From Shouchella patagoniensis (lineage in GTDB: Bacteria; Bacillota; Bacilli; Bacillales; Bacillaceae_D): 64,000 bases of DNA. The position numbers and the translations under genes were made by a program. Location of the stretch: contig NZ_KV917377.1 of NCBI RefSeq assembly GCF_002019705.1, positions 1,052,565 to 1,116,564 on the forward strand, in the 5' to 3' direction. The notes under the pieces are model-generated. The model was given only the letters and a program-made list of their open reading frames with translations, searched no databases and was not told where the DNA came from. Each line of letters begins with the position of its first letter. Position 1 is the stretch's first letter. Positions 1-64,000 of the stretch are shown here, in pieces.

Positions 1-14
1 CATATGAAATGGAA

Positions 15-53
15 GCATAAAAAAGCGAGGCAAATGCCTCGCTTTTTTTATGC
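15..53 (-). terminator. efp terminator
   Basis: Hairpin AAGCGAGGC-AAAT-GCCTCGCTT with a run of T on the minus strand, directly after the efp stop. It is symmetric and could also stop plus-strand transcription. Confidence 0.85.
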
Positions 54-55
54 TA

Positions 56-613
56 TTAACCTCTTGATACATAAGATGCATTTCGAGTATCAATAATGAG
101 CTTATCACCTTGATTGACGAAGAATGGCACTTGGACTGTTAGTCCTGTTTCTACCGTTGCTGGCTTTGTACCTCCAGAAGCGGTGTCGCCTTTAATACCT
201 GGTTCTGTTTCTACAACCTCAAGTGTAACCGTATTAGGAACTTCTACACCTAGGGTTTCACTTTCATACGTAATAATTTGAACTTCCATATTTTCTTTCA
301 GGAATTTTAATTCATATTCAATTTGACTAGCTTGCAATTCAAGTTGTTCATATGATTCATTGTCCATGAAAGTATGCGTGTCTCCACTTGCATATAAATA
401 CTGCATTCTCCGGTTCTCAATATGTGCTTTTGCCACTTTCTCACCAGCACGGAATGTTTTCTCTTGAATTGCACCAGTTCTTAAATTACGCAGTTTTGAA
501 CGAACAAATGCCGCTCCTTTTCCAGGTTTCACATGTTGAAATTCCATCACTTGCCAAATGCCGTTATCTACTTCAATTGTTAGCCCTGTCTTAAAATCAT
601 TTACAGAAATCAT
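56..613 (-). CDS. efp: Elongation factor P
   Basis: EF-P relieves ribosome stalling at polyproline stretches in the cytoplasm. The 185-residue length is standard. The N-terminal KOW-like domain has the usual core ([20 protein letters not shown], about residues 22-41), and the exposed loop lysine of PGKG (about residue 32) is the position modified or used at the P site. The C-terminal OB folds end with [14 protein letters not shown]. The ATG follows a purine-rich stretch (ggaggaaaag region). It lies downstream of yqhT in the order seen in B. subtilis. Nothing looks broken. Confidence 0.97.
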
Positions 614-699
614 GACTTTTCCTCCATTTACGCTGATTTTGCCATGTTAACTATACCATAGCTTCTGAACCCTGTCTTTAATGTAAACAAAGTCAACAG

Positions 700-1770
700 T
701 TAGTTTCCTACGTAAATTAGTTCTTTTGACGAATGTGTTAGTGACTGATTGCCTTCATTCGTAATAACAATGTCATCTTCAATACGCGTTCCACCCACAC
801 CAGGAACATAAATGCCCGGTTCAACCGTCACAACCATACCTGGTTTTAAAACAATATCTGAACTTTTAGCCAATCCCGGCCCTTCATGTACTTCCATACC
901 AAGACCATGGCCAGTAGAGTGACCAAAGTAATCCCCATAACCTTTTGAGGTGATGTAATTTCGAGTTATTGAATCTGCCTCTTTACCAGTTATTCCTGCT
1001 TTTATACCCTCCATACCAAGTTCCTGTGCGACTCTAACCGTTTCGTAAATCAACTTAAGTTCATTGGAAATGTCACCTACGGCTAAGGTTCGCGTAATAT
1101 CAGAACAATACCCATGATAATAAGCACCATAGTCTAATGTCACGAGTTCTCCCGCCTCAATTTTTTTATCAGAGGCAACACCGTGTGGGAGTGCAGACCG
1201 GTAACCTGACGCCACGATAATATCAAATGAAGAAGAGACAGCCCCTTGCTTACGCATAAAAAATTCAAGTTCATTTGAGACATCAATTTCTGCAACCCCT
1301 GGTTTAATTACCCCTTGGATGTGAGTGAAAGCATCATCAGCGATCTTAGCCGCTTTTTTCATAACTGCTATTTCTTCCTCAGTCTTTATTAAACGTAATG
1401 ACTCAACCAGTTGCGAGACGGGCACGAGGTTCATTTCTGGTAATAAATCTTGGTATAGTTCATACTCTGCATATGTAACTTTGTTTTTTTCAAAGCCAAG
1501 ACAGTTTATGTTAAGCTTCTTTGCTTGACTTGCTATTTCTTGGGCTAATGTCCCGTTTTGCTTAACAATCTTACAATGACTTACTTGCTCTGTAGCTTGT
1601 TCTGTGTAACGAAAATCTGTTATAACTAACGCTTCATTTTCCGTTAGTAGCAATGCACCTGCACTACCAGTAAAACCAGTTGCATACCGTCTGTTTATGC
1701 CACTTGTAATTAGCAAACCATCCACTTTATTTTCCGCTAATTTTTGTTGTAATGAATGAATGACTGACAT
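700..1770 (-). CDS. yqhT: Xaa-Pro aminopeptidase (YqhT-type, M24 family)
   Basis: Metallopeptidase removing N-terminal residues before proline. It has 356 residues: an N-terminal creatinase-like domain (to about 130) and a C-terminal pita-bread M24 domain. Metal ligands are visible: LDYGAYYHGYCSDITRT (two Asp), a His in GHSTGHGLGMEVHEGP, then Glu in VTVEPGIYVPG and RIEDD. It sits just upstream of efp, as yqhT does in B. subtilis; the aroQ-like yqhS that normally follows yqhR is absent. PepQ/PepP-type peptidases are close relatives, so the exact substrate is inferred. Confidence 0.93.
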   Translation of the reverse strand: MSVIHSLQQKLAENKVDGLLITSGINRRYATGFTGSAGALLLTENEALVITDFRYTEQATEQVSHCKIVKQNGTLAQEIASQAKKLNINCLGFEKNKVTYAEYELYQDLLPEMNLVPVSQLVESLRLIKTEEEIAVMKKAAKIADDAFTHIQGVIKPGVAEIDVSNELEFFMRKQGAVSSSFDIIVASGYRSALPHGVASDKKIEAGELVTLDYGAYYHGYCSDITRTLAVGDISNELKLIYETVRVAQELGMEGIKAGITGKEADSITRNYITSKGYGDYFGHSTGHGLGMEVHEGPGLAKSSDIVLKPGMVVTVEPGIYVPGVGGTRIEDDIVITNEGNQSLTHSSKELIYVGN

Positions 1771-1826
1771 CTAAACCCCTCATCTCTTCGTTAGATAAGG
1801 GAATTGTAGCATAATTTGGTTAACCT

Positions 1827-2336
1827 TTAAATGGACTTGTCTGTACTAGGTACGTAGTTTTGTTCAGCATATTCGTACGAAATGGAATATCCAATAAAGA
1901 GACCATACAATAAAAACAGACAGAGAGTCGTTACTAATGTATTAAGTGAATACGTTTGCACTGGTTTTAGTTGGATCACAAATGGATTGACGATATAAAA
2001 CACAATTAACCATAACAAGGCACCGAAGCCAAGCCCTGGCCACATGCTGTTTACTTTTTGCATACTCCATTTATAAATGAAAGCAACACCAATTGATAAG
2101 ACAGCAATAACAACTACACCGATCACTTGCCCCCAATGCCCTGTTTTCCATTCACCAAGCGCCCATGGTAGCAGAACAAATGATGGTCCAACTTGAGTCA
2201 AATGAAAATAATATGAAAAATAACCAATTAAAGACCAAATTAACCCACCGCAAAAGCCTATTAAAACTACTTTTAATGTAAAACCCATTTGCTTTTCATC
2301 TTTTATTTGTTTATCCATTTTATGGTTGCTAGTCAT
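1827..2336 (-). CDS. yqhR: YqhR-like membrane protein
   Basis: A 169-residue integral membrane protein of unknown function. The start was set at 2336 because an excellent ribosome site (GGAGGTGG) lies about 7 bases upstream; a longer reading frame to 2438 has no such site. Four hydrophobic segments are visible (GLIWSLIGYFSYYF, VIGVVVIAVLSIGVAF, GFGALLWLIVFYIV, TLVTTLCLFLLYGLFIG). Position between yqhT and yqhP/yqhO and general character match B. subtilis YqhR. The yqhQ neighbour found there is missing here. Confidence 0.75.
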   Translation of the reverse strand: MTSNHKMDKQIKDEKQMGFTLKVVLIGFCGGLIWSLIGYFSYYFHLTQVGPSFVLLPWALGEWKTGHWGQVIGVVVIAVLSIGVAFIYKWSMQKVNSMWPGLGFGALLWLIVFYIVNPFVIQLKPVQTYSLNTLVTTLCLFLLYGLFIGYSISYEYAEQNYVPSTDKSI

Positions 2337-2548
2337 GTAAATCCACCTCCACACTTCAGTATGCCCCAAAGTAGAAAAATCATGTTGCCTAGTCCTCTCT
2401 TTTTGGATCATTTGGTATAAAGAGGAAAGAGCAAGCACATACTTTTTATATCTACTTATGACCGAAAAGCTTGCTCACACCTGTTTGAGGATTTATACTT
2501 TACTTACTATCAATAAGGCAACTTTCAAATGCGAAAGGGGATGTGGTT

Positions 2549-2941
2549 ATGAATAAGAGGCTAAAAATTGTTTTGCCTTTGTTGTTAATCTTGGCATTGA
2601 TCGGCATTTCAGCCAATCTAGGCAGGTTCTTATCTGGTATAGGCACGGCCGTTATTTTAGTTGCATTGATTTATTTTGGGTACCGTTTCTATTTATCAAG
2701 ACGGTACGGAACAAAAATGTTCTCTAAGCCACAGAACGCTCCTACTAGAGCACAATTAAAAAAAGCCCAGCGCACGAGTACCGTAAAGAATACAAAGCCA
2801 CACCACAGCCCCTTAAAAAAAACAAAACAAACAGAGCTTAATAAAAGCGGATTAAAAAAAGTTCCAAAGCGACGTAGTGCGCCTCACTTAACAGTAATTG
2901 AAGGAAAAGCATCAAAACAAAAAAAGAAAAAAAAGGCCTGA
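2549..2941 (+). CDS. yqhP: YqhP / SA1362-family small membrane protein
   Basis: 130 residues: two N-terminal hydrophobic segments (LPLLLILALIGISANL and LSGIGTAVILVALIYFGYRFYL), then a long lysine-rich, probably disordered tail ending in KKKKKKA. ATG 2549 is preferred to GTG 2543 because the AGGGG ribosome site is then about 8 bases away. The family is conserved in Firmicutes with no known function. Divergent from yqhR and followed 17 bases later by ywbE, which suggests a two-gene transcript. Confidence 0.72.
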   Translation: MNKRLKIVLPLLLILALIGISANLGRFLSGIGTAVILVALIYFGYRFYLSRRYGTKMFSKPQNAPTRAQLKKAQRTSTVKNTKPHHSPLKKTKQTELNKSGLKKVPKRRSAPHLTVIEGKASKQKKKKKA

Positions 2942-2958
2942 AAGTTAGGAGGTTTATG

Positions 2959-3153
2959 ATGAATGGTCAAAAAAGATCATTAATTACAATTGGATCGAAA
3001 GTACAAATTGTACTAAAAAAAGATCAACGAACCGGCAATTTAACAGAGGGTATTGTGAAAGATATATTAACGAACTCTGCTAATCATCCTCACGGCATTA
3101 AGGTAAGACTTGAAACTGGAGCAGTCGGACGTGTGAAAGAAATTCTCGCTTAA
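2959..3153 (+). CDS. ywbE: YwbE family protein
   Basis: 64-residue basic protein (DUF2196 type). The signature VQIVLKKDQRTGNLTEGIV and NSANHPHGIKVRLETGAVGRV matches B. subtilis YwbE almost motif for motif. The function is unknown; the small KOW-like beta fold hints at nucleic acid or ribosome contact, which is inference. Of two adjacent ATGs, the second (2959) is better spaced from AGGAGGT. Its place beside yqhP differs from B. subtilis, where ywbE lies elsewhere. Confidence 0.9.
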   Translation: MNGQKRSLITIGSKVQIVLKKDQRTGNLTEGIVKDILTNSANHPHGIKVRLETGAVGRVKEILA

Positions 3154-3188
3154 AAAAGCATGCCGGGTTTTATACGGCACGCTTTTTT
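3152..3188. terminator. Bidirectional terminator between ywbE and yqhO
   Basis: Inverted repeat AAAAAAGCATGCCG / CGGCACGCTTTTTT with T runs on both strands between two converging genes. Confidence 0.85.
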
Positions 3189-4083
3189 AAATCGTCCATG
3201 TGGAGAAAAATGCATTCGTTTTTTCCTTCCCAAGCTCAATCATCTTCAACTTCTCTTCTTCTGATAATGAAAAATCAGTTGCCTTTATTTGCTTAATTGG
3301 AATAAAGACAATGTTTTTAGCATGCTCTTGACTAATATAGCGAACATCATGGGCGCTCATCATCGTTTCAAAAACAGCTTTATATAGATCAAGAGCGTTT
3401 CTTACTTTATTTCCAGGACGTTCATCAACACGTGGTGAAAGTTGAAACCCAATAACTGGCCTACGCCACCCACCTTGTCTACCATCTTTAAAAAGCCACA
3501 TGGGAAAATTACTTAAAACACCGCCATCTACCATATATGATGGTTCTCTTCCAATCACTTTGTTGTGTAACTTAACAGGTTCAAAGAAAAAAGGTATACT
3601 ACAACTCATACGTATTGCTTTTGCGACACTATAACGATCAGGATCAATGCCATACTTAGTCAAATCATCTGGAATAATAACCATTTGACCTTTTGTAATA
3701 TCCGAAGCAATTACCCGTAAAGCACCTTGAGGAAGATCTCCAAACGTCGTTACTCCTTTATTTGCAAGAATATTCTTTAACCAAGATTCAAGTTTATCTC
3801 CTTTATATAAACCTAATCGAAAATAAAGGTTTACCCACTTAGCAACTTTAAACGGAAGCAACGACATCCGATCATCTTTTAAAGCCTTTACGTCCAGTTC
3901 ATCTAACAATCGATTTATCTCCATACTGCTATAACCGGCCATTAAGAGGCCTGCGATTATTGCACCAGCACTTGTTCCTGCAATCCGTTCAAATTGAAGT
4001 CCTTTTTTCTCTGCTGCTTCTATTGCTCCAATAAATGCAAATGCTTTTACTCCCCCACCCGCAAATACCGCATCCACCTTCAT
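3187..4083 (-). CDS. yqhO: Patatin-like phospholipase
   Basis: 298-residue patatin-family lipid acyl hydrolase. The oxyanion glycine loop FAGGGVKAFAFIGAIE lies near residues 7-22, the nucleophile serine in GTSAGA near 38, and the catalytic Asp in DGGV near 190, so the Ser-Asp dyad is complete. The start at 4083 (MKVDAV) is chosen for the GGGGGTGGAG site; the upstream ATG at 4098 lacks one. No signal peptide, so presumably cytoplasmic. Its place between yqhP and mntR matches B. subtilis yqhO. The substrate is unknown. Confidence 0.9.
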   Translation of the reverse strand: MKVDAVFAGGGVKAFAFIGAIEAAEKKGLQFERIAGTSAGAIIAGLLMAGYSSMEINRLLDELDVKALKDDRMSLLPFKVAKWVNLYFRLGLYKGDKLESWLKNILANKGVTTFGDLPQGALRVIASDITKGQMVIIPDDLTKYGIDPDRYSVAKAIRMSCSIPFFFEPVKLHNKVIGREPSYMVDGGVLSNFPMWLFKDGRQGGWRRPVIGFQLSPRVDERPGNKVRNALDLYKAVFETMMSAHDVRYISQEHAKNIVFIPIKQIKATDFSLSEEEKLKMIELGKEKTNAFFSTWTI

Positions 4084-4176
4084 CCACTCCACCCCCATTA
4101 CACATATATGTTAAAGACAGGTGGAACTTGCTCTAATTCGATTTTAATTATTTAAAAGCAGATTTGTGACACAAAC

Positions 4177-4205
4177 AAAAAAAAGCAGCTTACGCAAGCT
4201 ACTTT
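4177..4205 (-). terminator. mntR terminator
   Basis: AAGTAGCTT-GCGT-AAGCTGCTT followed by a T run on the minus strand. The stem overlaps the last codons of mntR. Confidence 0.75.
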
Positions 4206-4627
4206 TCCTCAACCTCACTTCGTTTTTGTACATCACGTAAATCGGAAATACGATGTTCATTTTCCTGGAAATATTGTACGAGATCGCCAATACGATCAAT
4301 AGCGTCCCAGCTAATATGATGTTCAATTCCTTCTACATCTTGATAAATATGGGATTCATCCACACCAATTATTTTCATGAAGTCTTCTAATAACTCATGG
4401 CGATAAACAAGACGTTTACCAATTTTGTTGCCTTTTGCAGTAAGTATTAAACCTCTGTAACGTTCATAAACAAGATAATCACTTTTATCAAGCTTTTGCA
4501 CCATTTTTGTGACTGATGATGGGTGAACTTCCAACGCCTCAGCAATATCTGATACACGTGCATACCCTTTTTCTTCAATCAACATATAAATTCGTTCTAA
4601 ATAATCTTCCATGCTCGGTGTTGGCAT
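4199..4627 (-). CDS. mntR: Manganese-responsive regulator MntR
   Basis: DtxR-family Mn(II)-dependent repressor/activator of manganese uptake and efflux. The 142-residue length equals B. subtilis MntR. The winged helix is at about residues 5-70 ([20 protein letters not shown]) and metal ligands are visible: Asp8 region, Glu11, His77 (YRHELLE), Glu99/Glu102/His103 (VEGIEHH). Start 4627 follows GGAGGGA. It lies next to yqhO as in B. subtilis. No Mn transporter gene is in the window. Confidence 0.95.
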
Positions 4628-4710
4628 AGACTCCCTCCAATCAAGAAAGACGGAATACACTAGCCGTCCGTTCCTATCTTACTATAAAATGAAGGGCAGA
4701 AACAATGACT

Positions 4711-5742
4711 TCATGTGAAGTATTCAATTTTTGCCTGCGGAAAAAACTTGTCAATATAGTTACTCATTGTCTCGCGAAGTTCATTTGCTTCAGAGTCTTG
4801 ATACACATACTTCCCTCTTCCATATTTCCCCCACTTATACTTTCTTTCTTCTTCTTCCATCTCTAATTTAGATTTAGGGTAACGCTTTTGAATAATTCGT
4901 TTTGCTGTTTTAGTAAAACGATGCTGAATTAATTCAAACGTCAAATCTTTCTTTGCATAAGTTGGCAGAATGGCTTCTAAACGTTCAAATAGTTCTAAAT
5001 AACCTTCTTGCCAACCTTCGTGCCAAATGATTGGTGCCACAATAAAGCCTAGCGGATAATCCGCTTTTGCCACTTTTCCAGCCGCTTCGATTCTTTCTAG
5101 AAACGAAGAAGTTCCTGGTTCAAAGTATTTAATTACATGAGCAGCATTAACACTGAATCGAAACCGTGTATTGCCGTTATGTTTGGCATCTAGCAAATGA
5201 TCTACATGGTGATACTTTGTAACAAACCGCAATCGGGCATGTTCCCGTTCTCCCATAAATTCAATTGTTTTTTTTAATGAGTGAGTTAAATGATCAATCC
5301 CTACAATGTCAGACGTACAAGCCGCCTCAAATCGAGTTGGTTCTGGTGCACGTTCTTTTAAATATGCATCCGCCGATTCATAAATATCTTCGAGATTAAC
5401 ATAGGTTCGAATATATGGTTTATCACCAAGTGTTGTTTGCAAGTAACAATAATGACAGTGACCCATACATCCCGTCGCTAACGGAATCGCATATTCAGCA
5501 GATGGTTTTGACGTCTCGAATTTTAGAGTCTTTCGTACGCCAACTACTAACGTAGACTTCGCATTTCTGTATTTCTGGTTATCATTTTTCCCTGGAATAT
5601 TACGTACTTGATTATGAGAAGTTGTCTCTCTTATTTCTACACCTTCAGCTTTGAATTTTTCATACAATTGTTTTCCTAAAGGATATTCAAGTGCTTTTGG
5701 TTCAATATAAACTAGTTGAGGATAAAATGGCTTCACCTTCAC
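4711..5742 (-). CDS. splB: Spore photoproduct lyase
   Basis: Radical-SAM repair enzyme that reverts 5-thyminyl-5,6-dihydrothymine in germinating spores. At 343 residues it matches the family. The [4Fe-4S] cysteines form GCMGHCHYC (C92, C96, C99), and the conserved catalytic cysteine is C142 (FEAACTSDIVG). Start is GTG 5742; an in-frame GTG two codons later is also possible. The splA regulator gene usual in B. subtilis is not adjacent. A sigma-G-like promoter lies upstream, fitting forespore expression. Confidence 0.96.
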   Translation of the reverse strand: MKVKPFYPQLVYIEPKALEYPLGKQLYEKFKAEGVEIRETTSHNQVRNIPGKNDNQKYRNAKSTLVVGVRKTLKFETSKPSAEYAIPLATGCMGHCHYCYLQTTLGDKPYIRTYVNLEDIYESADAYLKERAPEPTRFEAACTSDIVGIDHLTHSLKKTIEFMGEREHARLRFVTKYHHVDHLLDAKHNGNTRFRFSVNAAHVIKYFEPGTSSFLERIEAAGKVAKADYPLGFIVAPIIWHEGWQEGYLELFERLEAILPTYAKKDLTFELIQHRFTKTAKRIIQKRYPKSKLEMEEEERKYKWGKYGRGKYVYQDSEANELRETMSNYIDKFFPQAKIEYFT

Positions 5743-5768
5743 ACTTCCTTACTTCTTATTTTCTAAGG

Positions 5769-5799
5769 TAGCATGCACGTTATCATTTGCTTTCATTCA
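5769..5799 (-). promoter_or_regulatory. Sigma-G-like promoter of splB
   Basis: On the minus strand TGAATG, 18 bases, then CATGCTA. This is one mismatch in each element from the known sigma-G pattern (TGAATA, 17-18, CATACTA). It lies about 27 bases before the splB start; splB is a known sigma-G gene in B. subtilis. Confidence 0.65.
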
Positions 5800-5892
5800 A
5801 AGCGAATAGAGCTTCCCATTGACAAACAAGCGTTCTTTTTAGAAAATAGAGAAGATCAAACTATGAAAATTAAGGAATCGGGGGGCATACCA

Positions 5893-6747
5893 ATGAAACA
5901 TGTACTTATTAATGATTCCATCGTTCCCGAAGCAGAAGCTCAAGTATCTTACAAGGATCGCGGCTACCATTTTGGCGATGGCATTTATGAAGTAATTCGT
6001 ATTTACCAAGGAGCTTTTTTTGCTCTAGATCCACATATTAATCGACTTTTCGATAGTGCAGAAAAAATAGACATTGCCCTACCATTCAGTAAACAAGAAC
6101 TAGTGGATCGCCTGAATGTACTTAAAGAAAAAGAGGTAGTTATAGATGGCTCTCTCTACGTGCAAATTACACGTGGAGCTGCTGAAAGAAACCATCTATA
6201 CTCTCGAGAAGAACAGCCCATTTTATTTGGTTTTACCTTACCAGACAAAAGTAACGAAGCAAATGAAACAAATGGCATTTCCGCTTACGTAACCGAAGAT
6301 ATCCGTTGGCTTCGCTGTGACATTAAAAGCATTAATTTACTTGGTAATGTTATGGCTAAACGAAAAGCTAGTGATCATGATTGTGGAGAAGCTGTTCTCT
6401 ACCGTGAAAACGCTGTAACGGAAGGATCTTCATCAAACTTATTTCTCGTTAATAATAAGACACTCTACACTCACCCAGCAAACAATTTGATATTAAACGG
6501 TATTACTCGACAAGAAATTATTGCTGTCGCTGCTGAACTAGGTATCGATATTGTAGAAGAACCCTTTCCAAAAGAAGTGCTTGCACATGCAGATGAAGCG
6601 TTTGTTACAAGCACTTCGATCGAGATTACCCCAATTCACACGTTTAAAGGCGATGTTGAGGCAACACTCACTTTAGGACCTATCACCAAACAGTTACAGC
6701 AAGCATTAAAAAAACGCATCAAAACTCAAACAAGCGCCTCCGTTTAG
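5893..6747 (+). CDS. dat: D-amino acid aminotransferase
   Basis: PLP fold-type IV transaminase interconverting D-alanine and D-glutamate for peptidoglycan precursors. 284 residues from ATG 5893, preceded by GGGGG; the longer frame from 5773 would run over the splB promoter. N-terminal YKDRGYHFGDGIYEVIRIY is typical, the PLP lysine is in CDIKSINLLGN, and the phosphate-binding glutamate and serines are in VTEGSSSNLF. Branched-chain aminotransferases share the fold, but residue context favours Dat. It stands alone, converging with helD. Confidence 0.9.
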   Translation: MKHVLINDSIVPEAEAQVSYKDRGYHFGDGIYEVIRIYQGAFFALDPHINRLFDSAEKIDIALPFSKQELVDRLNVLKEKEVVIDGSLYVQITRGAAERNHLYSREEQPILFGFTLPDKSNEANETNGISAYVTEDIRWLRCDIKSINLLGNVMAKRKASDHDCGEAVLYRENAVTEGSSSNLFLVNNKTLYTHPANNLILNGITRQEIIAVAAELGIDIVEEPFPKEVLAHADEAFVTSTSIEITPIHTFKGDVEATLTLGPITKQLQQALKKRIKTQTSASV

Positions 6748-6763
6748 GAGAGCGCTTGTTTTG
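6728..6763. terminator. Shared dat/helD terminator
   Basis: AAACAAGCGC / GCGCTTGTTTT inverted repeat spanning the stop codons of two converging genes, which overlap by four bases. Confidence 0.8.
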
Positions 6764-9053
6764 TATATAACTGTCTCGGTATGTGATTAATCCATCGTGA
6801 TGCATGACCTGATGAAAAAAGAACAAGTGTGTGCATCGCCCTCGTACATGCTGTATATAAGTGATGCCTCTCTTGATCTGTTGAATATTGACTATCCGAC
6901 GCATCAAACACGATCACTGCATCAAACTCGATTCCTTTTGCTAAGTAAACAGGTAAGACGACAGCCCCTTCATTATACTCATGATGATCTTTCGCGACAA
7001 GTTGAATATCAATCCACTCACTCAATCGAGCATGGGCATCAGCAGCTTCGTTAGCTGTCTTTGTAATGACAGCTAACGTTGAAACACCTGACTCTAATAA
7101 TGTTTCGATCTTATTTTTCATTGGTTCAATCATGCTTGCACGATTCGTACACTCTACTAAAACTGGACTTGTTCCTTCTCTTTCAAAAGGCTCAACTACA
7201 TTTGGATCAACTAGCAATTCACGCGCGAACTTCATAATTGGTTCGGTAGATCGATAACTTTTTCTAAATACAATCTTTGTGGTTGTTTCTTCAGTATCAC
7301 TCAAGTCCATTAAGACTGGATCATTTTTCGAATGAGCGTAAAGTGCCTGACTACTATCCCCTACAATTGTATATTTTGCAGCTGGGTAGAGCATTTTCAA
7401 ATACATCAGTTGGAAATAAGAATAATCTTGTGCCTCATCAATAAATATATGTTTAATTGAACGATCCACACGCAACCCTTTTATTCGATCTTGCAAATAC
7501 AAAAAAGGTGTCGCATCCTCATGAGGGATCCGCCCATTGTTTATTTCATTCATGGAAAATAAGGCTGCTGCGGCAAACCCTTCCGTTTCCTCATGACACG
7601 AATCAAACAAGAACTGTTCATATAACCTTTCCGCATCAACAAACGAATAAGACTTCACTCTTCTTTTTAAAGGCATAAAAGCAGCGCGAGTAATTTGCTT
7701 GGCGAGGTTTTGAAATTGCTGTTCTTCCTCATTAAATACGTCTTCATTGGGATGTTCAGCCAGTATTTCGTGGTGAGCAGCAAGCAATGTTTCTTTATCA
7801 AGTAACTCTCGCGTTTCTTCTACCCACTTGCTCGAACGCTCTTTTCCCTCGTGTTTAGCTAGTTCTTTCAACAGCCATTCCGCTGTTAGTCTTAATCGAT
7901 TTTGCAAGGAAATCGTATGGTCTAAACAATAAAAATACGTTTGCGTATCTTCTTTTGATAAAATCGTTTCATTACGAAAACGAATATCTTTAAAAGGAAC
8001 TCCACCTGTTTCTAAACCATTTATGAATTGATCCATCTTCTCTTTAAAAGCCATACTAGACTTAGTGGAAATACTTACTAACCGGGTACGATACAACTCA
8101 TCATTGTTTGCTTGAAGCATATACTCTAACTGTTCAAAACCATCCTCAACCATATATGTTTTACTTAAACGTTTGAAGAGGTATCCACGAAACGTTAACT
8201 GGATCATATTTTCCTCACCTAATTCTGGTAGGACGGTTGACACATAATTTGAAAACAATTCATTTGGTGAAAATAAAATCAATTGATTTGCATCAAGTTG
8301 CTCTCGATGTCGAAAAAGCAAATATGCAGCTCTTTGCATCGCGACAGATGTTTTTCCACTTCCAGCAACTCCTTGAACAATTAAAAAACGACTATTCTCA
8401 TTTCGAATTGCTTGATTTTGTTCTTTTTGTATGGTTGAAACAATCGTTTTCATGTTGGTTGAAGCTTCGTTACTTAGTGCTTCTTTTAAGCGGTCATCAC
8501 CTATTGCAAGAGAGGTATCAAATAATGCTTTTAACTCGCCTCTACGAAAAACATACTGTCTTTTTCCAACCAACTCCCCTTTAACCGTTCCAACTGGCGC
8601 TTCATAAGAAACTGGCCCAACTTCGGAGTCATAATACACACTGGATATCGGCGCGCGCCAATCATAGATTAGAAATTCGCTATCCGTTTCATCCATTAAA
8701 GAAGCCAAACCGATGTATAGCGCATCTGGGGTGTCTGCTCCTTTTTCCTTCATATCGATTCGACCAAAATATGGCGAGTCAGCTAATCGCCTAAGTGTGC
8801 GCATTTGCTTTTTCATTAACTCGCTGCTTCTCTCACGCTCGTTAAGTAACTCCGCTTGCTGTTTTATACTTGAGATCGTCTCTTGCGCATCTTCAGTATT
8901 GGAAAAGTTCATCGTTACATTATCCCAAAACGTTTCTTTCAATTCCATTTCATCGCCAGAAACGCCCTCCAGTTGGTCTTTTAGCATTGCTTGTTTAGTC
9001 CGAATAAACGCATGGATAAAAGCCGCTCGTTCGTATTCATATTGCAAGGGCAC
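6744..9053 (-). CDS. helD: RNA polymerase recycling helicase-like factor HelD
   Basis: 769 residues, close to the 774 of B. subtilis HelD, a superfamily 1 ATPase that releases stalled RNA polymerase from DNA. It has an N-terminal coiled-coil arm (about 1-95), the typical DWRAPISSVYYD segment (131-142), Walker A GVAGSGKT (228-235), Walker B IFIDEAQDYS and a C-terminal helicase motif (VYLAKGIEFDAVIVFD). The start is GTG 9053 or TTG 9047; the latter has better spacing from GAGGAA. Monocistronic. Confidence 0.92.
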   Translation of the reverse strand: MPLQYEYERAAFIHAFIRTKQAMLKDQLEGVSGDEMELKETFWDNVTMNFSNTEDAQETISSIKQQAELLNERERSSELMKKQMRTLRRLADSPYFGRIDMKEKGADTPDALYIGLASLMDETDSEFLIYDWRAPISSVYYDSEVGPVSYEAPVGTVKGELVGKRQYVFRRGELKALFDTSLAIGDDRLKEALSNEASTNMKTIVSTIQKEQNQAIRNENSRFLIVQGVAGSGKTSVAMQRAAYLLFRHREQLDANQLILFSPNELFSNYVSTVLPELGEENMIQLTFRGYLFKRLSKTYMVEDGFEQLEYMLQANNDELYRTRLVSISTKSSMAFKEKMDQFINGLETGGVPFKDIRFRNETILSKEDTQTYFYCLDHTISLQNRLRLTAEWLLKELAKHEGKERSSKWVEETRELLDKETLLAAHHEILAEHPNEDVFNEEEQQFQNLAKQITRAAFMPLKRRVKSYSFVDAERLYEQFLFDSCHEETEGFAAAALFSMNEINNGRIPHEDATPFLYLQDRIKGLRVDRSIKHIFIDEAQDYSYFQLMYLKMLYPAAKYTIVGDSSQALYAHSKNDPVLMDLSDTEETTTKIVFRKSYRSTEPIMKFARELLVDPNVVEPFEREGTSPVLVECTNRASMIEPMKNKIETLLESGVSTLAVITKTANEAADAHARLSEWIDIQLVAKDHHEYNEGAVVLPVYLAKGIEFDAVIVFDASDSQYSTDQERHHLYTACTRAMHTLVLFSSGHASRWINHIPRQLYTKQALS

Positions 9054-9135
9054 ACTTCCTCTCTATACATCTAGTCAGTATCGTATAGTAGCATATTAAA
9101 AAAACACGATACAAGACCCGATATCTTATTACTGG

Positions 9136-9969
9136 CTACCTTTTATAATTCCACTCGTCGTTTTCATACCGATCACGTGCAAGCATTTTCACTTGAGCAT
9201 CTTCTTCATTCGTCAACTCATAGTGTTCTAATGTAATGCCTAACCCCTTTTCAAATCCCTTTTTGAAGGCACTACTCGCCTCTTCCAAACCAACTGGTGT
9301 ATGAAGCAATTCATTAATCGCTACCGCTTTAGTGGCGAACTGCTTTTGCATTCGATTACGCAATCGATCTGTTTTATAATGAAACAAATCAAACAATTTA
9401 TCCACTTCAATATCTAATAAAATTGCGCCGTGTTGAAGAATAACACCCTTTTGGCGAGTTTGAGCACTACCAGCCACTTTACGACCTTCAACAACTAGCT
9501 CATACCATGAGGGAGCATCAAAACAAACAGATGAACGAGGGTTCTTCAACGCATCTTTTTCGATTTCTGTTTCAGGGATGGCAAAATAAGCGTCTAATCC
9601 TAATTCTTGAAATCCATGCAACAGCCCCTGGGATATGACCCTATATGCTTCTGTTACCGATTGTGGCATCGCTGCATGATTTTCAGAAACAATTACACTA
9701 TATGTTAATTCATGTTCATGCAATACGCCACGTCCTCCTGTTGGTCTCCTCACAAACCCAAGTTCTTTCTCACGTACAGCCGTCATATTGATCTCTTTAT
9801 CGATTTGTTGAAAATAGCCAATTGATAAAGTTGCAGGATTCCAGCCGTAAAAACGAATGGTTGGAGGTATACGTCCTTCGCTATGCCAGTTTAATAGAGT
9901 TTCATCTAACGCCATATTATAAGATGGGCTGCGTTTGCCCGAATCAATAAAACGCCATACTTCAGTCAT
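9136..9969 (-). CDS. lipM: Octanoyltransferase LipM
   Basis: Transfers octanoate from octanoyl-ACP to the GcvH protein, the first step of Bacillus lipoate synthesis. 277 residues. [18 protein letters not shown] is the lipoyl-binding signature, the catalytic cysteine is C149 ([12 protein letters not shown]) and the conserved lysine is in [10 protein letters not shown]. subtilis yqhM has the same position next to yqhL and the gcv operon. LplJ-type ligases are similar, but length, the Cys context and location favour LipM. It supplies the cofactor for the nearby glycine cleavage enzymes. Confidence 0.92.
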
Positions 9970-10141
9970 AAGATCGCTTCCTTTTCATTTAAGAATACTC
10001 ATTTACATTTTACCAAAAAATTGTAGATAGCTTAAGTCTTGCTCATTCATATAAGAGCTACTCTTGTTGTGATTGAAAAAAACGCTTGATCTCGATATAA
10101 TACAATTAGTTGAATTAACTAAAGGGGAGTACGTACGAATT

Positions 10142-10525
10142 ATGGAGGCACAAACAATTATTCTAATTATCCTTACCATTTTACTCATCGTTTTTATCGC
10201 TTCACGATTTTATACGCCTAAGTATTTAAAAACATTGAATCAAGACGATTTTATTAAAGGGTACCGTAAAGCACAATTAATTGATGTGCGAGAAACGCGG
10301 GAGTTTGATGGTGGACATATACTAGGAGCTCGAAATATCCCAATGTCGCAATTACGCCAAAGACAAAACGAAATTCGTAAAGATCAACCGGTTTACCTTT
10401 ATTGCCAATCAGGAGCACGCAGCCGTCAAGCTGCGAAAGTCCTTAAGAAAAAACGCGGAGTCGAAAACCTTTCCCATTTAAAAGGTGGTTTTCGCAAGTG
10501 GACTGGTAAAGTAAAAAAGAAATAA
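10142..10525 (+). CDS. yqhL: Membrane-anchored rhodanese YqhL
   Basis: 127 residues: an N-terminal membrane helix (IILIILTILLIVFIAS, about 6-21), then a rhodanese domain with the active-site loop YCQSGARSRQA (Cys about residue 91) and the closing motif LKGGFRKW. Sulfurtransferase activity is inferred from the domain. ATG 10142 is the B. subtilis-like start, but its ribosome site (GGGGAG) is rather distant, so the start is not certain. Divergent from lipM and converging on gcvPB, as in B. subtilis. Confidence 0.88.
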   Translation: MEAQTIILIILTILLIVFIASRFYTPKYLKTLNQDDFIKGYRKAQLIDVRETREFDGGHILGARNIPMSQLRQRQNEIRKDQPVYLYCQSGARSRQAAKVLKKKRGVENLSHLKGGFRKWTGKVKKK

Positions 10526-10534
10526 CTGACTCAT

Positions 10535-10568
10535 AAAGATAGCAGCCGCAGTCGCGGCTGCTATCTTT
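10535..10568. terminator. Bidirectional terminator yqhL/gcvPB
   Basis: Perfect 15-bp inverted repeat AAAGATAGCAGCCGC with a four-base loop between two converging genes. Confidence 0.85.
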
Positions 10569-10581
10569 ATCTTTTCCCTAA

Positions 10582-12066
10582 TTATACATGCACTTGATTT
10601 TTTGGATTTATATGACGAAGAACAGGCTTTCTAGCCGCAAGGGTTTCATCCAGCCTGCTAATCACTGTATGATGCGGAGCTTCTTGGACAACTTCTGGTG
10701 TTTCTTCCGCCTCTTTCGCGATTTGAATCATCGCATCTATAAATTCATCCAGTGTTTCTTTCGATTCTGTTTCTGTAGGTTCAATCATCATGCACTCTTC
10801 CACATTTAGTGGAAAATAAATCGTTGGTGGATGATAGCCAAAATCAAGTAAACGCTTTGCAATATCTAGTGTTCGAACACCTAATTTTTTTTGACGTCTA
10901 CCTGAAATTACAAATTCATGCTTACAGTGCTGTATGTATGGAAGGTCAAAATACGGCTCAAGTTTACGCATCATGTAATTGGCATTTAATACAGCGTATT
11001 CTGAAACGAGCTTTAACCCGTCTGGACCCATTGTGCGTATATATGTGTACGCTCTTAAGTTAATGCCATAATTCCCATAAAACGGTTTAACTCTACCAAT
11101 CGATTTAGGCCGATCATACTCAAACTCATAGTGTTCTCCATTTTTAATAAGCACCGGTTTTGGTAAAAATGGAATCAAATCCTTCTTAACGCCAACAGGA
11201 CCAGAACCAGGACCGCCGCCTCCATGAGGACCTGTAAATGTTTTGTGTAAGTTTAAATGAACAACATCGAACCCCATATCACCAGGTCTTGTGATACCTA
11301 AAATAGCATTGGAATTAGCTCCATCATAGTACAGCTTTCCACCTGCTGAGTGGATAATACTAGCCATCTCAACAATATCAGCTTCAAACAAACCAAGTGT
11401 ATTTGGATTCGTCAGCATTAAGGCTGCGGTCTCCTCATTTACCACTTCTCGTAAATGTTCTAAATCAACTAATCCTAAATCATTTGTCCGGACAGTTACA
11501 GATTCAAACCCAGCAACTGTGGCAGACGCAGGATTTGTCCCGTGAGCTGAATCTGGTACGATCACTTTCGTTCGATTGAAATCACCATTCGCCTCATGGT
11601 AAGCACGGATCATCATTAACCCTGTCCACTCTCCATGAGCACCTGCAGCTGGTTGCAACGTCACTTCATCCATTCCGGTAATTTCTCCAAGCGCAGTTTG
11701 TAAGTTATAAAGCATCTTCATAGACCCTTGAACTTGATACACAGGTTGATAAGGGTGAACATGCACGAGTCCTGGCATGCGGGCAATGTCTTCATTAATC
11801 TTTGGATTGTATTTCATTGTGCATGATCCAAGTGGGTAAAACCCAGAATCCACTCCATGATTTCGCTTTGATAGCGCCGTGTAGTGGCGCATAATCTGCA
11901 ATTCAGATACTTGTGGTAATTCTGGAGCATCTGTTCGCAAAAATTCATCAGGAATAAACGAACCAATAGTTTGTTCTTCAATATCCAATTCCGGCAAGCT
12001 ATGGCCAATACGGCCATCTTTACTTAATTCAAATATAAGTGCTACATCTTTTTTTGGTGTTGTCAT
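10582..12066 (-). CDS. gcvPB: Glycine dehydrogenase (decarboxylating) subunit 2
   Basis: PLP-bearing half of the split P-protein of the glycine cleavage system; it decarboxylates glycine and passes aminomethyl to lipoyl-GcvH. 494 residues. The PLP lysine is K275 in [17 protein letters not shown], with the glycine-rich loop following. [15 protein letters not shown] near 76 is characteristic. The start overlaps the gcvPA stop by four bases (ATGA), indicating translational coupling. Last gene of the riboswitch-controlled operon. Confidence 0.97.
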
Positions 12067-13409
12067 ACGAGCCCCCCCAGTTCTTTAGCGAAACGATCCA
12101 ATTCCTCTTTCGTACGAAGTTCAGTCACACAAATTAACATCTGACCGGATCTCTCTGAATCACTTTCACCTAAATCATAACCACCAATGATACCTTGTTC
12201 AAATAACTTTTTATTTATTTCAGCAATTGGTTGGTTACATTCAATAACAAATTCGTTAAAAGTAGCAACAGAATAAAGTGGCTGTATCCCTTCTTTGTTT
12301 AGTTGTGCTTTTAAATAAGCTGCTTTTTGCACATTTTGATTGGCGATATCTTTAATCCCTTGTTTACCGAGAGCAGTCATCGCAACCGATGCAGCAAGGG
12401 CATTTAATGCTTGATTTGAACAAATATTAGACGTTGCTTTATCACGACGGATGTGTTGTTCACGTGCCTGAAGCGTTAACACAAAACCACGTTGTCCTTC
12501 TTCATCGACTGTTTGACCTACAAGCCTGCCTGGCACTTTCCTCATTAACTTCTTTGTAGCTGCAAAATAACCACAATGAGGACCTCCAAATTGGGTAGGT
12601 ATTCCGAATGGCTGAGCGTCTCCCACGACAATATCTGCACCAAATGCACCTGGAGGTTTTAATATACCAAGTGCTAATGGATTACTAGAAACGACAAATT
12701 GCGCTTTACCACTATGAGTAATTTCTTCAATTTCTGTTAGTGGCTCCAAGCTCCCAAAAAAGTTCGGATGCTGAACAACTACACAAGCGACATCATCATC
12801 GTACGCAGCTTTTAATGCGTTGATATCAGTCACTCCATCGACACTATTGATTTCTATTACTTTTAGTCTTTGACCATAAGCATTTGTACGCAATACATCT
12901 CTCGCTTCTGGATGAACCGCTTTTGATACTAAAATGGTTTTCTTCTTTGTGTGACCAGCAGAGAGCATAGCAGCTTCCGCAAGCGACGTAGGACCATCGT
13001 ACATAGATGAATTCGCTAAATCCATACCAGTAAGTTCACAAATCATCGTTTGGAACTCAAAAATAGCTTGGAGCTCTCCTTGAGAGATTTCAGGCTGGTA
13101 AGGCGTATAGGCCGTGTAAAATTCCGATCGAGAAATAACATGGTCAACAATTGATGGACTATAATGTTCATACACACCTGCGCCCAAATAAGAGGTAAAA
13201 TCTTTAATCGACTTGTTTTCATTTGCTAACTGTTCAAAAAATGCAACTAACTCTGGTTCTTTTAGTGCTTTCTCAATTGCTAATGTCCGATTAAAACGTG
13301 TAGATTCTGGAATATCCCCTAGCAATTCCTCGATTGACTCTACACCAATTAATTCAAGCATTTCTTTTTTATCCGTTTCAGTCATTGGCAAATAACGATG
13401 TGTATCCAT
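12063..13409 (-). CDS. gcvPA: Glycine dehydrogenase (decarboxylating) subunit 1
   Basis: 448-residue partner of GcvPB, forming the heterotetrameric P-protein. It starts [14 protein letters not shown] and contains [12 protein letters not shown]-like and [21 protein letters not shown] motifs typical of the N-terminal half, but carries no PLP lysine of its own, as expected. AGG-GGAGG type site before ATG 13409. Sits 14 bases after gcvT. Together with gcvPB it equals the single-chain P-protein of other bacteria. Confidence 0.97.
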
Positions 13410-13423
13410 AGAGGCCCCTCCTA

Positions 13424-14515
13424 TTATGAGCGTTTATAGAAAGGTGTTTTCACGACTTTTGCAAGAACACGCTTTCCGCGAATATCTACTTCTATTTCAG
13501 TTCCAAGTACACTAAATTCAGCGTCTATTAAAACAAGCCCCACGTTTCGACCAAGTGTAGGGGATTGTGTCCCTGTAGTGACAAAACCCACTTGATTGTC
13601 ACCAACATAAACCACATAATCCGTTCGAGGAATGCCACGTCCAATCATTTCAATTCCGACTAACTTTCGTGATGCCCCTTCTTCTTTCTGTCTTTTCAAT
13701 ACACGTTTTCCAATAAAATCTTTTTCTTTATCCACCTTTACAGCAAAGCCTATGCCCGCCTCAATTGGACTAATATCACGACTTAATTCTTGACCGTATA
13801 AAGCGAGCTTCGCTTCAAAACGAAGTGTATCCCTTGCCCCAAGTCCACATGGAAGTAATCCAAATGGCTCACCAGCTTGCAAAATAGCTGCCCAAAGTCG
13901 GCTTGCTAGATGAGCTTCCACATACAACTCAAAACCATCTTCACCTGTATAGCCTGTCCGAGATGCAAATACTGGGAATGAAGCTATTTCCACATTTTCT
14001 TGAAAACGAAATGGTCGTATTTCCGCCAGATTTGTTGATGTAAGTGTTTGAAGCAAGTCTATTGCTTTTGGACCTTGAACAGCAAGAAGAGCAGTTTCCT
14101 CTGACTGATCTGTTAGTGTTAACTCACCTGTTACATGCTCTTTAATCCAAGCAATGTCAGAATCAATATTAGCTGCATTTAAAACAAGCAGATAGGATGT
14201 TTCCGAACGCCGATAAACAATTAAATCATCGACCGTTCCACCATCTTCCGTACACATTGCATTATATTGCGCTTGGTTATCGCTCAATTTCGACAAATCG
14301 TTCGTCAACAACATCTGTAAATTCTCTAACGCATCTTTTCCTTCTACAAGTAATTCACCCATATGTGATACATCAAATAACCCCGCAGCATTTCGAACAG
14401 CTTCGTGTTCATTTTTTATACCTGAAAAAGAAACAGGCATTTCCCAACCACCAAAATCTACAGTTTTTGCAGACTGCTTGTAGTCATTAAATAATGGAGT
14501 ACGTTTTAGTGCCAT
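13424..14515 (-). CDS. gcvT: Aminomethyltransferase (T-protein)
   Basis: Releases ammonia from aminomethyl-GcvH and forms 5,10-methylene-tetrahydrofolate. 363 residues. Conserved folate-site features are visible: [33 protein letters not shown] and [13 protein letters not shown], with the catalytic Asp in the NDL/DDL region. The C-terminal barrel ends [13 protein letters not shown]. First gene of gcvT-gcvPA-gcvPB, 33 bases downstream of the riboswitch terminator. GcvH is not in the window. Confidence 0.97.
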
Positions 14516-14547
14516 TTTGAATCCCCCTTAATTCTACTAATACTGAT

Positions 14548-14594
14548 AAAAAAGGACAGAGCAAACACACAAATGTGGGTTTGCTCTGTCCTTG
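14548..14594 (-). terminator. Expression-platform terminator of glycine riboswitch
   Basis: GGACAGAGCAAAC / GTTTGCTCTGTCC hairpin followed by TTTTTT on the minus strand, between the aptamers and gcvT. Its 5' arm abuts aptamer 2, the arrangement for glycine-controlled readthrough. Confidence 0.88.
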
Positions 14595-14595
14595 A

Positions 14596-14765
14596 ACCAG
14601 AAAGTTTCTCTCGGCAATGAATTACCGAATTGTCTTCGTAGGTGGCTTTAAATAAGCACTCTCCAGAGTTGCGTCAAATAAAAGTCTTCTTTGCCTGAGA
14701 GATTCGCATTTGCTTGCTCCTTCGGCGCTGCGCAACTTTCATTCACGCAGTCTCTCCCTTTACCA
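14596..14765 (-). ncRNA. Tandem glycine riboswitch
   Basis: On the minus strand the leader of gcvT reads GGGAGAGACTGCGTG, then CGCCGAAGGAGCAA and AATCTCTCAGGCAAA for the first aptamer. The second has CTCTGGAGAGTGC, CACCTACGAAG and CCGAGAGAAACTTTCTGG. These are the core pieces of the two glycine aptamers. Glycine binding is known to favour readthrough and so to raise gcv expression. Boundaries are approximate. The rest of the 14516-14942 gap presumably holds the divergent promoters, which I could not fix. Confidence 0.93.
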
Positions 14766-14942
14766 TCATCCGCATATGAACTTAGGTAAAACGTGGTCGC
14801 ACACAAATGAGCAACCTGTTTTAAAAATGTCGATTATGTACATACTAAAAACGTCTACTAACACTTCTTATCCTACCAATGGATAAGAAATTGCGCAACA
14901 AATTTTTCTAATAAAAACGATAATTACTGTGAAATAAAGGAT

Positions 14943-16631
14943 GTGAGCGGCTTGGATATTAACATTAACTTCGATAACAACTGGAATGTTCGTTTCTTAG
15001 AAAGAATTGAGCAAGATGGTCCTTGGTCTGACTTTGAAACATATAAACTCGCTTATGAAGCACAACAACATCAACTAATTCCTGATTTTCATGGTCTGCT
15101 TGCACCACGATACCTCCCAGGTTTACAACCGTTTGAACACCAACTTGAAGCAGCGCAAACAGTGATCGAACAAATGAATGGAAAAGCAATCCTTGCAGAT
15201 GAAGTAGGACTCGGAAAAACGATTGAGGCAGGACTGGTTTTAAAAGAATATATGATTCGTGGACTTGTAAAAAAAGCGCTTATTCTTGTTCCGGCTTCCC
15301 TTGTTTCACAATGGGCGGTTGAATTGACATCAAAATTTTATATACCTGCAATTCCTCAGAAAAAATCATATGTATGGGAACAATGCGAGGTAGTTGTTGC
15401 TTCAATTGATACAGCAAAACGAGCTCCACATCGGGACATCGTTTTAAACCAGCCTTATGATATGGTCATCATTGATGAAGCTCATAAGCTTAAAAATCCA
15501 AAAACAAAAAACTATGAGTTTATTCGTCTTCTAAAAAAGAAATTCTGTTTACTATTAACTGCTACGCCTGTACAAAACAAACTCGAAGAAATCTTTAATC
15601 TTGTATCACTATTAAAACCAGGGCATTTAGGAAATATAGAAAGCTTTGACAAAGAATTTAAGTCGAACGGACGATCCGCCAAAAATGATGAACAATTACG
15701 GGCACTCGTACAAAAAGTAATGGTTAGAAACCGCCGCGAAGAAACAGGAATAGAATGGACAAAACGTATCATCAATACGATCCCCATTCATTTTAGTGAA
15801 AGTGAAAGAAACTTTTATGAAAAATTAGAGAAAGTACAAGGAAATCTAAACCATTTCACTTTGCTAACGTTAAAACGAGAGCTTTGTTCTAGTCGCGAAG
15901 CGGTATTTATGACTCTTAAAAATACAATTGAAAAAGCCCAAATTGAAGAACGCGATGCAACATTCGCAATCGAGCTCCTGAATGAAGCAGCTACTGTTGA
16001 GGGGCATGCAAAAGCGGAAAAAGCGCTTGAGCTAATAAAATCAGTGGATGATAAAGTCATTATCTTCACTGAATATCGCGCTACGCAAATGTATTTACAA
16101 TGGTATTTAAAACAACATGGCATTACAAGCGTACCTTTTCGAGGAGGATTTAAACGCGGAAAAAAAGATTGGATGCGCGAGTTATTCAAAAATCATGCAC
16201 AAGTGCTCATTGCTACAGAAGCTGGCGGTGAAGGGATAAACCTTCAATTTTGTCACCATATCATCAATTATGATCTACCTTGGAATCCGATGAGGATTGA
16301 ACAACGAATTGGTCGGCTTCATCGTCTTGGGCAAGAACATGATGTCCATATTTACAATTTCGCGGTTCAAAATACGATTGAACAAAAAATATTGGAACTT
16401 CTGTACGAAAAAATTCATTTATTTGAATCGGTCATTGGTGAATTGGATGATATCCTGGCAAGAATCGAGTTACCTAATATAGAGGAGCACGTAAAAACGA
16501 TTATAGAAAGCTCTTCTTCAGATGGTGAAATGAAGATTAAATTTGATCATTTAGCCGCTATTATGAATGAAGCTCAAGAAGATTTACATTCAGAGAAAAA
16601 TGAGGGAGAAGAAGATCATGAAACAGCATGA
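14943..16631 (+). CDS. yqhH: SNF2-family helicase YqhH
   Basis: 562-residue superfamily 2 DEAD/SNF2 ATPase. Walker A is LADEVGLGKTIEAG (about 90-103), Walker B IIDEAHKLKN, motif III LLLTATPVQN, and C-terminal motifs V/VI are LIATEAGGEGINLQFC and MRIEQRIGRLHRLGQ. Likely nucleic-acid dependent translocase; target unknown. The start is GTG 14943 or TTG 14952; both lack ideal spacing from AAAGG. Divergent from the gcv operon and overlapping yqhG by 14 bases, as in B. subtilis. Confidence 0.9.
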   Translation: MSGLDININFDNNWNVRFLERIEQDGPWSDFETYKLAYEAQQHQLIPDFHGLLAPRYLPGLQPFEHQLEAAQTVIEQMNGKAILADEVGLGKTIEAGLVLKEYMIRGLVKKALILVPASLVSQWAVELTSKFYIPAIPQKKSYVWEQCEVVVASIDTAKRAPHRDIVLNQPYDMVIIDEAHKLKNPKTKNYEFIRLLKKKFCLLLTATPVQNKLEEIFNLVSLLKPGHLGNIESFDKEFKSNGRSAKNDEQLRALVQKVMVRNRREETGIEWTKRIINTIPIHFSESERNFYEKLEKVQGNLNHFTLLTLKRELCSSREAVFMTLKNTIEKAQIEERDATFAIELLNEAATVEGHAKAEKALELIKSVDDKVIIFTEYRATQMYLQWYLKQHGITSVPFRGGFKRGKKDWMRELFKNHAQVLIATEAGGEGINLQFCHHIINYDLPWNPMRIEQRIGRLHRLGQEHDVHIYNFAVQNTIEQKILELLYEKIHLFESVIGELDDILARIELPNIEEHVKTIIESSSSDGEMKIKFDHLAAIMNEAQEDLHSEKNEGEEDHETA

Positions 16632-17415
16632 GATTCATCGCTACTTGCGCAGATACTTTATTGCAAATGATAGTACGATTGTTGAAGAATCACCTGCTCA
16701 TATAAGTGTTCAATTGTCAATTAAACTAGATAAAGAACTAATGAACCGTCCTTTTTATTGGCATTATCTTGAGAAGACTGGGGGTGTGCCAAACCCAATG
16801 ACTTTAACGTTGATTACCGATCAAAACAGTTGTCCTGATCATGTAAAAGGAGAACCCATCCATTTTGGATCTCCTAGGTTAAATCAAATTTTCGCCTCTG
16901 CAAAAGAACTAGGTAGCTTCATTCGTATGTATGAACAAAAATTAAATTTAGCAGGAGGCTCACATCCATTACATCCTTGGCTCTCATTAAACGCTAATGT
17001 GTCATTTCAGTGTGATCGCAAAAAAGATGTTATGCTTTCTCTTGGATTAAATCTTATTCATGGTCAAATCGTTCCTCACTTCTTTGATCGCCTTAAACCA
17101 TTAACGCTTACACCCAAAATTCCAGATTATTGTTTTACGTTATCCCCACTTATTCGTGTAGAATCTGGAATTGCAAGGTTACAAAAAATGATTCGGACAT
17201 TTGCTGAAAATGAACCAGCAGACTGGGCAGTTGCCGCACACTCACGTTGGCAAACAGATGCAGCACTGCTCGAATCCTTTTATGAAAACGAAGACGAAAA
17301 ACCAGCAAGTTATACAGCAGAAAAACAAGCATTACAAGAACAATACGAGCCACGAATTGATGTTTCCCTAGTTAATGGTGGTATATTCTACTTGCATCAA
17401 CAACAATTCCAATAA
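16618..17415 (+). CDS. yqhG: YqhG family protein
   Basis: 265 residues, a Firmicutes protein of unknown function always next to the YqhH helicase. Start ATG 16618 lies inside the yqhH end and follows GAGGGAGAAG, so the pair is translationally coupled. No membrane segment or known catalytic motif is seen. The coupling suggests a partner or substrate adaptor for YqhH, which is inference. Confidence 0.85.
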   Translation: MKQHEIHRYLRRYFIANDSTIVEESPAHISVQLSIKLDKELMNRPFYWHYLEKTGGVPNPMTLTLITDQNSCPDHVKGEPIHFGSPRLNQIFASAKELGSFIRMYEQKLNLAGGSHPLHPWLSLNANVSFQCDRKKDVMLSLGLNLIHGQIVPHFFDRLKPLTLTPKIPDYCFTLSPLIRVESGIARLQKMIRTFAENEPADWAVAAHSRWQTDAALLESFYENEDEKPASYTAEKQALQEQYEPRIDVSLVNGGIFYLHQQQFQ

Positions 17416-17449
17416 AAAAACAACTGCTGTTTCCAGCAGTTGTTTTTTT
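17414..17449. terminator. Bidirectional terminator after yqhG
   Basis: ACAACTGCTG-TTTC-CAGCAGTTGT flanked by A7 and T7 between converging genes. Confidence 0.9.
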
Positions 17450-17450
17450 A

Positions 17451-17633
17451 TTACAATGGTACCCCTTGACCATGAACAATGTAGCTATACATTGTCGCAA
17501 TAGAAAAGAATCCAAATACGAGTACTGCTACACCACTAAAACCAAAGGCAAAAAAGTTCTTTCTTTTAAGACTAGATACTCCACCTAACGCGGAAAGAAT
17601 CGCTATTAAAAGAAACAAAATAGCTAAAACCAT
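17451..17633 (-). CDS. DUF2759 small membrane protein
   Basis: 60 residues with two membrane helices (LAILFLLIAILSALGGV and FGFSGVAVLVFGFFSIATM) separated by the basic SLKRKN loop, typical of the YqgW/DUF2759 family found next to yqgX. Start 17633 has GGAGG about 9 bases upstream; the frame continues to 17714 without a better site. Function unknown. Confidence 0.78.
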   Translation of the reverse strand: MVLAILFLLIAILSALGGVSSLKRKNFFAFGFSGVAVLVFGFFSIATMYSYIVHGQGVPL

Positions 17634-17761
17634 TGAGCATATCCTCCACACTATGTATTTGTTATTATTGTACCCGTTTTCATGTCTTTTGTCGAGCCAG
17701 CTTCCTTTGCTCACGCTTCCTCCTATGCTACACTTTACACATAGATTAAAGGAGGTTTACG

Positions 17762-18394
17762 ATGTTTAAACAAATTCCACTTGGACCGATTCAAACAAAC
17801 GCATATGTTCTTTATAATAGCAATAAAGATGCGATTATTTTTGATCCAGGCGGCGACGGTAGTGCTTTTACTGAGTGGCTAAAAGCGGAGCAGCTCAAAC
17901 CGATTGCTATCTTACTTACTCACGCTCACTTTGACCACATTGGTGCTGTCGACGAGGTAAAAGCAACATTTGATTGCCCTGTTTATCTTCATCACGCAGA
18001 AGAAAATTGGCTGGGTGACCCGGCACTCAATGGCTCTTCACGCCTTGCAGAACGAGCACTAACTACAGCACAACCAGCTGATAAACTTCTAACAAGTGAC
18101 GGACCATTAACGATCGGCCCCTTTTCATTTGAACTTTTACACACACCAGGTCATTCACCAGGTAGCATTTCTTACTATTACAAAGAAGAAGACATTGTTT
18201 TTTCCGGAGACGCTTTGTTTCAACAAAGCATCGGTCGTACAGACTTAAATGGCGGTAACCAAAAGCAATTGCTAGAAAGCATTCACAACAAACTTTTGAA
18301 ACTGCCCGAAAACACCATCGTAGCTTCAGGTCATGGACCCCTTACAACAATACAAGCTGAAATGGATCACAATCCATTTCTATCCGGATTTTAA
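17762..18394 (+). CDS. yqgX: MBL-fold metallo-hydrolase YqgX
   Basis: 210-residue glyoxalase II-like metallo-beta-lactamase fold enzyme. Zinc ligands: THAHFDHIG (about 58-66), HTPGHSPGS (His about 132) and the later FSGDALF Asp and ASGHGP His. The substrate is probably a thioester, but this is inference. AAAGGAGG lies just before ATG 17762. Divergent from the DUF2759 gene, the B. subtilis arrangement. Confidence 0.92.
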   Translation: MFKQIPLGPIQTNAYVLYNSNKDAIIFDPGGDGSAFTEWLKAEQLKPIAILLTHAHFDHIGAVDEVKATFDCPVYLHHAEENWLGDPALNGSSRLAERALTTAQPADKLLTSDGPLTIGPFSFELLHTPGHSPGSISYYYKEEDIVFSGDALFQQSIGRTDLNGGNQKQLLESIHNKLLKLPENTIVASGHGPLTTIQAEMDHNPFLSGF

Positions 18395-18433
18395 AAAGAA
18401 CCGCTGCTTTTCATATAAAAAGCGGCGGTTTTT
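18393..18433 (+). terminator. yqgX terminator
   Basis: AACCGCTGCTTTT / AAAAGCGGCGGTT with TTTTT; also usable by the converging DUF2626 gene. Confidence 0.85.
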
Positions 18434-18444
18434 ATATGTATATA

Positions 18445-18690
18445 TTAATGTCCAAAGCTTGGAACATTGATAAAGACAGTGTAATACGTAAAGCCTACAA
18501 AAAACACCGTACAATATCCTGCAAATATATATACATATACCCGTTCGGACAGTTTTAGGTAGCCAAGCGCAATTAAAATAACCGTTTGCGCAAAGAATAG
18601 GAGCGCCATATTATACATATTCCCAATATAGAAAAGAACAGCAAAAATACCCGTCCAAAAACCTAAAACCCGATACATGCGATCCATCAT
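18445..18690 (-). CDS. yqgY: DUF2626 small membrane protein (YqgY-like)
   Basis: 81 residues beginning MMDRMYRVLGFWTGIFAVLF, the hallmark of the DUF2626/YqgY family. Three hydrophobic segments follow (WTGIFAVLFYIGNMY, ALLFFAQTVILIALGY, VYIFAGYCTVFFVGF). Either of the first two ATGs could be used; AGGAGG is 7 or 10 bases away. Unknown function. Located between yqgX and yqzE/comG, close to its place in B. subtilis. Confidence 0.85.
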   Translation of the reverse strand: MMDRMYRVLGFWTGIFAVLFYIGNMYNMALLFFAQTVILIALGYLKLSERVYVYIFAGYCTVFFVGFTYYTVFINVPSFGH

Positions 18691-18782
18691 GTCTACCCCT
18701 CCTTTTCATACAACTGTCCCTTTTATTATATACGAGAACATGATTTTTTGTAAATGCTTACTTATATATAGGAAGGCGCCTC

Positions 18783-18974
18783 CTAGCGCCTTCCTTCTTT
18801 GATTCGATGCTTAAGCATTGAAATTGCCATAGGCATAATTCCAAACGCCCAGTGTAATAACGGTTCTTTCATTTCTTTTTTTTGCACTCGTTCTGCTTTT
18901 CGTTGTGTTTTTGGCTTATCAATTTGCTTCACAGCTTCTTGTGTTGCAAACTTCAATAAGTCTTGGAAAGACAT
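18783..18974 (-). CDS. yqzE: YqzE family protein
   Basis: 63 residues with the YqzE pattern: an N-terminal LKFATQEAVKQID segment, a KxxRK basic stretch, then a hydrophobic helix (HWAFGIMPMAISML) and a basic end. Start 18974 follows GAGGTGACATCT. It directly follows comGG, as in B. subtilis where yqzE is the last gene of the comG transcript. Role unknown. Confidence 0.82.
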   Translation of the reverse strand: MSFQDLLKFATQEAVKQIDKPKTQRKAERVQKKEMKEPLLHWAFGIMPMAISMLKHRIKEGRR

Positions 18975-19020
18975 AGATGTCACCTCATGCATAGTCTTTC
19001 CCTTTCATCTCTTTTTTAAT

Positions 19021-19413
19021 CTAAACCCCTTCCTCATAGCGAATAATCTTTCCGTTGTTATCAATGTACACATTCGCCCTTCTCTCCGAACCATTTGTAA
19101 GTTTGGCGTTTAATAAATAACGATTATTCATTTTCTTCATATTTACAGTCATCGAAGGATAATGCCATTCTCCTGACTCTAACTCTGGATCATGTGCAAT
19201 CTGCATTAATCCTACTTGTAATCCATTCTCTAACGTTAATAAATTTGCTTGTTGATCTAAATACATCCTTTCTCGCTCATAATCATACAATAGCCATAAG
19301 AAAAAACTACATATAGCAAATAATACAAGGAGAGTTAAAAATAAAATTCCCCCTCTTTCATTTTTAGCTAGCTGTTTGAACCATACTCTTAGCTGTCCAA
19401 AATGACCGTTCAT
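19021..19413 (-). CDS. comGG: Competence pseudopilin-like protein ComGG
   Basis: 130 residues. An N-terminal basic stretch (KQLAKNERGG) leads into the hydrophobic helix GILFLTLLVLFAICSFFLWLL, with the rest a small soluble domain. ComGG lacks a canonical prepilin cleavage motif in other Bacillus and so here. Start ATG 19413 lies within comGF (50-base overlap), with a weak AAAGTGG site. Minor pilin of the DNA-uptake pseudopilus, by position and shape rather than close sequence match. Confidence 0.78.
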   Translation of the reverse strand: MNGHFGQLRVWFKQLAKNERGGILFLTLLVLFAICSFFLWLLYDYERERMYLDQQANLLTLENGLQVGLMQIAHDPELESGEWHYPSMTVNMKKMNNRYLLNAKLTNGSERRANVYIDNNGKIIRYEEGV

Positions 19414-19804
19414 ATGTTTTACCACTTTCCAAAACAACCTTGCAAGCCAACCCTGCATTTTCTCTGTTGCACAAGAATGTTTCGACTCCTTCACTCATGA
19501 TAACGACGCCTTTACCATCGCGATAACGCTGTATTCGCTTATGGGTTCTAAGCTCATAAGAGATAACAGAACCCTCTTCATATATATCCAGACGGTTGTC
19601 ATTCCATACAATCAACTCAGCGCCTCTTGCTTCATTTGCAACGTGATTTAAAAAAGTAACAGTATCCAAATGATTTGAACCTGTTTTCAAATCAATTAGT
19701 TGAAGCAAATTCGGTAACAAAATCGCTAATGTAGTCAAGATAAAAAGACCAATTAATTGTTCAACATAAGTAAATCCCTCATTTCCCCGCAAAAACATAG
19801 ACAC
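19364..19804 (-). CDS. comGF: Competence protein ComGF
   Basis: 146 residues with an N-terminal prepilin-like segment (GNEGFTYVEQLIGLFILTTLAILL); cleavage would fall at G-F near residue 10. The later RDGKGVVIMSEGV segment is typical of the ComGF family. Overlaps comGE by 26 bases and comGG by 50, so the genes are tightly coupled. Minor component of the competence pilus. Confidence 0.85.
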   Translation of the reverse strand: MSMFLRGNEGFTYVEQLIGLFILTTLAILLPNLLQLIDLKTGSNHLDTVTFLNHVANEARGAELIVWNDNRLDIYEEGSVISYELRTHKRIQRYRDGKGVVIMSEGVETFLCNRENAGLACKVVLESGKTYERSFWTAKSMVQTAS

Positions 19805-20078
19805 AATTGCTTTCGACTTTTTTCACCACACTTTCTCTACAATATTCTTTAATCGTTTTATCAGACGTGTTGCTCCAACCGGTTTCGTCACCTCGTACGT
19901 AAAAAGCATTTCTTTTTTCTTCTAATTGGAACAAAACTTGTTGTTCTTCATGCAATTTGCCACGCTCTTGAAAAACCCACATATAAAGCGGCAGAACAAA
20001 CGAAACAACTAAACTGATCAAGCATAGACTAATTAGTGATTCCATCATAATAAATCCTTTACAATTCTCGATAAACAA
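19779..20078 (-). CDS. comGE: Competence minor pseudopilin ComGE
   Basis: 99 residues from TTG 20078, preceded by AAAGGGGAGAA. A longer frame reaches 20165 but has no ribosome site and would put a long tail before the pilin helix. The helix is CKGFIMMESLISLCLISLVVSFVLPLY, with the cleavage-site glycine about residue 8 and conserved Glu near +5. Overlaps comGD by 20 bases. Assigned by order and pilin N-terminus, since ComGE sequences diverge fast. Confidence 0.78.
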   Translation of the reverse strand: MFIENCKGFIMMESLISLCLISLVVSFVLPLYMWVFQERGKLHEEQQVLFQLEEKRNAFYVRGDETGWSNTSDKTIKEYCRESVVKKVESNCVYVFAGK

Positions 20079-20511
20079 TTCTCCCCTTTCCGATTTGCAC
20101 AGAAAAACGCATATGCAAATGGTCAGTGGACACTTTCCAAGATCCAGTTTTTTGCGGATGGCCATTTGACAAGAAAGCTACCTCACTTATATCCATCGTA
20201 ATTGGTGTAACTGTAATTTCGATCGGATAGTCAAATCGTAGTTGTTCCCTGCCTCCATAAAACAAGAGTAATTCATTGTGTTCAAATAAAATGGTCACTT
20301 TTTTCCCTTGTGACATTGAGAGATGTTGCGCGAAGACAAGATCATTACGAAGTTTCTCAATTGTAGCTTTTTCATCTGTTAAATTGTGGTTTGGTGTGAC
20401 AAAAAAGGTAGGAAGTAATAAAAGAATGGAGAGTAAACTGAGGCTAAAAAGCATTTCCGTTAACGTGAATCCATTATTGTCCTTGAGCAACAATAACAAC
20501 TTCTTTTCCAA
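20059..20511 (-). CDS. comGD: Competence minor pseudopilin ComGD
   Basis: About 150 residues, starting with a TTG (20511) or one of several in-frame TTG codons just after it, inside the comGC end. Prepilin motif NNGFTLTEMLFSLSLLSILLLL with cleavage after G14 of the longest form and the usual Glu at +5. The soluble domain contains the ComGD-like GKKVTILFEHNELLLFYGG segment. Minor pilin of the DNA-uptake machine. Confidence 0.82.
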   Translation of the reverse strand: MEKKLLLLLKDNNGFTLTEMLFSLSLLSILLLLPTFFVTPNHNLTDEKATIEKLRNDLVFAQHLSMSQGKKVTILFEHNELLLFYGGREQLRFDYPIEITVTPITMDISEVAFLSNGHPQKTGSWKVSTDHLHMRFSVQIGKGRIVYREL

Positions 20512-20791
20512 CTAATTCGAGGTTTTTTCCTGCGGCACATGTAATTTGATCTACATACCCATCTTGAACTAAAGTTTCAAGATTACGTGGCGTATTACCG
20601 TGTTCTGCTTCATAGGCCGCCACTTGTGTTTGAACAAGTTTTTTGGTTGCTTCACAACTTTTATCGCCCGCTATGTCTGTATTTTTAGACATATTCGGCA
20701 ATGCGATCAGTAACAGAACTGAGATAATCATTAATACAACAAGCATCTCAATTAACGTAAACCCTTCTTCATTTTTAAATCGTTTTTTCAT
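20474..20791 (-). CDS. comGC: Major competence pseudopilin ComGC
   Basis: 105 residues. Prepilin signal NEEGFTLIEMLVVLMIISVLLLIALPNM, to be cut after G10 by ComC. Two cysteines (SCEATKK and ITCAAGK) match the intramolecular disulfide known in ComGC. First gene of the downstream half of the split comG locus; ATG 20791 follows AAGAGGTGAG. Because a terminator and other genes separate it from comGB, it needs its own promoter in 20792-20988. Confidence 0.95.
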   Translation of the reverse strand: MKKRFKNEEGFTLIEMLVVLMIISVLLLIALPNMSKNTDIAGDKSCEATKKLVQTQVAAYEAEHGNTPRNLETLVQDGYVDQITCAAGKNLELVGKEVVIVAQGQ

Positions 20792-20988
20792 AACTCACCT
20801 CTTTCCTATAGTCAGTGCCCGTATTCCCCCCCTCTCTAAATAAAGCTGTTTCTTTTATTAGACAATTTCTATCAAAATCCTGCACTTTTTTTGTATTTAC
20901 TGAAAAAAGGACTAGCTTTCTTTTAATCAACAACAGCTATTCCTTCATTTCAATTACGCTTATAATTTGCTATACTTTTGGAGAATGA

Positions 20989-21252
20989 ATGGAGTGGATT
21001 ATCTTTATGCAAACATTAATGTTATTAATTATTCGCTTTTATAGACGATTTATTTCTCCGATATTACCTCCAAGGTGTCGATTTTATCCTACATGTTCTC
21101 AATATGGACTAGAAGCCATCCAACGATTTGGTGCTTTAAAAGGTGGTTATTTAACGATTAAACGATTGCTTAAGTGTCATCCTTTCCATCCCGGCGGATT
21201 TGATTACGTGCCGTGTAATCACCAACATACAAAACAACAAAAAAACCTTTAA
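20989..21252 (+). CDS. yidD: Membrane protein insertion efficiency factor YidD
   Basis: 87 residues (81 if translated from ATG 21007). Signature [28 protein letters not shown] (positively charged helix plus conserved Cys pair) and HPGGFDYVP. YidD helps YidC-dependent insertion of inner-membrane proteins. ATG 20989 has GGAG 5 bases upstream. It stands alone on the plus strand, wedged between comGC and the tRNA cluster. In B. subtilis the gene (ytjA) is elsewhere. Confidence 0.94.
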
Positions 21253-21277
21253 GTGAATTCACTTAAAGGTTTTTTTA
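21239..21277. terminator. Shared terminator of yidD and tRNA cluster
   Basis: Near-perfect palindrome AACCTTTAAGTGAATTCACTTAAAGGTT bordered by A and T runs. It would stop both yidD and the oppositely directed tRNA transcript. Confidence 0.9.
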
Positions 21278-21280
21278 AAA

Positions 21281-21363
21281 TGCGGGTGAAGGGACTTGAA
21301 CCCCCACGTCATAAAGACACTAGATCCTAAGTCTAGCGCGTCTGCCAATTCCGCCACACCCGC
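21281..21363 (-). tRNA. tRNA-Leu(TAG)
   Basis: Minus-strand cloverleaf with acceptor GCGGGTG/CACCCGC, anticodon loop CTTAGGA and a long variable arm as expected for leucine. CCA is not encoded. Last tRNA of the cluster. Confidence 0.95.
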
Positions 21364-21381
21364 GTATTCAATTTATAAATA

Positions 21382-21472
21382 TGGCGGAGAAGGAGGGATT
21401 TGAACCCTCGCGCCGCTCACGCGACCTACACCCTTAGCAGGGGCGCCCCTTCAGCCACTTGGGTACTTCTCC
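21382..21472 (-). tRNA. tRNA-Ser(GCT)
   Basis: Acceptor GGAGAAG/CTTCTCC, anticodon loop CTGCTAA, long variable arm typical of serine; CCA encoded. Confidence 0.96.
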
Positions 21473-21497
21473 TATTTAAAACATTTACGTAAGGTGA

Positions 21498-21571
<74 letters not shown>

Positions 21572-21586
21572 TTACTTAAATGGTAA

Positions 21587-21657
21587 AGCGGGTGATGAGA
21601 ATCGAACTCACATCATCAGCTTGGAAGGCTGAGGTTTTACCACTAAACTACACCCGC
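21587..21657 (-). tRNA. tRNA-Gly(TCC)
   Basis: Acceptor GCGGGTG/CATCACCCGC region, anticodon loop CTTCCAA, discriminator U as usual for glycine. CCA is not encoded. Confidence 0.96.
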
Positions 21658-21691
21658 ATAATTTTTTTAAAATAGTTCACTATTTAAAGAG

Positions 21692-21763
21692 AGCGGAAGA
21701 CGGGATTCGAACCCGCGACCCCCACCTTGGCAAGGTGATGTTCTACCACTGAACTACTTCCGC
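21692..21763 (-). tRNA. tRNA-Gly(GCC)
   Basis: Acceptor GCGGAAG/CTTCCGC, anticodon loop TTGCCAA, discriminator U. CCA is not encoded. Confidence 0.96.
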
Positions 21764-21765
21764 AA

Positions 21766-21840
21766 TGGCTGGGCTACCTGGGATCGAACCAGGGAATGAC
21801 GGAATCAAAATCCGTTGCCTTACCGCTTGGCTATAGCCCA
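21766..21840 (-). tRNA. tRNA-Gln(TTG)
   Basis: Acceptor TGGGCTA/TAGCCCA, anticodon TTG, CCA encoded. Only two bases separate it from tRNA-Gly(GCC). Confidence 0.95.
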
Positions 21841-21844
21841 ATAT

Positions 21845-21921
<77 letters not shown>

Positions 21922-22001
21922 ACGTTTTAATACTTTCTTATGTAAAAAACACTTTAACAAAAACAACAATAAAACTCACTAATGACGTGTTTTTAAAATG
22001 A

Positions 22002-22094
22002 TGGCGGAGGAAGAGGGATTCGAACCCCCGCGCGGTGTAACCCGCCTGTCGGTTTTCAAGACCGATCCCTTCAGCCGAACTTGGGTATTCCTCC
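22002..22094 (-). tRNA. tRNA-Ser(TGA)
   Basis: Acceptor GGAGGAA/TTCCTCC, anticodon loop CTTGAAA, long variable arm; CCA encoded. Confidence 0.96.
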
Positions 22095-22102
22095 GAATAA
22101 AG

Positions 22103-22175
22103 TGGAGCCTAGCGGGATCGAACCGCTGACCTCCTGCGTGCAAAGCAGGCGCTCTCCCAGCTGAGCTAAGGCCCC
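22103..22175 (-). tRNA. tRNA-Ala(TGC)
   Basis: Acceptor GGGGCCT/AGGCTCC with one G-U pair, anticodon loop TTTGCAC. CCA is not encoded. First tRNA after the promoter. Confidence 0.96.
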
Positions 22176-22224
22176 ATAACAATTTTTATGTAAGTCGCAT
22201 CAACTAACGTCAGCGACATTTAAT

Positions 22225-22253
22225 AATATAACACATGATTTAATGATAATCAA
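22225..22253 (-). promoter_or_regulatory. Sigma-A promoter of the tRNA cluster
   Basis: On the minus strand TTGATT, 17 bases, TATATT, about 50 bases before tRNA-Ala. It gives the tRNA cluster its own start independent of comGA-comGB. Confidence 0.75.
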
Positions 22254-22357
22254 GGTTTAGTTAAAATCTTTTTTGCTTTTTCTCTAAAACACGATTAATG
22301 GTAATTAATCAGTTTGCCTTACTTTATTTTACCGATACTTCTCCCTAAAGGTCAAGT

Positions 22358-23398
22358 TCATTGAAGAGAGCCGATCATTTCAAACATCGGCAACATTACA
22401 ACAAGGAATAATAGAAAAACAAATCCCCCAATACAAATCAACAAAATTGGTTGGAGCCAAACAACCCCCTTTTGCAGCTTGTCCTCCATTTCTTGAAAAA
22501 GCCATATGCTGTATTGTTGCAAGTCACCAGATACGGTACCTGTCCGCATTCCATTTTCAATAACAATGGAAAGTTCATTTAAATAATATTCTTGTGATTG
22601 CATATAAGCAACTAATGATTCACCAGTCGCTAAGGCCTTTTTCATCATTGATGCCTCTGCTTGAAAAAAGCGAAGAAGACTTTGATTCTCGAATATCGTT
22701 AAGGCTTGTTGGAAGGTCATTCCTGTCTCAAGTAGACGCCCTAGCTGGAGGGAAAAGTAATACGAAATTAATTGTTGTACAAACACTTTTGACCGATTCC
22801 ATTTCAACAGAAACACAATTTTATCATGAGGTGACGTTTCTTTAAAATGCTTAAATAAGAAAAATGCACCACACGTGCCGATGGCAAGGATAGCAAGACA
22901 AATATAAGGAAATACCTCTAAAAATTGAAAGAACATTTTCGTAAGTAACGGAGGAGATTGCTGCATTGTAACAAACAATGCTTGAAAGTGAGGAACGATA
23001 AAATGATTCAAAACAATTAAAACGACAACTGTACCCCATAATAAAAACAAGGGGTAGCGCAATAATTTTTGAAACTGTTTTTTTGTCGCAAGTCGCTTTT
23101 GAGCAAGAGAAGCAGCTAATACGAGTCCTTCTGCTAACTCTCCTTGCTCTTCATAGAAATAAACATACGAACGAATCTCATTTGGTAAGTTCAAACAATC
23201 CAAACTTGCACATAGAGTCGCTCCATCTCTTAATTGTACCCGTATAAGCTCGATTTGATTTTTCAAGTAATCTGAACTATAAACTTGCAAGAAAGAGAGT
23301 GCATTTTCCATATGATATCCTTTTTGTAGAAGATCACCTAAGCGCTTTATAAACCTTATGCTTTCTTCTGAATTCATACTTTTATGTTTTTTTCTCAT
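22358..23398 (-). CDS. comGB: Competence pilus assembly membrane protein ComGB
   Basis: 346 residues, GspF/PilC-type polytopic protein of the pseudopilus assembly platform. Two T2SSF repeats: the first with FIKRLGDLLQKGYHMENAL and RDGATLCASL, the second with YYFSLQLGRLLETGMTFQQAL and ENGMRTGTVSGDL. Three membrane helices (LFLLWGTVVVLIVLNHF, PYICLAILAIGTCGAFFLF, PILLICIGGFVFLLFLVVMLP). Eight bases after comGA. What follows downstream is the tRNA cluster, not comGC, which is unusual. Confidence 0.94.
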   Translation of the reverse strand: MRKKHKSMNSEESIRFIKRLGDLLQKGYHMENALSFLQVYSSDYLKNQIELIRVQLRDGATLCASLDCLNLPNEIRSYVYFYEEQGELAEGLVLAASLAQKRLATKKQFQKLLRYPLFLLWGTVVVLIVLNHFIVPHFQALFVTMQQSPPLLTKMFFQFLEVFPYICLAILAIGTCGAFFLFKHFKETSPHDKIVFLLKWNRSKVFVQQLISYYFSLQLGRLLETGMTFQQALTIFENQSLLRFFQAEASMMKKALATGESLVAYMQSQEYYLNELSIVIENGMRTGTVSGDLQQYSIWLFQEMEDKLQKGVVWLQPILLICIGGFVFLLFLVVMLPMFEMIGSLQ

Positions 23399-23406
23399 GC
23401 TTCACC

Positions 23407-24411
23407 TCAAGTATCAATATAGCCAACAAGATGATTTAATGCCTCCTCATCGATTGCATTTATGGACCAAGCACGTTTGATTGATTGTCTCATTGTCAGG
23501 TGGATATTCGGTTTTTCACCTAGGCTTGCTTGCTTTAGCTCTTTACTTAACAGCCATTCATACAATGAAAAACGTTCATTTTTCCCCTTAAGCTTAACCA
23601 ACTTTTGATGGACAACTGCGCGAATACAGTCATAACCAGAGTTAATACCAAGTTCCTCTAATCTTTGAAAAGTATAAAAAGCGTTTTCCGCATGTAGACT
23701 TGCGATAACTAAATGGCCTGTTATTGCGGCTTGAAAAGCTAATTTGGCCGTTTTCTCATCACGAATTTCTCCAATGACAATCACATCAGGATCGTGACGG
23801 AGCACTGCTTTTAAAGCCGTTTCAAAAGTAATGCCCGCTCTTTCATTTGTCTCAACTTGGATAACCCCTTCTAATGATCGCTCTACTGGATCTTCGATTG
23901 AAACAATGACTCGGCCCCCAACTTTCATTAATTCTTCAAGAATTGCATAAATTGTTGTCGTTTTTCCAGAACCGGTTGGACCTGTAAACAACATTAAACC
24001 ACTTTGAAAGGTAAGAAGTTTTGCCAACTTGCGTTTATCCGTTTGAAATAATGAGAGTGAAAACAATGTTCGCGTAGCTATAAACGGTGAAATGCGAATT
24101 GCCATGCTTTCATATGGTTGAGCTGGCAATGTAGAAAATCGAAGTGTAAAAAAGGAGTCATTCCATTTGTAGACCATTGCTTTACTTTGTGGTTTTCGTC
24201 TTTCCCCTATATCCATACCAGCACTATATTTAAGAAAACTAATAACTCTTATGCCGAGATCCGTTTCAAGTAAAGACCCAGTTGCGAGCATTCCAGCAAT
24301 ACGATAATGAATTTGGTACCCCTCAGTGCTCGGCAGGAAATGGACATCACTTGCGTTCATTTGAAATGCATGCTGAAGCAAATTATTACTAATTTGTTCT
24401 GTATCAGCCAA
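23407..24411 (-). CDS. comGA: Competence pilus ATPase ComGA
   Basis: 334 residues, GspE/PilB-type traffic ATPase that powers competence pseudopilus assembly at the cell pole. Walker A is LFTGPTGSGKTTTIY (about 141-155), the Asp box VSIEDPVE, Walker B IVIGEIRDEKTA and the His box ITGHLVIASLHAENA. It lacks the long N-terminal domain of PilB, as ComGA does. Starts the comG locus. I searched the 24412-24632 upstream gap for AAAA-N5-TTTT ComK half boxes and saw no convincing pair. Confidence 0.95.
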   Translation of the reverse strand: MADTEQISNNLLQHAFQMNASDVHFLPSTEGYQIHYRIAGMLATGSLLETDLGIRVISFLKYSAGMDIGERRKPQSKAMVYKWNDSFFTLRFSTLPAQPYESMAIRISPFIATRTLFSLSLFQTDKRKLAKLLTFQSGLMLFTGPTGSGKTTTIYAILEELMKVGGRVIVSIEDPVERSLEGVIQVETNERAGITFETALKAVLRHDPDVIVIGEIRDEKTAKLAFQAAITGHLVIASLHAENAFYTFQRLEELGINSGYDCIRAVVHQKLVKLKGKNERFSLYEWLLSKELKQASLGEKPNIHLTMRQSIKRAWSINAIDEEALNHLVGYIDT

Positions 24412-24632
24412 GTTCTCACCACCTTTTGTATAAATTGATATTTCGACAATTCCCTCATTTATCCTGCATATTTGAACCTTTATCTTAATTATTTTATTAA
24501 AAAAGGCACATCCTCTATGTTCATTCAGTTTAACAACTACTTATTTTTACTACCTTCTTCTAGTAAATCTTTAAAATCAAGATTGCACCATTTCCATTTG
24601 CTTGATACGATTACATACTGAAAGGAGCTGCC

Positions 24633-26918
24633 ATGAAAACCGCACTTTATTTAAATAAACCGCTTTTTTTGCCTAAGCTCTCTCGGGATAAATGGCACAA
24701 GCTCTACTTAGCAAGCAAACAGGGTAATGTTTTCTGTATCCATTGTGGCAATCCTGTCAAAATGAATTTTGGCATTCACGAGATGCCAGAATTTAGCCAT
24801 ACAACTGCATCACATCTTGATTGCCATCAAGAAGTAATGGCGTATGAAGACGCTTTGCAATCAGAACAAGAAACAGCGGCAACTACAGTTCATGGGTTTA
24901 GGCTTCCTTCTAGACAAACCATAAAAACAAGTAGTAATGAGTCAACATGGAAAGAACCGGTACCTTTTGAACCTTTGCCCCCTTATAAACCAAGAAAAAA
25001 CCTTGTTTCCATTAAGCACCCGTATCGGCAAAAACTTAAACAAGCTAATCTTCACTTCGATGAGAGTCAGTGGGAGGCTGTTCAACATAAGGACGGACCA
25101 TTGCTTTTATTAGCCGGAGCCGGCAGTGGCAAAACAAGAGTATTGACCGCACGAGCTGCTTATATGCTCTGCGAAGAAAACATCCCTGTTAATAAAATGG
25201 CTTTGGTTACATTTACTGCGAAGGCAGCGCATGAAATGAAAGACCGCATGAGCTTATATCCAGGTGTAACAGATCAAATGTCTCGGCAACTTTTAGTTCG
25301 AACTTTCCACAGCTTGTTTGTCAAAATGCTCAACCATTTTGACCCAAACAAATGGCACATGTCGAACTTACTTAAATGGCCCTCACAACTAGTAAAAGAA
25401 GCTGGTCTTGAAATGAACCTCGATGAAAGTGAGTTCGCATATGACCATGCACTTACTCAAATTAGTTGGTGGAAAAATCAAATGATTTCTCCTGATAACA
25501 CTTCACCTAAAGACCCATTTGAAGAAAAAGCTGCCTCCCTCTATAAAAGGTATGAAGAAAAACGAGAAACAGTTGGATTATTTGATTTTGATGATATGCT
25601 TACAGGTTGTTTTATTATGTTACAAGAAAACCCCTCCTTATTAAGCCGCTATCAGGAACGTTTTGCTTATTTATCAGTGGACGAGTTCCAGGATATCAAT
25701 AAAATTCAGTTTGAAATTATAAAAATGCTTGCCCACCCTCAGCAAAATGTGTGTGTTGTTGGGGACGATGATCAATCCATATACGCTTTTAGAGGGAGTG
25801 ATCCATATTATATTCAATCGTTTAAAGAACGTTTCTCTAAAGCAAAGATCATTAGCTTAGTTGAAAATTATCGTTCTTCTCACCAAATCATTGCTGGAGC
25901 CAATCAAGTCATTGAAAAAAATATAAAAAGAATCCCTAAACAATTAATTGCTCAACGTTCCTCTGCCCATACTCCTTTTTTCTTCTTTCCATATAATGAA
26001 GAGGAAGAAGCAACAATGATTGTTGAAGAAATGAGCAACCTAATAGAAAACGGTGCCACACCCGATTCATTCGCAATTCTTTACCGTACCAACGTTAGTG
26101 TGAGGGCCATCGTTGAACGCCTAATCGATTCACGCCTACCTTTTTCAATCGATCAAGACCTAGATTGTTTTTATGAGCGAAAAATCATACGGAAGGCATT
26201 GTCCTTTTTACGTATTGGATTAAATGAAGAAAAACAGGATATTATGAGAGAATTGTTACAAGCGCTTTTTGTTAAGCAGGAAAAAATAACTGAAATGCTC
26301 GCTATTCAACGGCAAGAAGCCTGTACTTTGTTAGAGTCACTCTCACTACTTAGTGGACTCGCTCCTTTTCAGCAAAAAAAAGTAAAAGCTCTCCCTGCCG
26401 AGTGCAGGAAACTACAAAAGCTCAGTCCAGAAAAAGCACTAGAAACAATTGAACAAGAGCTAGGCTTTAGAGATACTGTTAAAAAACAAGGACAAGAAGG
26501 AAATAAAATGGACAAAGGAAGCGACGACTTCCGGCAATTAAAAGTAGTTGCTGGACAGTACGAAACGGTACAAGCTTTTTTGGAACATGTTGATCATATT
26601 ATCGCAAATCAATCCGCTTTAAGACGCAGCCCAAAAGAAAGTAATGCGATACAACTTATGACGATTCATCGCTCAAAAGGATTAGAATATAAACATGTAT
26701 TTATAGCCGGCTGTGTAGAAAGAGGCTTGCCTCATGAATATGCATTAGATGCACTTCGTGAAGGAGATGAAGACCCTATGCAAGAAGAACGACGTCTTAT
26801 GTACGTCGCTATGACGCGTGCCAAGGAACGCTTATCCATTTCCATACCAATTCATTATCGTGGCAGAAGAAGTAACCCTTCACGTTTTCTTCGCCCCATA
26901 CTAAAAAGCGGCTTCTAA
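24633..26918 (+). CDS. yjcD: UvrD/Rep-type DNA helicase with N-terminal zinc motif (YjcD-like)
   Basis: 761 residues, close to B. subtilis YjcD. Walker A LLAGAGSGKTRVL (about 161-173), motif Ia TFTAKAAHEMKDR, Walker B LSVDEFQDIN, motif III VVGDDDQSIYAFRG, motif IV VENYRSS, and C-terminal MTIHRSKGLEYKHVFIAG and RRLMYVAMTRAKERL: a complete SF1A 3'-5' helicase. The first 75 residues carry CIHCG...PEFSH...DCHQE, a zinc-finger/nuclease-like start resembling CoiA. AAAGGAG precedes ATG 24633. It marks the switch from yqh/comG to yjc/yjb gene order. Confidence 0.88.
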   Translation: MKTALYLNKPLFLPKLSRDKWHKLYLASKQGNVFCIHCGNPVKMNFGIHEMPEFSHTTASHLDCHQEVMAYEDALQSEQETAATTVHGFRLPSRQTIKTSSNESTWKEPVPFEPLPPYKPRKNLVSIKHPYRQKLKQANLHFDESQWEAVQHKDGPLLLLAGAGSGKTRVLTARAAYMLCEENIPVNKMALVTFTAKAAHEMKDRMSLYPGVTDQMSRQLLVRTFHSLFVKMLNHFDPNKWHMSNLLKWPSQLVKEAGLEMNLDESEFAYDHALTQISWWKNQMISPDNTSPKDPFEEKAASLYKRYEEKRETVGLFDFDDMLTGCFIMLQENPSLLSRYQERFAYLSVDEFQDINKIQFEIIKMLAHPQQNVCVVGDDDQSIYAFRGSDPYYIQSFKERFSKAKIISLVENYRSSHQIIAGANQVIEKNIKRIPKQLIAQRSSAHTPFFFFPYNEEEEATMIVEEMSNLIENGATPDSFAILYRTNVSVRAIVERLIDSRLPFSIDQDLDCFYERKIIRKALSFLRIGLNEEKQDIMRELLQALFVKQEKITEMLAIQRQEACTLLESLSLLSGLAPFQQKKVKALPAECRKLQKLSPEKALETIEQELGFRDTVKKQGQEGNKMDKGSDDFRQLKVVAGQYETVQAFLEHVDHIIANQSALRRSPKESNAIQLMTIHRSKGLEYKHVFIAGCVERGLPHEYALDALREGDEDPMQEERRLMYVAMTRAKERLSISIPIHYRGRRSNPSRFLRPILKSGF

Positions 26919-26936
26919 ATGAAGTCGCTTTTTTTC
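26901..26936 (+). terminator. Helicase terminator
   Basis: AAAAGCGGCTTC / GAAGTCGCTTTTTTT hairpin overlapping the stop codon. Confidence 0.8.
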
Positions 26937-27020
26937 GTATGGACTAGTACAACCTAAACCATTCATAGAGTGATAATGATGATATTAATTTTTTTTGAAG
27001 GATGAGAGGCAGGGATTACA

Positions 27021-28397
27021 ATGAAAACGAGTATTGTTATGCTAACTTATAATCAACTAGAGCTTACACAGCAATGTTTAACCAGTTTATTTCTTCATAC
27101 AGATATGGAAGAAACTGAATTAATTATTATTGATAACGGTTCAACAGATGGAACTAGAGATTATTTACAGAAGGATGAGCGTATTAAGCTGGTGTTAAAT
27201 GACCAAAACGTAGGTTTTGCAAAAGGTTGTAACCAAGGAATTGAATTAGCAAGTGGAGATGAAATTGTTTTTCTTAACAATGATACGATTCTTACTGAAA
27301 ATTGGCTTGCTTCTATGCAACACGCAATGTATTCTGACAAAGCAATTGGAATGGTTGGTCCAATGAGTAACTATGTTAGCGGAAACCAACTTATAGAAAA
27401 TCCCTACACATCTCTTGACCAATTACCAGCCTACGCTAAAAAACGCGCTAAAGAGTATAAAGGTCAATTACGTTTTGTTCTCAGACTGGTCGGCTTTTGC
27501 TTACTGGTCAAACGTGAGGTAATAGAGAAGATTGGTCCTTTTGACGAACGTTATGAAGTTGGCTCATTTGAAGATGATGACTTTTGTCTTCGAGGTGTTT
27601 TAAATGGATTTAAATTAGTTATTGCGCTTGATGCGCATGTTCACCACCATGGACACGCTACTTTTACCGGCAGTCCCGAAATCAATTTTAACCAAATCTA
27701 CTGGGAAAATAGAGCTCGATTCACTGAAAAATGGCGTACCGATGTCATGTATTTTATGCACCCCCGGCCAGAACTTGTTAACCTAGTTCCTAAAGATGCT
27801 AAACAGGTACTTGATATAGGCTGTGGTGCCGGGGCATCTGGACTTGAACTAATCAACCGCCAAGGCTGTCGTTTAACGGGAATTGAAGGGAATTCAGAAA
27901 TGGCACATATTGCGAAAACATATTATGAAGATGTCCTAGTGATCAATTTAGATGAGGAAAATCCGGAATTTGAGCAAGATTTCTTTGACACCTTATTGTT
28001 TGCAGATGTCCTAGAGCATCTAAAAGATCCTTGGACCATTGTTCAGCATTACAGTAAGTTTTTAAAGCCTGGAGGTTCGATTATAGCAAGTATCCCGAAT
28101 ATTACACATGCCGAAGCATTGCTACCTATGTTGATGGGACGTTTTGATTACGCAGATGCTGGAATTTTAGACCGGACTCACTTGCGCTTTTTTACGCCAC
28201 AGACCATTTTAACGCTTTTCCCTGAGAGTCAATTCACGGTTAGACAGCAGTTCTCTACTAATGTCCCTATACCTGCAGCGACGCGTACTTTTTTCTATGA
28301 GGTAAGTCTATTAGGCAAGAAGTTCGGATTCGATCTAAGCCGTCTTGGTGATGATGTAAATGTGTACCAATCAATTATCCGTCTCAAGAAGCGCTAA
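27021..28397 (+). CDS. Glycosyltransferase family 2 fused to SAM methyltransferase
   Basis: 458 residues, two domains. Residues 1-245 are a GT-A family 2 domain: SIVMLTYNQLELT, DNGSTDGT (39-46), the metal-site FLNNDTIL (85-91) and FDERYEVGSFEDDDFCLR (174-191). Residues 250-458 are a class I methyltransferase with motif I LDIGCGAGASG (264-274), LFADVLEHLKDPW and KPGGSIIASIPN. Such fusions build methylated surface sugars. Sporulation-linked glycosylation is inferred from locus context (yjcD to yjcA). It overlaps the converging next gene by 27 bases. Confidence 0.85.
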   Translation: MKTSIVMLTYNQLELTQQCLTSLFLHTDMEETELIIIDNGSTDGTRDYLQKDERIKLVLNDQNVGFAKGCNQGIELASGDEIVFLNNDTILTENWLASMQHAMYSDKAIGMVGPMSNYVSGNQLIENPYTSLDQLPAYAKKRAKEYKGQLRFVLRLVGFCLLVKREVIEKIGPFDERYEVGSFEDDDFCLRGVLNGFKLVIALDAHVHHHGHATFTGSPEINFNQIYWENRARFTEKWRTDVMYFMHPRPELVNLVPKDAKQVLDIGCGAGASGLELINRQGCRLTGIEGNSEMAHIAKTYYEDVLVINLDEENPEFEQDFFDTLLFADVLEHLKDPWTIVQHYSKFLKPGGSIIASIPNITHAEALLPMLMGRFDYADAGILDRTHLRFFTPQTILTLFPESQFTVRQQFSTNVPIPAATRTFFYEVSLLGKKFGFDLSRLGDDVNVYQSIIRLKKR

Positions 28398-29459
28398 TCT
28401 CTTGGTAAAATAAGTGCGATTATAGGCGACACGCTCATCATTAGGAAGATATTTACCAGCAAGTTCGTTGTGCTGGTTCCCTTTTTCTGTTAAGCCCATT
28501 TTATCGTAACAAACAGCAAGTTGAAGATGAGGAATCCAGGTTTCACAAGCAATATTTTGAAAATAACCGACCGTTTCTTTATTCACTATTGCTTGCTCAT
28601 ACCAATAGGAAGCTTCTGGAAACAACTGTTTCTCAATAAAGATGTGCCCAATTCGACAGCATGTTTCAGGTTTTGGCTTTCCGTACTCAAGGGCACGAAA
28701 CGACCAATCACGCGCTTTTTCTACTATTCCTAAATTGCTGTAGCAATCCGCCAACTTATTGCATGCACGAATAACATCCTCTGACCAACCTTTTTCTGTT
28801 TGTATAAATTGAATATAATACTTGATTGCCTCTTCAAACTTACTATGGTCCGTTAATTCATTTGCGTAATAGAGTAAATCTCGTGGAGAGAACGTTTCAT
28901 TGTTACGTTTCATTTGTTCATAGATCTCTAAATTTCTTGTCGAATCATGGCCGTCATCCAACGATAAATGAGTGACAGCAATGTCACTATGCTCAAGATT
29001 TCCGAAGACTTCTAAGTACTCATGAACGGCACCATGCCATTTAAATTGATTTTCTGCTTTTACTAATCGAAAACGACGTATACTTGATGTTACGCCCCCG
29101 TTCCCATCAAAGCCTAGATGATAGTCCATAGATATAGCATCTGTTTTGGGGGTGATTTTCTTTTTTAATTCCTTCAGTTTTTTCGCATCATCCGCTTTAA
29201 AAATATCATCTGCATCTAACCAAAGAATAAACGTTTTCGTAGCATAAGAAAATGCCTTATTACGAGCTTTAGCAAAATGGTTTACCCATTTAAAATCATA
29301 GATCTTCTCCGTAAAACGAGCTGCAATCTCTTTTGTTTTATCAGTGGAACCCGTATCCAAAATAATGATTTCATCAACTACATTCTCTACACTTTTTAAA
29401 CACCGTTCCAATACGGCTTCTTCGTTTTTTACAATCATGCATAAACTAATTTCAACCAC
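28371..29459 (-). CDS. Glycosyltransferase family 2 with TPR-like C-terminus
   Basis: 362 residues from GTG 29459, after GAGGAGGTGG. N-terminal GT2 domain: ISLCMIVKNEEAVLERCL, DTGSTDKT, and the DXD motif ILWLDADDIF (about 90-99). After about residue 190 come TPR-like helical repeats (YYANELTDHSKFEEAIKYY, ACNKLADCYSNLGIVEKA, LAVCYDKMGLTEKG). This architecture is common in SunS-like and cell-surface glycosyltransferases; the acceptor is unknown. It faces the GT2-methyltransferase gene and probably works in the same pathway. Confidence 0.85.
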   Translation of the reverse strand: MVEISLCMIVKNEEAVLERCLKSVENVVDEIIILDTGSTDKTKEIAARFTEKIYDFKWVNHFAKARNKAFSYATKTFILWLDADDIFKADDAKKLKELKKKITPKTDAISMDYHLGFDGNGGVTSSIRRFRLVKAENQFKWHGAVHEYLEVFGNLEHSDIAVTHLSLDDGHDSTRNLEIYEQMKRNNETFSPRDLLYYANELTDHSKFEEAIKYYIQFIQTEKGWSEDVIRACNKLADCYSNLGIVEKARDWSFRALEYGKPKPETCCRIGHIFIEKQLFPEASYWYEQAIVNKETVGYFQNIACETWIPHLQLAVCYDKMGLTEKGNQHNELAGKYLPNDERVAYNRTYFTKRLALLETDN

Positions 29460-29478
29460 TTGCGCCACCTCCTCGAGA

Positions 29479-29506
29479 TAACGTATGCCCAAATGGAAAG
29501 CGTCGT
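29479..29506 (-). promoter_or_regulatory. Possible sigma-K promoter of the GT2-TPR gene
   Basis: Minus strand AC, 17 bases, CATACGTTA, matching the sigma-K pattern AC-N16/17-CATANNNTA. It lies very close to the ribosome site, so the leader would be very short. Confidence 0.4.
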
Positions 29507-29595
29507 GCCTGTCATTTGAAACACTTTAAAGTAAACTTCATCTTTTTTTGTTTCTACTAATAATCTTGTTAGGATCGATCAGGCCCTTCTCAATC

Positions 29596-30165
29596 ATGAA
29601 AACCGACTTCCTTCATATACTTATAGAAAACGCTAAGCTGAAAGGACTGGGATTTGTGAATCCATCAACAACACGTTTAACAACTGTCCAGCTTCAACAA
29701 CGCTTAATTCACGCACAAGCAGAAACAGCAAAATTAAAAAAAGAACTTGAGCGATATAAAAATGACTATCATTATAATTTAATTGATGAGTTAACAATTA
29801 AAAATGAAGAACTTCAAAAAGAATTGCTTGATTTACAACATAAGAATGAACAAATGGAAAACAGATTGACTTTATCAATTACTAATCCTAAGCAAGAAGA
29901 GATTCCTATAGAAAAATCAGATCAACAGCATGAACAGATTTCTATAGAAAAATCAGATCAACAGCATGAACAGATTTCTATAGAAAGATCAGATCAACAG
30001 CCTGAACAACAAACTCAAAAGAAAAGCGATCCAATTGAAGAGTCTGTTTTCTTCACAACACAATCGAGTTCTAATAAGGAAATAAAAAGTCAATCGGTTG
30101 CACAATCAAAACAAGACGCACCTAATTGGTTTTCACGCAGTTTAAAATCTAGAACAAAAAAATAA
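29596..30165 (+). CDS. Coiled-coil protein with 12-residue repeats
   Basis: 189 residues from ATG 29596; an in-frame TTG at 29548 would add 16 hydrophobic residues, and neither start has a good ribosome site. Residues about 30-95 form a coiled coil (LQQRLIHAQAETAKLKKELERY...). Next come nearly three copies of IEKSDQQHEQIS and a Gln/Ser-rich, basic end (NWFSRSLKSRTKK). No family recognised. It occupies the region where B. subtilis has spore crust genes, so a spore-surface role is possible but only inferred. Confidence 0.6.
   Translation: MKTDFLHILIENAKLKGLGFVNPSTTRLTTVQLQQRLIHAQAETAKLKKELERYKNDYHYNLIDELTIKNEELQKELLDLQHKNEQMENRLTLSITNPKQEEIPIEKSDQQHEQISIEKSDQQHEQISIERSDQQPEQQTQKKSDPIEESVFFTTQSSSNKEIKSQSVAQSKQDAPNWFSRSLKSRTKK
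29905..30010 (+). repeat. 36-bp tandem repeat inside the coiled-coil gene
   Basis: Units at 29905-29940 and 29941-29976 are almost identical (start CTATAGAAAAATCAG), and a third diverged copy follows. Each codes for 12 residues. Copy number may vary between strains. Confidence 0.9.
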
Positions 30166-30203
30166 CTTCTATATTGTCTCCTTACTACTAATACTCACCT
30201 CAA

Positions 30204-30246
30204 AAACCCCGTTCGACTTGCCTTTAGGCAAGTCGAACGGGGTCTG
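30204..30246. terminator. Strong bidirectional terminator
   Basis: Perfect 16-bp stem CCCCGTTCGACTTGCC with loop TTTA, flanked by A- and T-rich ends, between converging genes. Confidence 0.88.
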
Positions 30247-30248
30247 TT

Positions 30249-30365
30249 TTACCTTAATTTCTTTTTCCCACAACAGCAACCAGTTTTATTTTTATTTCCT
30301 GATTCTACTTTGGTTGTAGGACGCTTTGCTTCAAAGTAGCCTGGCCGTGATTTTTTATGTGGCAT
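30249..30365 (-). CDS. 38-residue CCC-motif peptide
   Basis: ATG 30365 follows GGAGAG at about 9 bases and the frame runs to TAA at 30249. The product is very basic (MPHKKSRPGYFEAKRP...) and ends with GCCCGKKKLR, three adjacent cysteines. No family recognised. A strong terminator follows directly, and a CATAATGTA element sits upstream, both supporting a real gene. Adjacent cysteines would suit cross-linking in a spore layer, which is inference. Confidence 0.62.
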   Translation of the reverse strand: MPHKKSRPGYFEAKRPTTKVESGNKNKTGCCCGKKKLR

Positions 30366-30406
30366 TTAGCATCGCTCTCCTTTTTTTAAAGAGGATCTTT
30401 CATCTA

Positions 30407-30415
30407 TACATTATG
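30407..30415 (-). promoter_or_regulatory. Sigma-K-like -10 element before the CCC peptide
   Basis: Minus strand CATAATGTA fits CATANNNTA and lies 42 bases before the ATG. No clear AC at -35 was seen, so support is partial. Confidence 0.35.
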
Positions 30416-30454
30416 CATCTAAGCAGAAAAAGGACCTAAACAAAAATTAGTCGC

Positions 30455-30481
30455 ACATATTTAGACAGAAGTCATACTATA
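30455..30481 (+). promoter_or_regulatory. Sigma-K-like promoter of the 13-cysteine gene
   Basis: AC, 16 bases, CATACTATA: both elements and the spacing agree with the mother-cell sigma-K pattern. Start of transcription would be near 30489, about 70 bases before the ATG. Confidence 0.6.
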
Positions 30482-30559
30482 CAGTAGTCCGAACACCTAT
30501 TAGCAGCGTTAAAAAGAGAAGAGCTTGCTAATCGGTCAAAATTAGAAGGAGGTTCCTCC

Positions 30560-31267
30560 ATGAGTCACGACCACGATAAACACAGTGTTTGCATTAGTGT
30601 ACCCAAAGTATTTGATTGGGTAACACGACAAGTAGATTTACCAACTCTAAGCTTTAGAGAACCTGAATTAACAGCTTTATTCCCATGTACGCAACAACCT
30701 CCAGGTCCAGTTACACTTTGTCAGTTTTTATCAGCTGTACCAAATTTTCAAACGGTATGCCGCGTTATCGAAAGTTCTCTTCTGACAAACGAGGTAACAA
30801 ATCCTTTTGGACGTACTGAAGTAGAAATATCTTTGCCTAATGGTGAAGATGTTTGCTTGGAAAAAGTAAAAGTTCTAGCAAAAGGCCAACTTGAAATTGA
30901 TATTCTAGATGAACAAGGCAGCTTAATTTGCACCTCTGATCCAATTGAGTTTGCAACTATTCAAACATTCTATTTATGCGCTCCAGAAAGCACTTCAATC
31001 GATGCCTTTATTTCAGCCGGACAATGCGACGCGGAAATTGTGTGCGATTCTACATTTGCACAACTTGATATTTCATTCTCTTTCTGCATGGATGTACATG
31101 TATTCGCAGATGTACGTCTTGAAATTGAAGCAGCCTATTGCAAACCGCGCCATGAGTTCCCGGTTAGTGATATTATCTGCCGCGAAAACAAATTCCCGCC
31201 TACTTGCCCAGTTGTGTTTCCAGGCAAGGGCTTTGGTAAGAAACCAAAAGTAACTTCTGAAGGATAA
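30560..31267 (+). CDS. 13-cysteine protein, candidate spore outer-layer component
   Basis: 235 residues, 13 cysteines spread along the chain, no signal peptide, no membrane helix. It begins MSHDHDKHSVCISVPKVFDW; the VPKVFDWVTRQVDLP start looks like a conserved family, but I cannot name it. The middle appears beta-rich with alternating hydrophobic residues. AGAAGGAGG lies before ATG 30560. Cysteine content, the sigma-K-like promoter and the position of the crust locus all suggest a cross-linked spore-surface protein, a functional analogue of CotY/CotZ without evident sequence similarity. The structural role is inference. Confidence 0.7.
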   Translation: MSHDHDKHSVCISVPKVFDWVTRQVDLPTLSFREPELTALFPCTQQPPGPVTLCQFLSAVPNFQTVCRVIESSLLTNEVTNPFGRTEVEISLPNGEDVCLEKVKVLAKGQLEIDILDEQGSLICTSDPIEFATIQTFYLCAPESTSIDAFISAGQCDAEIVCDSTFAQLDISFSFCMDVHVFADVRLEIEAAYCKPRHEFPVSDIICRENKFPPTCPVVFPGKGFGKKPKVTSEG

Positions 31268-31272
31268 TCATC

Positions 31273-31303
31273 TGGACCGCTTCTCAAAGCGGTCCGTTTT
31301 TTT
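31273..31303 (+). terminator. Terminator of the 13-cysteine gene
   Basis: GGACCGCTT-CTC-AAAGCGGTCC followed by T7. Confidence 0.9.
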
Positions 31304-31325
31304 CTTCTTAATTAGTTCAGTTGTA

Positions 31326-31334
31326 CATAGAATA
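31326..31334 (+). promoter_or_regulatory. Sigma-K-like -10 element before 31369 gene
   Basis: CATAGAATA fits CATANNNTA, 35 bases before the ATG. No AC is present at the exact -35 spacing, so this is tentative. Confidence 0.35.
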
Positions 31335-31368
31335 AATTAATGACCTAATGTAAAGCGAGGCGATATCA

Positions 31369-32106
31369 ATGGGGCAAAACCAGGCAAACACAGCAGATAA
31401 ACAACTTATTCAATTAAAACAGAAGCTTCTTCATTTCCGCTCAGAAGTTATAAAACAGGAACGGCTTTTGATAGAACAGAACAAAAAGCTACTACAGCAA
31501 GATAACATTATTGGTAGTCTAACGGACCGACTTGAAGAGCTAGTGCAAAGGCCAACACCAGTCATGGAAGATGTACCTGTCGTAACCCCTCCTGAAAAAA
31601 CAGAAGTATTACCGACAGGACCAATCATTGATTCTTATTTTTCTTATTCCGTCATGGCTCCCATTGACACAAATGAGAATGAACCTTTTCTAATTAAAGG
31701 TCACTTTATTATCGATAATAAAGGAGACCAATCTTTACATGATCCGATTATTTGCTTCACATTTAATAAACCAGAATTCGCTAATTTATCTGGTCGGATT
31801 AAACGGTCCAAAAACGTTAAAAAAGCAAGCGAATATTCTGTATCTCGAGACGGTGTAACCGAAGCTTGGTCTTTTCTTGAAGAAAAAGCAGATCATCAAG
31901 CTAAAAAAACAGGTCAATTCTGGCTACAACCACCTGTAAATATTATTCCTCCACATTCTTCGATTGCTTTTTCTGACTTTGAAATTCTCTTGCATTTAAA
32001 AGCAGGTCAAGAGTCACTTTCTTTATCCGTCAGTGGTTTTGTTTATGGGACAGAGTTATCAGAAGGGCACTCAGCCTTAAATTCGATTACGTTAACTTTA
32101 GCTTAA
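31369..32106 (+). CDS. Coiled-coil plus beta-domain protein of spore-like locus
   Basis: 245 residues. Residues about 8-60 are a coiled coil (LIQLKQKLLHFRSEVIKQERLLIEQ region), then a proline-rich linker (RPTPVMEDVPVVTPPEK). Residues 85-245 look like an all-beta sandwich (FLIKGHFIIDNKGDQSLHDPIICFTF, PPHSSIAFSDFEILLHL). No signal peptide. Family not recognised. Its N-terminal coil resembles that of the 29596 gene in style, so the two may assemble together. GCGAGG lies before ATG 31369. Confidence 0.7.
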   Translation: MGQNQANTADKQLIQLKQKLLHFRSEVIKQERLLIEQNKKLLQQDNIIGSLTDRLEELVQRPTPVMEDVPVVTPPEKTEVLPTGPIIDSYFSYSVMAPIDTNENEPFLIKGHFIIDNKGDQSLHDPIICFTFNKPEFANLSGRIKRSKNVKKASEYSVSRDGVTEAWSFLEEKADHQAKKTGQFWLQPPVNIIPPHSSIAFSDFEILLHLKAGQESLSLSVSGFVYGTELSEGHSALNSITLTLA

Positions 32107-32121
32107 GTAGAAAGGAACAAT

Positions 32122-32154
32122 AAAGCAGCCTCAATTTAAACTGAGGCTGCTTTT
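32122..32154. terminator. Bidirectional terminator before yjcA-like gene
   Basis: AAAGCAGCCTCA / TGAGGCTGCTTTT hairpin between converging genes. Confidence 0.88.
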
Positions 32155-32491
32155 AATTATGCTTTCTCAAAAATGATTCGATAATAGAGGTCCCGTAAGC
32201 AATACTTAAGACTAGAATGATTGGCATAAAGACAGTCGGCCAAAAAAAGAAACCACAATACAGGATTAAGGACGCCCAAATTCCAGTGCACCAATAACAC
32301 GATAAAAGTTCACCTATGAATCGACGTATTCCAGTCCCTTTGGGGTGTGGATAAAGAATATCTCCACCTTCTTCTTCTTTCCATTCCAAGAAAGGTTTTC
32401 GTAACCATTCCATTATGTCATCGCTTACCAGTAACCTCGTGAGCCTACCTGCGGCTAAAACTAGTAATAGCCACTCAAACCCTGCCAACAA
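32153..32491 (-). CDS. yjcA: DUF1360 membrane protein (YjcA-like)
   Basis: 112 residues from TTG 32491, after GGGAGGGGGG. Helices at LLLVLAAGRLTRLLV, ELLSCYWCTGIWASLILYCG and MPIILVLSIAYGTSI, with the DUF1360 hallmark CYWCTGIW and the RLTRLLVSDD start. B. subtilis YjcA is a sporulation-expressed DUF1360 protein encoded beside the cotVWXYZ crust genes; YngL is a paralogue, so the exact orthology is not certain. Function unknown. Confidence 0.78.
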   Translation of the reverse strand: MLAGFEWLLLVLAAGRLTRLLVSDDIMEWLRKPFLEWKEEEGGDILYPHPKGTGIRRFIGELLSCYWCTGIWASLILYCGFFFWPTVFMPIILVLSIAYGTSIIESFLRKHN

Positions 32492-32571
32492 GGCGCCACC
32501 CCCCTCCCTACATCTTATGAGTGAGGGACATCACTTATGAAATGTCTAAACAATTCATTGATCTAAATAAT

Positions 32572-32604
32572 AAAAGCATGTCGCGTATGCAACATGCTTC
32601 CTTC
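32572..32604 (-). terminator. fabI terminator
   Basis: AAGCATGTTGC / GCGACATGCTTTT hairpin on the minus strand just after the fabI stop. Confidence 0.8.
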
Positions 32605-32606
32605 TT

Positions 32607-33392
32607 CTATGATAATGATAAGATATTATATCCACCATCTACATGTAATATTTCGCCAGTAATTCCACGAGCTAAATCACTAGCTAAAAACAGAGCTGTA
32701 TCGCCTACTTCTTCTTGTGTTGTTGTTTTTCGAAGCGGAGCTCGCTCTTCAATCTCTTTTAACACATCATTGAATCCACCTATGCCCTTAGCCGCAAGCG
32801 TGCGAATTGGACCAGCCGAAATTGCATTAACGCGAATACCGTCTTTCCCTAAATCGTTTGCTAAATATTTTACACTCGCATCAAGTGCTGCTTTAGCTAC
32901 ACCCATAACGTTATAATTCTTTACGACTCGCTCGCCACCTAAATAGGTCATCGTAATAATGCTCCCTCCATCAGTCATTAACGGACGGGCGGCTTTAGCG
33001 ACTGCCGTCAGGGAATATGCACTTATATTTTGAGCAAGTAAATATCCTTCACGAGTAACATTTAAATACTCTCCTTCTAATTCTTCCTTATTAGCAAAAG
33101 CAATACAATGAGCTAATCCATTAATTGAACCAACCTGGTTTTTTATTTCTGCAAACGTTGCTTCAATTTCTTTATCATCACTAATATCACAAGGAAGAAC
33201 AAGATGTTCCCCATCTAGCGTATCAGCTAATGAACGAACATTCTTCTCGAGCCGCTCCCCGGCATATGTAAAAACCAGTCTTGCCCCCGCTTCAGACAGA
33301 GAACGAGCGATCGCCCAAGCTATACTTCTTTTATTCGCAACACCCATTACAACATATGTACGATTCGATAAATCAATTGATTTCATTTTCAT
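32607..33392 (-). CDS. fabI: Enoyl-ACP reductase FabI
   Basis: NADH/NADPH-dependent last reduction of each fatty-acid elongation cycle. 261 residues (or 259 from the second ATG). Rossmann start VVMGVANKRSIAWAIARSL, the active-site tyrosine and lysine in YNVMGVAK, and ISAGPIRTLAAKGI. It is the target class of triclosan-like inhibitors. Monocistronic with a FapR-type operator 12 bases upstream. In B. subtilis it also borders the crust genes. Confidence 0.97.
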   Translation of the reverse strand: MKMKSIDLSNRTYVVMGVANKRSIAWAIARSLSEAGARLVFTYAGERLEKNVRSLADTLDGEHLVLPCDISDDKEIEATFAEIKNQVGSINGLAHCIAFANKEELEGEYLNVTREGYLLAQNISAYSLTAVAKAARPLMTDGGSIITMTYLGGERVVKNYNVMGVAKAALDASVKYLANDLGKDGIRVNAISAGPIRTLAAKGIGGFNDVLKEIEERAPLRKTTTQEEVGDTALFLASDLARGITGEILHVDGGYNILSLS

Positions 33393-33403
33393 ACTCCTCC
33401 ATT

Positions 33404-33420
33404 TTATTATCAGGTACTAA
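33404..33420. promoter_or_regulatory. FapR-type operator of fabI
   Basis: Minus strand TTAGTACCTGATAATAA, one base off the FapR consensus TTAGTACCTGATACTAA as I recall it. FapR represses fatty-acid genes and is released by malonyl-CoA. Confidence 0.8.
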
Positions 33421-33474
33421 TAGTTTATCATAAATCCCTACAAGCCACTATGATAATCTTCCCATTCTTTTTTA

Positions 33475-34380
33475 CTAATTTGGTATCATTCCATTCATGT
33501 AGATCGCCCACTGTTGCGGCAAATCTGAAATAATTGTCAATTCTTCCCCTGTAAAAGGTTGTGTGAATATTACCTTATCACAGTGCAGTGCTTGATGGAG
33601 TAGATGAGTATCTACTCCACCATACAAACGATCTCCCACTAACGGGAAACCAAAATCGGCCATATGTACACGTATTTGGTGTGTTCGCCCTGTACGTAAT
33701 TCTAACGCAACTAAACTATGGCTATTTGATTGCGCTTCAACCCGATAATGTGTAATCGCCTTTTTACCATCCGATCTTACTTCACGCTCAATTATACTAC
33801 TTGGTTTGCGACCAATCGGCGCATCAATGATCCCATCTCTTTTAGGCAGAGAGCCTTCTACCAACGCTTTGTATGACCGTTTTACTTTGCCAATCATTTG
33901 CGACTTAGCCAATCGATCATGTGCATAACGATGTTTGGCAACTATTAACAACCCACTAGTACCCTTATCGAGACGATTAACAGCATGAAATGTTGATTCC
34001 ACCCCAGTTTCTTGATAGTAAAACATAACCGCATTTGCCAATGAACCTCGAGGGTTGTCGATAGATGGAATCGTTGCCATTTGAGCAGGTTTCTCTACAA
34101 CAAGAAAATCTCTGTCTTCATAACAAATATTAAAATCAAGCTTTTCTGATTCTAAAAATGTACTTTTTTCCTCTGGGGCGAGCTCCATTACAACCTCATC
34201 CCCCGCGTTTAATTGTTTTCTAACCGTCGCTTTTTGTCCATTAACCTTCAACATTCCGCCTTTAAATTTCACAGCAGCCAATAAACGTTTTGATACATGC
34301 TTCTTTTCACATAAAAATGCACGCAGAAGAATTGGAGCTTCTTTTTTTTCTACGTGCCAGCTAAATATCGGTCTAGCCAC
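33475..34380 (-). CDS. yjbO: RluD-family pseudouridine synthase (YjbO-like)
   Basis: 301 residues. An N-terminal S4-like segment ([25 protein letters not shown]) is followed by the catalytic domain, with the nucleophile Asp in [18 protein letters not shown] (about 140-157) and [26 protein letters not shown]. It modifies uridines in RNA, probably 23S rRNA; the exact site is unknown. GTG 34380 overlaps the NAD kinase end by eight bases. Operon yjbM-nadF-yjbO as in B. subtilis. Confidence 0.92.
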
Positions 34381-35173
34381 TTATAAACGACTCCTTTACA
34401 CGCTTCCAAAACGGAAATGGCCGGAACCGCGCAAACCGCACTTTTTCTTCAGCGACTCGACATTGAATTGTATCCACATTTTCATCAAAGATGGGCACAT
34501 TAAAGTGATCGATCGTAACCTGGACAGAGACATTATTTAGTAATTTCAGCAAACAGGTATGGTGTTGAGGAAGTACAAGTGGAGAGCCTAAGGTCCGATA
34601 AATGCGATTATTAATGGATGCCATTTCAGACAGTTGAATTGATGCAAGTGAAGGGTGAAGAATCGCACCACCTAACGCCTTATTGTATGCCGTGCTCCCT
34701 GATGGTGTAGACATACAAAGACCATCACCTCGAAAAGTCTCAAACGTTTCTCCTTTAATTTCTACATTGCAAACAAGAGAACCTTCAGAGCTTTTAATTG
34801 TTGACTCATTTAATGCCAGGTGTCTTTTGGAAGGCCGTCCATTTCGGTAACGAATAACAACTTCCAATAGAGGGTACTCGACAATCTGATAAGGCGTCTT
34901 AATAATATGAGTAACAAGATTCTCCGCTTCTTCTGGAACCCAATCAGCATAAAAACCAAGGTGACCTGTATGTATACCTACAAATGCCGTCTCTTCTAAA
35001 CGGTGCGAATAAAGGTGAAAAGCTTCTAATAAAGTGCCGTCTCCACCAACTGTAATAACAATATCAGGATGTTCTTCGTCGTAGATTAGATCACCCTTGA
35101 GCAAACGCTCTTTAATCGTTTTACATAAATCATTGGAGAGCGAATCGCCTCGTGAAGCAACTGTGAATTTCAA
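34373..35173 (-). CDS. nadF: NAD kinase
   Basis: Phosphorylates NAD to NADP. 266 residues from TTG 35173, which has AAAGGAG at a good distance and gives the family start [13 protein letters not shown] 35182 is too close to the site. Key motifs: [10 protein letters not shown] (about 43-52), the NE of LALNEST and [23 protein letters not shown]. Ends [18 protein letters not shown], nearly the B. subtilis PpnKA/NadF sequence. Second gene of the yjbM-nadF-yjbO unit. Confidence 0.96.
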
Positions 35174-35189
35174 CCGACCCACTCCTTTT

Positions 35190-35816
35190 CTATCTACGGT
35201 TTTGCTGTTGTTTTACTGTCATAATGCGTTGTGCTTCTTGAACTTCGTCTCTTATAATAGACATTTCTTCATCAAGCCAAAATGCAGCTTCTGCAGCACG
35301 TTGCAAACGCATGTTTATATCTTCTGGTATTTCTCCACTGTATTTATATCGTAGGGAATGCTCAATGGTCGCCCAGAAATTCATAGATAACGTTCTAATT
35401 TGTAATTCAACCAAAATCTTACGCTCGCCATCAATTGTTTGCACTGGGTAGCATAAAATTAAATGATAAGAGCGATAACCACTCTGTTTTTTTTGTAATA
35501 TATAGTCCCGTTCAGAAACGATCTCAAAATCTGAACGAGAACGGACCAACGCAATGACCTTATCAATGTCTTCTACAAACTGCGTCACAATTCGGACTCC
35601 CGCTAAATCCTGCATTTCATCTGCTAATCGATTTAGCGGAATCTTTTTTCTTTCTGCTTTATTTAATATGCTTGAAACAGGCTTTACTCTACCTGTAACA
35701 AACTCAATCGGCGTGTGCAAAGAAGTTTTCTGATACTGTTCACGGATTCCTCTTAATTTAACCTTTAATTCATCAACTGCCTGTTTATACGGAGTCAAAA
35801 AAGAATCCCAATCCAT
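35190..35816 (-). CDS. yjbM: Small alarmone synthetase YjbM (RelQ/SAS1)
   Basis: Makes (p)ppGpp without a hydrolase domain. 208 residues, matching B. subtilis YjbM (211). RelA/SpoT synthetase motifs: [29 protein letters not shown] and [24 protein letters not shown]. Start 35816 (MDWDSFL) follows AGGTGGGG; the track upstream to 35891 overlaps yjbL. A second synthetase gene lies at 50604, of the RelP type. Confidence 0.95.
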
Positions 35817-35838
35817 TGCCCCACCTACTTTACCAAAA

Positions 35839-36210
35839 CTAGTAGAATACAGCACCCACCGCTTTTTCAAACGCTTCGCCGTAGTTCCCATTCCCTTGAA
35901 TGTTATCTAACAAAAAAGCTAACTCTTCATTAAAATCAACGAGAGCCAATCGGGTATTCTCGCTAACTTCCGCAAAAAATGCCATTTCCTTCTGATGCGC
36001 TTCTAAAAGAGCTAACCAACAATCTTGTTCAAATCGTAACGAATAAAAATGCTCTGTATCCTCCAATATGTAAACAAAGGCAAAGTGATCAGAATCCACT
36101 AATATTCTCGCTCCTGCTTTGACATTCATTAAATCCTCTTTATTTTTTTCTAAAATAACTGTACTGACATCCTCGCCAATATCAATGTAATCTACTTTTA
36201 TCTGTTCCAT
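35839..36210 (-). CDS. yjbL: YjbL family protein (UPF0738)
   Basis: 123 residues from ATG 36210. Acidic, mixed alpha/beta, no membrane segment; no catalytic motif. B. subtilis YjbL (UPF0738) has similar length and the same place between yjbM and yjbK. The upstream ATG 36222 lacks a ribosome site. Function unknown. Confidence 0.8.
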   Translation of the reverse strand: MEQIKVDYIDIGEDVSTVILEKNKEDLMNVKAGARILVDSDHFAFVYILEDTEHFYSLRFEQDCWLALLEAHQKEMAFFAEVSENTRLALVDFNEELAFLLDNIQGNGNYGEAFEKAVGAVFY

Positions 36211-36340
36211 TATTGCCCCCATAAAAACACTTCTTATCAGGATCTATTTTAACATAAAGAAAGATTGAAACCTACATTTTGCATGATCTACTTAATCTCA
36301 GTATAATCAAAGAACAGTTTTATGAAACGAGGGTCCCCGT

Positions 36341-36910
36341 ATGACACAGGAAATGGAATATGAAGCAAAATCAATGCTTACAAAAACAGGCTATAACAAA
36401 CTTATTAAGGTGTTTCCAAATAACGAACCAATTACTCAACAAAATGATTATTTTGATACACTCGATTTTACTTTAAAACAGAAAGGTGCGGCTCTTCGCG
36501 TAAGACATAAAAAAGATACACATACTCTTACTTTAAAACAATCCCAAAAAGATGGTTTACTCGAAACACATCAGCCATTAACAGCAGAGCAAATAAACCT
36601 ATTGCATAATGGACAAATTCCTGACGGGCCCGTGAAAAGGGCTACAACATTTTTACTTGGAGACAAACCACACTTACACTACTTCGGAAGTCTAAAAACC
36701 ATTCGGACAGAAATAAACTACCGCAATGGCACTCTATGTCTAGACCATAGTTTATATAACAACACAGAAGATTTCGAAATTGAATTTGAGGGAAGTTCCA
36801 TTAAGCACGCTGAATTCGAACTTAACCATCTATTACAGCAGGTGGGACTAGAATCAAAAAAAGCAAAAAACAAAGTAGCCCGTTTTTTTGATCATTCCTT
36901 TCGCAAATAA
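36341..36910 (+). CDS. yjbK: CYTH domain protein YjbK
   Basis: 189 residues. The CYTH/TTM fold opens with EMEYEAKSMLT, the conserved ExExK motif, and has the basic tunnel residues in ALRVRHKKDTHTLTLKQ and LEIEFE-like FEIEFEGSS. Such proteins cleave triphosphates such as inorganic triphosphate or thiamine triphosphate; the true substrate is not known. Divergent from yjbL. ATG 36341 follows CGAGGG. Confidence 0.9.
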   Translation: MTQEMEYEAKSMLTKTGYNKLIKVFPNNEPITQQNDYFDTLDFTLKQKGAALRVRHKKDTHTLTLKQSQKDGLLETHQPLTAEQINLLHNGQIPDGPVKRATTFLLGDKPHLHYFGSLKTIRTEINYRNGTLCLDHSLYNNTEDFEIEFEGSSIKHAEFELNHLLQQVGLESKKAKNKVARFFDHSFRK

Positions 36911-36912
36911 GA

Positions 36913-36943
36913 ACAAGCACTGGCTATGGCCAGTGCTATTTCA
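36913..36943. terminator. yjbK/yjbJ hairpin
   Basis: AGCACTGGC-TATG-GCCAGTGCT between converging genes; its T runs are short, so termination strength is uncertain. Confidence 0.6.
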
Positions 36944-37588
36944 AGCTATGCTTGTATAAGTTTCAAGAACACGAGGTACATACGCTTGTGTTTCTTTAAA
37001 TGGTGGAATTCCACCGTATTTATCCACGTTACCGGGACCCGCATTATATGCGGCTAGTGCCAATTTTGTATTGCCGTCGTAACGATCAAGCATTTGCTTA
37101 ATATATCGAACTCCACCACGAACATTTTGTTCTGGATCAAATATTGACGTGACACCAAGCCCCCTTGCTGTCCCTGGCATGAGCTGCATTAAACCGCTCG
37201 CTCCAGCTGAACTGACGGCTTTCTCATTAAAGTTGGATTCATGCTTAATAATTGCATGAATTAACTTTGGATCTACACCATGTTCAGCAGAGATACGATC
37301 AATAAGCGGTGCATATTTATTATTCTCCCCCTCCAATGATAGAGGCGATTTCTCTACATTTTGCAAAGAACGGTTGCTCAATTCTATTGGTGATTGCGTT
37401 TCAGCTGTAGAAAAAGGGAGTAAAGGAAGAAGAAATGGTAAAGACAATGCATTTGGTGTCATACTTGTTTCACTTTGCATAGCTGCTTGTAAATGAGATT
37501 GAAATAGCGGGTTTTTCACTTGAGTTGTCGACTCGTCAGTGAATGTTGCTGGTGCCATTGACGTCATCGGCCAAAATTTAATATCCAT
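36941..37588 (-). CDS. yjbJ: Lytic transglycosylase (SLT domain) YjbJ
   Basis: 215 residues. The C-terminal 110 residues are a Slt70-type domain: IHAIIKHESNFNEKAVSSAGASGLMQLMPGTARGLG with the catalytic Glu in HESNF, then YNAGPGNVDKYGGIPPFKET. Cleaves peptidoglycan glycan strands. No signal peptide is evident in the N-terminal 90 residues, so export is unclear. ATG 37588 follows GGAGGGA. Same place as B. subtilis yjbJ. Confidence 0.9.
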   Translation of the reverse strand: MDIKFWPMTSMAPATFTDESTTQVKNPLFQSHLQAAMQSETSMTPNALSLPFLLPLLPFSTAETQSPIELSNRSLQNVEKSPLSLEGENNKYAPLIDRISAEHGVDPKLIHAIIKHESNFNEKAVSSAGASGLMQLMPGTARGLGVTSIFDPEQNVRGGVRYIKQMLDRYDGNTKLALAAYNAGPGNVDKYGGIPPFKETQAYVPRVLETYTSIA

Positions 37589-37749
37589 TGATTCCCTCCG
37601 ATTCGCTTCATTCTCTCTATCATACCAAGCAATGCCTACTTGCGACAACATTAATTCCCTTATTTGTATCCGTCCAAACACATTATTTGCTGAACAACAA
37701 AAGGGTTGCTACAATACAGATAGGCAAAGAGCAAAGGAGAGACGATCTC

Positions 37750-38145
37750 GTGCCCGACAAAAATAAAGAAACAAGTCCAATCGAAGCATTGGGCGGTGAG
37801 CAAAAGCTTGATCAACTAGTCGATGCGTTTTATAAACATATCGCAGAGCATGATGATGTACGCCACCTATTTCCTAGTGATTTATCAGAAACAGCATACA
37901 AACAAAAAAAATTTCTCACTCAATTTTTTGGTGGTCCACCTCTTTATACAGAGGAATTTGGACACCCTAGACTTAGGGCACGCCATTTGCCTTTCACCAT
38001 CACACCTGTTCAAGCAGAAGCATGGCTTACATGTATGGAGCGCGCTATGGACGATGTGCATTTAACGGGCAATATACGCGATTATATGATGCACCGGTTG
38101 ACTTTAACTGCACACCACATGGTCAATCACACTACGCTAAGATAA
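37750..38145 (+). CDS. yjbI: Truncated hemoglobin YjbI (group II)
   Basis: 131 residues from GTG 37750 (site AAAGGAGA). Typical sequence: FYKHIAEHDDVRHLFPSDLSETAYKQKKFLTQFFGGPPLYTEEFG region and the proximal haem histidine in LRARHLPF. Binds haem and O2. It overlaps nothing functional; the frame upstream to 37588 is not used. Followed 16 bases later by yjbH, and in B. subtilis the two are cotranscribed. Confidence 0.93.
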   Translation: MPDKNKETSPIEALGGEQKLDQLVDAFYKHIAEHDDVRHLFPSDLSETAYKQKKFLTQFFGGPPLYTEEFGHPRLRARHLPFTITPVQAEAWLTCMERAMDDVHLTGNIRDYMMHRLTLTAHHMVNHTTLR

Positions 38146-38161
38146 TAGAAAGGAGCGGCCC

Positions 38162-39061
38162 ATGAACCTCAAACATCAAATACATCGAGATTGTGATCAA
38201 GAACTCGGCATTTGCGGCGTTACTGATTCACGCGAGCCCATGCCTGTCAAAAAGCCAATCGAGATTTATACGTTTATTGACCCTCTTTGTTCAGAGTGCT
38301 GGGCTATTGAACCCATTTTAAAGAAATTGCAAGTGGAGTATGGACATTACTTTAAAATACGTGTGCTGCTTTCTGGAAAATTATCCGTTTGGAATGCCTG
38401 TGAACTGCATACAAGCAAATCAAAAAAGGTATGGCTTGAACGTTTTAAATCTTCAACAATGGCTTGTGCGGGCGATGTTGAATTCTCTAATATGGATTTA
38501 CATCCTTATAAAGCCTTTCTAGCAATTAAGGCTGCTGAGTTACAAGGTCCAAAAGCAGGACATCGTTTCTTGCGTAAGATGAGAGAATCATTGTTCCTCA
38601 AGAAAAAGAATGTGACTGATGAAGAGACTCTAAAAGAATGCGCTCAAGAAGCCGACCTTGATTTAGAAGCCTTTTTATCTGACTTGCATTCACCTAGTGC
38701 TTCAAAAGCATTACAATGTGATGTTCAAACAACGTCTGAAATGGATGTTGATGCAGTACCTACCTTTGTTTATTTTAACGGAAACTCTGAAGATGCTGGT
38801 ATAAAAGTATCTGGACAATATCCTTACCATATCTACGTACAGCTTCTCGAAGACATGCTTGGCTATAAGCCTAAAAAAGCAATTCAACCAGAGTTAGAAT
38901 CCTTTTTAAAACATTACGGTTTTCTCGCTACAGCTGAAGTTGCTACCGTGCTAGATATTTCTGATGAAGAAGCAGAAAAACAATTAAAATCATTAATGTT
39001 ACAACAGAAAGTTGAAGCTGTCCCTTTTAAATATGGAACGTTTTGGAAGTGGATTGCTTAA
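38162..39061 (+). CDS. yjbH: ClpXP adaptor for Spx degradation, YjbH
   Basis: 299-residue DsbA-like protein that delivers Spx to ClpXP. The thioredoxin-like N-terminus has YTFIDPLCSECWAIEP with the CxxC pair (about residues 42-45), and DVDAVPTFVYFNG is a cis-Pro loop (PT). ATG 38162 follows AAAGGAGCGG. Its target gene spx lies 3 kb downstream in this window. Order yjbI-yjbH is conserved. Confidence 0.94.
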   Translation: MNLKHQIHRDCDQELGICGVTDSREPMPVKKPIEIYTFIDPLCSECWAIEPILKKLQVEYGHYFKIRVLLSGKLSVWNACELHTSKSKKVWLERFKSSTMACAGDVEFSNMDLHPYKAFLAIKAAELQGPKAGHRFLRKMRESLFLKKKNVTDEETLKECAQEADLDLEAFLSDLHSPSASKALQCDVQTTSEMDVDAVPTFVYFNGNSEDAGIKVSGQYPYHIYVQLLEDMLGYKPKKAIQPELESFLKHYGFLATAEVATVLDISDEEAEKQLKSLMLQQKVEAVPFKYGTFWKWIA

Positions 39062-39094
39062 AGAGAGACGCATGCAGCGCGTCTCTCTTTTTTA
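39062..39094 (+). terminator. yjbH terminator
   Basis: AAGAGAGACGC-ATGCA-GCGTCTCTCTT then T6, right after the stop. Confidence 0.9.
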
Positions 39095-39102
39095 GAATCC
39101 AA

Positions 39103-39144
39103 AAAAGGCTACCTGCATTCCGCGAACGGAGCAGGCAGCCTTTT
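39103..39144 (-). terminator. Hairpin reading the minus strand
   Basis: AAAAGGCTGCCTGC / GCAGGTAGCCTTTTTT on the minus strand. It is a probable terminator for the former pepF transcript, now left behind. The rest of 39062-39296 shows nothing else. Confidence 0.6.
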
Positions 39145-39296
39145 CTATTATTCGAAGAGAATGTGAGTTGCACCTCTTATCTTACCTAAAAGATTCAATT
39201 GAAGCAACCTTTTCTTAAAACGTTCACTACTTTGCAATGTTTTCACTCATAATCCTCTCTATTCTTCATAGGATGTAAAAAAAGGAGTGCTTATCC

Positions 39297-39476
39297 ATGA
39301 AAAGGTCGCTAACCGTTCGTATCACTCTCCTATGCATCGCTTTTTACTTATATATTCTTGGTCTGCTGCAAATGTTTCCTTTATGGATCTCCGTTCCTAT
39401 TTTGTTTGCGGCAGCAACTTATTTATTTAGACCCATTAATAAAAAGCAACGTTTCAAAGGTTACCGCTCTCGATAA
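39297..39476 (+). CDS. 59-residue membrane protein
   Basis: ATG 39297 follows AAAGGAG at about 9 bases. Two hydrophobic segments (ITLLCIAFYLYILGLLQMF and WISVPILFAAATYLF) and a basic C-terminus (KKQRFKGYRSR). Its 3' end overlaps the decayed pepF on the other strand by 16 bases. In B. subtilis the small gene yizD sits between pepF and yjbH; this could be its counterpart by position, not checked by sequence. Function unknown. Confidence 0.65.
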   Translation: MKRSLTVRITLLCIAFYLYILGLLQMFPLWISVPILFAAATYLFRPINKKQRFKGYRSR

Positions 39477-39904
39477 GATAGCGTTTTTTTATCTGTTTGA
39501 AAAAACATTTTGTATTGCTTTAGACTTTCATTTTGGTTCAGATACAACGAACTAATAGCTGAATCGATTGACAAAAATTCAGTTTCAAACAAAGCCGTTG
39601 ATTGGCTTTTTAGTTTATCGCTCATACAACTCTTGGAACATAGAGTTCGTCGCATCTTCGTCCATTTGTAAATGCGTTTAAACCCAAATTGATCCTAACG
39701 TGACGCCCAGTTGATGGTAATGTTCTAACCCATCATACATGCTGATTGTCCTAATTTCCCTCTGTATGACTGAAATTCAAGCAAATACTCTTCTAAAACA
39801 TACACAGCCGTCTTCCAATCTTCGGTAGATCGATAACTTAATGCTGCATCTCACTTCTCCTAATTTAAAACTTGTGACCGCTTACGTATTGAAGTTATTT
39901 CCAT
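39461..39904 (-). pseudogene. pepF: Decayed oligoendopeptidase F (pepF) remnant
   Basis: On the minus strand a start with AGGAGG (ATG 39904) is intact, but the frame breaks after 14 codons (MEITSIRKRSQVLN). Broken pieces then follow in different frames: RSTEDWKTAVYVLEEYL, SYRGKLGQSA, HLQMDEDATNSMFQELYE and LKSQSTALFETEFLSI. In this order they match the N-terminal part of PepF family M3 oligopeptidases. At least three frameshifts, and the catalytic HEXXH region is gone. The remnant lies exactly where B. subtilis has pepF, between coiA and yizD/yjbH. Confidence 0.8.
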
Positions 39905-39931
39905 TGTTTACCTCCTGTTTAGACGTTCTCT

Positions 39932-41092
39932 CTATAATAACAACTTTCCTTTTCCCTGCAATGCTTGATCCCAGATCTTTAGCCATTTCTCTTCATTTAC
40001 TAAAGTCTGTTTAGACTCTTTAATTCGTTTATATATATCCGGTTCAAGCTGAATAATGGTACCAAATAAACATAGCAACGACAGATATTCTTTCGTCACT
40101 TGCTTAACAACTATATCTAAACGACAGTAGCTTTTTAAAGGTTGATTAAATGAATGAAAAATTGTTTTGATTGCTATTTCACACTGCAATGTTTTAAATG
40201 GAGTATGTAAAGGGATAAATTGAAGGTAGTTAAGCAAGAAATAACTTTGCCAAATAAAGGAGGGTATTTGCAAATAACATTGAGAGCGGAGCGGCCAACC
40301 TGACTCTTCTGGCGGCGCAGTAAGTTGATGAGTATATAAGAACAAGCGAAATTTTCGATTATACAATAAAGTTCTTCGCTTTCTTTGTCGATAGTCATGC
40401 AAACTTTTTTCAAAGGAAACTGAAACTGGGTTGGGAGAAAAAAGTTCAGCCATTGAACTTTCCTTAAGGGGGTTTAGTTGAAGGTGACCAAAAACAAGCT
40501 CTGATTGTAAAGCAATTAAATGTCGAACTAAACAAAGTAATTTAGTTCCAGGATCATAATAAGTAAGAATATGTTCTTGACCCTTTTTCCGGATTGCATA
40601 CCATTCAAATTGCTGAATACGAAATAGCTGCGCTCCTTGTCTCCGCAAACGATTTGCACCAAGAATCCAGAAGGGCGTAATTCCTTGTTTTAAATAAAGA
40701 TGGTTTCGCTTATAAATGGAGGAAACTGAAATCGTAGCACATTGAAATTCCAATGCTGTATGAGGCGGGCTTTCTAAGAAGATATCTGGCCTTTGCTTTG
40801 AATGCGGTAAATAATGTTCCAGCTTTACTTTTAGTTCTTTTTTCGCAAAAAGATAGAGATCTTCTTTGCCTTGAAGATGGACACTTGATTCGCCTTTTAT
40901 TCCTGAAGCACAATTCGAGCGACGCGTATGAGCAAAGTGCCATCTCCGTTTGCTCCCTAACCTCATTTCCACTCTCATTTTACAAAGTGGACAAAAAAAA
41001 GACTCAGTTTTTCTTAACTCTCTCCAATAAGTTTTATCCCTCCTTTCCAAGATACTGACCATCTTATCTCCTGACGTTAAAGCTTGCAACAA
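39932..41092 (-). CDS. coiA: Competence protein CoiA
   Basis: 386 residues from TTG 41092 (site AAGGGAG); longer frame to 41116 lacks one. CoiA is needed for recombination of incoming DNA and is thought to be a nuclease. N-terminal zinc-like motif FFCPLCKMRVEMRLGSKRRWHFAH, then a PD-(D/E)XK-like core: KQRPDIFLESPPHTALEFQCATIS. Large C-terminal helical region. It stands between mecA and the pepF remnant, as in B. subtilis. Confidence 0.9.
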   Translation of the reverse strand: MLQALTSGDKMVSILERRDKTYWRELRKTESFFCPLCKMRVEMRLGSKRRWHFAHTRRSNCASGIKGESSVHLQGKEDLYLFAKKELKVKLEHYLPHSKQRPDIFLESPPHTALEFQCATISVSSIYKRNHLYLKQGITPFWILGANRLRRQGAQLFRIQQFEWYAIRKKGQEHILTYYDPGTKLLCLVRHLIALQSELVFGHLQLNPLKESSMAELFSPNPVSVSFEKSLHDYRQRKRRTLLYNRKFRLFLYTHQLTAPPEESGWPLRSQCYLQIPSFIWQSYFLLNYLQFIPLHTPFKTLQCEIAIKTIFHSFNQPLKSYCRLDIVVKQVTKEYLSLLCLFGTIIQLEPDIYKRIKESKQTLVNEEKWLKIWDQALQGKGKLLL

Positions 41093-41173
41093 TGTCCCAC
41101 TCCCTTTCAAAGTCATGTATACATATCTATAAGTTTCTTTTCATTAATCCTTTTTCCTGCCTTGAAAAAAACC

Positions 41174-41222
41174 CAAAAAAAAAAAAAAAAAAAAAAAAAG
41201 ACTGATGTAAAAATCAGTCTTT
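41174..41222 (-). terminator. mecA terminator with 25-base T tract
   Basis: Hairpin GACTGAT-TTTTAC-ATCAGTC followed on the minus strand by 25 uninterrupted T (plus strand A, 41175-41199). The tract is far longer than termination needs and could vary in length. Confidence 0.85.
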
Positions 41223-41232
41223 AAAAGAGATC

Positions 41233-41871
41233 CTATAAAAATGCATTTCTTGTTTGGCTAAGCGCATTGATTGACATTATTTCATTACCATATTCTTGCA
41301 AGCGATGAATGGTAAATTCAGATTCATATCCATATTCAAGAACTCTGCTTAACAAATTATCTTGTTCCTCTTCTGAATATTGGTCATTGCTAAAATAAAT
41401 ATACAGATAGTAACGACCTTCGTAATGGTAAAGAGTATTATGGACGTTTTCCAAGTAGAGGGCACGGCTTAATGAAATGACATCCTCAAACTCTTTAAAA
41501 CCAATAATAAGCTCTAAATTATCAATTGGTGGGTCTTCACTTTCAACACTTTCTTTTAGTGATGCTTCATCTTCACCAATGATTTCTTCATCATCTTTTA
41601 CTGGAATTTCTAATTTCACATTACCATCAGTGATCTGACCACGCGTCACAAGAATTTCTAATCCTTTATCTTGTGCATGCACCTGAATCCACAAAGGACC
41701 ATCAAGTTCAAAGTCATCCCGGTCATTTGCTTCATGCATCATATCGTAAAAAAGCTCTTCTCCACGTTCACGATTATACCAAATTTCTTCACGTTCAAAG
41801 CCACGCGCTTCAATGTCCTTATACGTGATGAAGAATCGAATGGTTGATTCGTTCACTCTTTCTATTTCCAT
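41233..41871 (-). CDS. mecA: ClpC adaptor protein MecA
   Basis: 212 residues. N-terminal domain (MEIERVNESTIRFFITYKDIEARGFEREEIWYNRERGEELF) recognises targets such as ComK/ComS; an acidic linker (about 85-120) joins the C-terminal ClpC-binding domain (ISLSRALYLENVHNTLYHYEGRYYLYI). It drives ComK degradation and so limits competence. AGGGGGAGCG before ATG 41871. Adjacent to coiA and 220 bases downstream of spx. I see nothing clear in 41872-42052. Confidence 0.96.
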   Translation of the reverse strand: MEIERVNESTIRFFITYKDIEARGFEREEIWYNRERGEELFYDMMHEANDRDDFELDGPLWIQVHAQDKGLEILVTRGQITDGNVKLEIPVKDDEEIIGEDEASLKESVESEDPPIDNLELIIGFKEFEDVISLSRALYLENVHNTLYHYEGRYYLYIYFSNDQYSEEEQDNLLSRVLEYGYESEFTIHRLQEYGNEIMSINALSQTRNAFL

Positions 41872-42052
41872 ACTCGCTCCCCCTCCTATATTCGTTAAAA
41901 GCTAATGTCTTTCAAGGAAACAGTGAGCTCGACTACTCTTAATAATATTGTATGATAAAGGGCCAAAAAATGAAATCAATCTGCTTCCCTTACCATTAAT
42001 CATGATGTTAGTTCTATATTTTCCCTCACCGACTAATCCTTGTCAAGTTAAA

Positions 42053-42085
42053 ATAAAAACCTCCTGCATAAATTCTGCAGAAGGT
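42053..42085 (-). terminator. spx terminator
   Basis: AACCTTCTGCAGAA / TGCAGGAGGTTTTTATTT on the minus strand. Confidence 0.8.
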
Positions 42086-42091
42086 TTATCA

Positions 42092-42535
<444 letters not shown>

Positions 42536-42553
42536 TCACTTAATCACATTCTC

Positions 42554-42582
42554 ATTATACAAGTTTGTCTAACTGTTGTATA
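42554..42582 (-). promoter_or_regulatory. Sigma-A-like promoter of spx
   Basis: Minus strand TATACA, 17 bases, TATAAT, 67 bases before the spx ATG. Confidence 0.6.
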
Positions 42583-42695
42583 GTGTATAACGATTAAACT
42601 TATACAAAGATTAAACAAAAAATGTGGGAAAGTATCGTTGTTCGGTTGTGTCTTGCTTTCTATGTACCCGCATTCCATACTTATTAAACACATAA

Positions 42696-42732
42696 ATAAT
42701 AAAAAACTTCACCGATTTATTTTGGTGAAGTT
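42696..42732 (-). terminator. Terminator after the 45-residue basic gene
   Basis: AACTTCACC / GGTGAAGTT hairpin followed by TTTTTTATTATT on the minus strand; it touches the stop codon. It should reduce readthrough from yjbC into spx. Confidence 0.8.
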
Positions 42733-42868
42733 AAGCAATGGATCTGCGTGACTGCGGGTATGGGTTTTGGTTTTCTCTACGCTTTTTCCAATTACCAATT
42801 CGTTTTTTTAGTACATCTTCCCATAAATTCCTTTTTTTGCGCCGCTTAGTCTTCGTTCTTTGTTTCAT
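42731..42868 (-). CDS. 45-residue very basic protein
   Basis: ATG 42868 after GGGTGGTGATGCGTG. The product (MKQRTKTKRRKKRNLWEDVL...) has about 18 Lys/Arg in 45 residues and no cysteine. A terminator follows immediately. It lies between yjbC and spx, which are adjacent and cotranscribed in B. subtilis. Family and role unknown; RNA or ribosome binding is a guess from charge. Confidence 0.6.
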   Translation of the reverse strand: MKQRTKTKRRKKRNLWEDVLKKRIGNWKKRRENQNPYPQSRRSIA

Positions 42869-42890
42869 CACGCATCACCACCCTTTTGTG

Positions 42891-43460
42891 TTAAGATTTC
42901 ATAGGTTCAATCTCACTATCATCAAGCGTAAGCACTTTGTTCACAGATTCATAAGAAGCACCATAAAGATGAGAATCTTTATACGTGTGTATTGTTTCAT
43001 ACGTATGCTTCATTTTTTCATATATACTATTCTCATCATCATTCTCTGGTGACCAATATAAGATTTCTAACTCTGTCACTTTATTTGTCGCAAGAGAACG
43101 TCGACGATATCCAATTGATTTAGCATGCTTAAACCCTTCCCTCGAATAAAAGCGTTGCCTCTTTTCAGTATCAGTATCCTCATAATCAATCGGTTCTACT
43201 TCCAGTATAATCGGCTTATTCTTTTTTTTCAATTGTTCAATTAACTTTTTCCCTAGTCCTTCTCCTCTAGCAGTCCCCGACACAAATAAATAATCAACAA
43301 AAACGAAATCCTCTGTTTCCACATACATTAACACATGTTTATTACTTTCATCTTTATGGTATATATCACCTTTCTCTTTCAAGAGCAGCTTCATATGCTC
43401 TTCTGATTTCATTTCCTCAACTGGGAAATATTCCGCTAGCTTTTCATACCACGTGGACAT
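42891..43460 (-). CDS. yjbC: GNAT-family acetyltransferase YjbC
   Basis: 189 residues. GNAT core with the acetyl-CoA loop SGTARGEGLGKKLIEQL (about 80-96), and ILEVEP / FYSREGFKHAKSIGY. ATG 43460 after AAAGGAGTG. B. subtilis yjbC has 192 residues and is in an operon with spx; the association is kept here with one small gene inserted. Substrate unknown. Confidence 0.9.
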   Translation of the reverse strand: MSTWYEKLAEYFPVEEMKSEEHMKLLLKEKGDIYHKDESNKHVLMYVETEDFVFVDYLFVSGTARGEGLGKKLIEQLKKKNKPIILEVEPIDYEDTDTEKRQRFYSREGFKHAKSIGYRRRSLATNKVTELEILYWSPENDDENSIYEKMKHTYETIHTYKDSHLYGASYESVNKVLTLDDSEIEPMKS

Positions 43461-43570
43461 GTTCAACACTCCTTTATAGTCTCATTTAAAGCCCTTATAT
43501 ATCATACCGTTATTCTGATCTGTTCAAACCTGTTCTCTTTAAGATTGCCCAAAATGCAATGTTTACTCAT

Positions 43571-43600
43571 AAAAAGAAGCGGCAAATGCCGCTTCTTTTT
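43571..43600 (-). terminator. Terminator of the glycoside hydrolase-like gene
   Basis: AAAAAGAAGCGGC-ATTT-GCCGCTTCTTTTT. Confidence 0.85.
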
Positions 43601-44822
43601 ATGGATTCTCGTAATCAACACCTTCTGAATACGTGTTACCCGCATTCCATAAAAGGAATTCATTAATGTTGTTCTCATACAAAGCCCTTATTTGGTCTTC
43701 TACTTCAGCAGCACCATAATTTAAGTAATTTCCTGAACCTAAATAACTCGCTGTGAAATCTTGAATCCAAGGACGAGAGACTGGTTGGTCATCTCCAAGT
43801 TGTCCTAACAAATCGTTCTCAACTTTCGCGTACTCATCTGTCAACTCATATGGGTATAAGTCTGGTTTGTCGAGTCCGGCAATTGAACCTGGTCCCCAAT
43901 GACTTGGGTAAATCATTGAAGAAATGACATCAACATTCTCGGATATTTTTAGAAAGTTCTGTCCAATTCCCGGAGCTTCTGGAACTGTTGCGGCATAGCC
44001 AAATATGTCAACTGAAACATCCACATCATATACGCTTAATTCATCCCTTGCATACGCAACAAAATCAGTTACAGCACTTACACGACGCTGGACATTATCA
44101 CTTTCATCGTCTCCATATTTCCCAGTTTCATAGTCTAGATCCTCATCTCTTGTTTCAAACCCTTCGGGGAAACGAACATAGTCAAATTGAATGTCTTGAA
44201 AGCCCATTTCTGCCGCTTCTCTTGCAACCGCAACATTGTATTCCCATACTTCTTCAAGAAAAGGATTTACAAACGATTCGCCACGACCATTTTTCCAAAC
44301 AGAACCATTTTCTTTAAATGACAGATCTGGTCTTAGATCAGCCAAAACTGAATCTTTAAAAACAACAACGCGGGCAATCGGATAAATATCATTCTCTTCA
44401 AGTACTGACATCATTTCAGCTGGATCATCAATGAAGTTTTTTGCAATATCATAGAATGGAGAGTCTTCATCAGGCATATACGTAATATTTCCGTGATCAT
44501 CCTTTATGTCAATAACCATCGAGTTCAGTTCAGTATCATTTACTAAATCAACCAACGAATTAAATTTCGATCCCCCAGCAGAGTGCGCAGTCAAGAAAAT
44601 ACCACGTACGCCTTCTTCTGGATAATCAAAGTGATATCCAGACTGGTGAACAAACCGACCTGATCGTGTCGGTGCCTCAAATGTATTGTCACTAATAAGC
44701 TTCGGAGCATGGGCTAAAGCCGTTTGTCCCGTCTCTGCCATTGCGACATTTCCTTCAGTGCCTATGGAAGAAATGCTTGTAGCCAAAGCCACACAAAGAC
44801 CGCCCATTATTACTTTTTTCAT
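43599..44822 (-). CDS. Secreted glycoside hydrolase-like protein (DUF4015/GHL13 type)
   Basis: 407 residues. Signal peptide MKKVIMGGLCVALATSISSI...AMAE, cleavage near residue 30. The rest is a TIM-barrel-like domain of the family annotated as putative glycoside hydrolase: VRGIFLTAHSAG, MVIDIKDDHGNITY, VVFKD, FQDIQFDYVRFPEG and SVDIFGY. Very rich in Asp/Glu, typical of exported proteins of alkaliphiles or halophiles. Catalytic residues and substrate are not established. Start ATG 44822 after AAAGGGTG. HTH gene lies 17 bases upstream. Confidence 0.82.
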   Translation of the reverse strand: MKKVIMGGLCVALATSISSIGTEGNVAMAETGQTALAHAPKLISDNTFEAPTRSGRFVHQSGYHFDYPEEGVRGIFLTAHSAGGSKFNSLVDLVNDTELNSMVIDIKDDHGNITYMPDEDSPFYDIAKNFIDDPAEMMSVLEENDIYPIARVVVFKDSVLADLRPDLSFKENGSVWKNGRGESFVNPFLEEVWEYNVAVAREAAEMGFQDIQFDYVRFPEGFETRDEDLDYETGKYGDDESDNVQRRVSAVTDFVAYARDELSVYDVDVSVDIFGYAATVPEAPGIGQNFLKISENVDVISSMIYPSHWGPGSIAGLDKPDLYPYELTDEYAKVENDLLGQLGDDQPVSRPWIQDFTASYLGSGNYLNYGAAEVEDQIRALYENNINEFLLWNAGNTYSEGVDYENP

Positions 44823-44839
44823 ATGTACACACCCTTTTG

Positions 44840-45070
44840 TTAATCTTCGTCATGCGCGTCCCAATCTTCTGGAATGGGCTCCTCATCATCTTTTACCGCT
44901 TGCTTTCGTTTATCATCAAGTTGTTTCTTATGTATGTCAAACTGTGATTGGTTAAACAGCCACTTCTCCCCATCAAAAACGCCAGAGATATTTCCTAAGA
45001 GGAGCTGTCCTCTTAAATATGATTCCGTAACCCCAAGGTATACAGCCAATTGATTCAGAGAGATATACAA
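44840..45070 (-). CDS. Small helix-turn-helix protein
   Basis: 76 residues from TTG 45070 (site GAGGAGG). The first 50 residues look like an excisionase/MerR-type winged helix: SLNQLAVYLGVTESYLRGQLLLGNISGVFDGEKWLFN. The tail is acidic and charged (DDEEPIPEDWDAHDED). May bind DNA and could control the downstream secreted hydrolase, which is inference. No phage genes nearby. Confidence 0.7.
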   Translation of the reverse strand: MYISLNQLAVYLGVTESYLRGQLLLGNISGVFDGEKWLFNQSQFDIHKKQLDDKRKQAVKDDEEPIPEDWDAHDED

Positions 45071-45187
45071 AGTTCCATCCTCCTCGACATAAAGTATATC
45101 GTTCTTTTCTATTCATTGCCAAGAAAAACAATAAAAAAACTACAATCTTTCTCATTGCTTCTAGTTATTGGGCATTATTTTGAGAAT

Positions 45188-45216
45188 AAAAAAAACCTGT
45201 CAGCCAGGTTTTTTTT
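45188..45216 (-). terminator. trhA terminator
   Basis: AAAAAAAACCTG-TCAG-CCAGGTTTTTTTT, overlapping the stop codon; usable from both strands. Confidence 0.88.
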
Positions 45217-45865
45217 AGACATTAACGGGCAAAACATAAAAAAACACAAGAAAGAAATGAAAAATAGATCCCGCTATAACAAACAAATGCCACACTGCAT
45301 GATGGTAACGAAAGCCTCTCCACATATAGAAGATTGTTCCAACCGTATAAAAAAGTCCTCCAATGACAAGAAACCAGATTCCTGTGGTTGATAGAGACTC
45401 ATAAATTGGTTTAATCGCAAAAATGGCTAACCAACCCATCGCTAAGTATAAAACTGTTGAAAAGAACAAGAATTTCTTAACAAAAAAAACTTTAAACAAA
45501 ATCCCAGCAAAGGCTATTCCCCATACGATTCCAAATAACGTCCAACCTAAACCGCCTCCAACTAGGATAAGTAAAATAGGCGTATACGTTCCTGCAATAA
45601 ATACATAAATAGCAGCATGGTCAAAGATTTCAAACAAATCTTTGACTTTTCCTGCAGGGAAACTATGGACTAGCGTTGAGGAAATATAAAGAAGGAGCAT
45701 ACTTGCTCCGTATATTGTGAAACTGACAACATGCCAGGCAGTACCATAAATACTCGAATAAACAATTAGCAATGTGAGAGCTGCAATACTAAGAACAGCA
45801 CCGATACCATGAGTAATCGCATTGGCTATTTCTTCACGTTTTGAAAACACATGAGTCTCCGCCAA
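45215..45865 (-). CDS. TrhA / hemolysin III family membrane protein
   Basis: 216 residues, seven hydrophobic helices. Family signatures: ITHGIGAVLSI, STLVHSFP, FDHAAIYVFIAGTYTP and RYHHAVWHLFVIAGS with the His residues of the putative metal site. TrhA proteins affect membrane fluidity/energetics; the hemolysin name is historical. Closest B. subtilis relative is YplQ. Divergent from the HD gene. Confidence 0.92.
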   Translation of the reverse strand: MAETHVFSKREEIANAITHGIGAVLSIAALTLLIVYSSIYGTAWHVVSFTIYGASMLLLYISSTLVHSFPAGKVKDLFEIFDHAAIYVFIAGTYTPILLILVGGGLGWTLFGIVWGIAFAGILFKVFFVKKFLFFSTVLYLAMGWLAIFAIKPIYESLSTTGIWFLVIGGLFYTVGTIFYMWRGFRYHHAVWHLFVIAGSIFHFFLVFFYVLPVNV

Positions 45866-45949
45866 AAAAACATCCCCTTTACAAACGCTTTACTCCATTA
45901 TAGCATAGGTAATTAAAAAAATGCATTTGCAGACAAGGAGTACAAATTG

Positions 45950-46474
45950 ATGAGAGACGTAACACTTTTACAAATTTATGATCATCGCATAGCACAAAAA
46001 TACATCCAGCGCTCTGGAATGGCACATGCCATTCGCTGTGCCTATCATGCCTACGCTTTAGCGATTAATGAGAAAATTGATGTCGATCTTGCTACAAAAG
46101 GAGCTTTTTTACATGATATTGGCCATTACACTTGGTATAAAAATGGAAAATGGGATTTTTCTCTCTATAAAGCGTACGACATTCATGCCATTAAAGGTGC
46201 AGAGAGAGCCCATAAATTACTCATTCGTCTTGGGGAACACCCAAGAAAGGCAAAGGAAATAGCACTTGCTATTCTCCTTCATACAGATTCTTATTTGCCT
46301 AATGGCAAACTACAACTTACGCCTCTCCAGTCACTTGTTGCTCGAGCAGACGAAATGGATGAAGAACCACTAGGGGACCATCATTATCGTACAGTTAGCG
46401 ACAAGCAGGCACGTCAACTTTTACATGAACTCGATAGTAAAATTACTGCAGTTCTCAACAAGAATTTAAATTAG
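45950..46474 (+). CDS. HD-domain phosphohydrolase
   Basis: 174 residues. HD motif: GMAHAIRCAYHAYALA (first His), FLHDIGHYTW (HD, about 53-54), HAIKGAERAHKLL and LLHTDSY. Metal-dependent phosphohydrolase fold; nucleotide specificity unknown. ATG 45950 is likely (AAGGAG about 10 bases away); TTG 45947 is directly in front. Tail-to-tail with the thioredoxin gene with four bases between. Confidence 0.88.
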   Translation: MRDVTLLQIYDHRIAQKYIQRSGMAHAIRCAYHAYALAINEKIDVDLATKGAFLHDIGHYTWYKNGKWDFSLYKAYDIHAIKGAERAHKLLIRLGEHPRKAKEIALAILLHTDSYLPNGKLQLTPLQSLVARADEMDEEPLGDHHYRTVSDKQARQLLHELDSKITAVLNKNLN

Positions 46475-46478
46475 AACA

Positions 46479-47033
46479 TTAACGCGCAAGTAACATTTTC
46501 ACTTGCTCTTCATTCATCGGGCCATTAATACGACTGATGATTTTTCCTTTTTGGTCAAGAATTAGTGTGGTTGGTACACCAAAGATCTGATATTTCTTTT
46601 GAATTAATCCGGCTTCATCAAGTAACGGATCAAAAGAAGCACCGTAATGGTTTAAAAATGGTTGCAACTGACTCCTATCCGTTTCCGAACTTGTTAAATT
46701 AACAGCGATAAACTGATTTTCTTTTGCTGTCATCTCCTCTTCCAGCTTAACAATTAATGGCATCTCTTCCTGACATGGATAGCACCATGTTGAAAAGAAA
46801 TGAATAACTGTCACAGCCGCACCTCCAGCTTTATAGGTTTTTTCTTTTCCTGACAAAGTAGGCAAAGTAAAAGCTGGAGCAATTTCATCTACCTGGACGC
46901 CTTCCGTTTTTGCATTTACAATTACCTCAACGTGACGAAAAATCTCTTCAGTCCGTAAATGGAACCAACCTGTAACGATGATTGCACTAATAAGTCCTAT
47001 GTTAAGTAAACTTTTTTTTGCAATACAAATCAT
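46479..47033 (-). CDS. TlpA/ResA-like thiol-disulfide oxidoreductase
   Basis: 184 residues. N-terminal membrane anchor (LLNIGLISAIIVTGWF), then an extracytoplasmic thioredoxin domain with FFSTWCYPCQEEMP (CxxC about 93-96) and cis-Pro in FGVPTTLILD. Likely reduces disulfides outside the membrane, as ResA or StoA do in cytochrome or spore maturation; which one cannot be told. GAAGGAGG precedes ATG 47033. Confidence 0.88.
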   Translation of the reverse strand: MICIAKKSLLNIGLISAIIVTGWFHLRTEEIFRHVEVIVNAKTEGVQVDEIAPAFTLPTLSGKEKTYKAGGAAVTVIHFFSTWCYPCQEEMPLIVKLEEEMTAKENQFIAVNLTSSETDRSQLQPFLNHYGASFDPLLDEAGLIQKKYQIFGVPTTLILDQKGKIISRINGPMNEEQVKMLLAR

Positions 47034-47075
47034 ATAAAATCCTCCTTCTTCGAAGGTTATAGGAGTGTGTTACCT

Positions 47076-47246
47076 ATGTCCCTCTTACAAACCTTACAAG
47101 TATTTGCTTGTTTTGCATTCTTACTATTTGTATTCTTTTTCCAAGATATACCTTACTCCATGTTTTGGTTTGCTATCCTCTTTATTTTAAATGTCTGTTT
47201 ACTCGTTTTACGCAAGAGAAATCAAACAAAGAGTCGTCGTTTTTAA
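47076..47246 (+). CDS. 56-residue membrane protein
   Basis: ATG 47076 after AGGAG at about 10 bases. Two hydrophobic helices (VFACFAFLLFVFFF and MFWFAILFILNVCLLVL) and a basic end RKRNQTKSRRF. No family recognised. Divergent from the thioredoxin gene and 130 bases before trpS. Reality rests on frame, ribosome site and membrane composition. Confidence 0.6.
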   Translation: MSLLQTLQVFACFAFLLFVFFFQDIPYSMFWFAILFILNVCLLVLRKRNQTKSRRF

Positions 47247-47361
47247 CTATATGTGCTTGGCCTATTTTCTTATGCCAGCTTCTTCAGATATTCCTTTTAG
47301 TAAATCCTAGATAGTTGCTTTTGCCCCTTCTGTGCATTACGATAATTAAGAGTAGTAATGA

Positions 47362-48366
<1,005 letters not shown>

Positions 48367-48372
48367 AACTAA

Positions 48373-48413
48373 ACAGAAAGAAGAGCAGACGATATCGTCT
48401 GCTCTTCTTTCTG
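48373..48413 (+). terminator. trpS terminator
   Basis: ACAGAAAGAAGAGCAGACGA / TCTGCTCTTCTTTCTGT long hairpin after trpS. The rest of 48414-48628 holds nothing I can support. Confidence 0.8.
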
Positions 48414-48628
48414 TTACTCAACTAGTTATTAATTATTTAATAGGCTATGCTGTTTATTACGTTCCGTTTTACATTTCTTGCATTCATTCATTAATACCAG
48501 CTGTTATCTATAAAGCGAACATCTTTAATAGATCTATTACTTCTGTAAAAGCATCTCTAAATTAGCCGAATTTTCTAGTTTTCAAAACAATTCAAAGTAA
48601 CTATTTCTATTTATAACGGTCAAGAAAA

Positions 48629-48654
48629 AAGGCTTCCATTAGGAACCCTTTGCC
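48629..48654 (-). terminator. Terminator after 44-residue membrane gene
   Basis: Minus strand AAGGGTTCC-TAAT-GGAAGCCTTTTTT, one mismatch in the stem. Confidence 0.65.
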
Positions 48655-48658
48655 TCAA

Positions 48659-48793
48659 TTAATATCCGTTTGTCTTCTTCCAAATCTTACCGACAAAAAA
48701 AGATACACCTAGTGTTCCTACAAGAAGAATCACAGTAAATATTTGCATAACCAAATAAGCTAAACCATCCATCGTTTCAGCACCCATAACCAT
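48659..48793 (-). CDS. 44-residue membrane protein
   Basis: ATG 48793 after AGGAGGGGGG. One hydrophobic helix (AYLVMQIFTVILLVGTLGVSFFVG) and a short basic tail (KIWKKTNGY). A terminator follows. No family recognised. Lies between trpS and yjbA. Confidence 0.62.
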   Translation of the reverse strand: MVMGAETMDGLAYLVMQIFTVILLVGTLGVSFFVGKIWKKTNGY

Positions 48794-48857
48794 TCCCCCC
48801 TCCTTTTACGCTTATTATAAAAGAAAGCGCATACGATGTAAACCTAATAGAAATCCA

Positions 48858-48889
48858 TAAAAAAAGCACCTAACGTTCGTTAAGTGCTT
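48858..48889 (-). terminator. yjbA terminator
   Basis: AAGCACTTAACG-AACG-TTAGGTGCTTTTTTT on the minus strand. Confidence 0.82.
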
Positions 48890-48895
48890 ACTCCC

Positions 48896-49642
48896 TCATT
48901 TTACACGTTCAGGATGCTCAAGTTCCCACAGTTTCTCGAAAAAACTATTGCCTTTTACCATTGCTTCACATAATCTATAATGGTTTTCACTCCAACCAGT
49001 TCTTGCGCCAACTAACAAATGATTCCAAACTTCGTCACGGTCTTTTGTTTTTAATTTTTGATAAGACAACGGGTTCCATTCCGTACACCAGTACTTTAAT
49101 TCCGCATCTGACGCACTCGTGTTTAATTGATCTAACACCATAAAAAGCAATTGTTTTAATTGTCTTTCTCTTCGCGTTAGTCCTTTTAATTCAAACGGAC
49201 TCAATGAAAGCAAGTGATATTCTTTTTCTGTTACATCCTCAATTAATTCAAAACTCTCCAGTTCTTGGTCCGCAAGCGCTTCATAAACAAGTTGCTCTTG
49301 ACGTGGCGTTAGTCTACTTTTTCGGACTGGTGTTTTATAACCCATCGTATCAACAGCTATAATTCGTTCTCCATCAGTTATAATAAAACAGTAATCTAAC
49401 TGAATTCGCGACATATTCTTCCGTAAATAACTTTTTTGGTGCACTGCATTCAGTAAATTCTGGGGCAAATCAAGTAATTGGTTCTCAACAAAATCCATTA
49501 GCTCTGGTGTTCCTTTAACCAATTTAACTTGATCCAACACTTCGACTCGGTCCTCACTTCGCCACTCATGGAATGGGCAAACATTATAGCCATTTTCTTC
49601 ACCTTCAAACCAGTTCACCCAAACATCACGCATCATAACCAT
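48896..49642 (-). CDS. yjbA: YjbA family protein (UPF0736)
   Basis: 248 residues, nearly the length of B. subtilis YjbA. Matching blocks: [30 protein letters not shown]-like [34 protein letters not shown] and [20 protein letters not shown]. Cytoplasmic, function unknown. AAGGAGG is 10 bases before ATG 49642. Downstream of trpS on the opposite strand, as in B. subtilis apart from the missing app/opp operons. Confidence 0.92.
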
Positions 49643-49686
49643 ATTGATTCTGCCTCCTTACTAGTTCTCTCTTGAAAACAGTATGG

Positions 49687-50523
49687 TCACTGGTTCAAAT
49701 TCTTAAACACATCATAGCGCTTTGCATATTCTAAGAATGTACTTGAAGGTGTAATCATAAGTTCATCCGTTTTTTTATTTAAACCGGTTGCTACTTTCGT
49801 GCAAAGTCGATAACCAGCATAATATCCTAACATTCTCGGTATACCTTGATCGACTCTTCCATATAAGATGTCTTTGTATGCAAGTCTTCCTTTTTGCTGC
49901 AATCGTTTTTCAATATATTCTAAAAACCATTCCTGTCTCCAAGATTTATCATACAGTTTTGTCCATGGAGCAGTGTACGCTTCTCCGACTTCTTCTTCCA
50001 CAGCTATTTCTGCCAAACCTTCCATGATCATTGATTCAAGGAGTGTAATGGTTTGCTCTGATTCATTTGTTACTTTCAATCTGCATACATGGTGGTATTC
50101 ATGTGTGAGCAATGCTTTTAACTCTAACTCATTTACATTAAATGGAACAAAGAGAACAATTCCATCGGATAAGCTAATACCCATCTTACCTCCGACAGCA
50201 CGTTCCGGTTTCTTCAGACTTTTGTCGGCAAGCAAGATATAGATTGGGATATTTGGTCCACTCCATATTTCTTTCAAGAAATCAAAATGATCACGTGCAA
50301 TTTCTAAATGACGATATTGAAGCATCTTTTTTAATTCATGTAATTGTCCAGGCTGGAACATGCCCGCATCGCTCAAAAAAGAAGCAAGCTCATTATCCGA
50401 AGAGTAGGAAAATAATGACTGTAGTGGTTGAATAAATAATTGGCGATACCGTTCTTCTAACGTCCGTTTATTCGAGTGTGCTAAATATAGTTCAATCCAT
50501 TTATTTGTTTTTATAACACCCAT
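49687..50523 (-). CDS. yjaZ: DUF2268 putative zinc protease YjaZ
   Basis: 278 residues from ATG 50523 (AGGGTG site). Gluzincin motif LLTHEYHHVCRL (HEXXH about 143-147) with a downstream Glu in MIMEGLAEIAVEEE as third ligand. DUF2268 family, predicted Zn-dependent protease; no signal peptide, so intracellular. B. subtilis yjaZ lies just after fabF. Upstream frame to 50541 not used. Confidence 0.85.
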   Translation of the reverse strand: MGVIKTNKWIELYLAHSNKRTLEERYRQLFIQPLQSLFSYSSDNELASFLSDAGMFQPGQLHELKKMLQYRHLEIARDHFDFLKEIWSGPNIPIYILLADKSLKKPERAVGGKMGISLSDGIVLFVPFNVNELELKALLTHEYHHVCRLKVTNESEQTITLLESMIMEGLAEIAVEEEVGEAYTAPWTKLYDKSWRQEWFLEYIEKRLQQKGRLAYKDILYGRVDQGIPRMLGYYAGYRLCTKVATGLNKKTDELMITPSSTFLEYAKRYDVFKNLNQ

Positions 50524-50603
50524 CGTTTCACACCCTAACATTGTAAAGTTACATTTGACTTTCTCTTATAACAGTATCAAAATAATTGACAAGAGGTGAA
50601 GAC

Positions 50604-51365
50604 ATGAACCGACCTATAATTGATATGGATCAAATAAAGCAGTTAAAAATACAATTAACCGAATTCATGATGATGTATAAATTCGCTTTAGACGAAATGG
50701 AAACAAGAATTACTATATTACAAGAAGAGTTTGAGTTGCTTCAAGATTATAGCCCTATTGAACATGTTAAAACTCGTCTAAAATCACCGGAAAGTATCTT
50801 TAATAAAGTCATTAGAAAAAATATGAAAGCAGATTTGCAACAAATTAAAGAAACAATTAATGATATAGCGGGAATACGTATTACATGCGCATTTGTTTCG
50901 GATATATATAAGCTCGAGGAGATGCTAAGAAAACAAACAGATATGGAGGTACTCTCTGTAAAAGATTATATAAAAAAACCTAAGGATAATGGCTACCGTA
51001 GCTTACATATGATTATCCGTGTCCCCGTTTATACCTCTTCAAAGCAAGGCCATATCTGTGTTGAAGTCCAAATTCGTACGATTGCTATGGACTTTTGGGC
51101 GAGTCTTGAGCATAAAATCTTTTATAAATACGAGCGCAACGTTCCCGTGCACTTGCTAGAAGAATTAACAGAAGCTTCTCACTCTGCAGCAGCGTTAGAT
51201 CATAAAATGGAAAAACTCCATCTAGAAATGATCGAAGTCAAACAACAACATTCATCTGAAAAGAACCTATCCGAAATAAAGCTTGATCAACTACGTTTAA
51301 ACAATGAAACATTTAAGATTCCGCAAAAACTAATAGAGCAGTTGCAACAACTACCAGATAAATAA
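50604..51365 (+). CDS. Second small alarmone synthetase (YwaC/RelP-like)
   Basis: 253 residues. RelA/SpoT synthetase domain about 50-200: HVKTRLKSPESIFNKVI, INDIAGIRITCAFV, NGYRSLHMIIRVP and VEVQIRTIAMDFWASLEHKIFYKY, with a coiled, charged C-terminus. No HD hydrolase or regulatory domains. Differs clearly from YjbM at 35190, so the window encodes both SAS types. RelP-type genes respond to cell-wall stress in relatives, but no such promoter was identified. AGAGGTG before ATG 50604. Confidence 0.9.
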   Translation: MNRPIIDMDQIKQLKIQLTEFMMMYKFALDEMETRITILQEEFELLQDYSPIEHVKTRLKSPESIFNKVIRKNMKADLQQIKETINDIAGIRITCAFVSDIYKLEEMLRKQTDMEVLSVKDYIKKPKDNGYRSLHMIIRVPVYTSSKQGHICVEVQIRTIAMDFWASLEHKIFYKYERNVPVHLLEELTEASHSAAALDHKMEKLHLEMIEVKQQHSSEKNLSEIKLDQLRLNNETFKIPQKLIEQLQQLPDK

Positions 51366-51475
51366 GTTCCTTCTTTTAACGTATGTTGGAAAGTATCCGT
51401 TCTTGATTATCCTTTTCACGCATGCTACTCTTCAGTTACGAATGTAATGCTTTTAGCTGCAAAGGAGAACCTTTT

Positions 51476-52426
51476 ATGACTACGGATGAACTGACAAAAA
51501 GTTTAGAGGCTTTTACGCCTTTTAGCCGAACAGAGTGGGCCAAGCTAAGCAAAGGGCTAAGCTCTGCTTTATCAGAACAAGAGCGAAAAGGACTTGAAGG
51601 CATTTATGAAACCATTTCTGAATCAGAGGTACAGGATATCTATTTGCCTTTATCCGAACTGCTGTACAAACGCATGAAGCATAATATGCACTTGCACGAT
51701 GACATGAATCAATTTCTACAAAAAGAAAGGAAACGAGTTCCATTTATTATCGGCATTGCCGGCAGTGTCTCAGTTGGAAAAAGCACTACTGCTAGGCTTA
51801 TTCAGGCTCTTGCATCGCGATGGCCAGGAAAGCCTAAAGTCTCTTTGGTAACAACCGACGGATTCCTTTATCCAAATGAAGTGTTAGAAGAACGTGGCTT
51901 AATGAAACGTAAAGGGTTTCCAGAAAGTTATGATATACGCAGCTTAATTTCATTTCTAACAGATTTAAAATCTGGTGTTGATCACGTACACGCTCCAGTC
52001 TATTCACACTTAACATACAATGTTGATAAGAATGATATGCAAGCACTTGATGCACCAGACGTTGTCATTGTTGAAGGCATTAATGTGTTGCAAGTCAACA
52101 AAAAAGGCAAGAGAACGCCACACCTTTTCGTATCGGATTTCTTTGATTTTAGTATTTATGTAGATGCTAACGAAGAGAACATTCTTACTTGGTATATAGA
52201 GCGCTTTCACCTATTACGAAATACGGCTTTCCAAAAACCTGAGTCTTACTTTCATCGTTACCGTAGTTTATCCGATAACGAAGCAACAGAGATGGCGGTT
52301 TCAATATGGAGATCGATTAACGGTGTTAATTTAGAAAAAAACATTAAACCAACTCGGTTAAGGGCTGAGTTAATCTTAACAAAAGGTCCGGACCATCAAG
52401 TAGAGCAAATACAATTACGAAAATAA
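51476..52426 (+). CDS. coaA: Pantothenate kinase type I
   Basis: First step of coenzyme A synthesis. 316 residues from ATG 51476 (AAAGGAG site). P-loop [20 protein letters not shown] (about 95-114), [19 protein letters not shown] and [10 protein letters not shown]: the CoaA family, inhibited by CoA in E. coli. The frame to 51422 upstream has no ribosome site. Monocistronic with a strong terminator. Confidence 0.96.
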
Positions 52427-52463
52427 AAAGAAGAGCCGCATTCGTCATGCGGCTCTTCTCTTA
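52425..52463. terminator. coaA / CAP gene terminator
   Basis: AAGAAGAGCCGCA / TGCGGCTCTTCT hairpin between converging genes. Confidence 0.88.
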
Positions 52464-52470
52464 TATACAA

Positions 52471-53235
52471 TTAACCTTTAAATAATTGAACAAACATCTT
52501 TCCGTACGGTCCACCATCAACAACACCAATACCCACTTCTGTATAGTTACTGCTTAGAATATTTTCACGGTGACCTTGTGAATTCATCAATGCAGTGTGC
52601 GCATCTTCAACCGTTTGGTTACCAGCTAAGTTTTCACCAGCAGTATTATAAGTAACCCCGAATTGATCCATCATTTCAAATGGCGAACCAAATGTAGGAG
52701 AATTATGGTCAAAATAGTTGTTGTCAATCATGTCTTGCGCTTTAACACGCGCTACTTCCGTCAACTCTGGATCAATAGTAAGAGGCTCAAGTCCTGCTTT
52801 TTGACGCTCTTGATTCACAAGCTGAACCATTTGATCTTCCTCTGCAGATACATCTGTAGCTGATTCACTATCACCTTGATCTTCTTCGCTATCAACTTCT
52901 TCTAATTGAGGTGTTTCTTCAGATGTTTCTGGATCTTCCTCTACAACTTCTTCCTCTGAAGTTTGAGTTTCCTCTTGTTCAGGAACTTCTTCTGAATCTG
53001 GGATCCAGTCTCCATAGTCAAAATCATCAAAATTAACTTCCGACCAATCGATTTGACCATTACCATCTTTATTCTTATTGATGAAGTCATTTATTGGTAA
53101 ACACTCACCTGATACTGTATATACATATGGACCTTTAACTTCGATCTGTTGATCGGTTTCAGCCTCCGCTTGATTCGTAAAGCTGAACCCTGCTACAACT
53201 GCTGCAGCTAATGTAGTAAATGCGAATTTCTTCAT
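52471..53235 (-). CDS. Secreted CAP-domain protein (YkwD-like)
   Basis: 254 residues from ATG 53235, after AGGAGG. Signal peptide MKKFAFTTLAAAVVAGFSF...AEA, then an EF-hand-like NKNKDGNGQIDWSEV (calcium-type loop), a long Glu/Ser/Thr linker (about 88-130) and a C-terminal CAP/SCP domain: LVNQERQKAGLEPL, YFDHNSPTFGSPF, AGENLAGNQ and SQGHRENILSSNYTEVG. Extracytoplasmic; role unknown, YkwD-like proteins are common in sporeformers. Strongly acidic. Confidence 0.9.
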   Translation of the reverse strand: MKKFAFTTLAAAVVAGFSFTNQAEAETDQQIEVKGPYVYTVSGECLPINDFINKNKDGNGQIDWSEVNFDDFDYGDWIPDSEEVPEQEETQTSEEEVVEEDPETSEETPQLEEVDSEEDQGDSESATDVSAEEDQMVQLVNQERQKAGLEPLTIDPELTEVARVKAQDMIDNNYFDHNSPTFGSPFEMMDQFGVTYNTAGENLAGNQTVEDAHTALMNSQGHRENILSSNYTEVGIGVVDGGPYGKMFVQLFKG

Positions 53236-53645
53236 AAAGATAAATCCTCCTATAATTTGCACGTACTGTGCGATTCCCCTGTTACGAGAGGTACAAGCAC
53301 ATCCTAGCATAGGCTCATAGATTGATTCGATGGAAAAAGATTCTTGGAGTTCCATCTTGCAATATGCTGTAATATTCTTTTTCACTGCATAGGTTCGTCT
53401 TTTACCCCACCTTTACTAGACAAACGGTACTGGAAATCCCAGTCTAATTGTTACACAATTGTAAAATTGGCTTTTTTCGTTATGCAATTGTAATAAGAGG
53501 CCCTGCCTGTACTCCGTATCTACGTTCTTCTCACTTTTTTTGTTAGTTGGAAAACATTCACACCTTCATAGAGCACAAACTTCTGTTAATGTATTAACGT
53601 GTGTTTCAAAACACATATATTATCTCGGTGATAGGAGTGAATCGA
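53236..53645. other. Divergent intergenic region
   Basis: 410 bases between two secreted-protein genes. It holds two copies of CAATTGTAA (near 53456 and 53485) and GCACGTACTGTGC near 53260. No RNA structure, gene or known riboswitch recognised; probably two divergent promoters. Confidence 0.5.
53614..53622 (+). promoter_or_regulatory. Possible mother-cell -10 element
   Basis: CATATATTA fits CATANNNTA, 23 bases before the ATG of the LysM/hydrolase gene, with AC 15 bases upstream. The spacing to the gene is short. Confidence 0.3.
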
Positions 53646-54239
53646 ATGTTAAAAAAGACAGTACTGGCTTTTATTAGCCTCATTGGATTGAGTCTGATTC
53701 CCTTTAGCCAATCTGATGCAAAATCATTAACACACCCCGTCCAAGCAGGAGAATCTCTCTATTCATTAAGTGAGCGTTATGGCGTATCAAAAACATCCAT
53801 TCAACGCATCAATGAACTTGATACAAAGATGATTGAAGCTGGTGATACTCTAACGATCCCTGCATCCATTTCGGCAGAAGAAAGAGAACTGCTTGCAAGC
53901 CTTGTTTATGCCGAAGCAAAAGGCGAGCCTTATGCAGGAAAAGTTGCAGTTGCAAAAGTCGTATTAAACAGAGTTGACCATCCAGATTATCCAAACTCTG
54001 TTCATGATGTTATTACTCAAGTAACAGAAACGGGTCACTATGCATTTTCTCCTGTGTTGGATGGTGCGATTCATAACGAACCAGACTATGAATCGCGAAA
54101 GGCTGTTAATGAAGCGATTACCTTAAGAGGACAAGGACAGCAATCTCTTTATTTCTATAATCCTGCAACGGCGACAAGCAATTGGGTCTCAACTCGTGAA
54201 CAAACCATTGTTATTGGCAATCATATCTTTGCTAGGTAA
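53646..54239 (+). CDS. LysM plus SleB/CwlJ-type cell wall hydrolase
   Basis: 197 residues from ATG 53646 (AGGAGTG). Signal peptide MLKKTVLAFISLIGLSLIPF...DAKS, one LysM domain (HPVQAGESLYSLSERYGVSKTSIQRINEL, about 27-70), then a Hydrolase_2 domain with LLASLVYAEAKGEPYAGKVAVAKVVLNR (catalytic Glu in YAEA) and YFYNPATATSNWV. Such enzymes cut spore cortex or vegetative peptidoglycan. B. subtilis YkvT has a similar domain pair. A spore role is suggested but not shown. Confidence 0.9.
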   Translation: MLKKTVLAFISLIGLSLIPFSQSDAKSLTHPVQAGESLYSLSERYGVSKTSIQRINELDTKMIEAGDTLTIPASISAEERELLASLVYAEAKGEPYAGKVAVAKVVLNRVDHPDYPNSVHDVITQVTETGHYAFSPVLDGAIHNEPDYESRKAVNEAITLRGQGQQSLYFYNPATATSNWVSTREQTIVIGNHIFAR

Positions 54240-54245
54240 TGGTAA

Positions 54246-54283
54246 AAGCACATCAGCAAAAACTGCTGGTGTGCTTTTTTGAT
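54246..54283 (+). terminator. Hydrolase gene terminator
   Basis: AAAGCACATCAGCA / TGCTGGTGTGCTTTTTT. Confidence 0.85.
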
Positions 54284-54331
54284 TCATCTTGCATAGTTTA
54301 GGGTATAGATATAACAACGGAGGTGGTACAC

Positions 54332-54787
54332 TTGTCCAAACAATTACGTATCGACCGAGGAATTGAAGCATCAATCCATGCCCGTGTAAATCCAACAGAA
54401 GTGGCTCCAGTTAATCGTGTAACTCCCTCTCTTCCTATTCTCGCTACTAATCGCCACTCATCTGAAAACGAAATATACGCCTACAACTATGCTCATAAAC
54501 GCAAAGAAAAGCCATTCACTTCTATAAACACTAACTCAAGAGATACGCTTAATGCTGGAGAATGGTACCAAATGCTCTCAATTCATAGTAAAACAACATC
54601 CTTTTACAACCAAATTCGAAAGGAACGACCAGACCTAGATCAAAAACTTTCTAAAAACGTTTCATCACATTCCATTCACTCTGAAGATATTAAAGAACTA
54701 AGCACACGTTTACACACTTTTTCTACTAAAAATAGATTACCATTCATACAAGAAATACAAGGACTAGCTGTTGATGTTTACGGATAA
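54332..54787 (+). CDS. Hypothetical protein, 151 residues
   Basis: Starts TTG 54332 with GGAGG eight bases before it; GTG 54323 overlaps the site. Soluble, basic, Ser/Asn-rich, no cysteine, no membrane helix, no recognisable motif. Sequence opens MSKQLRIDRGIEASIHARVNP. Flanked by terminators on both sides, so transcribed alone. Function unknown. Confidence 0.75.
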   Translation: MSKQLRIDRGIEASIHARVNPTEVAPVNRVTPSLPILATNRHSSENEIYAYNYAHKRKEKPFTSINTNSRDTLNAGEWYQMLSIHSKTTSFYNQIRKERPDLDQKLSKNVSSHSIHSEDIKELSTRLHTFSTKNRLPFIQEIQGLAVDVYG

Positions 54788-54788
54788 A

Positions 54789-54822
54789 ACGAGGAGCTTA
54801 AGCTTAAGCTCCTCGTTTTTTG
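54789..54822 (+). terminator. Terminator of the 54332 gene
   Basis: AAACGAGGAGCTTAAG / CTTAAGCTCCTCGTTTTTT. Confidence 0.9.
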
Positions 54823-54864
54823 GTATACTAATAAATGTAACTATAAAAAGGAGGCAGCACATAA

Positions 54865-57324
54865 ATGAAAGTAATTGTTAGCCATTCCAATATTGATTTT
54901 GATGGTCTTGCCTCCCTTGTCGCAGCAAAGCGATTAGAGCCTGAAGCGGTTGCTGCTATTGGTCCAACAAAATCTAACATTGTTAAAGCATACTTAGATC
55001 TTTATATCGACTGTTTCCCTCTCGTTTCCTATCATGAAATTGATTGGAAACAAGTGTCCTCCATCCTTTTTGTGGATTGCGCTTCACTTGAAAGGGCTGG
55101 TTTGAACGAGTTCCCTATAAACGATGCCATTAAAATTAACTCTATCGATCATCATTTGCTTTCATCTAAACAAAGTGGTACGAACATCACTTCATTACTT
55201 GAGCAATGTAGAAAACAAAAAGTAGAAATTAGTCCAGTGGAAGCAACTTTATTTGGCCTTGGTTTGTATAGCGATACCGCTTGCTTGACCCATTCCAATA
55301 CAAGGATTAGTGATTTTAACGCAGCTTCGTATCTACTAGATCAAGGAATGAATCTTGATGTTGTTTCTACGTACTTACAACAATCAGAAATAGGTACACA
55401 TCCGCTTTTTCAATTATTGCTGGATCATATAGAAATCAATGAACAGGAAGGTATTACACTTGCAATCACAACTGGTACCTATCCTGATTACGTTGGAGAT
55501 GTATCAGGAGTTGTTGAGGAACTACTACGATTATTCCAGCCAGATGCTATTTTCGCATGTATTCAATTAAAGAAACACACCTACATCATTGCCCGATCTC
55601 AAACAGAGGAAGTGAACGTCAAAAGAATTACCGAAATGTTTGGAGGTAGTGGACATGCTAGAGCTGCAGCTGCAGTTGTGAAAAACCAACCACTCGATAC
55701 GGTAAAAAACAAATTAATCTCACTTATGTATGCATTAACCCTCCCAGCGCAAACCGTTCAAACAATGATGAGTTGGCCGGTGCAAACATTATTGGAATCG
55801 GAATGTGTAAATGATGGCTGGCAAAAGTTGGTCACATTTGGACATAGCGGGTTCCCTATCTTTTCATCAAATGGTGAGATGCTAGGCATTGTGAGCAAAT
55901 CAGACTTAAAAAAAGCAAGACAGCTCGGACTTGGTGAAAAAAGCATAAAGAATATCATGACTCAAAACGTCATTACAATTCATGCAAATGATTCACTTAA
56001 ACAAGCACAAAAGGTCTTTAAACAACACCATATTGGCAGGTTGCCAGTAGTAAATAATGACGATCAAATAGTCGGTATTTTAACACGCTCAGATATAATT
56101 AACGGCATTTACACTCTTCCAGATAAGGTCAATACTACCCAATTAACAAAGTATTTCGGTCCAAAAACAGATCAGCTTTTAAAACGTATTGGTTCTATTG
56201 CTGACGAACAAGAAGTTTCTGTTTTTTTAGTTGGTGGTGTAGTAAGGGATTTCCTTTTGGACAAGCCTCATACTGACATTGACCTCGTAGTCGAAGGTGA
56301 TGCAGTGGCATTTGCACATTATCTAGCAACCGTACTTGGTGGAACAGTTAAAACCTATGAAGATTTTGGAACGGCTATATGGACTGGAGAATTAGAGATT
56401 GATATTGTTACATGCAGAAGAGAATTTTATTCATCGGCTGGCGCTTTACCACAAGTAAAACCAGCATCTATCACAGAGGACCTAGCAAGACGAGATTTCA
56501 CTATAAATGCTTTAGCAATGTATATAAATGCAACACGTTACGGAGAGCTTGTTGATGTTTTTCAAGGAAAAACTGATTTGCAAAATAGAAAGATTCGCAT
56601 TTTGCATCCTTTGAGCTTCAAAGAAGATCCCACCCGTCTTTTTAGAGCCGTCCGCTTCGCACTCCGTCTTGACTTTTCATTAGATGATCACACAACCAAA
56701 GCAGCTCAAGATACAGGTGAGGCTATTCATTTTATTAGTGCCCAACGGCTGCTAAATGAATTGACTTATCTTGAAAATGAACATAACCTCTTAAAAGCTT
56801 TTAAGCTTCTTAATAAACTGCATACTTGGCAGTCCTTTTTCGGAAATTCTTTATCTACTAACGCCTTTGATCATATGAAACGATTATCAGAACAAGGGTT
56901 GGAAAATGGGATTTTCTATCTTTTAGCAGCAGCTCACGATCAAGAAGCATTCAATCGCATACGTCCATATATGCTCACAAAAAAAGACCGCAATCTATTA
57001 GACGATCTAACTAACCCAATTTGGGAAACCTTGCCAAAATCAGTTGGACACATTCATCGCCATTTATTTTCTTTTTCGAGCGAGTCCATTCTTTTTCAAG
57101 CTTGCGTAAATCCAAATATGGAAAAAACGTTGCAGTTATATGTGAATAAAAGAACCAAACTGAAGCCTCTTGTTACCGGGTATGATTTAATAACAGCCGG
57201 ATTGAAACCAAGCCCAATCTTTTCAAACTGGCTACTGGAGCTTGAGTGTCTACAACTTGACGAGAAAATTAAAACAAAAGAAGATGGAATTAAATGGGTT
57301 AAACAAGAAAAAAACGGATCTTAA
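54865..57324 (+). CDS. DHH-CBS-CBS-tRNA nucleotidyltransferase fusion
   Basis: 819 residues in three parts. Residues 1-290: DHH phosphoesterase with DFDG (11-14), DHH (95-97) and GGSGHARAAAA (260-270). About 300-425: two CBS domains (MSWPVQTLLESE..., IMTQNVITIHANDS...). About 435-819: class II CCA/poly(A) polymerase head with GGVVRD (457-462), DID (471-473), EDLARRD (538-544) and EDPTR (587-591). Some bacilli, such as B. halodurans, split tRNA 3' end synthesis between CC-adding and A-adding enzymes, and large DHH-CBS forms are known in A-adding enzymes. Which base this one adds is not decided by sequence alone. Confidence 0.88.
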   Translation: MKVIVSHSNIDFDGLASLVAAKRLEPEAVAAIGPTKSNIVKAYLDLYIDCFPLVSYHEIDWKQVSSILFVDCASLERAGLNEFPINDAIKINSIDHHLLSSKQSGTNITSLLEQCRKQKVEISPVEATLFGLGLYSDTACLTHSNTRISDFNAASYLLDQGMNLDVVSTYLQQSEIGTHPLFQLLLDHIEINEQEGITLAITTGTYPDYVGDVSGVVEELLRLFQPDAIFACIQLKKHTYIIARSQTEEVNVKRITEMFGGSGHARAAAAVVKNQPLDTVKNKLISLMYALTLPAQTVQTMMSWPVQTLLESECVNDGWQKLVTFGHSGFPIFSSNGEMLGIVSKSDLKKARQLGLGEKSIKNIMTQNVITIHANDSLKQAQKVFKQHHIGRLPVVNNDDQIVGILTRSDIINGIYTLPDKVNTTQLTKYFGPKTDQLLKRIGSIADEQEVSVFLVGGVVRDFLLDKPHTDIDLVVEGDAVAFAHYLATVLGGTVKTYEDFGTAIWTGELEIDIVTCRREFYSSAGALPQVKPASITEDLARRDFTINALAMYINATRYGELVDVFQGKTDLQNRKIRILHPLSFKEDPTRLFRAVRFALRLDFSLDDHTTKAAQDTGEAIHFISAQRLLNELTYLENEHNLLKAFKLLNKLHTWQSFFGNSLSTNAFDHMKRLSEQGLENGIFYLLAAAHDQEAFNRIRPYMLTKKDRNLLDDLTNPIWETLPKSVGHIHRHLFSFSSESILFQACVNPNMEKTLQLYVNKRTKLKPLVTGYDLITAGLKPSPIFSNWLLELECLQLDEKIKTKEDGIKWVKQEKNGS

Positions 57325-57338
57325 GATCCGTTTTTTTA
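57308..57338. terminator. Shared terminator
   Basis: AACGGATC-TTAA-GATCCGTT palindrome with A and T runs, overlapping the stop codons of two converging genes. Confidence 0.88.
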
Positions 57339-58631
57339 ACTGAGTGGTAAGAAACCCATTCTTTCCGCCTCTTGTTTAAGTTCTTCTCTGAATTGTGGGT
57401 GTGCAATTGCAATAAGCGCTGTTGTTCGTTCAGAAACTGTTTTGCCTCTTAATTTAGCAACTCCATACTCTGTCACCACATAATCCACATCGTTCTTTGA
57501 GGTTGTGACAACAGCCCCTTCAGAAAGTCTCGGTACAATTTTAGAAATCGTTCCATCTTTTGCACTAGCATGAAGGCAAATGATTCCCCTACCTCGACTA
57601 GCTTTTCTCGCCCCAATTCCAAAATCTGATTGCCCACCTGTTGAAGAATAATATTTTCCGGAAATAACTTCTGCATTACATTGGCCAAGCAAATCCACTT
57701 CAAGTGCAGCATTAATCGTTATTAATTGTTCAATTTTTGAAAGTTGATAACTATCATTTGTTCTTTCAACAGGTAAAAGATGAACCTTCTCATTTTGATT
57801 CATAAAGGAATAGAGCTTTTTACTCCCATATGCAAAAGTAGCCGTCATGCATCCAGGTGAAAATGGATTATGCTCATTCGTCACAGCGCCACTTTCGATT
57901 AAATCAACAATTTTATCTGGGATCATTTCTGTATGAATGGTCAAATGACGATGGTTATGTAAATCGTCCATAATCGCATTTGGTATAGCTCCAAAGCCAA
58001 TTTGAATAACAGAACCATCTTCTATTAAATCAGCACAGAAAGAGCCAATCTTTTTATCAGAAGCTCTGCTTGGCATTGGTGGAGCAGTCGGCAAAGCACA
58101 ATCACTCTCAAAAAAACTCATTACTTGTGTGAGATGGATATGGTTTTCCCCATATGTATATGGCATTTGATTGTTTACTTCTAAAAGGACAGTTGCTCCA
58201 GAGGAAATTAGACTCATAACATAATCGGCATTTGTTCCTAATGAAAAATAGCCTTGCTCATCCATAGGTGAGCTTTGAGCCATCACCACTGGACTACGTA
58301 CAATTTCTTTCAACAATGCAGGAACGTCAGAAAAATGATTGGGTAATAAATCAAGCTTCCCTTCTCGAAAAGCTTTTCTCTCTTCACTTCCTAAAAACAT
58401 AGAAATAATTCTAAGCCTGTCTTGTTCAATTGTAATAACAGGCCAAAGAGACAGCATCTGGTATAAACGGTTGCCCTCGAGTCCTGTATATGTGGGCAGT
58501 GCTTCAATAAGCGTTCTTGGTTCACCAACAGCAATGGGAACAACAATATCACTCTCTTTTTTAATATGCCGAAGCACGTCTATTGCCGTAGCTGCTTTTT
58601 TCTGATTGTATTCTGTCTCTAATGTCGTCAA
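57336..58631 (-). CDS. Acetyl-CoA hydrolase/CoA-transferase family protein
   Basis: 431 residues, the two-domain Cat1/4-hydroxybutyrate CoA-transferase family. Motifs: QIGFGAIPNAIMDDL, the catalytic-Glu block HTEMIPDKIVDLIESGAVTN, GKYYSSTGGQSDFGIGARKA and VDYVVTEYGVAKLRGKTVSERT. Moves CoA between acetate-like acids or hydrolyses acetyl-CoA; the acid substrate is unknown. Monocistronic. Confidence 0.88.
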   Translation of the reverse strand: MTTLETEYNQKKAATAIDVLRHIKKESDIVVPIAVGEPRTLIEALPTYTGLEGNRLYQMLSLWPVITIEQDRLRIISMFLGSEERKAFREGKLDLLPNHFSDVPALLKEIVRSPVVMAQSSPMDEQGYFSLGTNADYVMSLISSGATVLLEVNNQMPYTYGENHIHLTQVMSFFESDCALPTAPPMPSRASDKKIGSFCADLIEDGSVIQIGFGAIPNAIMDDLHNHRHLTIHTEMIPDKIVDLIESGAVTNEHNPFSPGCMTATFAYGSKKLYSFMNQNEKVHLLPVERTNDSYQLSKIEQLITINAALEVDLLGQCNAEVISGKYYSSTGGQSDFGIGARKASRGRGIICLHASAKDGTISKIVPRLSEGAVVTTSKNDVDYVVTEYGVAKLRGKTVSERTTALIAIAHPQFREELKQEAERMGFLPLS

Positions 58632-58728
58632 TTTCTTCTCCCCCTACACCTTCATTTTACTATTTCCAAACAAAAAAAGAAAGCGCTACCAATATTGCAT
58701 TCTTTTTTTACTTCAACATGATAAAACA

Positions 58729-58771
58729 AAAGCTGTGGGTGGCTGATCATTAGCCAAACCCACAGCTCTCT
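58729..58771 (-). terminator. fabF terminator
   Basis: AGCTGTGGGT...GGCT / AGCC...ACCCACAGCTTTTGTTTT on the minus strand. Confidence 0.8.
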
Positions 58772-58783
58772 AAATGACATCAT

Positions 58784-60031
58784 TTATTGTTGCCATTTTT
58801 TAAAAATTAACGTTGCATTATGACCACCGAAACCGAGAGAATTGCTTAGAACAGCTGTAACGTCACTCTGACGCGCTTTATTTGGTACGTAATCCAAGTC
58901 GCATTCTGGATCAGGTTCATTTAAATTGATGGTAGGAGGAATGATCCCTTGTTCTAAAGCCTTTACAGAGAATATTGCCTCCACTGCTCCCGCTGCACCA
59001 AGCAAATGACCAGTCATCGATTTCGTAGAACTAACAGCTAAATTATAAGCGTGATTCTGAAAGACTGTTTTTATTGCTTTTGTTTCATAAGGATCATTTA
59101 AATCAGTACTTGTCCCATGTGCATTAATATAACTAATTTCTTCTTTCGCCAAGCCAGAATCATCCAGAGCGGCTTGCATTGACCTTGCGCCACCTTCCCC
59201 CTCTGGAGCAGGAGCAGTTACATGGTGTGCATCACCCGTTGATCCATAACCAACAACTTCTGCATAAATTTTAGCACCTCGTGCACTTGCAGACTCTAAA
59301 CTTTCAAGAATAAGAATCCCTGCGCCTTCACCCATAACGAACCCGCTGCGGTTTTTATCAAAAGGACGAGACGCAGTAGTTGGATCTTCTGAAGTGGTTA
59401 CCGCTTTAGCCGAACAGAACCCAGCAACCGCCATATTTGTAATTGGAGCTTCACTTCCACCCGCAATCATCGCATCTGCATCACCACGTTGTATCACTTT
59501 AAATGCATCACCAATTGAGTTTGTTCCTGAAGCACAGGCAGTTACTGAACATGAATTAGGCCCTTTTGCTCCAGTGTAAATGGATACTTGACCACTTGCC
59601 ATATCTGGAATCATCATTGGGACAAAGAAAGGACTAACTCGACGCTGTCCTTTTTCTAAAAATGTACGAAATTGATTCTCATACGTTTCCATGCCACCAA
59701 TTCCAGATCCAATCCAAACACCGACACGATTCGCATTTTCTTCAGTAATCATAAGACCAGAATCTTTAAGTGCTTCCTTTGCTGAAACTACAGCAAATTG
59801 TGTAAATCGATCCATTTTCCTTGCTTCTTTTCGATCAAGATAGTCAGCAGGATCAAAACTATTGATTTCTGCTGCCACTTTCATGGGGAAGGCTTCAGCA
59901 TCTAAGCGTGTCAACATTCCGACTCCCGACTTGCCTGAGATGGCTCCTTCCCAAGATGAAGAAGCATCTAGTCCAAGCGGAGTCACTGCGCCAATTCCTG
60001 TAACTACTACACGTCGCTTTTCCACTATCAT
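58784..60031 (-). CDS. fabF: 3-oxoacyl-ACP synthase II
   Basis: Elongating condensing enzyme of fatty-acid synthesis. 415 residues from ATG 60031 (AAAGGAG site; GTG two codons on is possible). Catalytic Cys in [10 protein letters not shown], His in [11 protein letters not shown] and His in [12 protein letters not shown]: complete Cys-His-His triad. Thirty-three bases after fabHA, under the same FapR-type operator. Confidence 0.97.
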
Positions 60032-60064
60032 TTCGCTCCTTTTAAAATAAAATCTGTCATTCAC

Positions 60065-61000
60065 TTAACGGCCCCAGCGTAGTGCCAATGAGCCCCAGAC
60101 GAGACCTGCACCAAAACCGACTAATACAAGGACATCGCCATCTTTTATCTTGCCATTTTCTAATTCCTCCACCATAGCCATTGGTATAGAGGCAGAAGAT
60201 GTATTTCCAAATTTATTAACGGTTACTGACATTTTCTCTTTAGGCAACTCTAATCGCTCTCGTGAAGCTTCCATAATTCTAATGTTTGCTTGATGAGGAA
60301 CAAGAAAGTCAACATCTTCTTTTGTTAAGCCTGCTTTGTCAAGGACGCGCATTGATGCATCTCCCATCTGTCTTACGGCAAACTTAAAGACTTCACGCCC
60401 ATTCATTTCGAGAAAATCACCTTGTTTATTAATGTGCTTCCCGCCAGATCCATCAGAGCCAAGATCAAATGCTAGAATTCCTTTGTCTTCTGATACAGGA
60501 CCCATCACACACGCTCCAGCACCATCCCCAAATAAAACGGCGGTATTACGATCATCCATATCCACAAACTTCGTCAATTTTTCAACACCAATAACGAGGA
60601 CATGTTTGTACGCACCTGTTTCAATAAACTGTTGTGCTGTCGCAATGCCATAAATAAAACCCGCACAAGCAGCACTTATATCCATAGCTGCTGCATTTTT
60701 TGCCTCTAAGCGATGTTGAACCATCGAAGATACACTAGGAAAAGGCATGTCTGGCGTAACAGTAGCTACTAAAATCAAATCGATTTCTTCAGCCTTTACT
60801 TCCGCAGATTCTAGTGCTTTTACTGCTGCATAATAAGCCATATCTGACGTTTCCAGCTCTTCGGCAAAACGTCTTTCTTCAATCCCAGTCCGCGTTCTAA
60901 TCCATTCATCTGATGTATCTAAAAATTGCTCGAGATCATGATTAGTCACCCGTTTATCTGGCACATAGCGTCCCATGCCAAGCATCCCTGCTTTTGCCAT
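60065..61000 (-). CDS. fabHA: 3-oxoacyl-ACP synthase III
   Basis: Primes fatty-acid synthesis by condensing a starter acyl-CoA (often branched in bacilli) with malonyl-ACP. 311 residues from ATG 61000 (AAGGGGATAG site). Catalytic Cys in [12 protein letters not shown], His in PHQANIRIM and Asn in [11 protein letters not shown]. First gene of fabHA-fabF. A FapR-type operator lies 40 bases upstream. Confidence 0.97.
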
Positions 61001-61039
61001 CAGTCTATCCCCTTCCCACTTTAAAAACGATTCGATCAA

Positions 61040-61056
61040 TTAGTACCTGATCCTAA
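61040..61056. promoter_or_regulatory. FapR-type operator of fabHA-fabF
   Basis: Plus strand TTAGTACCTGATCCTAA, one base off the FapR consensus as I recall it, just upstream of fabHA; the same element occurs before fabI. Confidence 0.82.
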
Positions 61057-61182
61057 TATTAGCAAACAACTTGCATTATTGTCCAGCATCTTTTCTTACG
61101 CTAGAAAAGGGCGAATGCTACTATCCCATTTTTCATTAACTCGGATAAACTAATAATAGAACAACTAAGGGGGTGGTCGCTG

Positions 61183-61416
61183 TTGAAAGCAAACGGAGAA
61201 TCAAATGATTTCTTTTCTTCAATGATGTTTGGCCGTCGTGAGCCAACTTCCGACTGCTTAAAAAACGAGGAACAAGAAGAAGAACAAGACTTAGCAGGAA
61301 CAGATCAGCTCTTGCTCATTCTTGCTCTTATCCAAGCAATTCAACCAATATTTGATCAGATAAAACCACTGTTTATATCGCTCGTAAGCTCTCTAGATAA
61401 CAAGAAAAGCGATTAA
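61183..61416 (+). CDS. Small acidic protein beside fabHA (yjzB position)
   Basis: 77 residues from TTG 61183 (GGGGGTGG site). Acidic middle (NEEQEEEQDLAGTD), then a helical hydrophobic C-terminal half (LLLILALIQAIQPIFDQIKPLFISLV). It is divergent from fabHA and converges with comZ's neighbour. B. subtilis has the small gene yjzB between comZ and fabHA; homology was not tested. Function unknown. Confidence 0.7.
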   Translation: MKANGESNDFFSSMMFGRREPTSDCLKNEEQEEEQDLAGTDQLLLILALIQAIQPIFDQIKPLFISLVSSLDNKKSD

Positions 61417-61733
61417 TGGTTACCCATTTGGTCCATCAATGCTACAAACCATTGGTGGATGATCTGCTTCACTTTTTCATCTTCTTCATCCACAGCATCG
61501 ACGCCTTTTATCTTTTCATAAGTCTGTATAAAACCATCAATATCACCTGTTTTAAATTGCGCCATTGCATAATAAGCAAACATCCGAATTGGGTATGTAT
61601 TCGCTTCTTCCATTAATGCCACATACGGTTTTAATTGGTTCATTCCTTCTTCATATTTGTTTTCTTTTATTAACTGAATTCCCGTTTGCATTTGCTTAAC
61701 GAACCCTTGCAATGCCTGCTTTTTGTCACTCAT
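61413..61733 (-). CDS. Hypothetical helical protein cotranscribed with comZ
   Basis: 106 residues from ATG 61733, eight bases inside the comZ end. All-helical, TPR-like look (LQGFVKQMQTGIQLIKENKYEEGMNQLKPYVALMEEA, YAMAQFKTGDIDGFIQTYEKI). No family named. Overlap with comZ indicates translational coupling, so it may act in the same process. Confidence 0.75.
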   Translation of the reverse strand: MSDKKQALQGFVKQMQTGIQLIKENKYEEGMNQLKPYVALMEEANTYPIRMFAYYAMAQFKTGDIDGFIQTYEKIKGVDAVDEEDEKVKQIIHQWFVALMDQMGNH

Positions 61734-61917
61734 TTGTTGTTGCATCCTCTTTGCCAAGTTCATAGGCTTCATTCATTACGTTCATTAACAAGGTAAGCAT
61801 TGGTTGTATATCTTCCATACTAAATTCAATTCCTTTGTTTTCCAGTAACGTTTTTGCCTCCGGAATATGTTTCATCGCAATTTGCATAAATTGCATATTT
61901 CGCTCTTGATTATCCAT
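61726..61917 (-). CDS. comZ: Competence regulator ComZ
   Basis: 63 residues. The sequence NMQFMQIAMKHIPEAKTLLENKGIEFSMEDIQP...EAYELGKEDA follows B. subtilis ComZ closely. There it lowers comG transcription when overproduced; the mechanism is not settled. AAGGAG is nine bases before ATG 61917. Upstream of fabHA as in B. subtilis, though the med gene is not seen here. Confidence 0.92.
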   Translation of the reverse strand: MDNQERNMQFMQIAMKHIPEAKTLLENKGIEFSMEDIQPMLTLLMNVMNEAYELGKEDATTNE

Positions 61918-62060
61918 GTTAAAAACTCCTTTTTACAGATTTCCTTTAAACATAACTGAACGATTACTTAATGGCAAGTTGAGTGATTTTACTAAGTCGG
62001 ATGAAACAGACTCCATTTCTTGCTATAATAGATAAATCGATGTTGGAAATGAGGATGACA

Positions 62061-63665
62061 ATGGAAACAACAGTAAAAGACCAAATACAATCACGACGGA
62101 CATTTGCAATTATATCGCATCCAGATGCCGGGAAAACGACGCTCACAGAGAAGCTTCTTCTTTTTGGGGGTGCCATTCGTGAAGCAGGGACGGTTAAAGG
62201 GCGAAAAAATGCCAAGCACGCGATGAGTGATTGGATGGATATAGAAAAACAACGGGGGATCTCTGTCACAAGTTCCGTTTTAGAATTCTTATATGATGGT
62301 TATCACGTAAATATTTTAGATACACCTGGACACGAGGATTTTTCTGAAGATACGTACCGAACATTAACAGCCGCAGACTCTGCAGCCATGTTAATTGATG
62401 CCGCGAAAGGTGTAGAAGCACAAACTAAGAAATTATTTAAAGTATGTAAACTACGTGGCATTCCGATATTCACTTTCATTAATAAATTGGACCGTCAAGG
62501 ACGTGACCCGTTTGATTTAATGGAAGAGCTTGAAAATCTACTTGGAATTCGCTCTTATCCAATGGGTTGGCCAATCGGTATGGGTCAATCTTTTAAAGCT
62601 GTTTATGACCGTGTGAATAAGAAGTTAGAACTGTATAATCCTAATAACCCTAAAGAAATTGACATAATTCAACTAACTGGAGCCGATGACCCAAAACTTG
62701 ATGAAGTCATTCAAGACGAACAACTTGTCTCACAGTTCCGTGAAGAATTAGAGTTACTTGATGTTGCAGGAGATGCATACGATAAAGACCGAATTGATAA
62801 AGGTGACTTAACACCGATCTTTTTTGGCTCAGCTATATCAAGCTTTGGTGTACAAACTTTTCTTGAACATTACTTAAATCTTTCTCCAGCACCTACAACT
62901 AGAGAAAGCTCCATTGGGCCTATTGATCCAATGGAAAGAAAAAGCTTTTCCGGTTTCATATTTAAAGTTCAAGCAAATATGAATGCAAAACACCGTGATC
63001 GCGTAGCATTTTTAAGAATCACTTCCGGCACATTTAAGCGTGGTATGACCGTTAAACATGTTCGGACCAATAAGCCACTTAAACTCTCCCAGCCTACACA
63101 GTTCCTTGCTCAAAGCCGTAGTATTGTTGATGAGGCCTACGCTGGTGATATTATTGGTCTATTTGATCCGGGTACTTTTCGCATTGGCGACACACTTGTG
63201 GAAGGCGAAGCTTTTGAGTTCAGTGAAATGCCTCACTTTTCACCGGAGCATTTTGCAGCTATTACTGTAAAAGAAGCATTAAAACATAAATCCTATGAAA
63301 AAGGGTTGCAGCAATTAACGGAAGAAGGCGCGATCCAACTGTTTCGCACGTATAATAAATTTGTTGAACAACAAATCGTTGGTGTAGTTGGAGTGCTTCA
63401 ATTTGAAGTACTTGAACACCGCTTAAAAGGGGAGTACAATGTCGACATTCAAATGGACCGCCAACCTTTCTCTTTTGCTCGATGGATTGATGGAGATGAA
63501 GCTGCTTTAAAAACATTTAAAGAAAAGCAAAGAAACCTTGTTACGGATCGTGAGAACAGGTTAGTCGCTTTATTTGAAAATGAATTCCAAATGAGGACTG
63601 CAAAAGATAAATACCCAGAGCTCCAATTTTATGAGAATTCCTTTTACCAAAAAACCGTTGAATAA
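62061..63665 (+). CDS. prfC: Peptide chain release factor 3
   Basis: 534-residue translational GTPase that recycles RF1/RF2. G1 ISHPDAGKTTLTEKL, switch I RGISVTSS, G3 LDTPGHEDFSEDTYRTL (the SED-Y signature separates RF3 from EF-G), G4 NKLDR. Start ATG 62061 (GAGGATG site); the frame from 61983 lacks one. B. subtilis 168 does not carry prfC, so its presence marks a different lineage or transfer. Confidence 0.95.
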   Translation: METTVKDQIQSRRTFAIISHPDAGKTTLTEKLLLFGGAIREAGTVKGRKNAKHAMSDWMDIEKQRGISVTSSVLEFLYDGYHVNILDTPGHEDFSEDTYRTLTAADSAAMLIDAAKGVEAQTKKLFKVCKLRGIPIFTFINKLDRQGRDPFDLMEELENLLGIRSYPMGWPIGMGQSFKAVYDRVNKKLELYNPNNPKEIDIIQLTGADDPKLDEVIQDEQLVSQFREELELLDVAGDAYDKDRIDKGDLTPIFFGSAISSFGVQTFLEHYLNLSPAPTTRESSIGPIDPMERKSFSGFIFKVQANMNAKHRDRVAFLRITSGTFKRGMTVKHVRTNKPLKLSQPTQFLAQSRSIVDEAYAGDIIGLFDPGTFRIGDTLVEGEAFEFSEMPHFSPEHFAAITVKEALKHKSYEKGLQQLTEEGAIQLFRTYNKFVEQQIVGVVGVLQFEVLEHRLKGEYNVDIQMDRQPFSFARWIDGDEAALKTFKEKQRNLVTDRENRLVALFENEFQMRTAKDKYPELQFYENSFYQKTVE

Positions 63666-63689
63666 AACAAACCGTGCCCCAGCTTGTGA

Positions 63690-63742
63690 ACTGTAACCCG
63701 AAAAATGGACACTTTAAAAAAGTCCATCTTTCGGGTTTTTTG
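63690..63742 (+). terminator. prfC terminator or IS end hairpin
   Basis: AACCCGAAAAATGGAC / GTCCATCTTTCGGGTTTTTTG hairpin between prfC and the transposase-like gene; it may also belong to the terminal repeat of the element. Confidence 0.7.
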
Positions 63743-63803
63743 TGTTCTTTTTTACAACAGACCCGTTATAATCAAATCAAATGAGAAGAACGGGGAATGA
63801 AAA

Positions 63804-64000
63804 ATGAGTAAACGAATTTTTACTACCTTTGAACAACAACAGTTAGAGAGTCATCCATCTGTTCATCATGTTTCTGATCGTTCAATTAGTTATTCAGCCG
63901 ATTTTAAGGTGAAAGCTGTTCGAGAAAATCTTTCAGGAAAAGGACCAACGGCTATTTTTCTCGATCATGAATTTGATTTAGAGGTCATAGGTTCTGATAA
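63804..64000 (+). mobile_element. Start of an IS3-like transposase OrfA/HTH gene (cut by window end)
   Basis: ATG 63804 after CGGGGAATG opens a frame still open at 64000 (65 residues visible). SISYSADFKVKAVRENLSGKG followed by AIFLDHEFDLEVIG matches the HTH N-terminus of IS3-family OrfA-like proteins in bacilli and clostridia. The rest lies outside. The inner end of the element is not defined. Confidence 0.68.

Follow-up and report, generated by a model that had tools for sequence, protein, structure and literature searches.

A BMQ_0737-family spore coat protein in the chromosomal slot of CotZ in Shouchella patagoniensis

The interval between yjcD/yjcA and fabI is the position of CotZ/CotY/ExsY (PF10612), the builders of crust and exosporium, and the corresponding interval of Shouchella patagoniensis raises the question of what occupies this position when CotZ does not. 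The window analysed here, a 64,000-nucleotide stretch of the S. patagoniensis genome, contains six genes in the interval (Table 1), which an earlier note had read as an unfamiliar gene set for a spore-surface layer in the place of the crust genes. We use the presumed names yjcD and yjcA for the helicase and DUF1360 flank genes, and the gene order around yjcD-fabI in B. subtilis, against which the position was recognised, is likewise our assumption; fabI was identified by eye and then used as a query. A check of open reading frames over positions 27021-32106 recovered all six frames in the order described in that note, and Pfam confirmed the GT2, methyltransferase, TPR, DUF1360 and UvrD/Rep domains. 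As each of five loci of genus mates (L036-L040) has a match to all six frames, and the 38-residue frame varies mainly at third codon positions, the frames represent genes and not chance.

Table 1 Features of the yjcD-fabI interval (positions in the window).
Feature	Position	Strand	Evidence
Left flank: UvrD/Rep-type helicase (yjcD)	24633..26918	+	Pfam; in 22/40 BMQ loci, 4/20 CotZ loci
GT2 + methyltransferase	27021-28397	+	Pfam PF00535 E=1.2e-25, PF13489 E=4.3e-19
GT2 + TPR, GmaR/SunS-like	frame 28371-29492; gene 28371..29459, probable GTG start at 29459	-	Pfam PF00535 + TPR
Sigma-K-like site upstream of the GT2-TPR gene: CACG, 16 nt, CATACGTTA	29479..29507	-	shuffles, 6 Shouchella loci
CC, coiled-coil protein with three 12-residue repeats	29656..30165, probable GTG start; frame open from 29548	+	
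Terminator-like hairpin, gap between CC and microprotein gene	30206..30243	+	
38-residue basic CCC microprotein, divergent to BMQ	30249..30365	-	28/41 loci
Sigma-K-type promoter of BMQ: CACA, 15 nt, CATACTATA	30454..30481	+	shuffles, 41-locus comparison, block alignment
BMQ, BMQ_0737-family morphogenetic spore coat protein, 235 aa, 13 Cys	30560..31267	+	NF052457
Terminator-like hairpin, BMQ/CC-beta gap	31273..31296	+	
CC-beta, N-terminal coiled coil + C-terminal domain, 245 aa, BMQ partner	31369..32106	+	without known family
Right flank: DUF1360 protein (yjcA)	32153..32491	-	Pfam; in 34/40 BMQ loci, 13/20 CotZ loci
Right flank: FabI-type enoyl-ACP reductase	32607..33392	-	recognised by eye; in 30/40 BMQ loci, 18/20 CotZ loci

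The description of the set as unfamiliar is wrong for the 30560 product (BMQ), which matches the NCBIfam family NF052457, "BMQ_0737 morphogenetic spore coat protein", with 211 bits (E=1.7e-62, cut-off 71) over profile positions 1-199 of 199; a family that is above its cut-off in 66 of the 100 genomes surveyed with the family HMM. The note had named a match to a non-sporulation family as the result that would speak against it, and the opposite was found. The namesake, BMQ_0737 of Bacillus (Priestia) megaterium QM B1551, belongs to the outer layer of the spore, and its GFP fusion is among the outermost spore proteins of that organism (PMC4656864). The outermost location and the need for the protein in outer-layer integrity are known for B. 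megaterium only (PMC4656864). The Shouchella protein differs from its namesake in being situated in the yjcD-fabI slot together with CC-beta and the microprotein, and in the literature that we found on BMQ we saw no mention of partners resembling either. Structural comparisons added little: the AlphaFold2 model of BMQ from a 6-row alignment (mean pLDDT 48.7, pTM 0.45) was too poor for a fold search, and the sequence profiles of BMQ and CC-beta had no matches in the PDB up to E=5. A resemblance of BMQ to the SipL/SPOCS domain was not supported, with no PF12673 match in BMQ up to E=1; in 60 genomes that domain was matched in two, at proteins other than BMQ.

The region upstream of BMQ contains a sigma-K-type promoter whose score was reached by none of 500 shuffles. 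For comparison, 40 loci were taken from the 62 genomes (G000, the window's own, aside) that match the window's BMQ, and counts over these loci and the window (41 in all) favour close relatives because mostly higher-scoring genomes were chosen; some of the loci stop at contig ends. A perfect, top-scoring site precedes BMQ in 40 of the 41 loci, window included, and in none of 107 control upstream regions (fabI, ppnK, yjbM, rluD, yjcD and comGA). The promoter sequence fits sigma-K, predicting late expression in the mother cell. A spore role for BMQ and its locus is well supported at the level of sequence, because membership of NF052457 is combined with this conserved promoter. The spore-surface role at the crust position proposed in the earlier note gains further support from CotZ in the same interval of other genomes and from a Coat_X gene in the interval of another Shouchella genome (G011), so that its interpretation is, overall, partly supported.

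The relationship of BMQ to CotZ is one of position and not of sequence. At least one of yjcD, yjcA and fabI lies nearby in 37 of the 40 BMQ loci and in 19 of 20 CotZ loci taken from the 34 CotZ-positive genomes, and none of these 20 CotZ loci contains BMQ. Five of the 20 come from genomes that carry both genes, and there it is CotZ that is in the slot and BMQ that is elsewhere. BMQ lies in the position typical of CotZ/CotY/ExsY, between yjcD/yjcA and fabI; none of the six products matched the PF10612 domain, and searches of the window's genome and of 12 genus mates gave no match to CotZ. The proteins are similar in cysteine content (9-17 residues in 20 CotZ proteins, 13 in the window's BMQ), and a comparison of the two profiles revealed no detectable homology (hhalign probability 0.6%). 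Based on the shared slot, the lack of homology and the absence of a CotZ match from the window's genome, it seems that one cysteine-rich builder of the outer layer took the place of another at this site.

The displacement is not exclusive. In the family-HMM survey of 100 genomes, 14 encode both proteins, 52 only BMQ, 20 only CotZ and 14 neither; when any member of a taxonomic family is counted (n=47, kinship ignored), 10 families have both, 17 only BMQ, 17 only CotZ and three neither. Strict mutual exclusion was rejected on these figures, although a search with the window's protein as query (E<=1e-20) came close to it, with BMQ and CotZ together in just one of the 100 genomes. As 14 of the 100 genomes carry both and 14 neither, kinship explains part of the pattern. 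The same figures are in favour of an alternative explanation, in which BMQ is just a further component of the outer coat, something else builds the outermost layer, for instance the CotX encoded elsewhere, and the location common to BMQ and CotZ is due to a variable sporulation locus, not to displacement. The window's genome does keep a CotX elsewhere (G000:C1:751 kb), and Coat_X is found in 50 of the 100 genomes. We nevertheless regard this explanation as unlikely, given the outermost position of BMQ_0737-GFP in B. megaterium (PMC4656864), and given that BMQ and CotZ share a slot which CotZ, not BMQ, retains in the five double carriers. None of the six products, BMQ and CC-beta included, matches the CotX/CotV family (PF07552); six genomes (G004, G009, G010, G011, G051 and G084) have a Coat_X gene no more than 2.5 kb from BMQ. 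The reading that we consider likely is that the genes of the interval specify the outermost layer of the spore, which the mother cell would make at a late stage, and that BMQ would do the job of CotZ/CotY.

Two further proteins accompany BMQ. The genomes that encode CC-beta (the 31369 product), which has no match in Pfam or NCBIfam, are precisely the 66 of 100 that encode BMQ; in 64 of these 66 the two genes lie at most 2.5 kb apart. The 38-residue CCC microprotein, likewise without a Pfam or NCBIfam match, is present in 28 of the 41 loci, compared with 0 of 868 control tiles, and in seven close pairs of relatives its differences fall 13/12/117 on the three codon positions (117 of 142 at the third), patterns which indicate that it is conserved and coding. 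Judging by the Pfam and NCBIfam scans and the literature on BMQ, CC-beta and the microprotein appear to be undescribed. A third protein, CC, is found in 29 of the 41 loci and its N-terminus is related to that of CC-beta; its repeats are three 12-residue units with SDQQ at residues 108, 120 and 132 of the 189-aa reading, and GTG 29656 is the probable start because the proteins of relatives start there. The promoter scan of the window revealed a weak sigma-K site for the microprotein itself (14.5 of 18) and no convincing site for the CC, CC-beta and GT2-methyltransferase genes; CC-beta must have its own promoter because its gene stands after a terminator.

The two glycosyltransferases are accessory. 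Both genes are present at the locus in six of 13 Shouchella genomes, are missing in the majority of loci where the core is retained, and the glycosyltransferase content differs strongly among genus mates. The nearest solved relatives of the GT2-TPR enzyme are GmaR (E=9.2e-30, residues 3-153) and then SunS (E=2.2e-18), both of which put sugar directly on proteins; GmaR is a flagellin glycosyltransferase. Its GT2 domain is related to both, and the enzyme is far below the TIGR04195 equivalog cut-off for SunS (77 vs 350 bits). The methyltransferase half of the other enzyme is closest to 3cc8. The resemblance to GmaR, the absence of the pair from most BMQ loci and the lack of a convincing sigma-K site before the GT2-methyltransferase gene in the window would all be expected if the two enzymes were unrelated to spores and acted on flagellin or capsule as mere neighbours of the BMQ core. 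This we consider doubtful, since a sigma-K-like site (score reached by two of 500 shuffles in the window) precedes the GT2-TPR gene at the same distance in all six Shouchella loci carrying the gene, with scores of 15.5-16.5 of 18, and since in genus mates this interval contains additional sugar genes to either side of BMQ. One such locus (L040) encodes a PF13524 protein, which we take to be CgeB-like; a search of the window's genome for it gave no match and, run without a positive control, was uninformative. Relocation of such sugar genes within the window's genome was not supported; for the L040 nucleotide-sugar dehydrogenase, the matches there are limited to 26-30%.

The variable glycosyltransferase content could also point to a recent horizontal acquisition of the whole set. 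In that case the set would be a surface-gene island instead of what the slot originally contained in this family. Such an origin is highly improbable: BMQ becomes less similar to the window's protein as relatives become more distant (identity 58-84% among genus members, 27-69% across the family and no higher than 50% elsewhere in the order), and a flank is kept in 37 of 40 BMQ loci.

For the likely reading, in which BMQ takes the role of CotZ/CotY, a sequence of events can be proposed. Sigma-K would turn on BMQ, as its promoter predicts, and the microprotein and GT2-TPR genes probably belong to the same regulon. By homology to the B. megaterium protein, whose outermost localisation is known, BMQ would assemble at the outer surface of the coat, where it would take over the role that CotZ/CotY have in B. 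subtilis. CC-beta, which is encoded wherever BMQ is, and CC, which has an N-terminal coiled coil in common with it, may dock the BMQ layer on the underlying coat or link its units. The basic, Cys-ending microprotein may cross-link the acidic, Cys-rich BMQ shell via charge and disulfides; a disulfide role in general is weakened by six of the 39 distinct BMQ orthologues (two near-identical pairs occur among the loci), which have just 2-7 cysteines. The GT2-TPR enzyme could glycosylate a surface protein directly, as GmaR and SunS do, and the GT2-methyltransferase could extend or methylate the glycan, the two together providing a lineage-specific decoration. Glycosylation and disulfide linkage of the layer, as the earlier note proposed, we infer.

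A link to endospore appendages is provided by the S-Ena proteins (PF13157), as the Ena domain is joined to the BMQ domain in some relatives and in a plasmid gene of P. megaterium. The window's BMQ and the window's genome have no PF13157 match, and homology of BMQ to Ena was rejected: the tblastn match annotated "S-Ena type endospore appendage" is a two-domain gene, and hhalign of BMQ against Ena gave 0.2%. More tentatively, BMQ, CC-beta and the basic Cys-ending microprotein might form an outer-shell kit unrelated to CotZ/CotY in the same slot, with lineages having swapped kits, and a BMQ-type shell protein with an Ena domain might root the fibres where appendages exist. The finding suggests that bacilli exchanged shell-building genes at one chromosomal site.

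The stretch between a UvrD/Rep-type helicase gene on one side and the genes for a DUF1360 protein and FabI on the other holds six genes, as an earlier note had described; we take the flanks to be yjcD and yjcA, and the B. subtilis gene order used for comparison is likewise assumed. The central product (BMQ, 235 amino acids, 13 Cys) matches NCBIfam NF052457, the BMQ_0737 family morphogenetic spore coat protein, over its full length (E=1.7e-62). By this match the central protein belongs to an already known family, and the description of the set as unfamiliar does not hold for the whole of it, while the main proposal, that the crust position encodes an alternative layer of the spore surface, appears right in its core; the glycosylation and disulfide linkage of that layer are putative. 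In PMC4656864 a BMQ_0737-GFP fusion is among the outermost spore proteins of B. megaterium.

Coordinates of the features in the window and in loci of relatives.
Feature	Source	Coordinates (strand)	Remark
gcvT-like gene	window	13424-14515	
Glycine riboswitch aptamer (RF00504)	window	14672-14769 (-)	
Perfect sigma-K-type site	window	20004 (+)	
comGC	window	20474-20791	
Nine tRNA genes	window	21281-22175 (-)	
comGB	window	22358-23398	
GT2-methyltransferase gene	window	27021-28397 (+)	
GT2-TPR glycosyltransferase gene	window	28371-29459 (-)	
CC, coiled-coil protein	window	29656-30165	
Microprotein, 38-aa CCC peptide	window	30249-30365 (-)	
BMQ	window	30560-31267	
CC-beta	window	31369-32106	
Perfect sigma-K-type site	window	49706 (+)	
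Coat_X gene	L044 (G011)	7960-8529	between CC and BMQ
92-aa gene	L044 (G011)	8634-8912	between CC and BMQ
Ena + BMQ_0737 domain combination	L080	1235-2134	
Ena + BMQ_0737 domain combination	L100		
Ena + BMQ_0737 domain combination	L101		
Ena + BMQ_0737 domain combination	L103		
Region of the 401-aa protein with a CC-beta-like C-terminal domain	L081 (Cytobacillus spongiae NZ_CP089998.1)	3242-5709	
Contig of S. lonarensis	G007		genus mate of the window's genome

The BMQ family is above cut-off in 66 of the 100 genomes searched, the window's own counted, and in none of 14 control genomes, B. subtilis among them. Cys207 is kept in all 39 distinct BMQ proteins and Cys176 in 38; 33 have at least 10 Cys and six have 2-7. 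A disulfide network is plausible for the BMQ layer of the window but is not a rule across the family. Six genomes (G045, G069, G075, G077, G090 and G093) have 5-8 BMQ-domain matches each, partly arranged in tandem and partly within frames of ~370-900 aa, and carry an expanded surface-protein family. A BMQ-like frame (25.5% identity) is also found on plasmids filed under Stenotrophomonas rhizophila (CP065518.1, locus L082, and CP031730.1), an odd host as a non-spore-former; these records are possibly misassigned Bacillota DNA.

CC-beta, which has no match in Pfam or NCBIfam, is present in exactly the same 66 genomes and missing from the remaining 34. In 64 of the 66 no more than 2.5 kb separates it from a BMQ match, and in 59 it lies downstream of BMQ in the same orientation. 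CC is present in 29 of 41 loci (the window and 40 fetched BMQ loci, mostly higher-scoring, so that close relatives are favoured). With the N-terminal profile of CC-beta, 20 of the 29 CC frames match at E<=1e-3; these loci contain no other frame that reaches this threshold, and reversed decoys gave nothing at E<=0.1. By this comparison the two N-termini are related. Genes for a coiled-coil protein of 402 aa and for two glycosyltransferases lie next to that of the L081 protein, with miaB and cotE nearby.

The sugar decoration genes are variable whereas the BMQ/CC-beta core is constant. Among solved proteins GT2-TPR comes closest to two protein glycosyltransferases, GmaR (E=9.2e-30) and SunS (E=2.2e-18), and the methyltransferase half of the other product is nearest to 3cc8. 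Strong matches to both glycosyltransferase genes are confined to the window and L036-L040, at the BMQ locus of 6 of 13 Shouchella genomes, where two of the seven other loci (L041 and L046) end at contig ends; in L061 the GT2-TPR gene has a 45% relative. In genus mates the interval also holds further GT2, epimerase, nucleotide-sugar dehydrogenase, PF13524 and GT4 genes, and close matches to the mates' PF13524 protein and nucleotide-sugar dehydrogenase were not found in the window's genome. In one mate (G011) a Coat_X gene lies within the interval next to BMQ; by match coordinates, Coat_X and BMQ are at most 2.5 kb apart in G004, G009, G010, G011, G051 and G084. The accompanying 92-aa gene, which is unassigned, has a sigma-K-like site (score 16.5).

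At least one of yjcD, yjcA or fabI lies within ~10 kb of BMQ in 37 of 40 fetched BMQ loci, and such a marker is present in 19 of 20 fetched CotZ loci, all from other genomes; the same markers therefore define one slot, occupied by CotZ or BMQ according to lineage. No BMQ or CC-beta match falls inside the 20 CotZ loci, and neither the window's genome nor its 12 genus mates has a CotZ match. Across the 100 genomes, 14 have both, 52 BMQ only, 20 CotZ only and 14 neither (counts without kinship correction). Five of the genomes with fetched CotZ loci (G045, G056, G066, G069 and G077) carry both proteins, and in each of them the slot is taken by CotZ, with BMQ elsewhere. Both proteins are Cys-rich, yet profile comparison detects no homology between them.

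Promoters were scored against the sigma-K consensus. Upstream of BMQ, CACA, 15 nt and CATACTATA form a perfect match to a sigma-K-type promoter, a score reached by 0 of 500 shuffles; the gap lies within the 14-16 nt given in PMC517825. A top-score site precedes BMQ in 40 of the 41 loci. In the same scan, scores of at least 17 were found upstream of yjcA in 2 of 35 cases and never upstream of fabI (0/20), ppnK (0/20), yjbM (0/15), rluD (0/25), yjcD (0/16) or comGA (0/11). GT2-TPR is preceded by a site of lower score (15.5-16.5 of 18), at constant distance in all six Shouchella loci with the gene. No convincing site was seen in the window for CC, CC-beta or the GT2-methyltransferase gene; in close relatives, conserved CATA blocks precede the latter two. 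The 64-kb window holds three perfect sites; that of BMQ alone is followed within 150 nt by a frame of at least 100 aa, and the other two may be chance.

The microprotein was defined as a small basic peptide with CC[CGQ] followed by at most 13 residues to its end. It is divergent to BMQ in 28 of the 41 loci, on the strand of BMQ in none, and absent from 868 control tiles. Seven close pairs differ 13, 12 and 117 times at codon positions 1, 2 and 3, respectively; the frame is a gene. A sigma-K-type site scoring at least 16.5 precedes it in 18 of the 28 loci; that of the window's copy scores only 14.5. A separate scan of 624 kb, including the window and CotZ intervals, found the motif twice, in the window's copy and in one L124 frame without resemblance to the microprotein family.

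Elsewhere in the window, the nine tRNA genes sit inside an apparent comG operon, between what we take to be comGB and comGC, and a scan of 10 loci from relatives also showed a tRNA cluster beyond comGA in 8 of them. The riboswitch aptamer is upstream of the gcvT-like gene.

New here are the microprotein, CC-beta as a constant partner, and the sharing of one slot by two builders that are not homologous. No Ena match was found in the window's genome. Three other genomes, G048, G093 and G069, have a BMQ domain interrupted near profile position 35-50 by an inserted Ena domain, and both domains also occur together in a gene on a P. megaterium plasmid. This combination would fit BMQ-type proteins forming the surface in which appendages are rooted.
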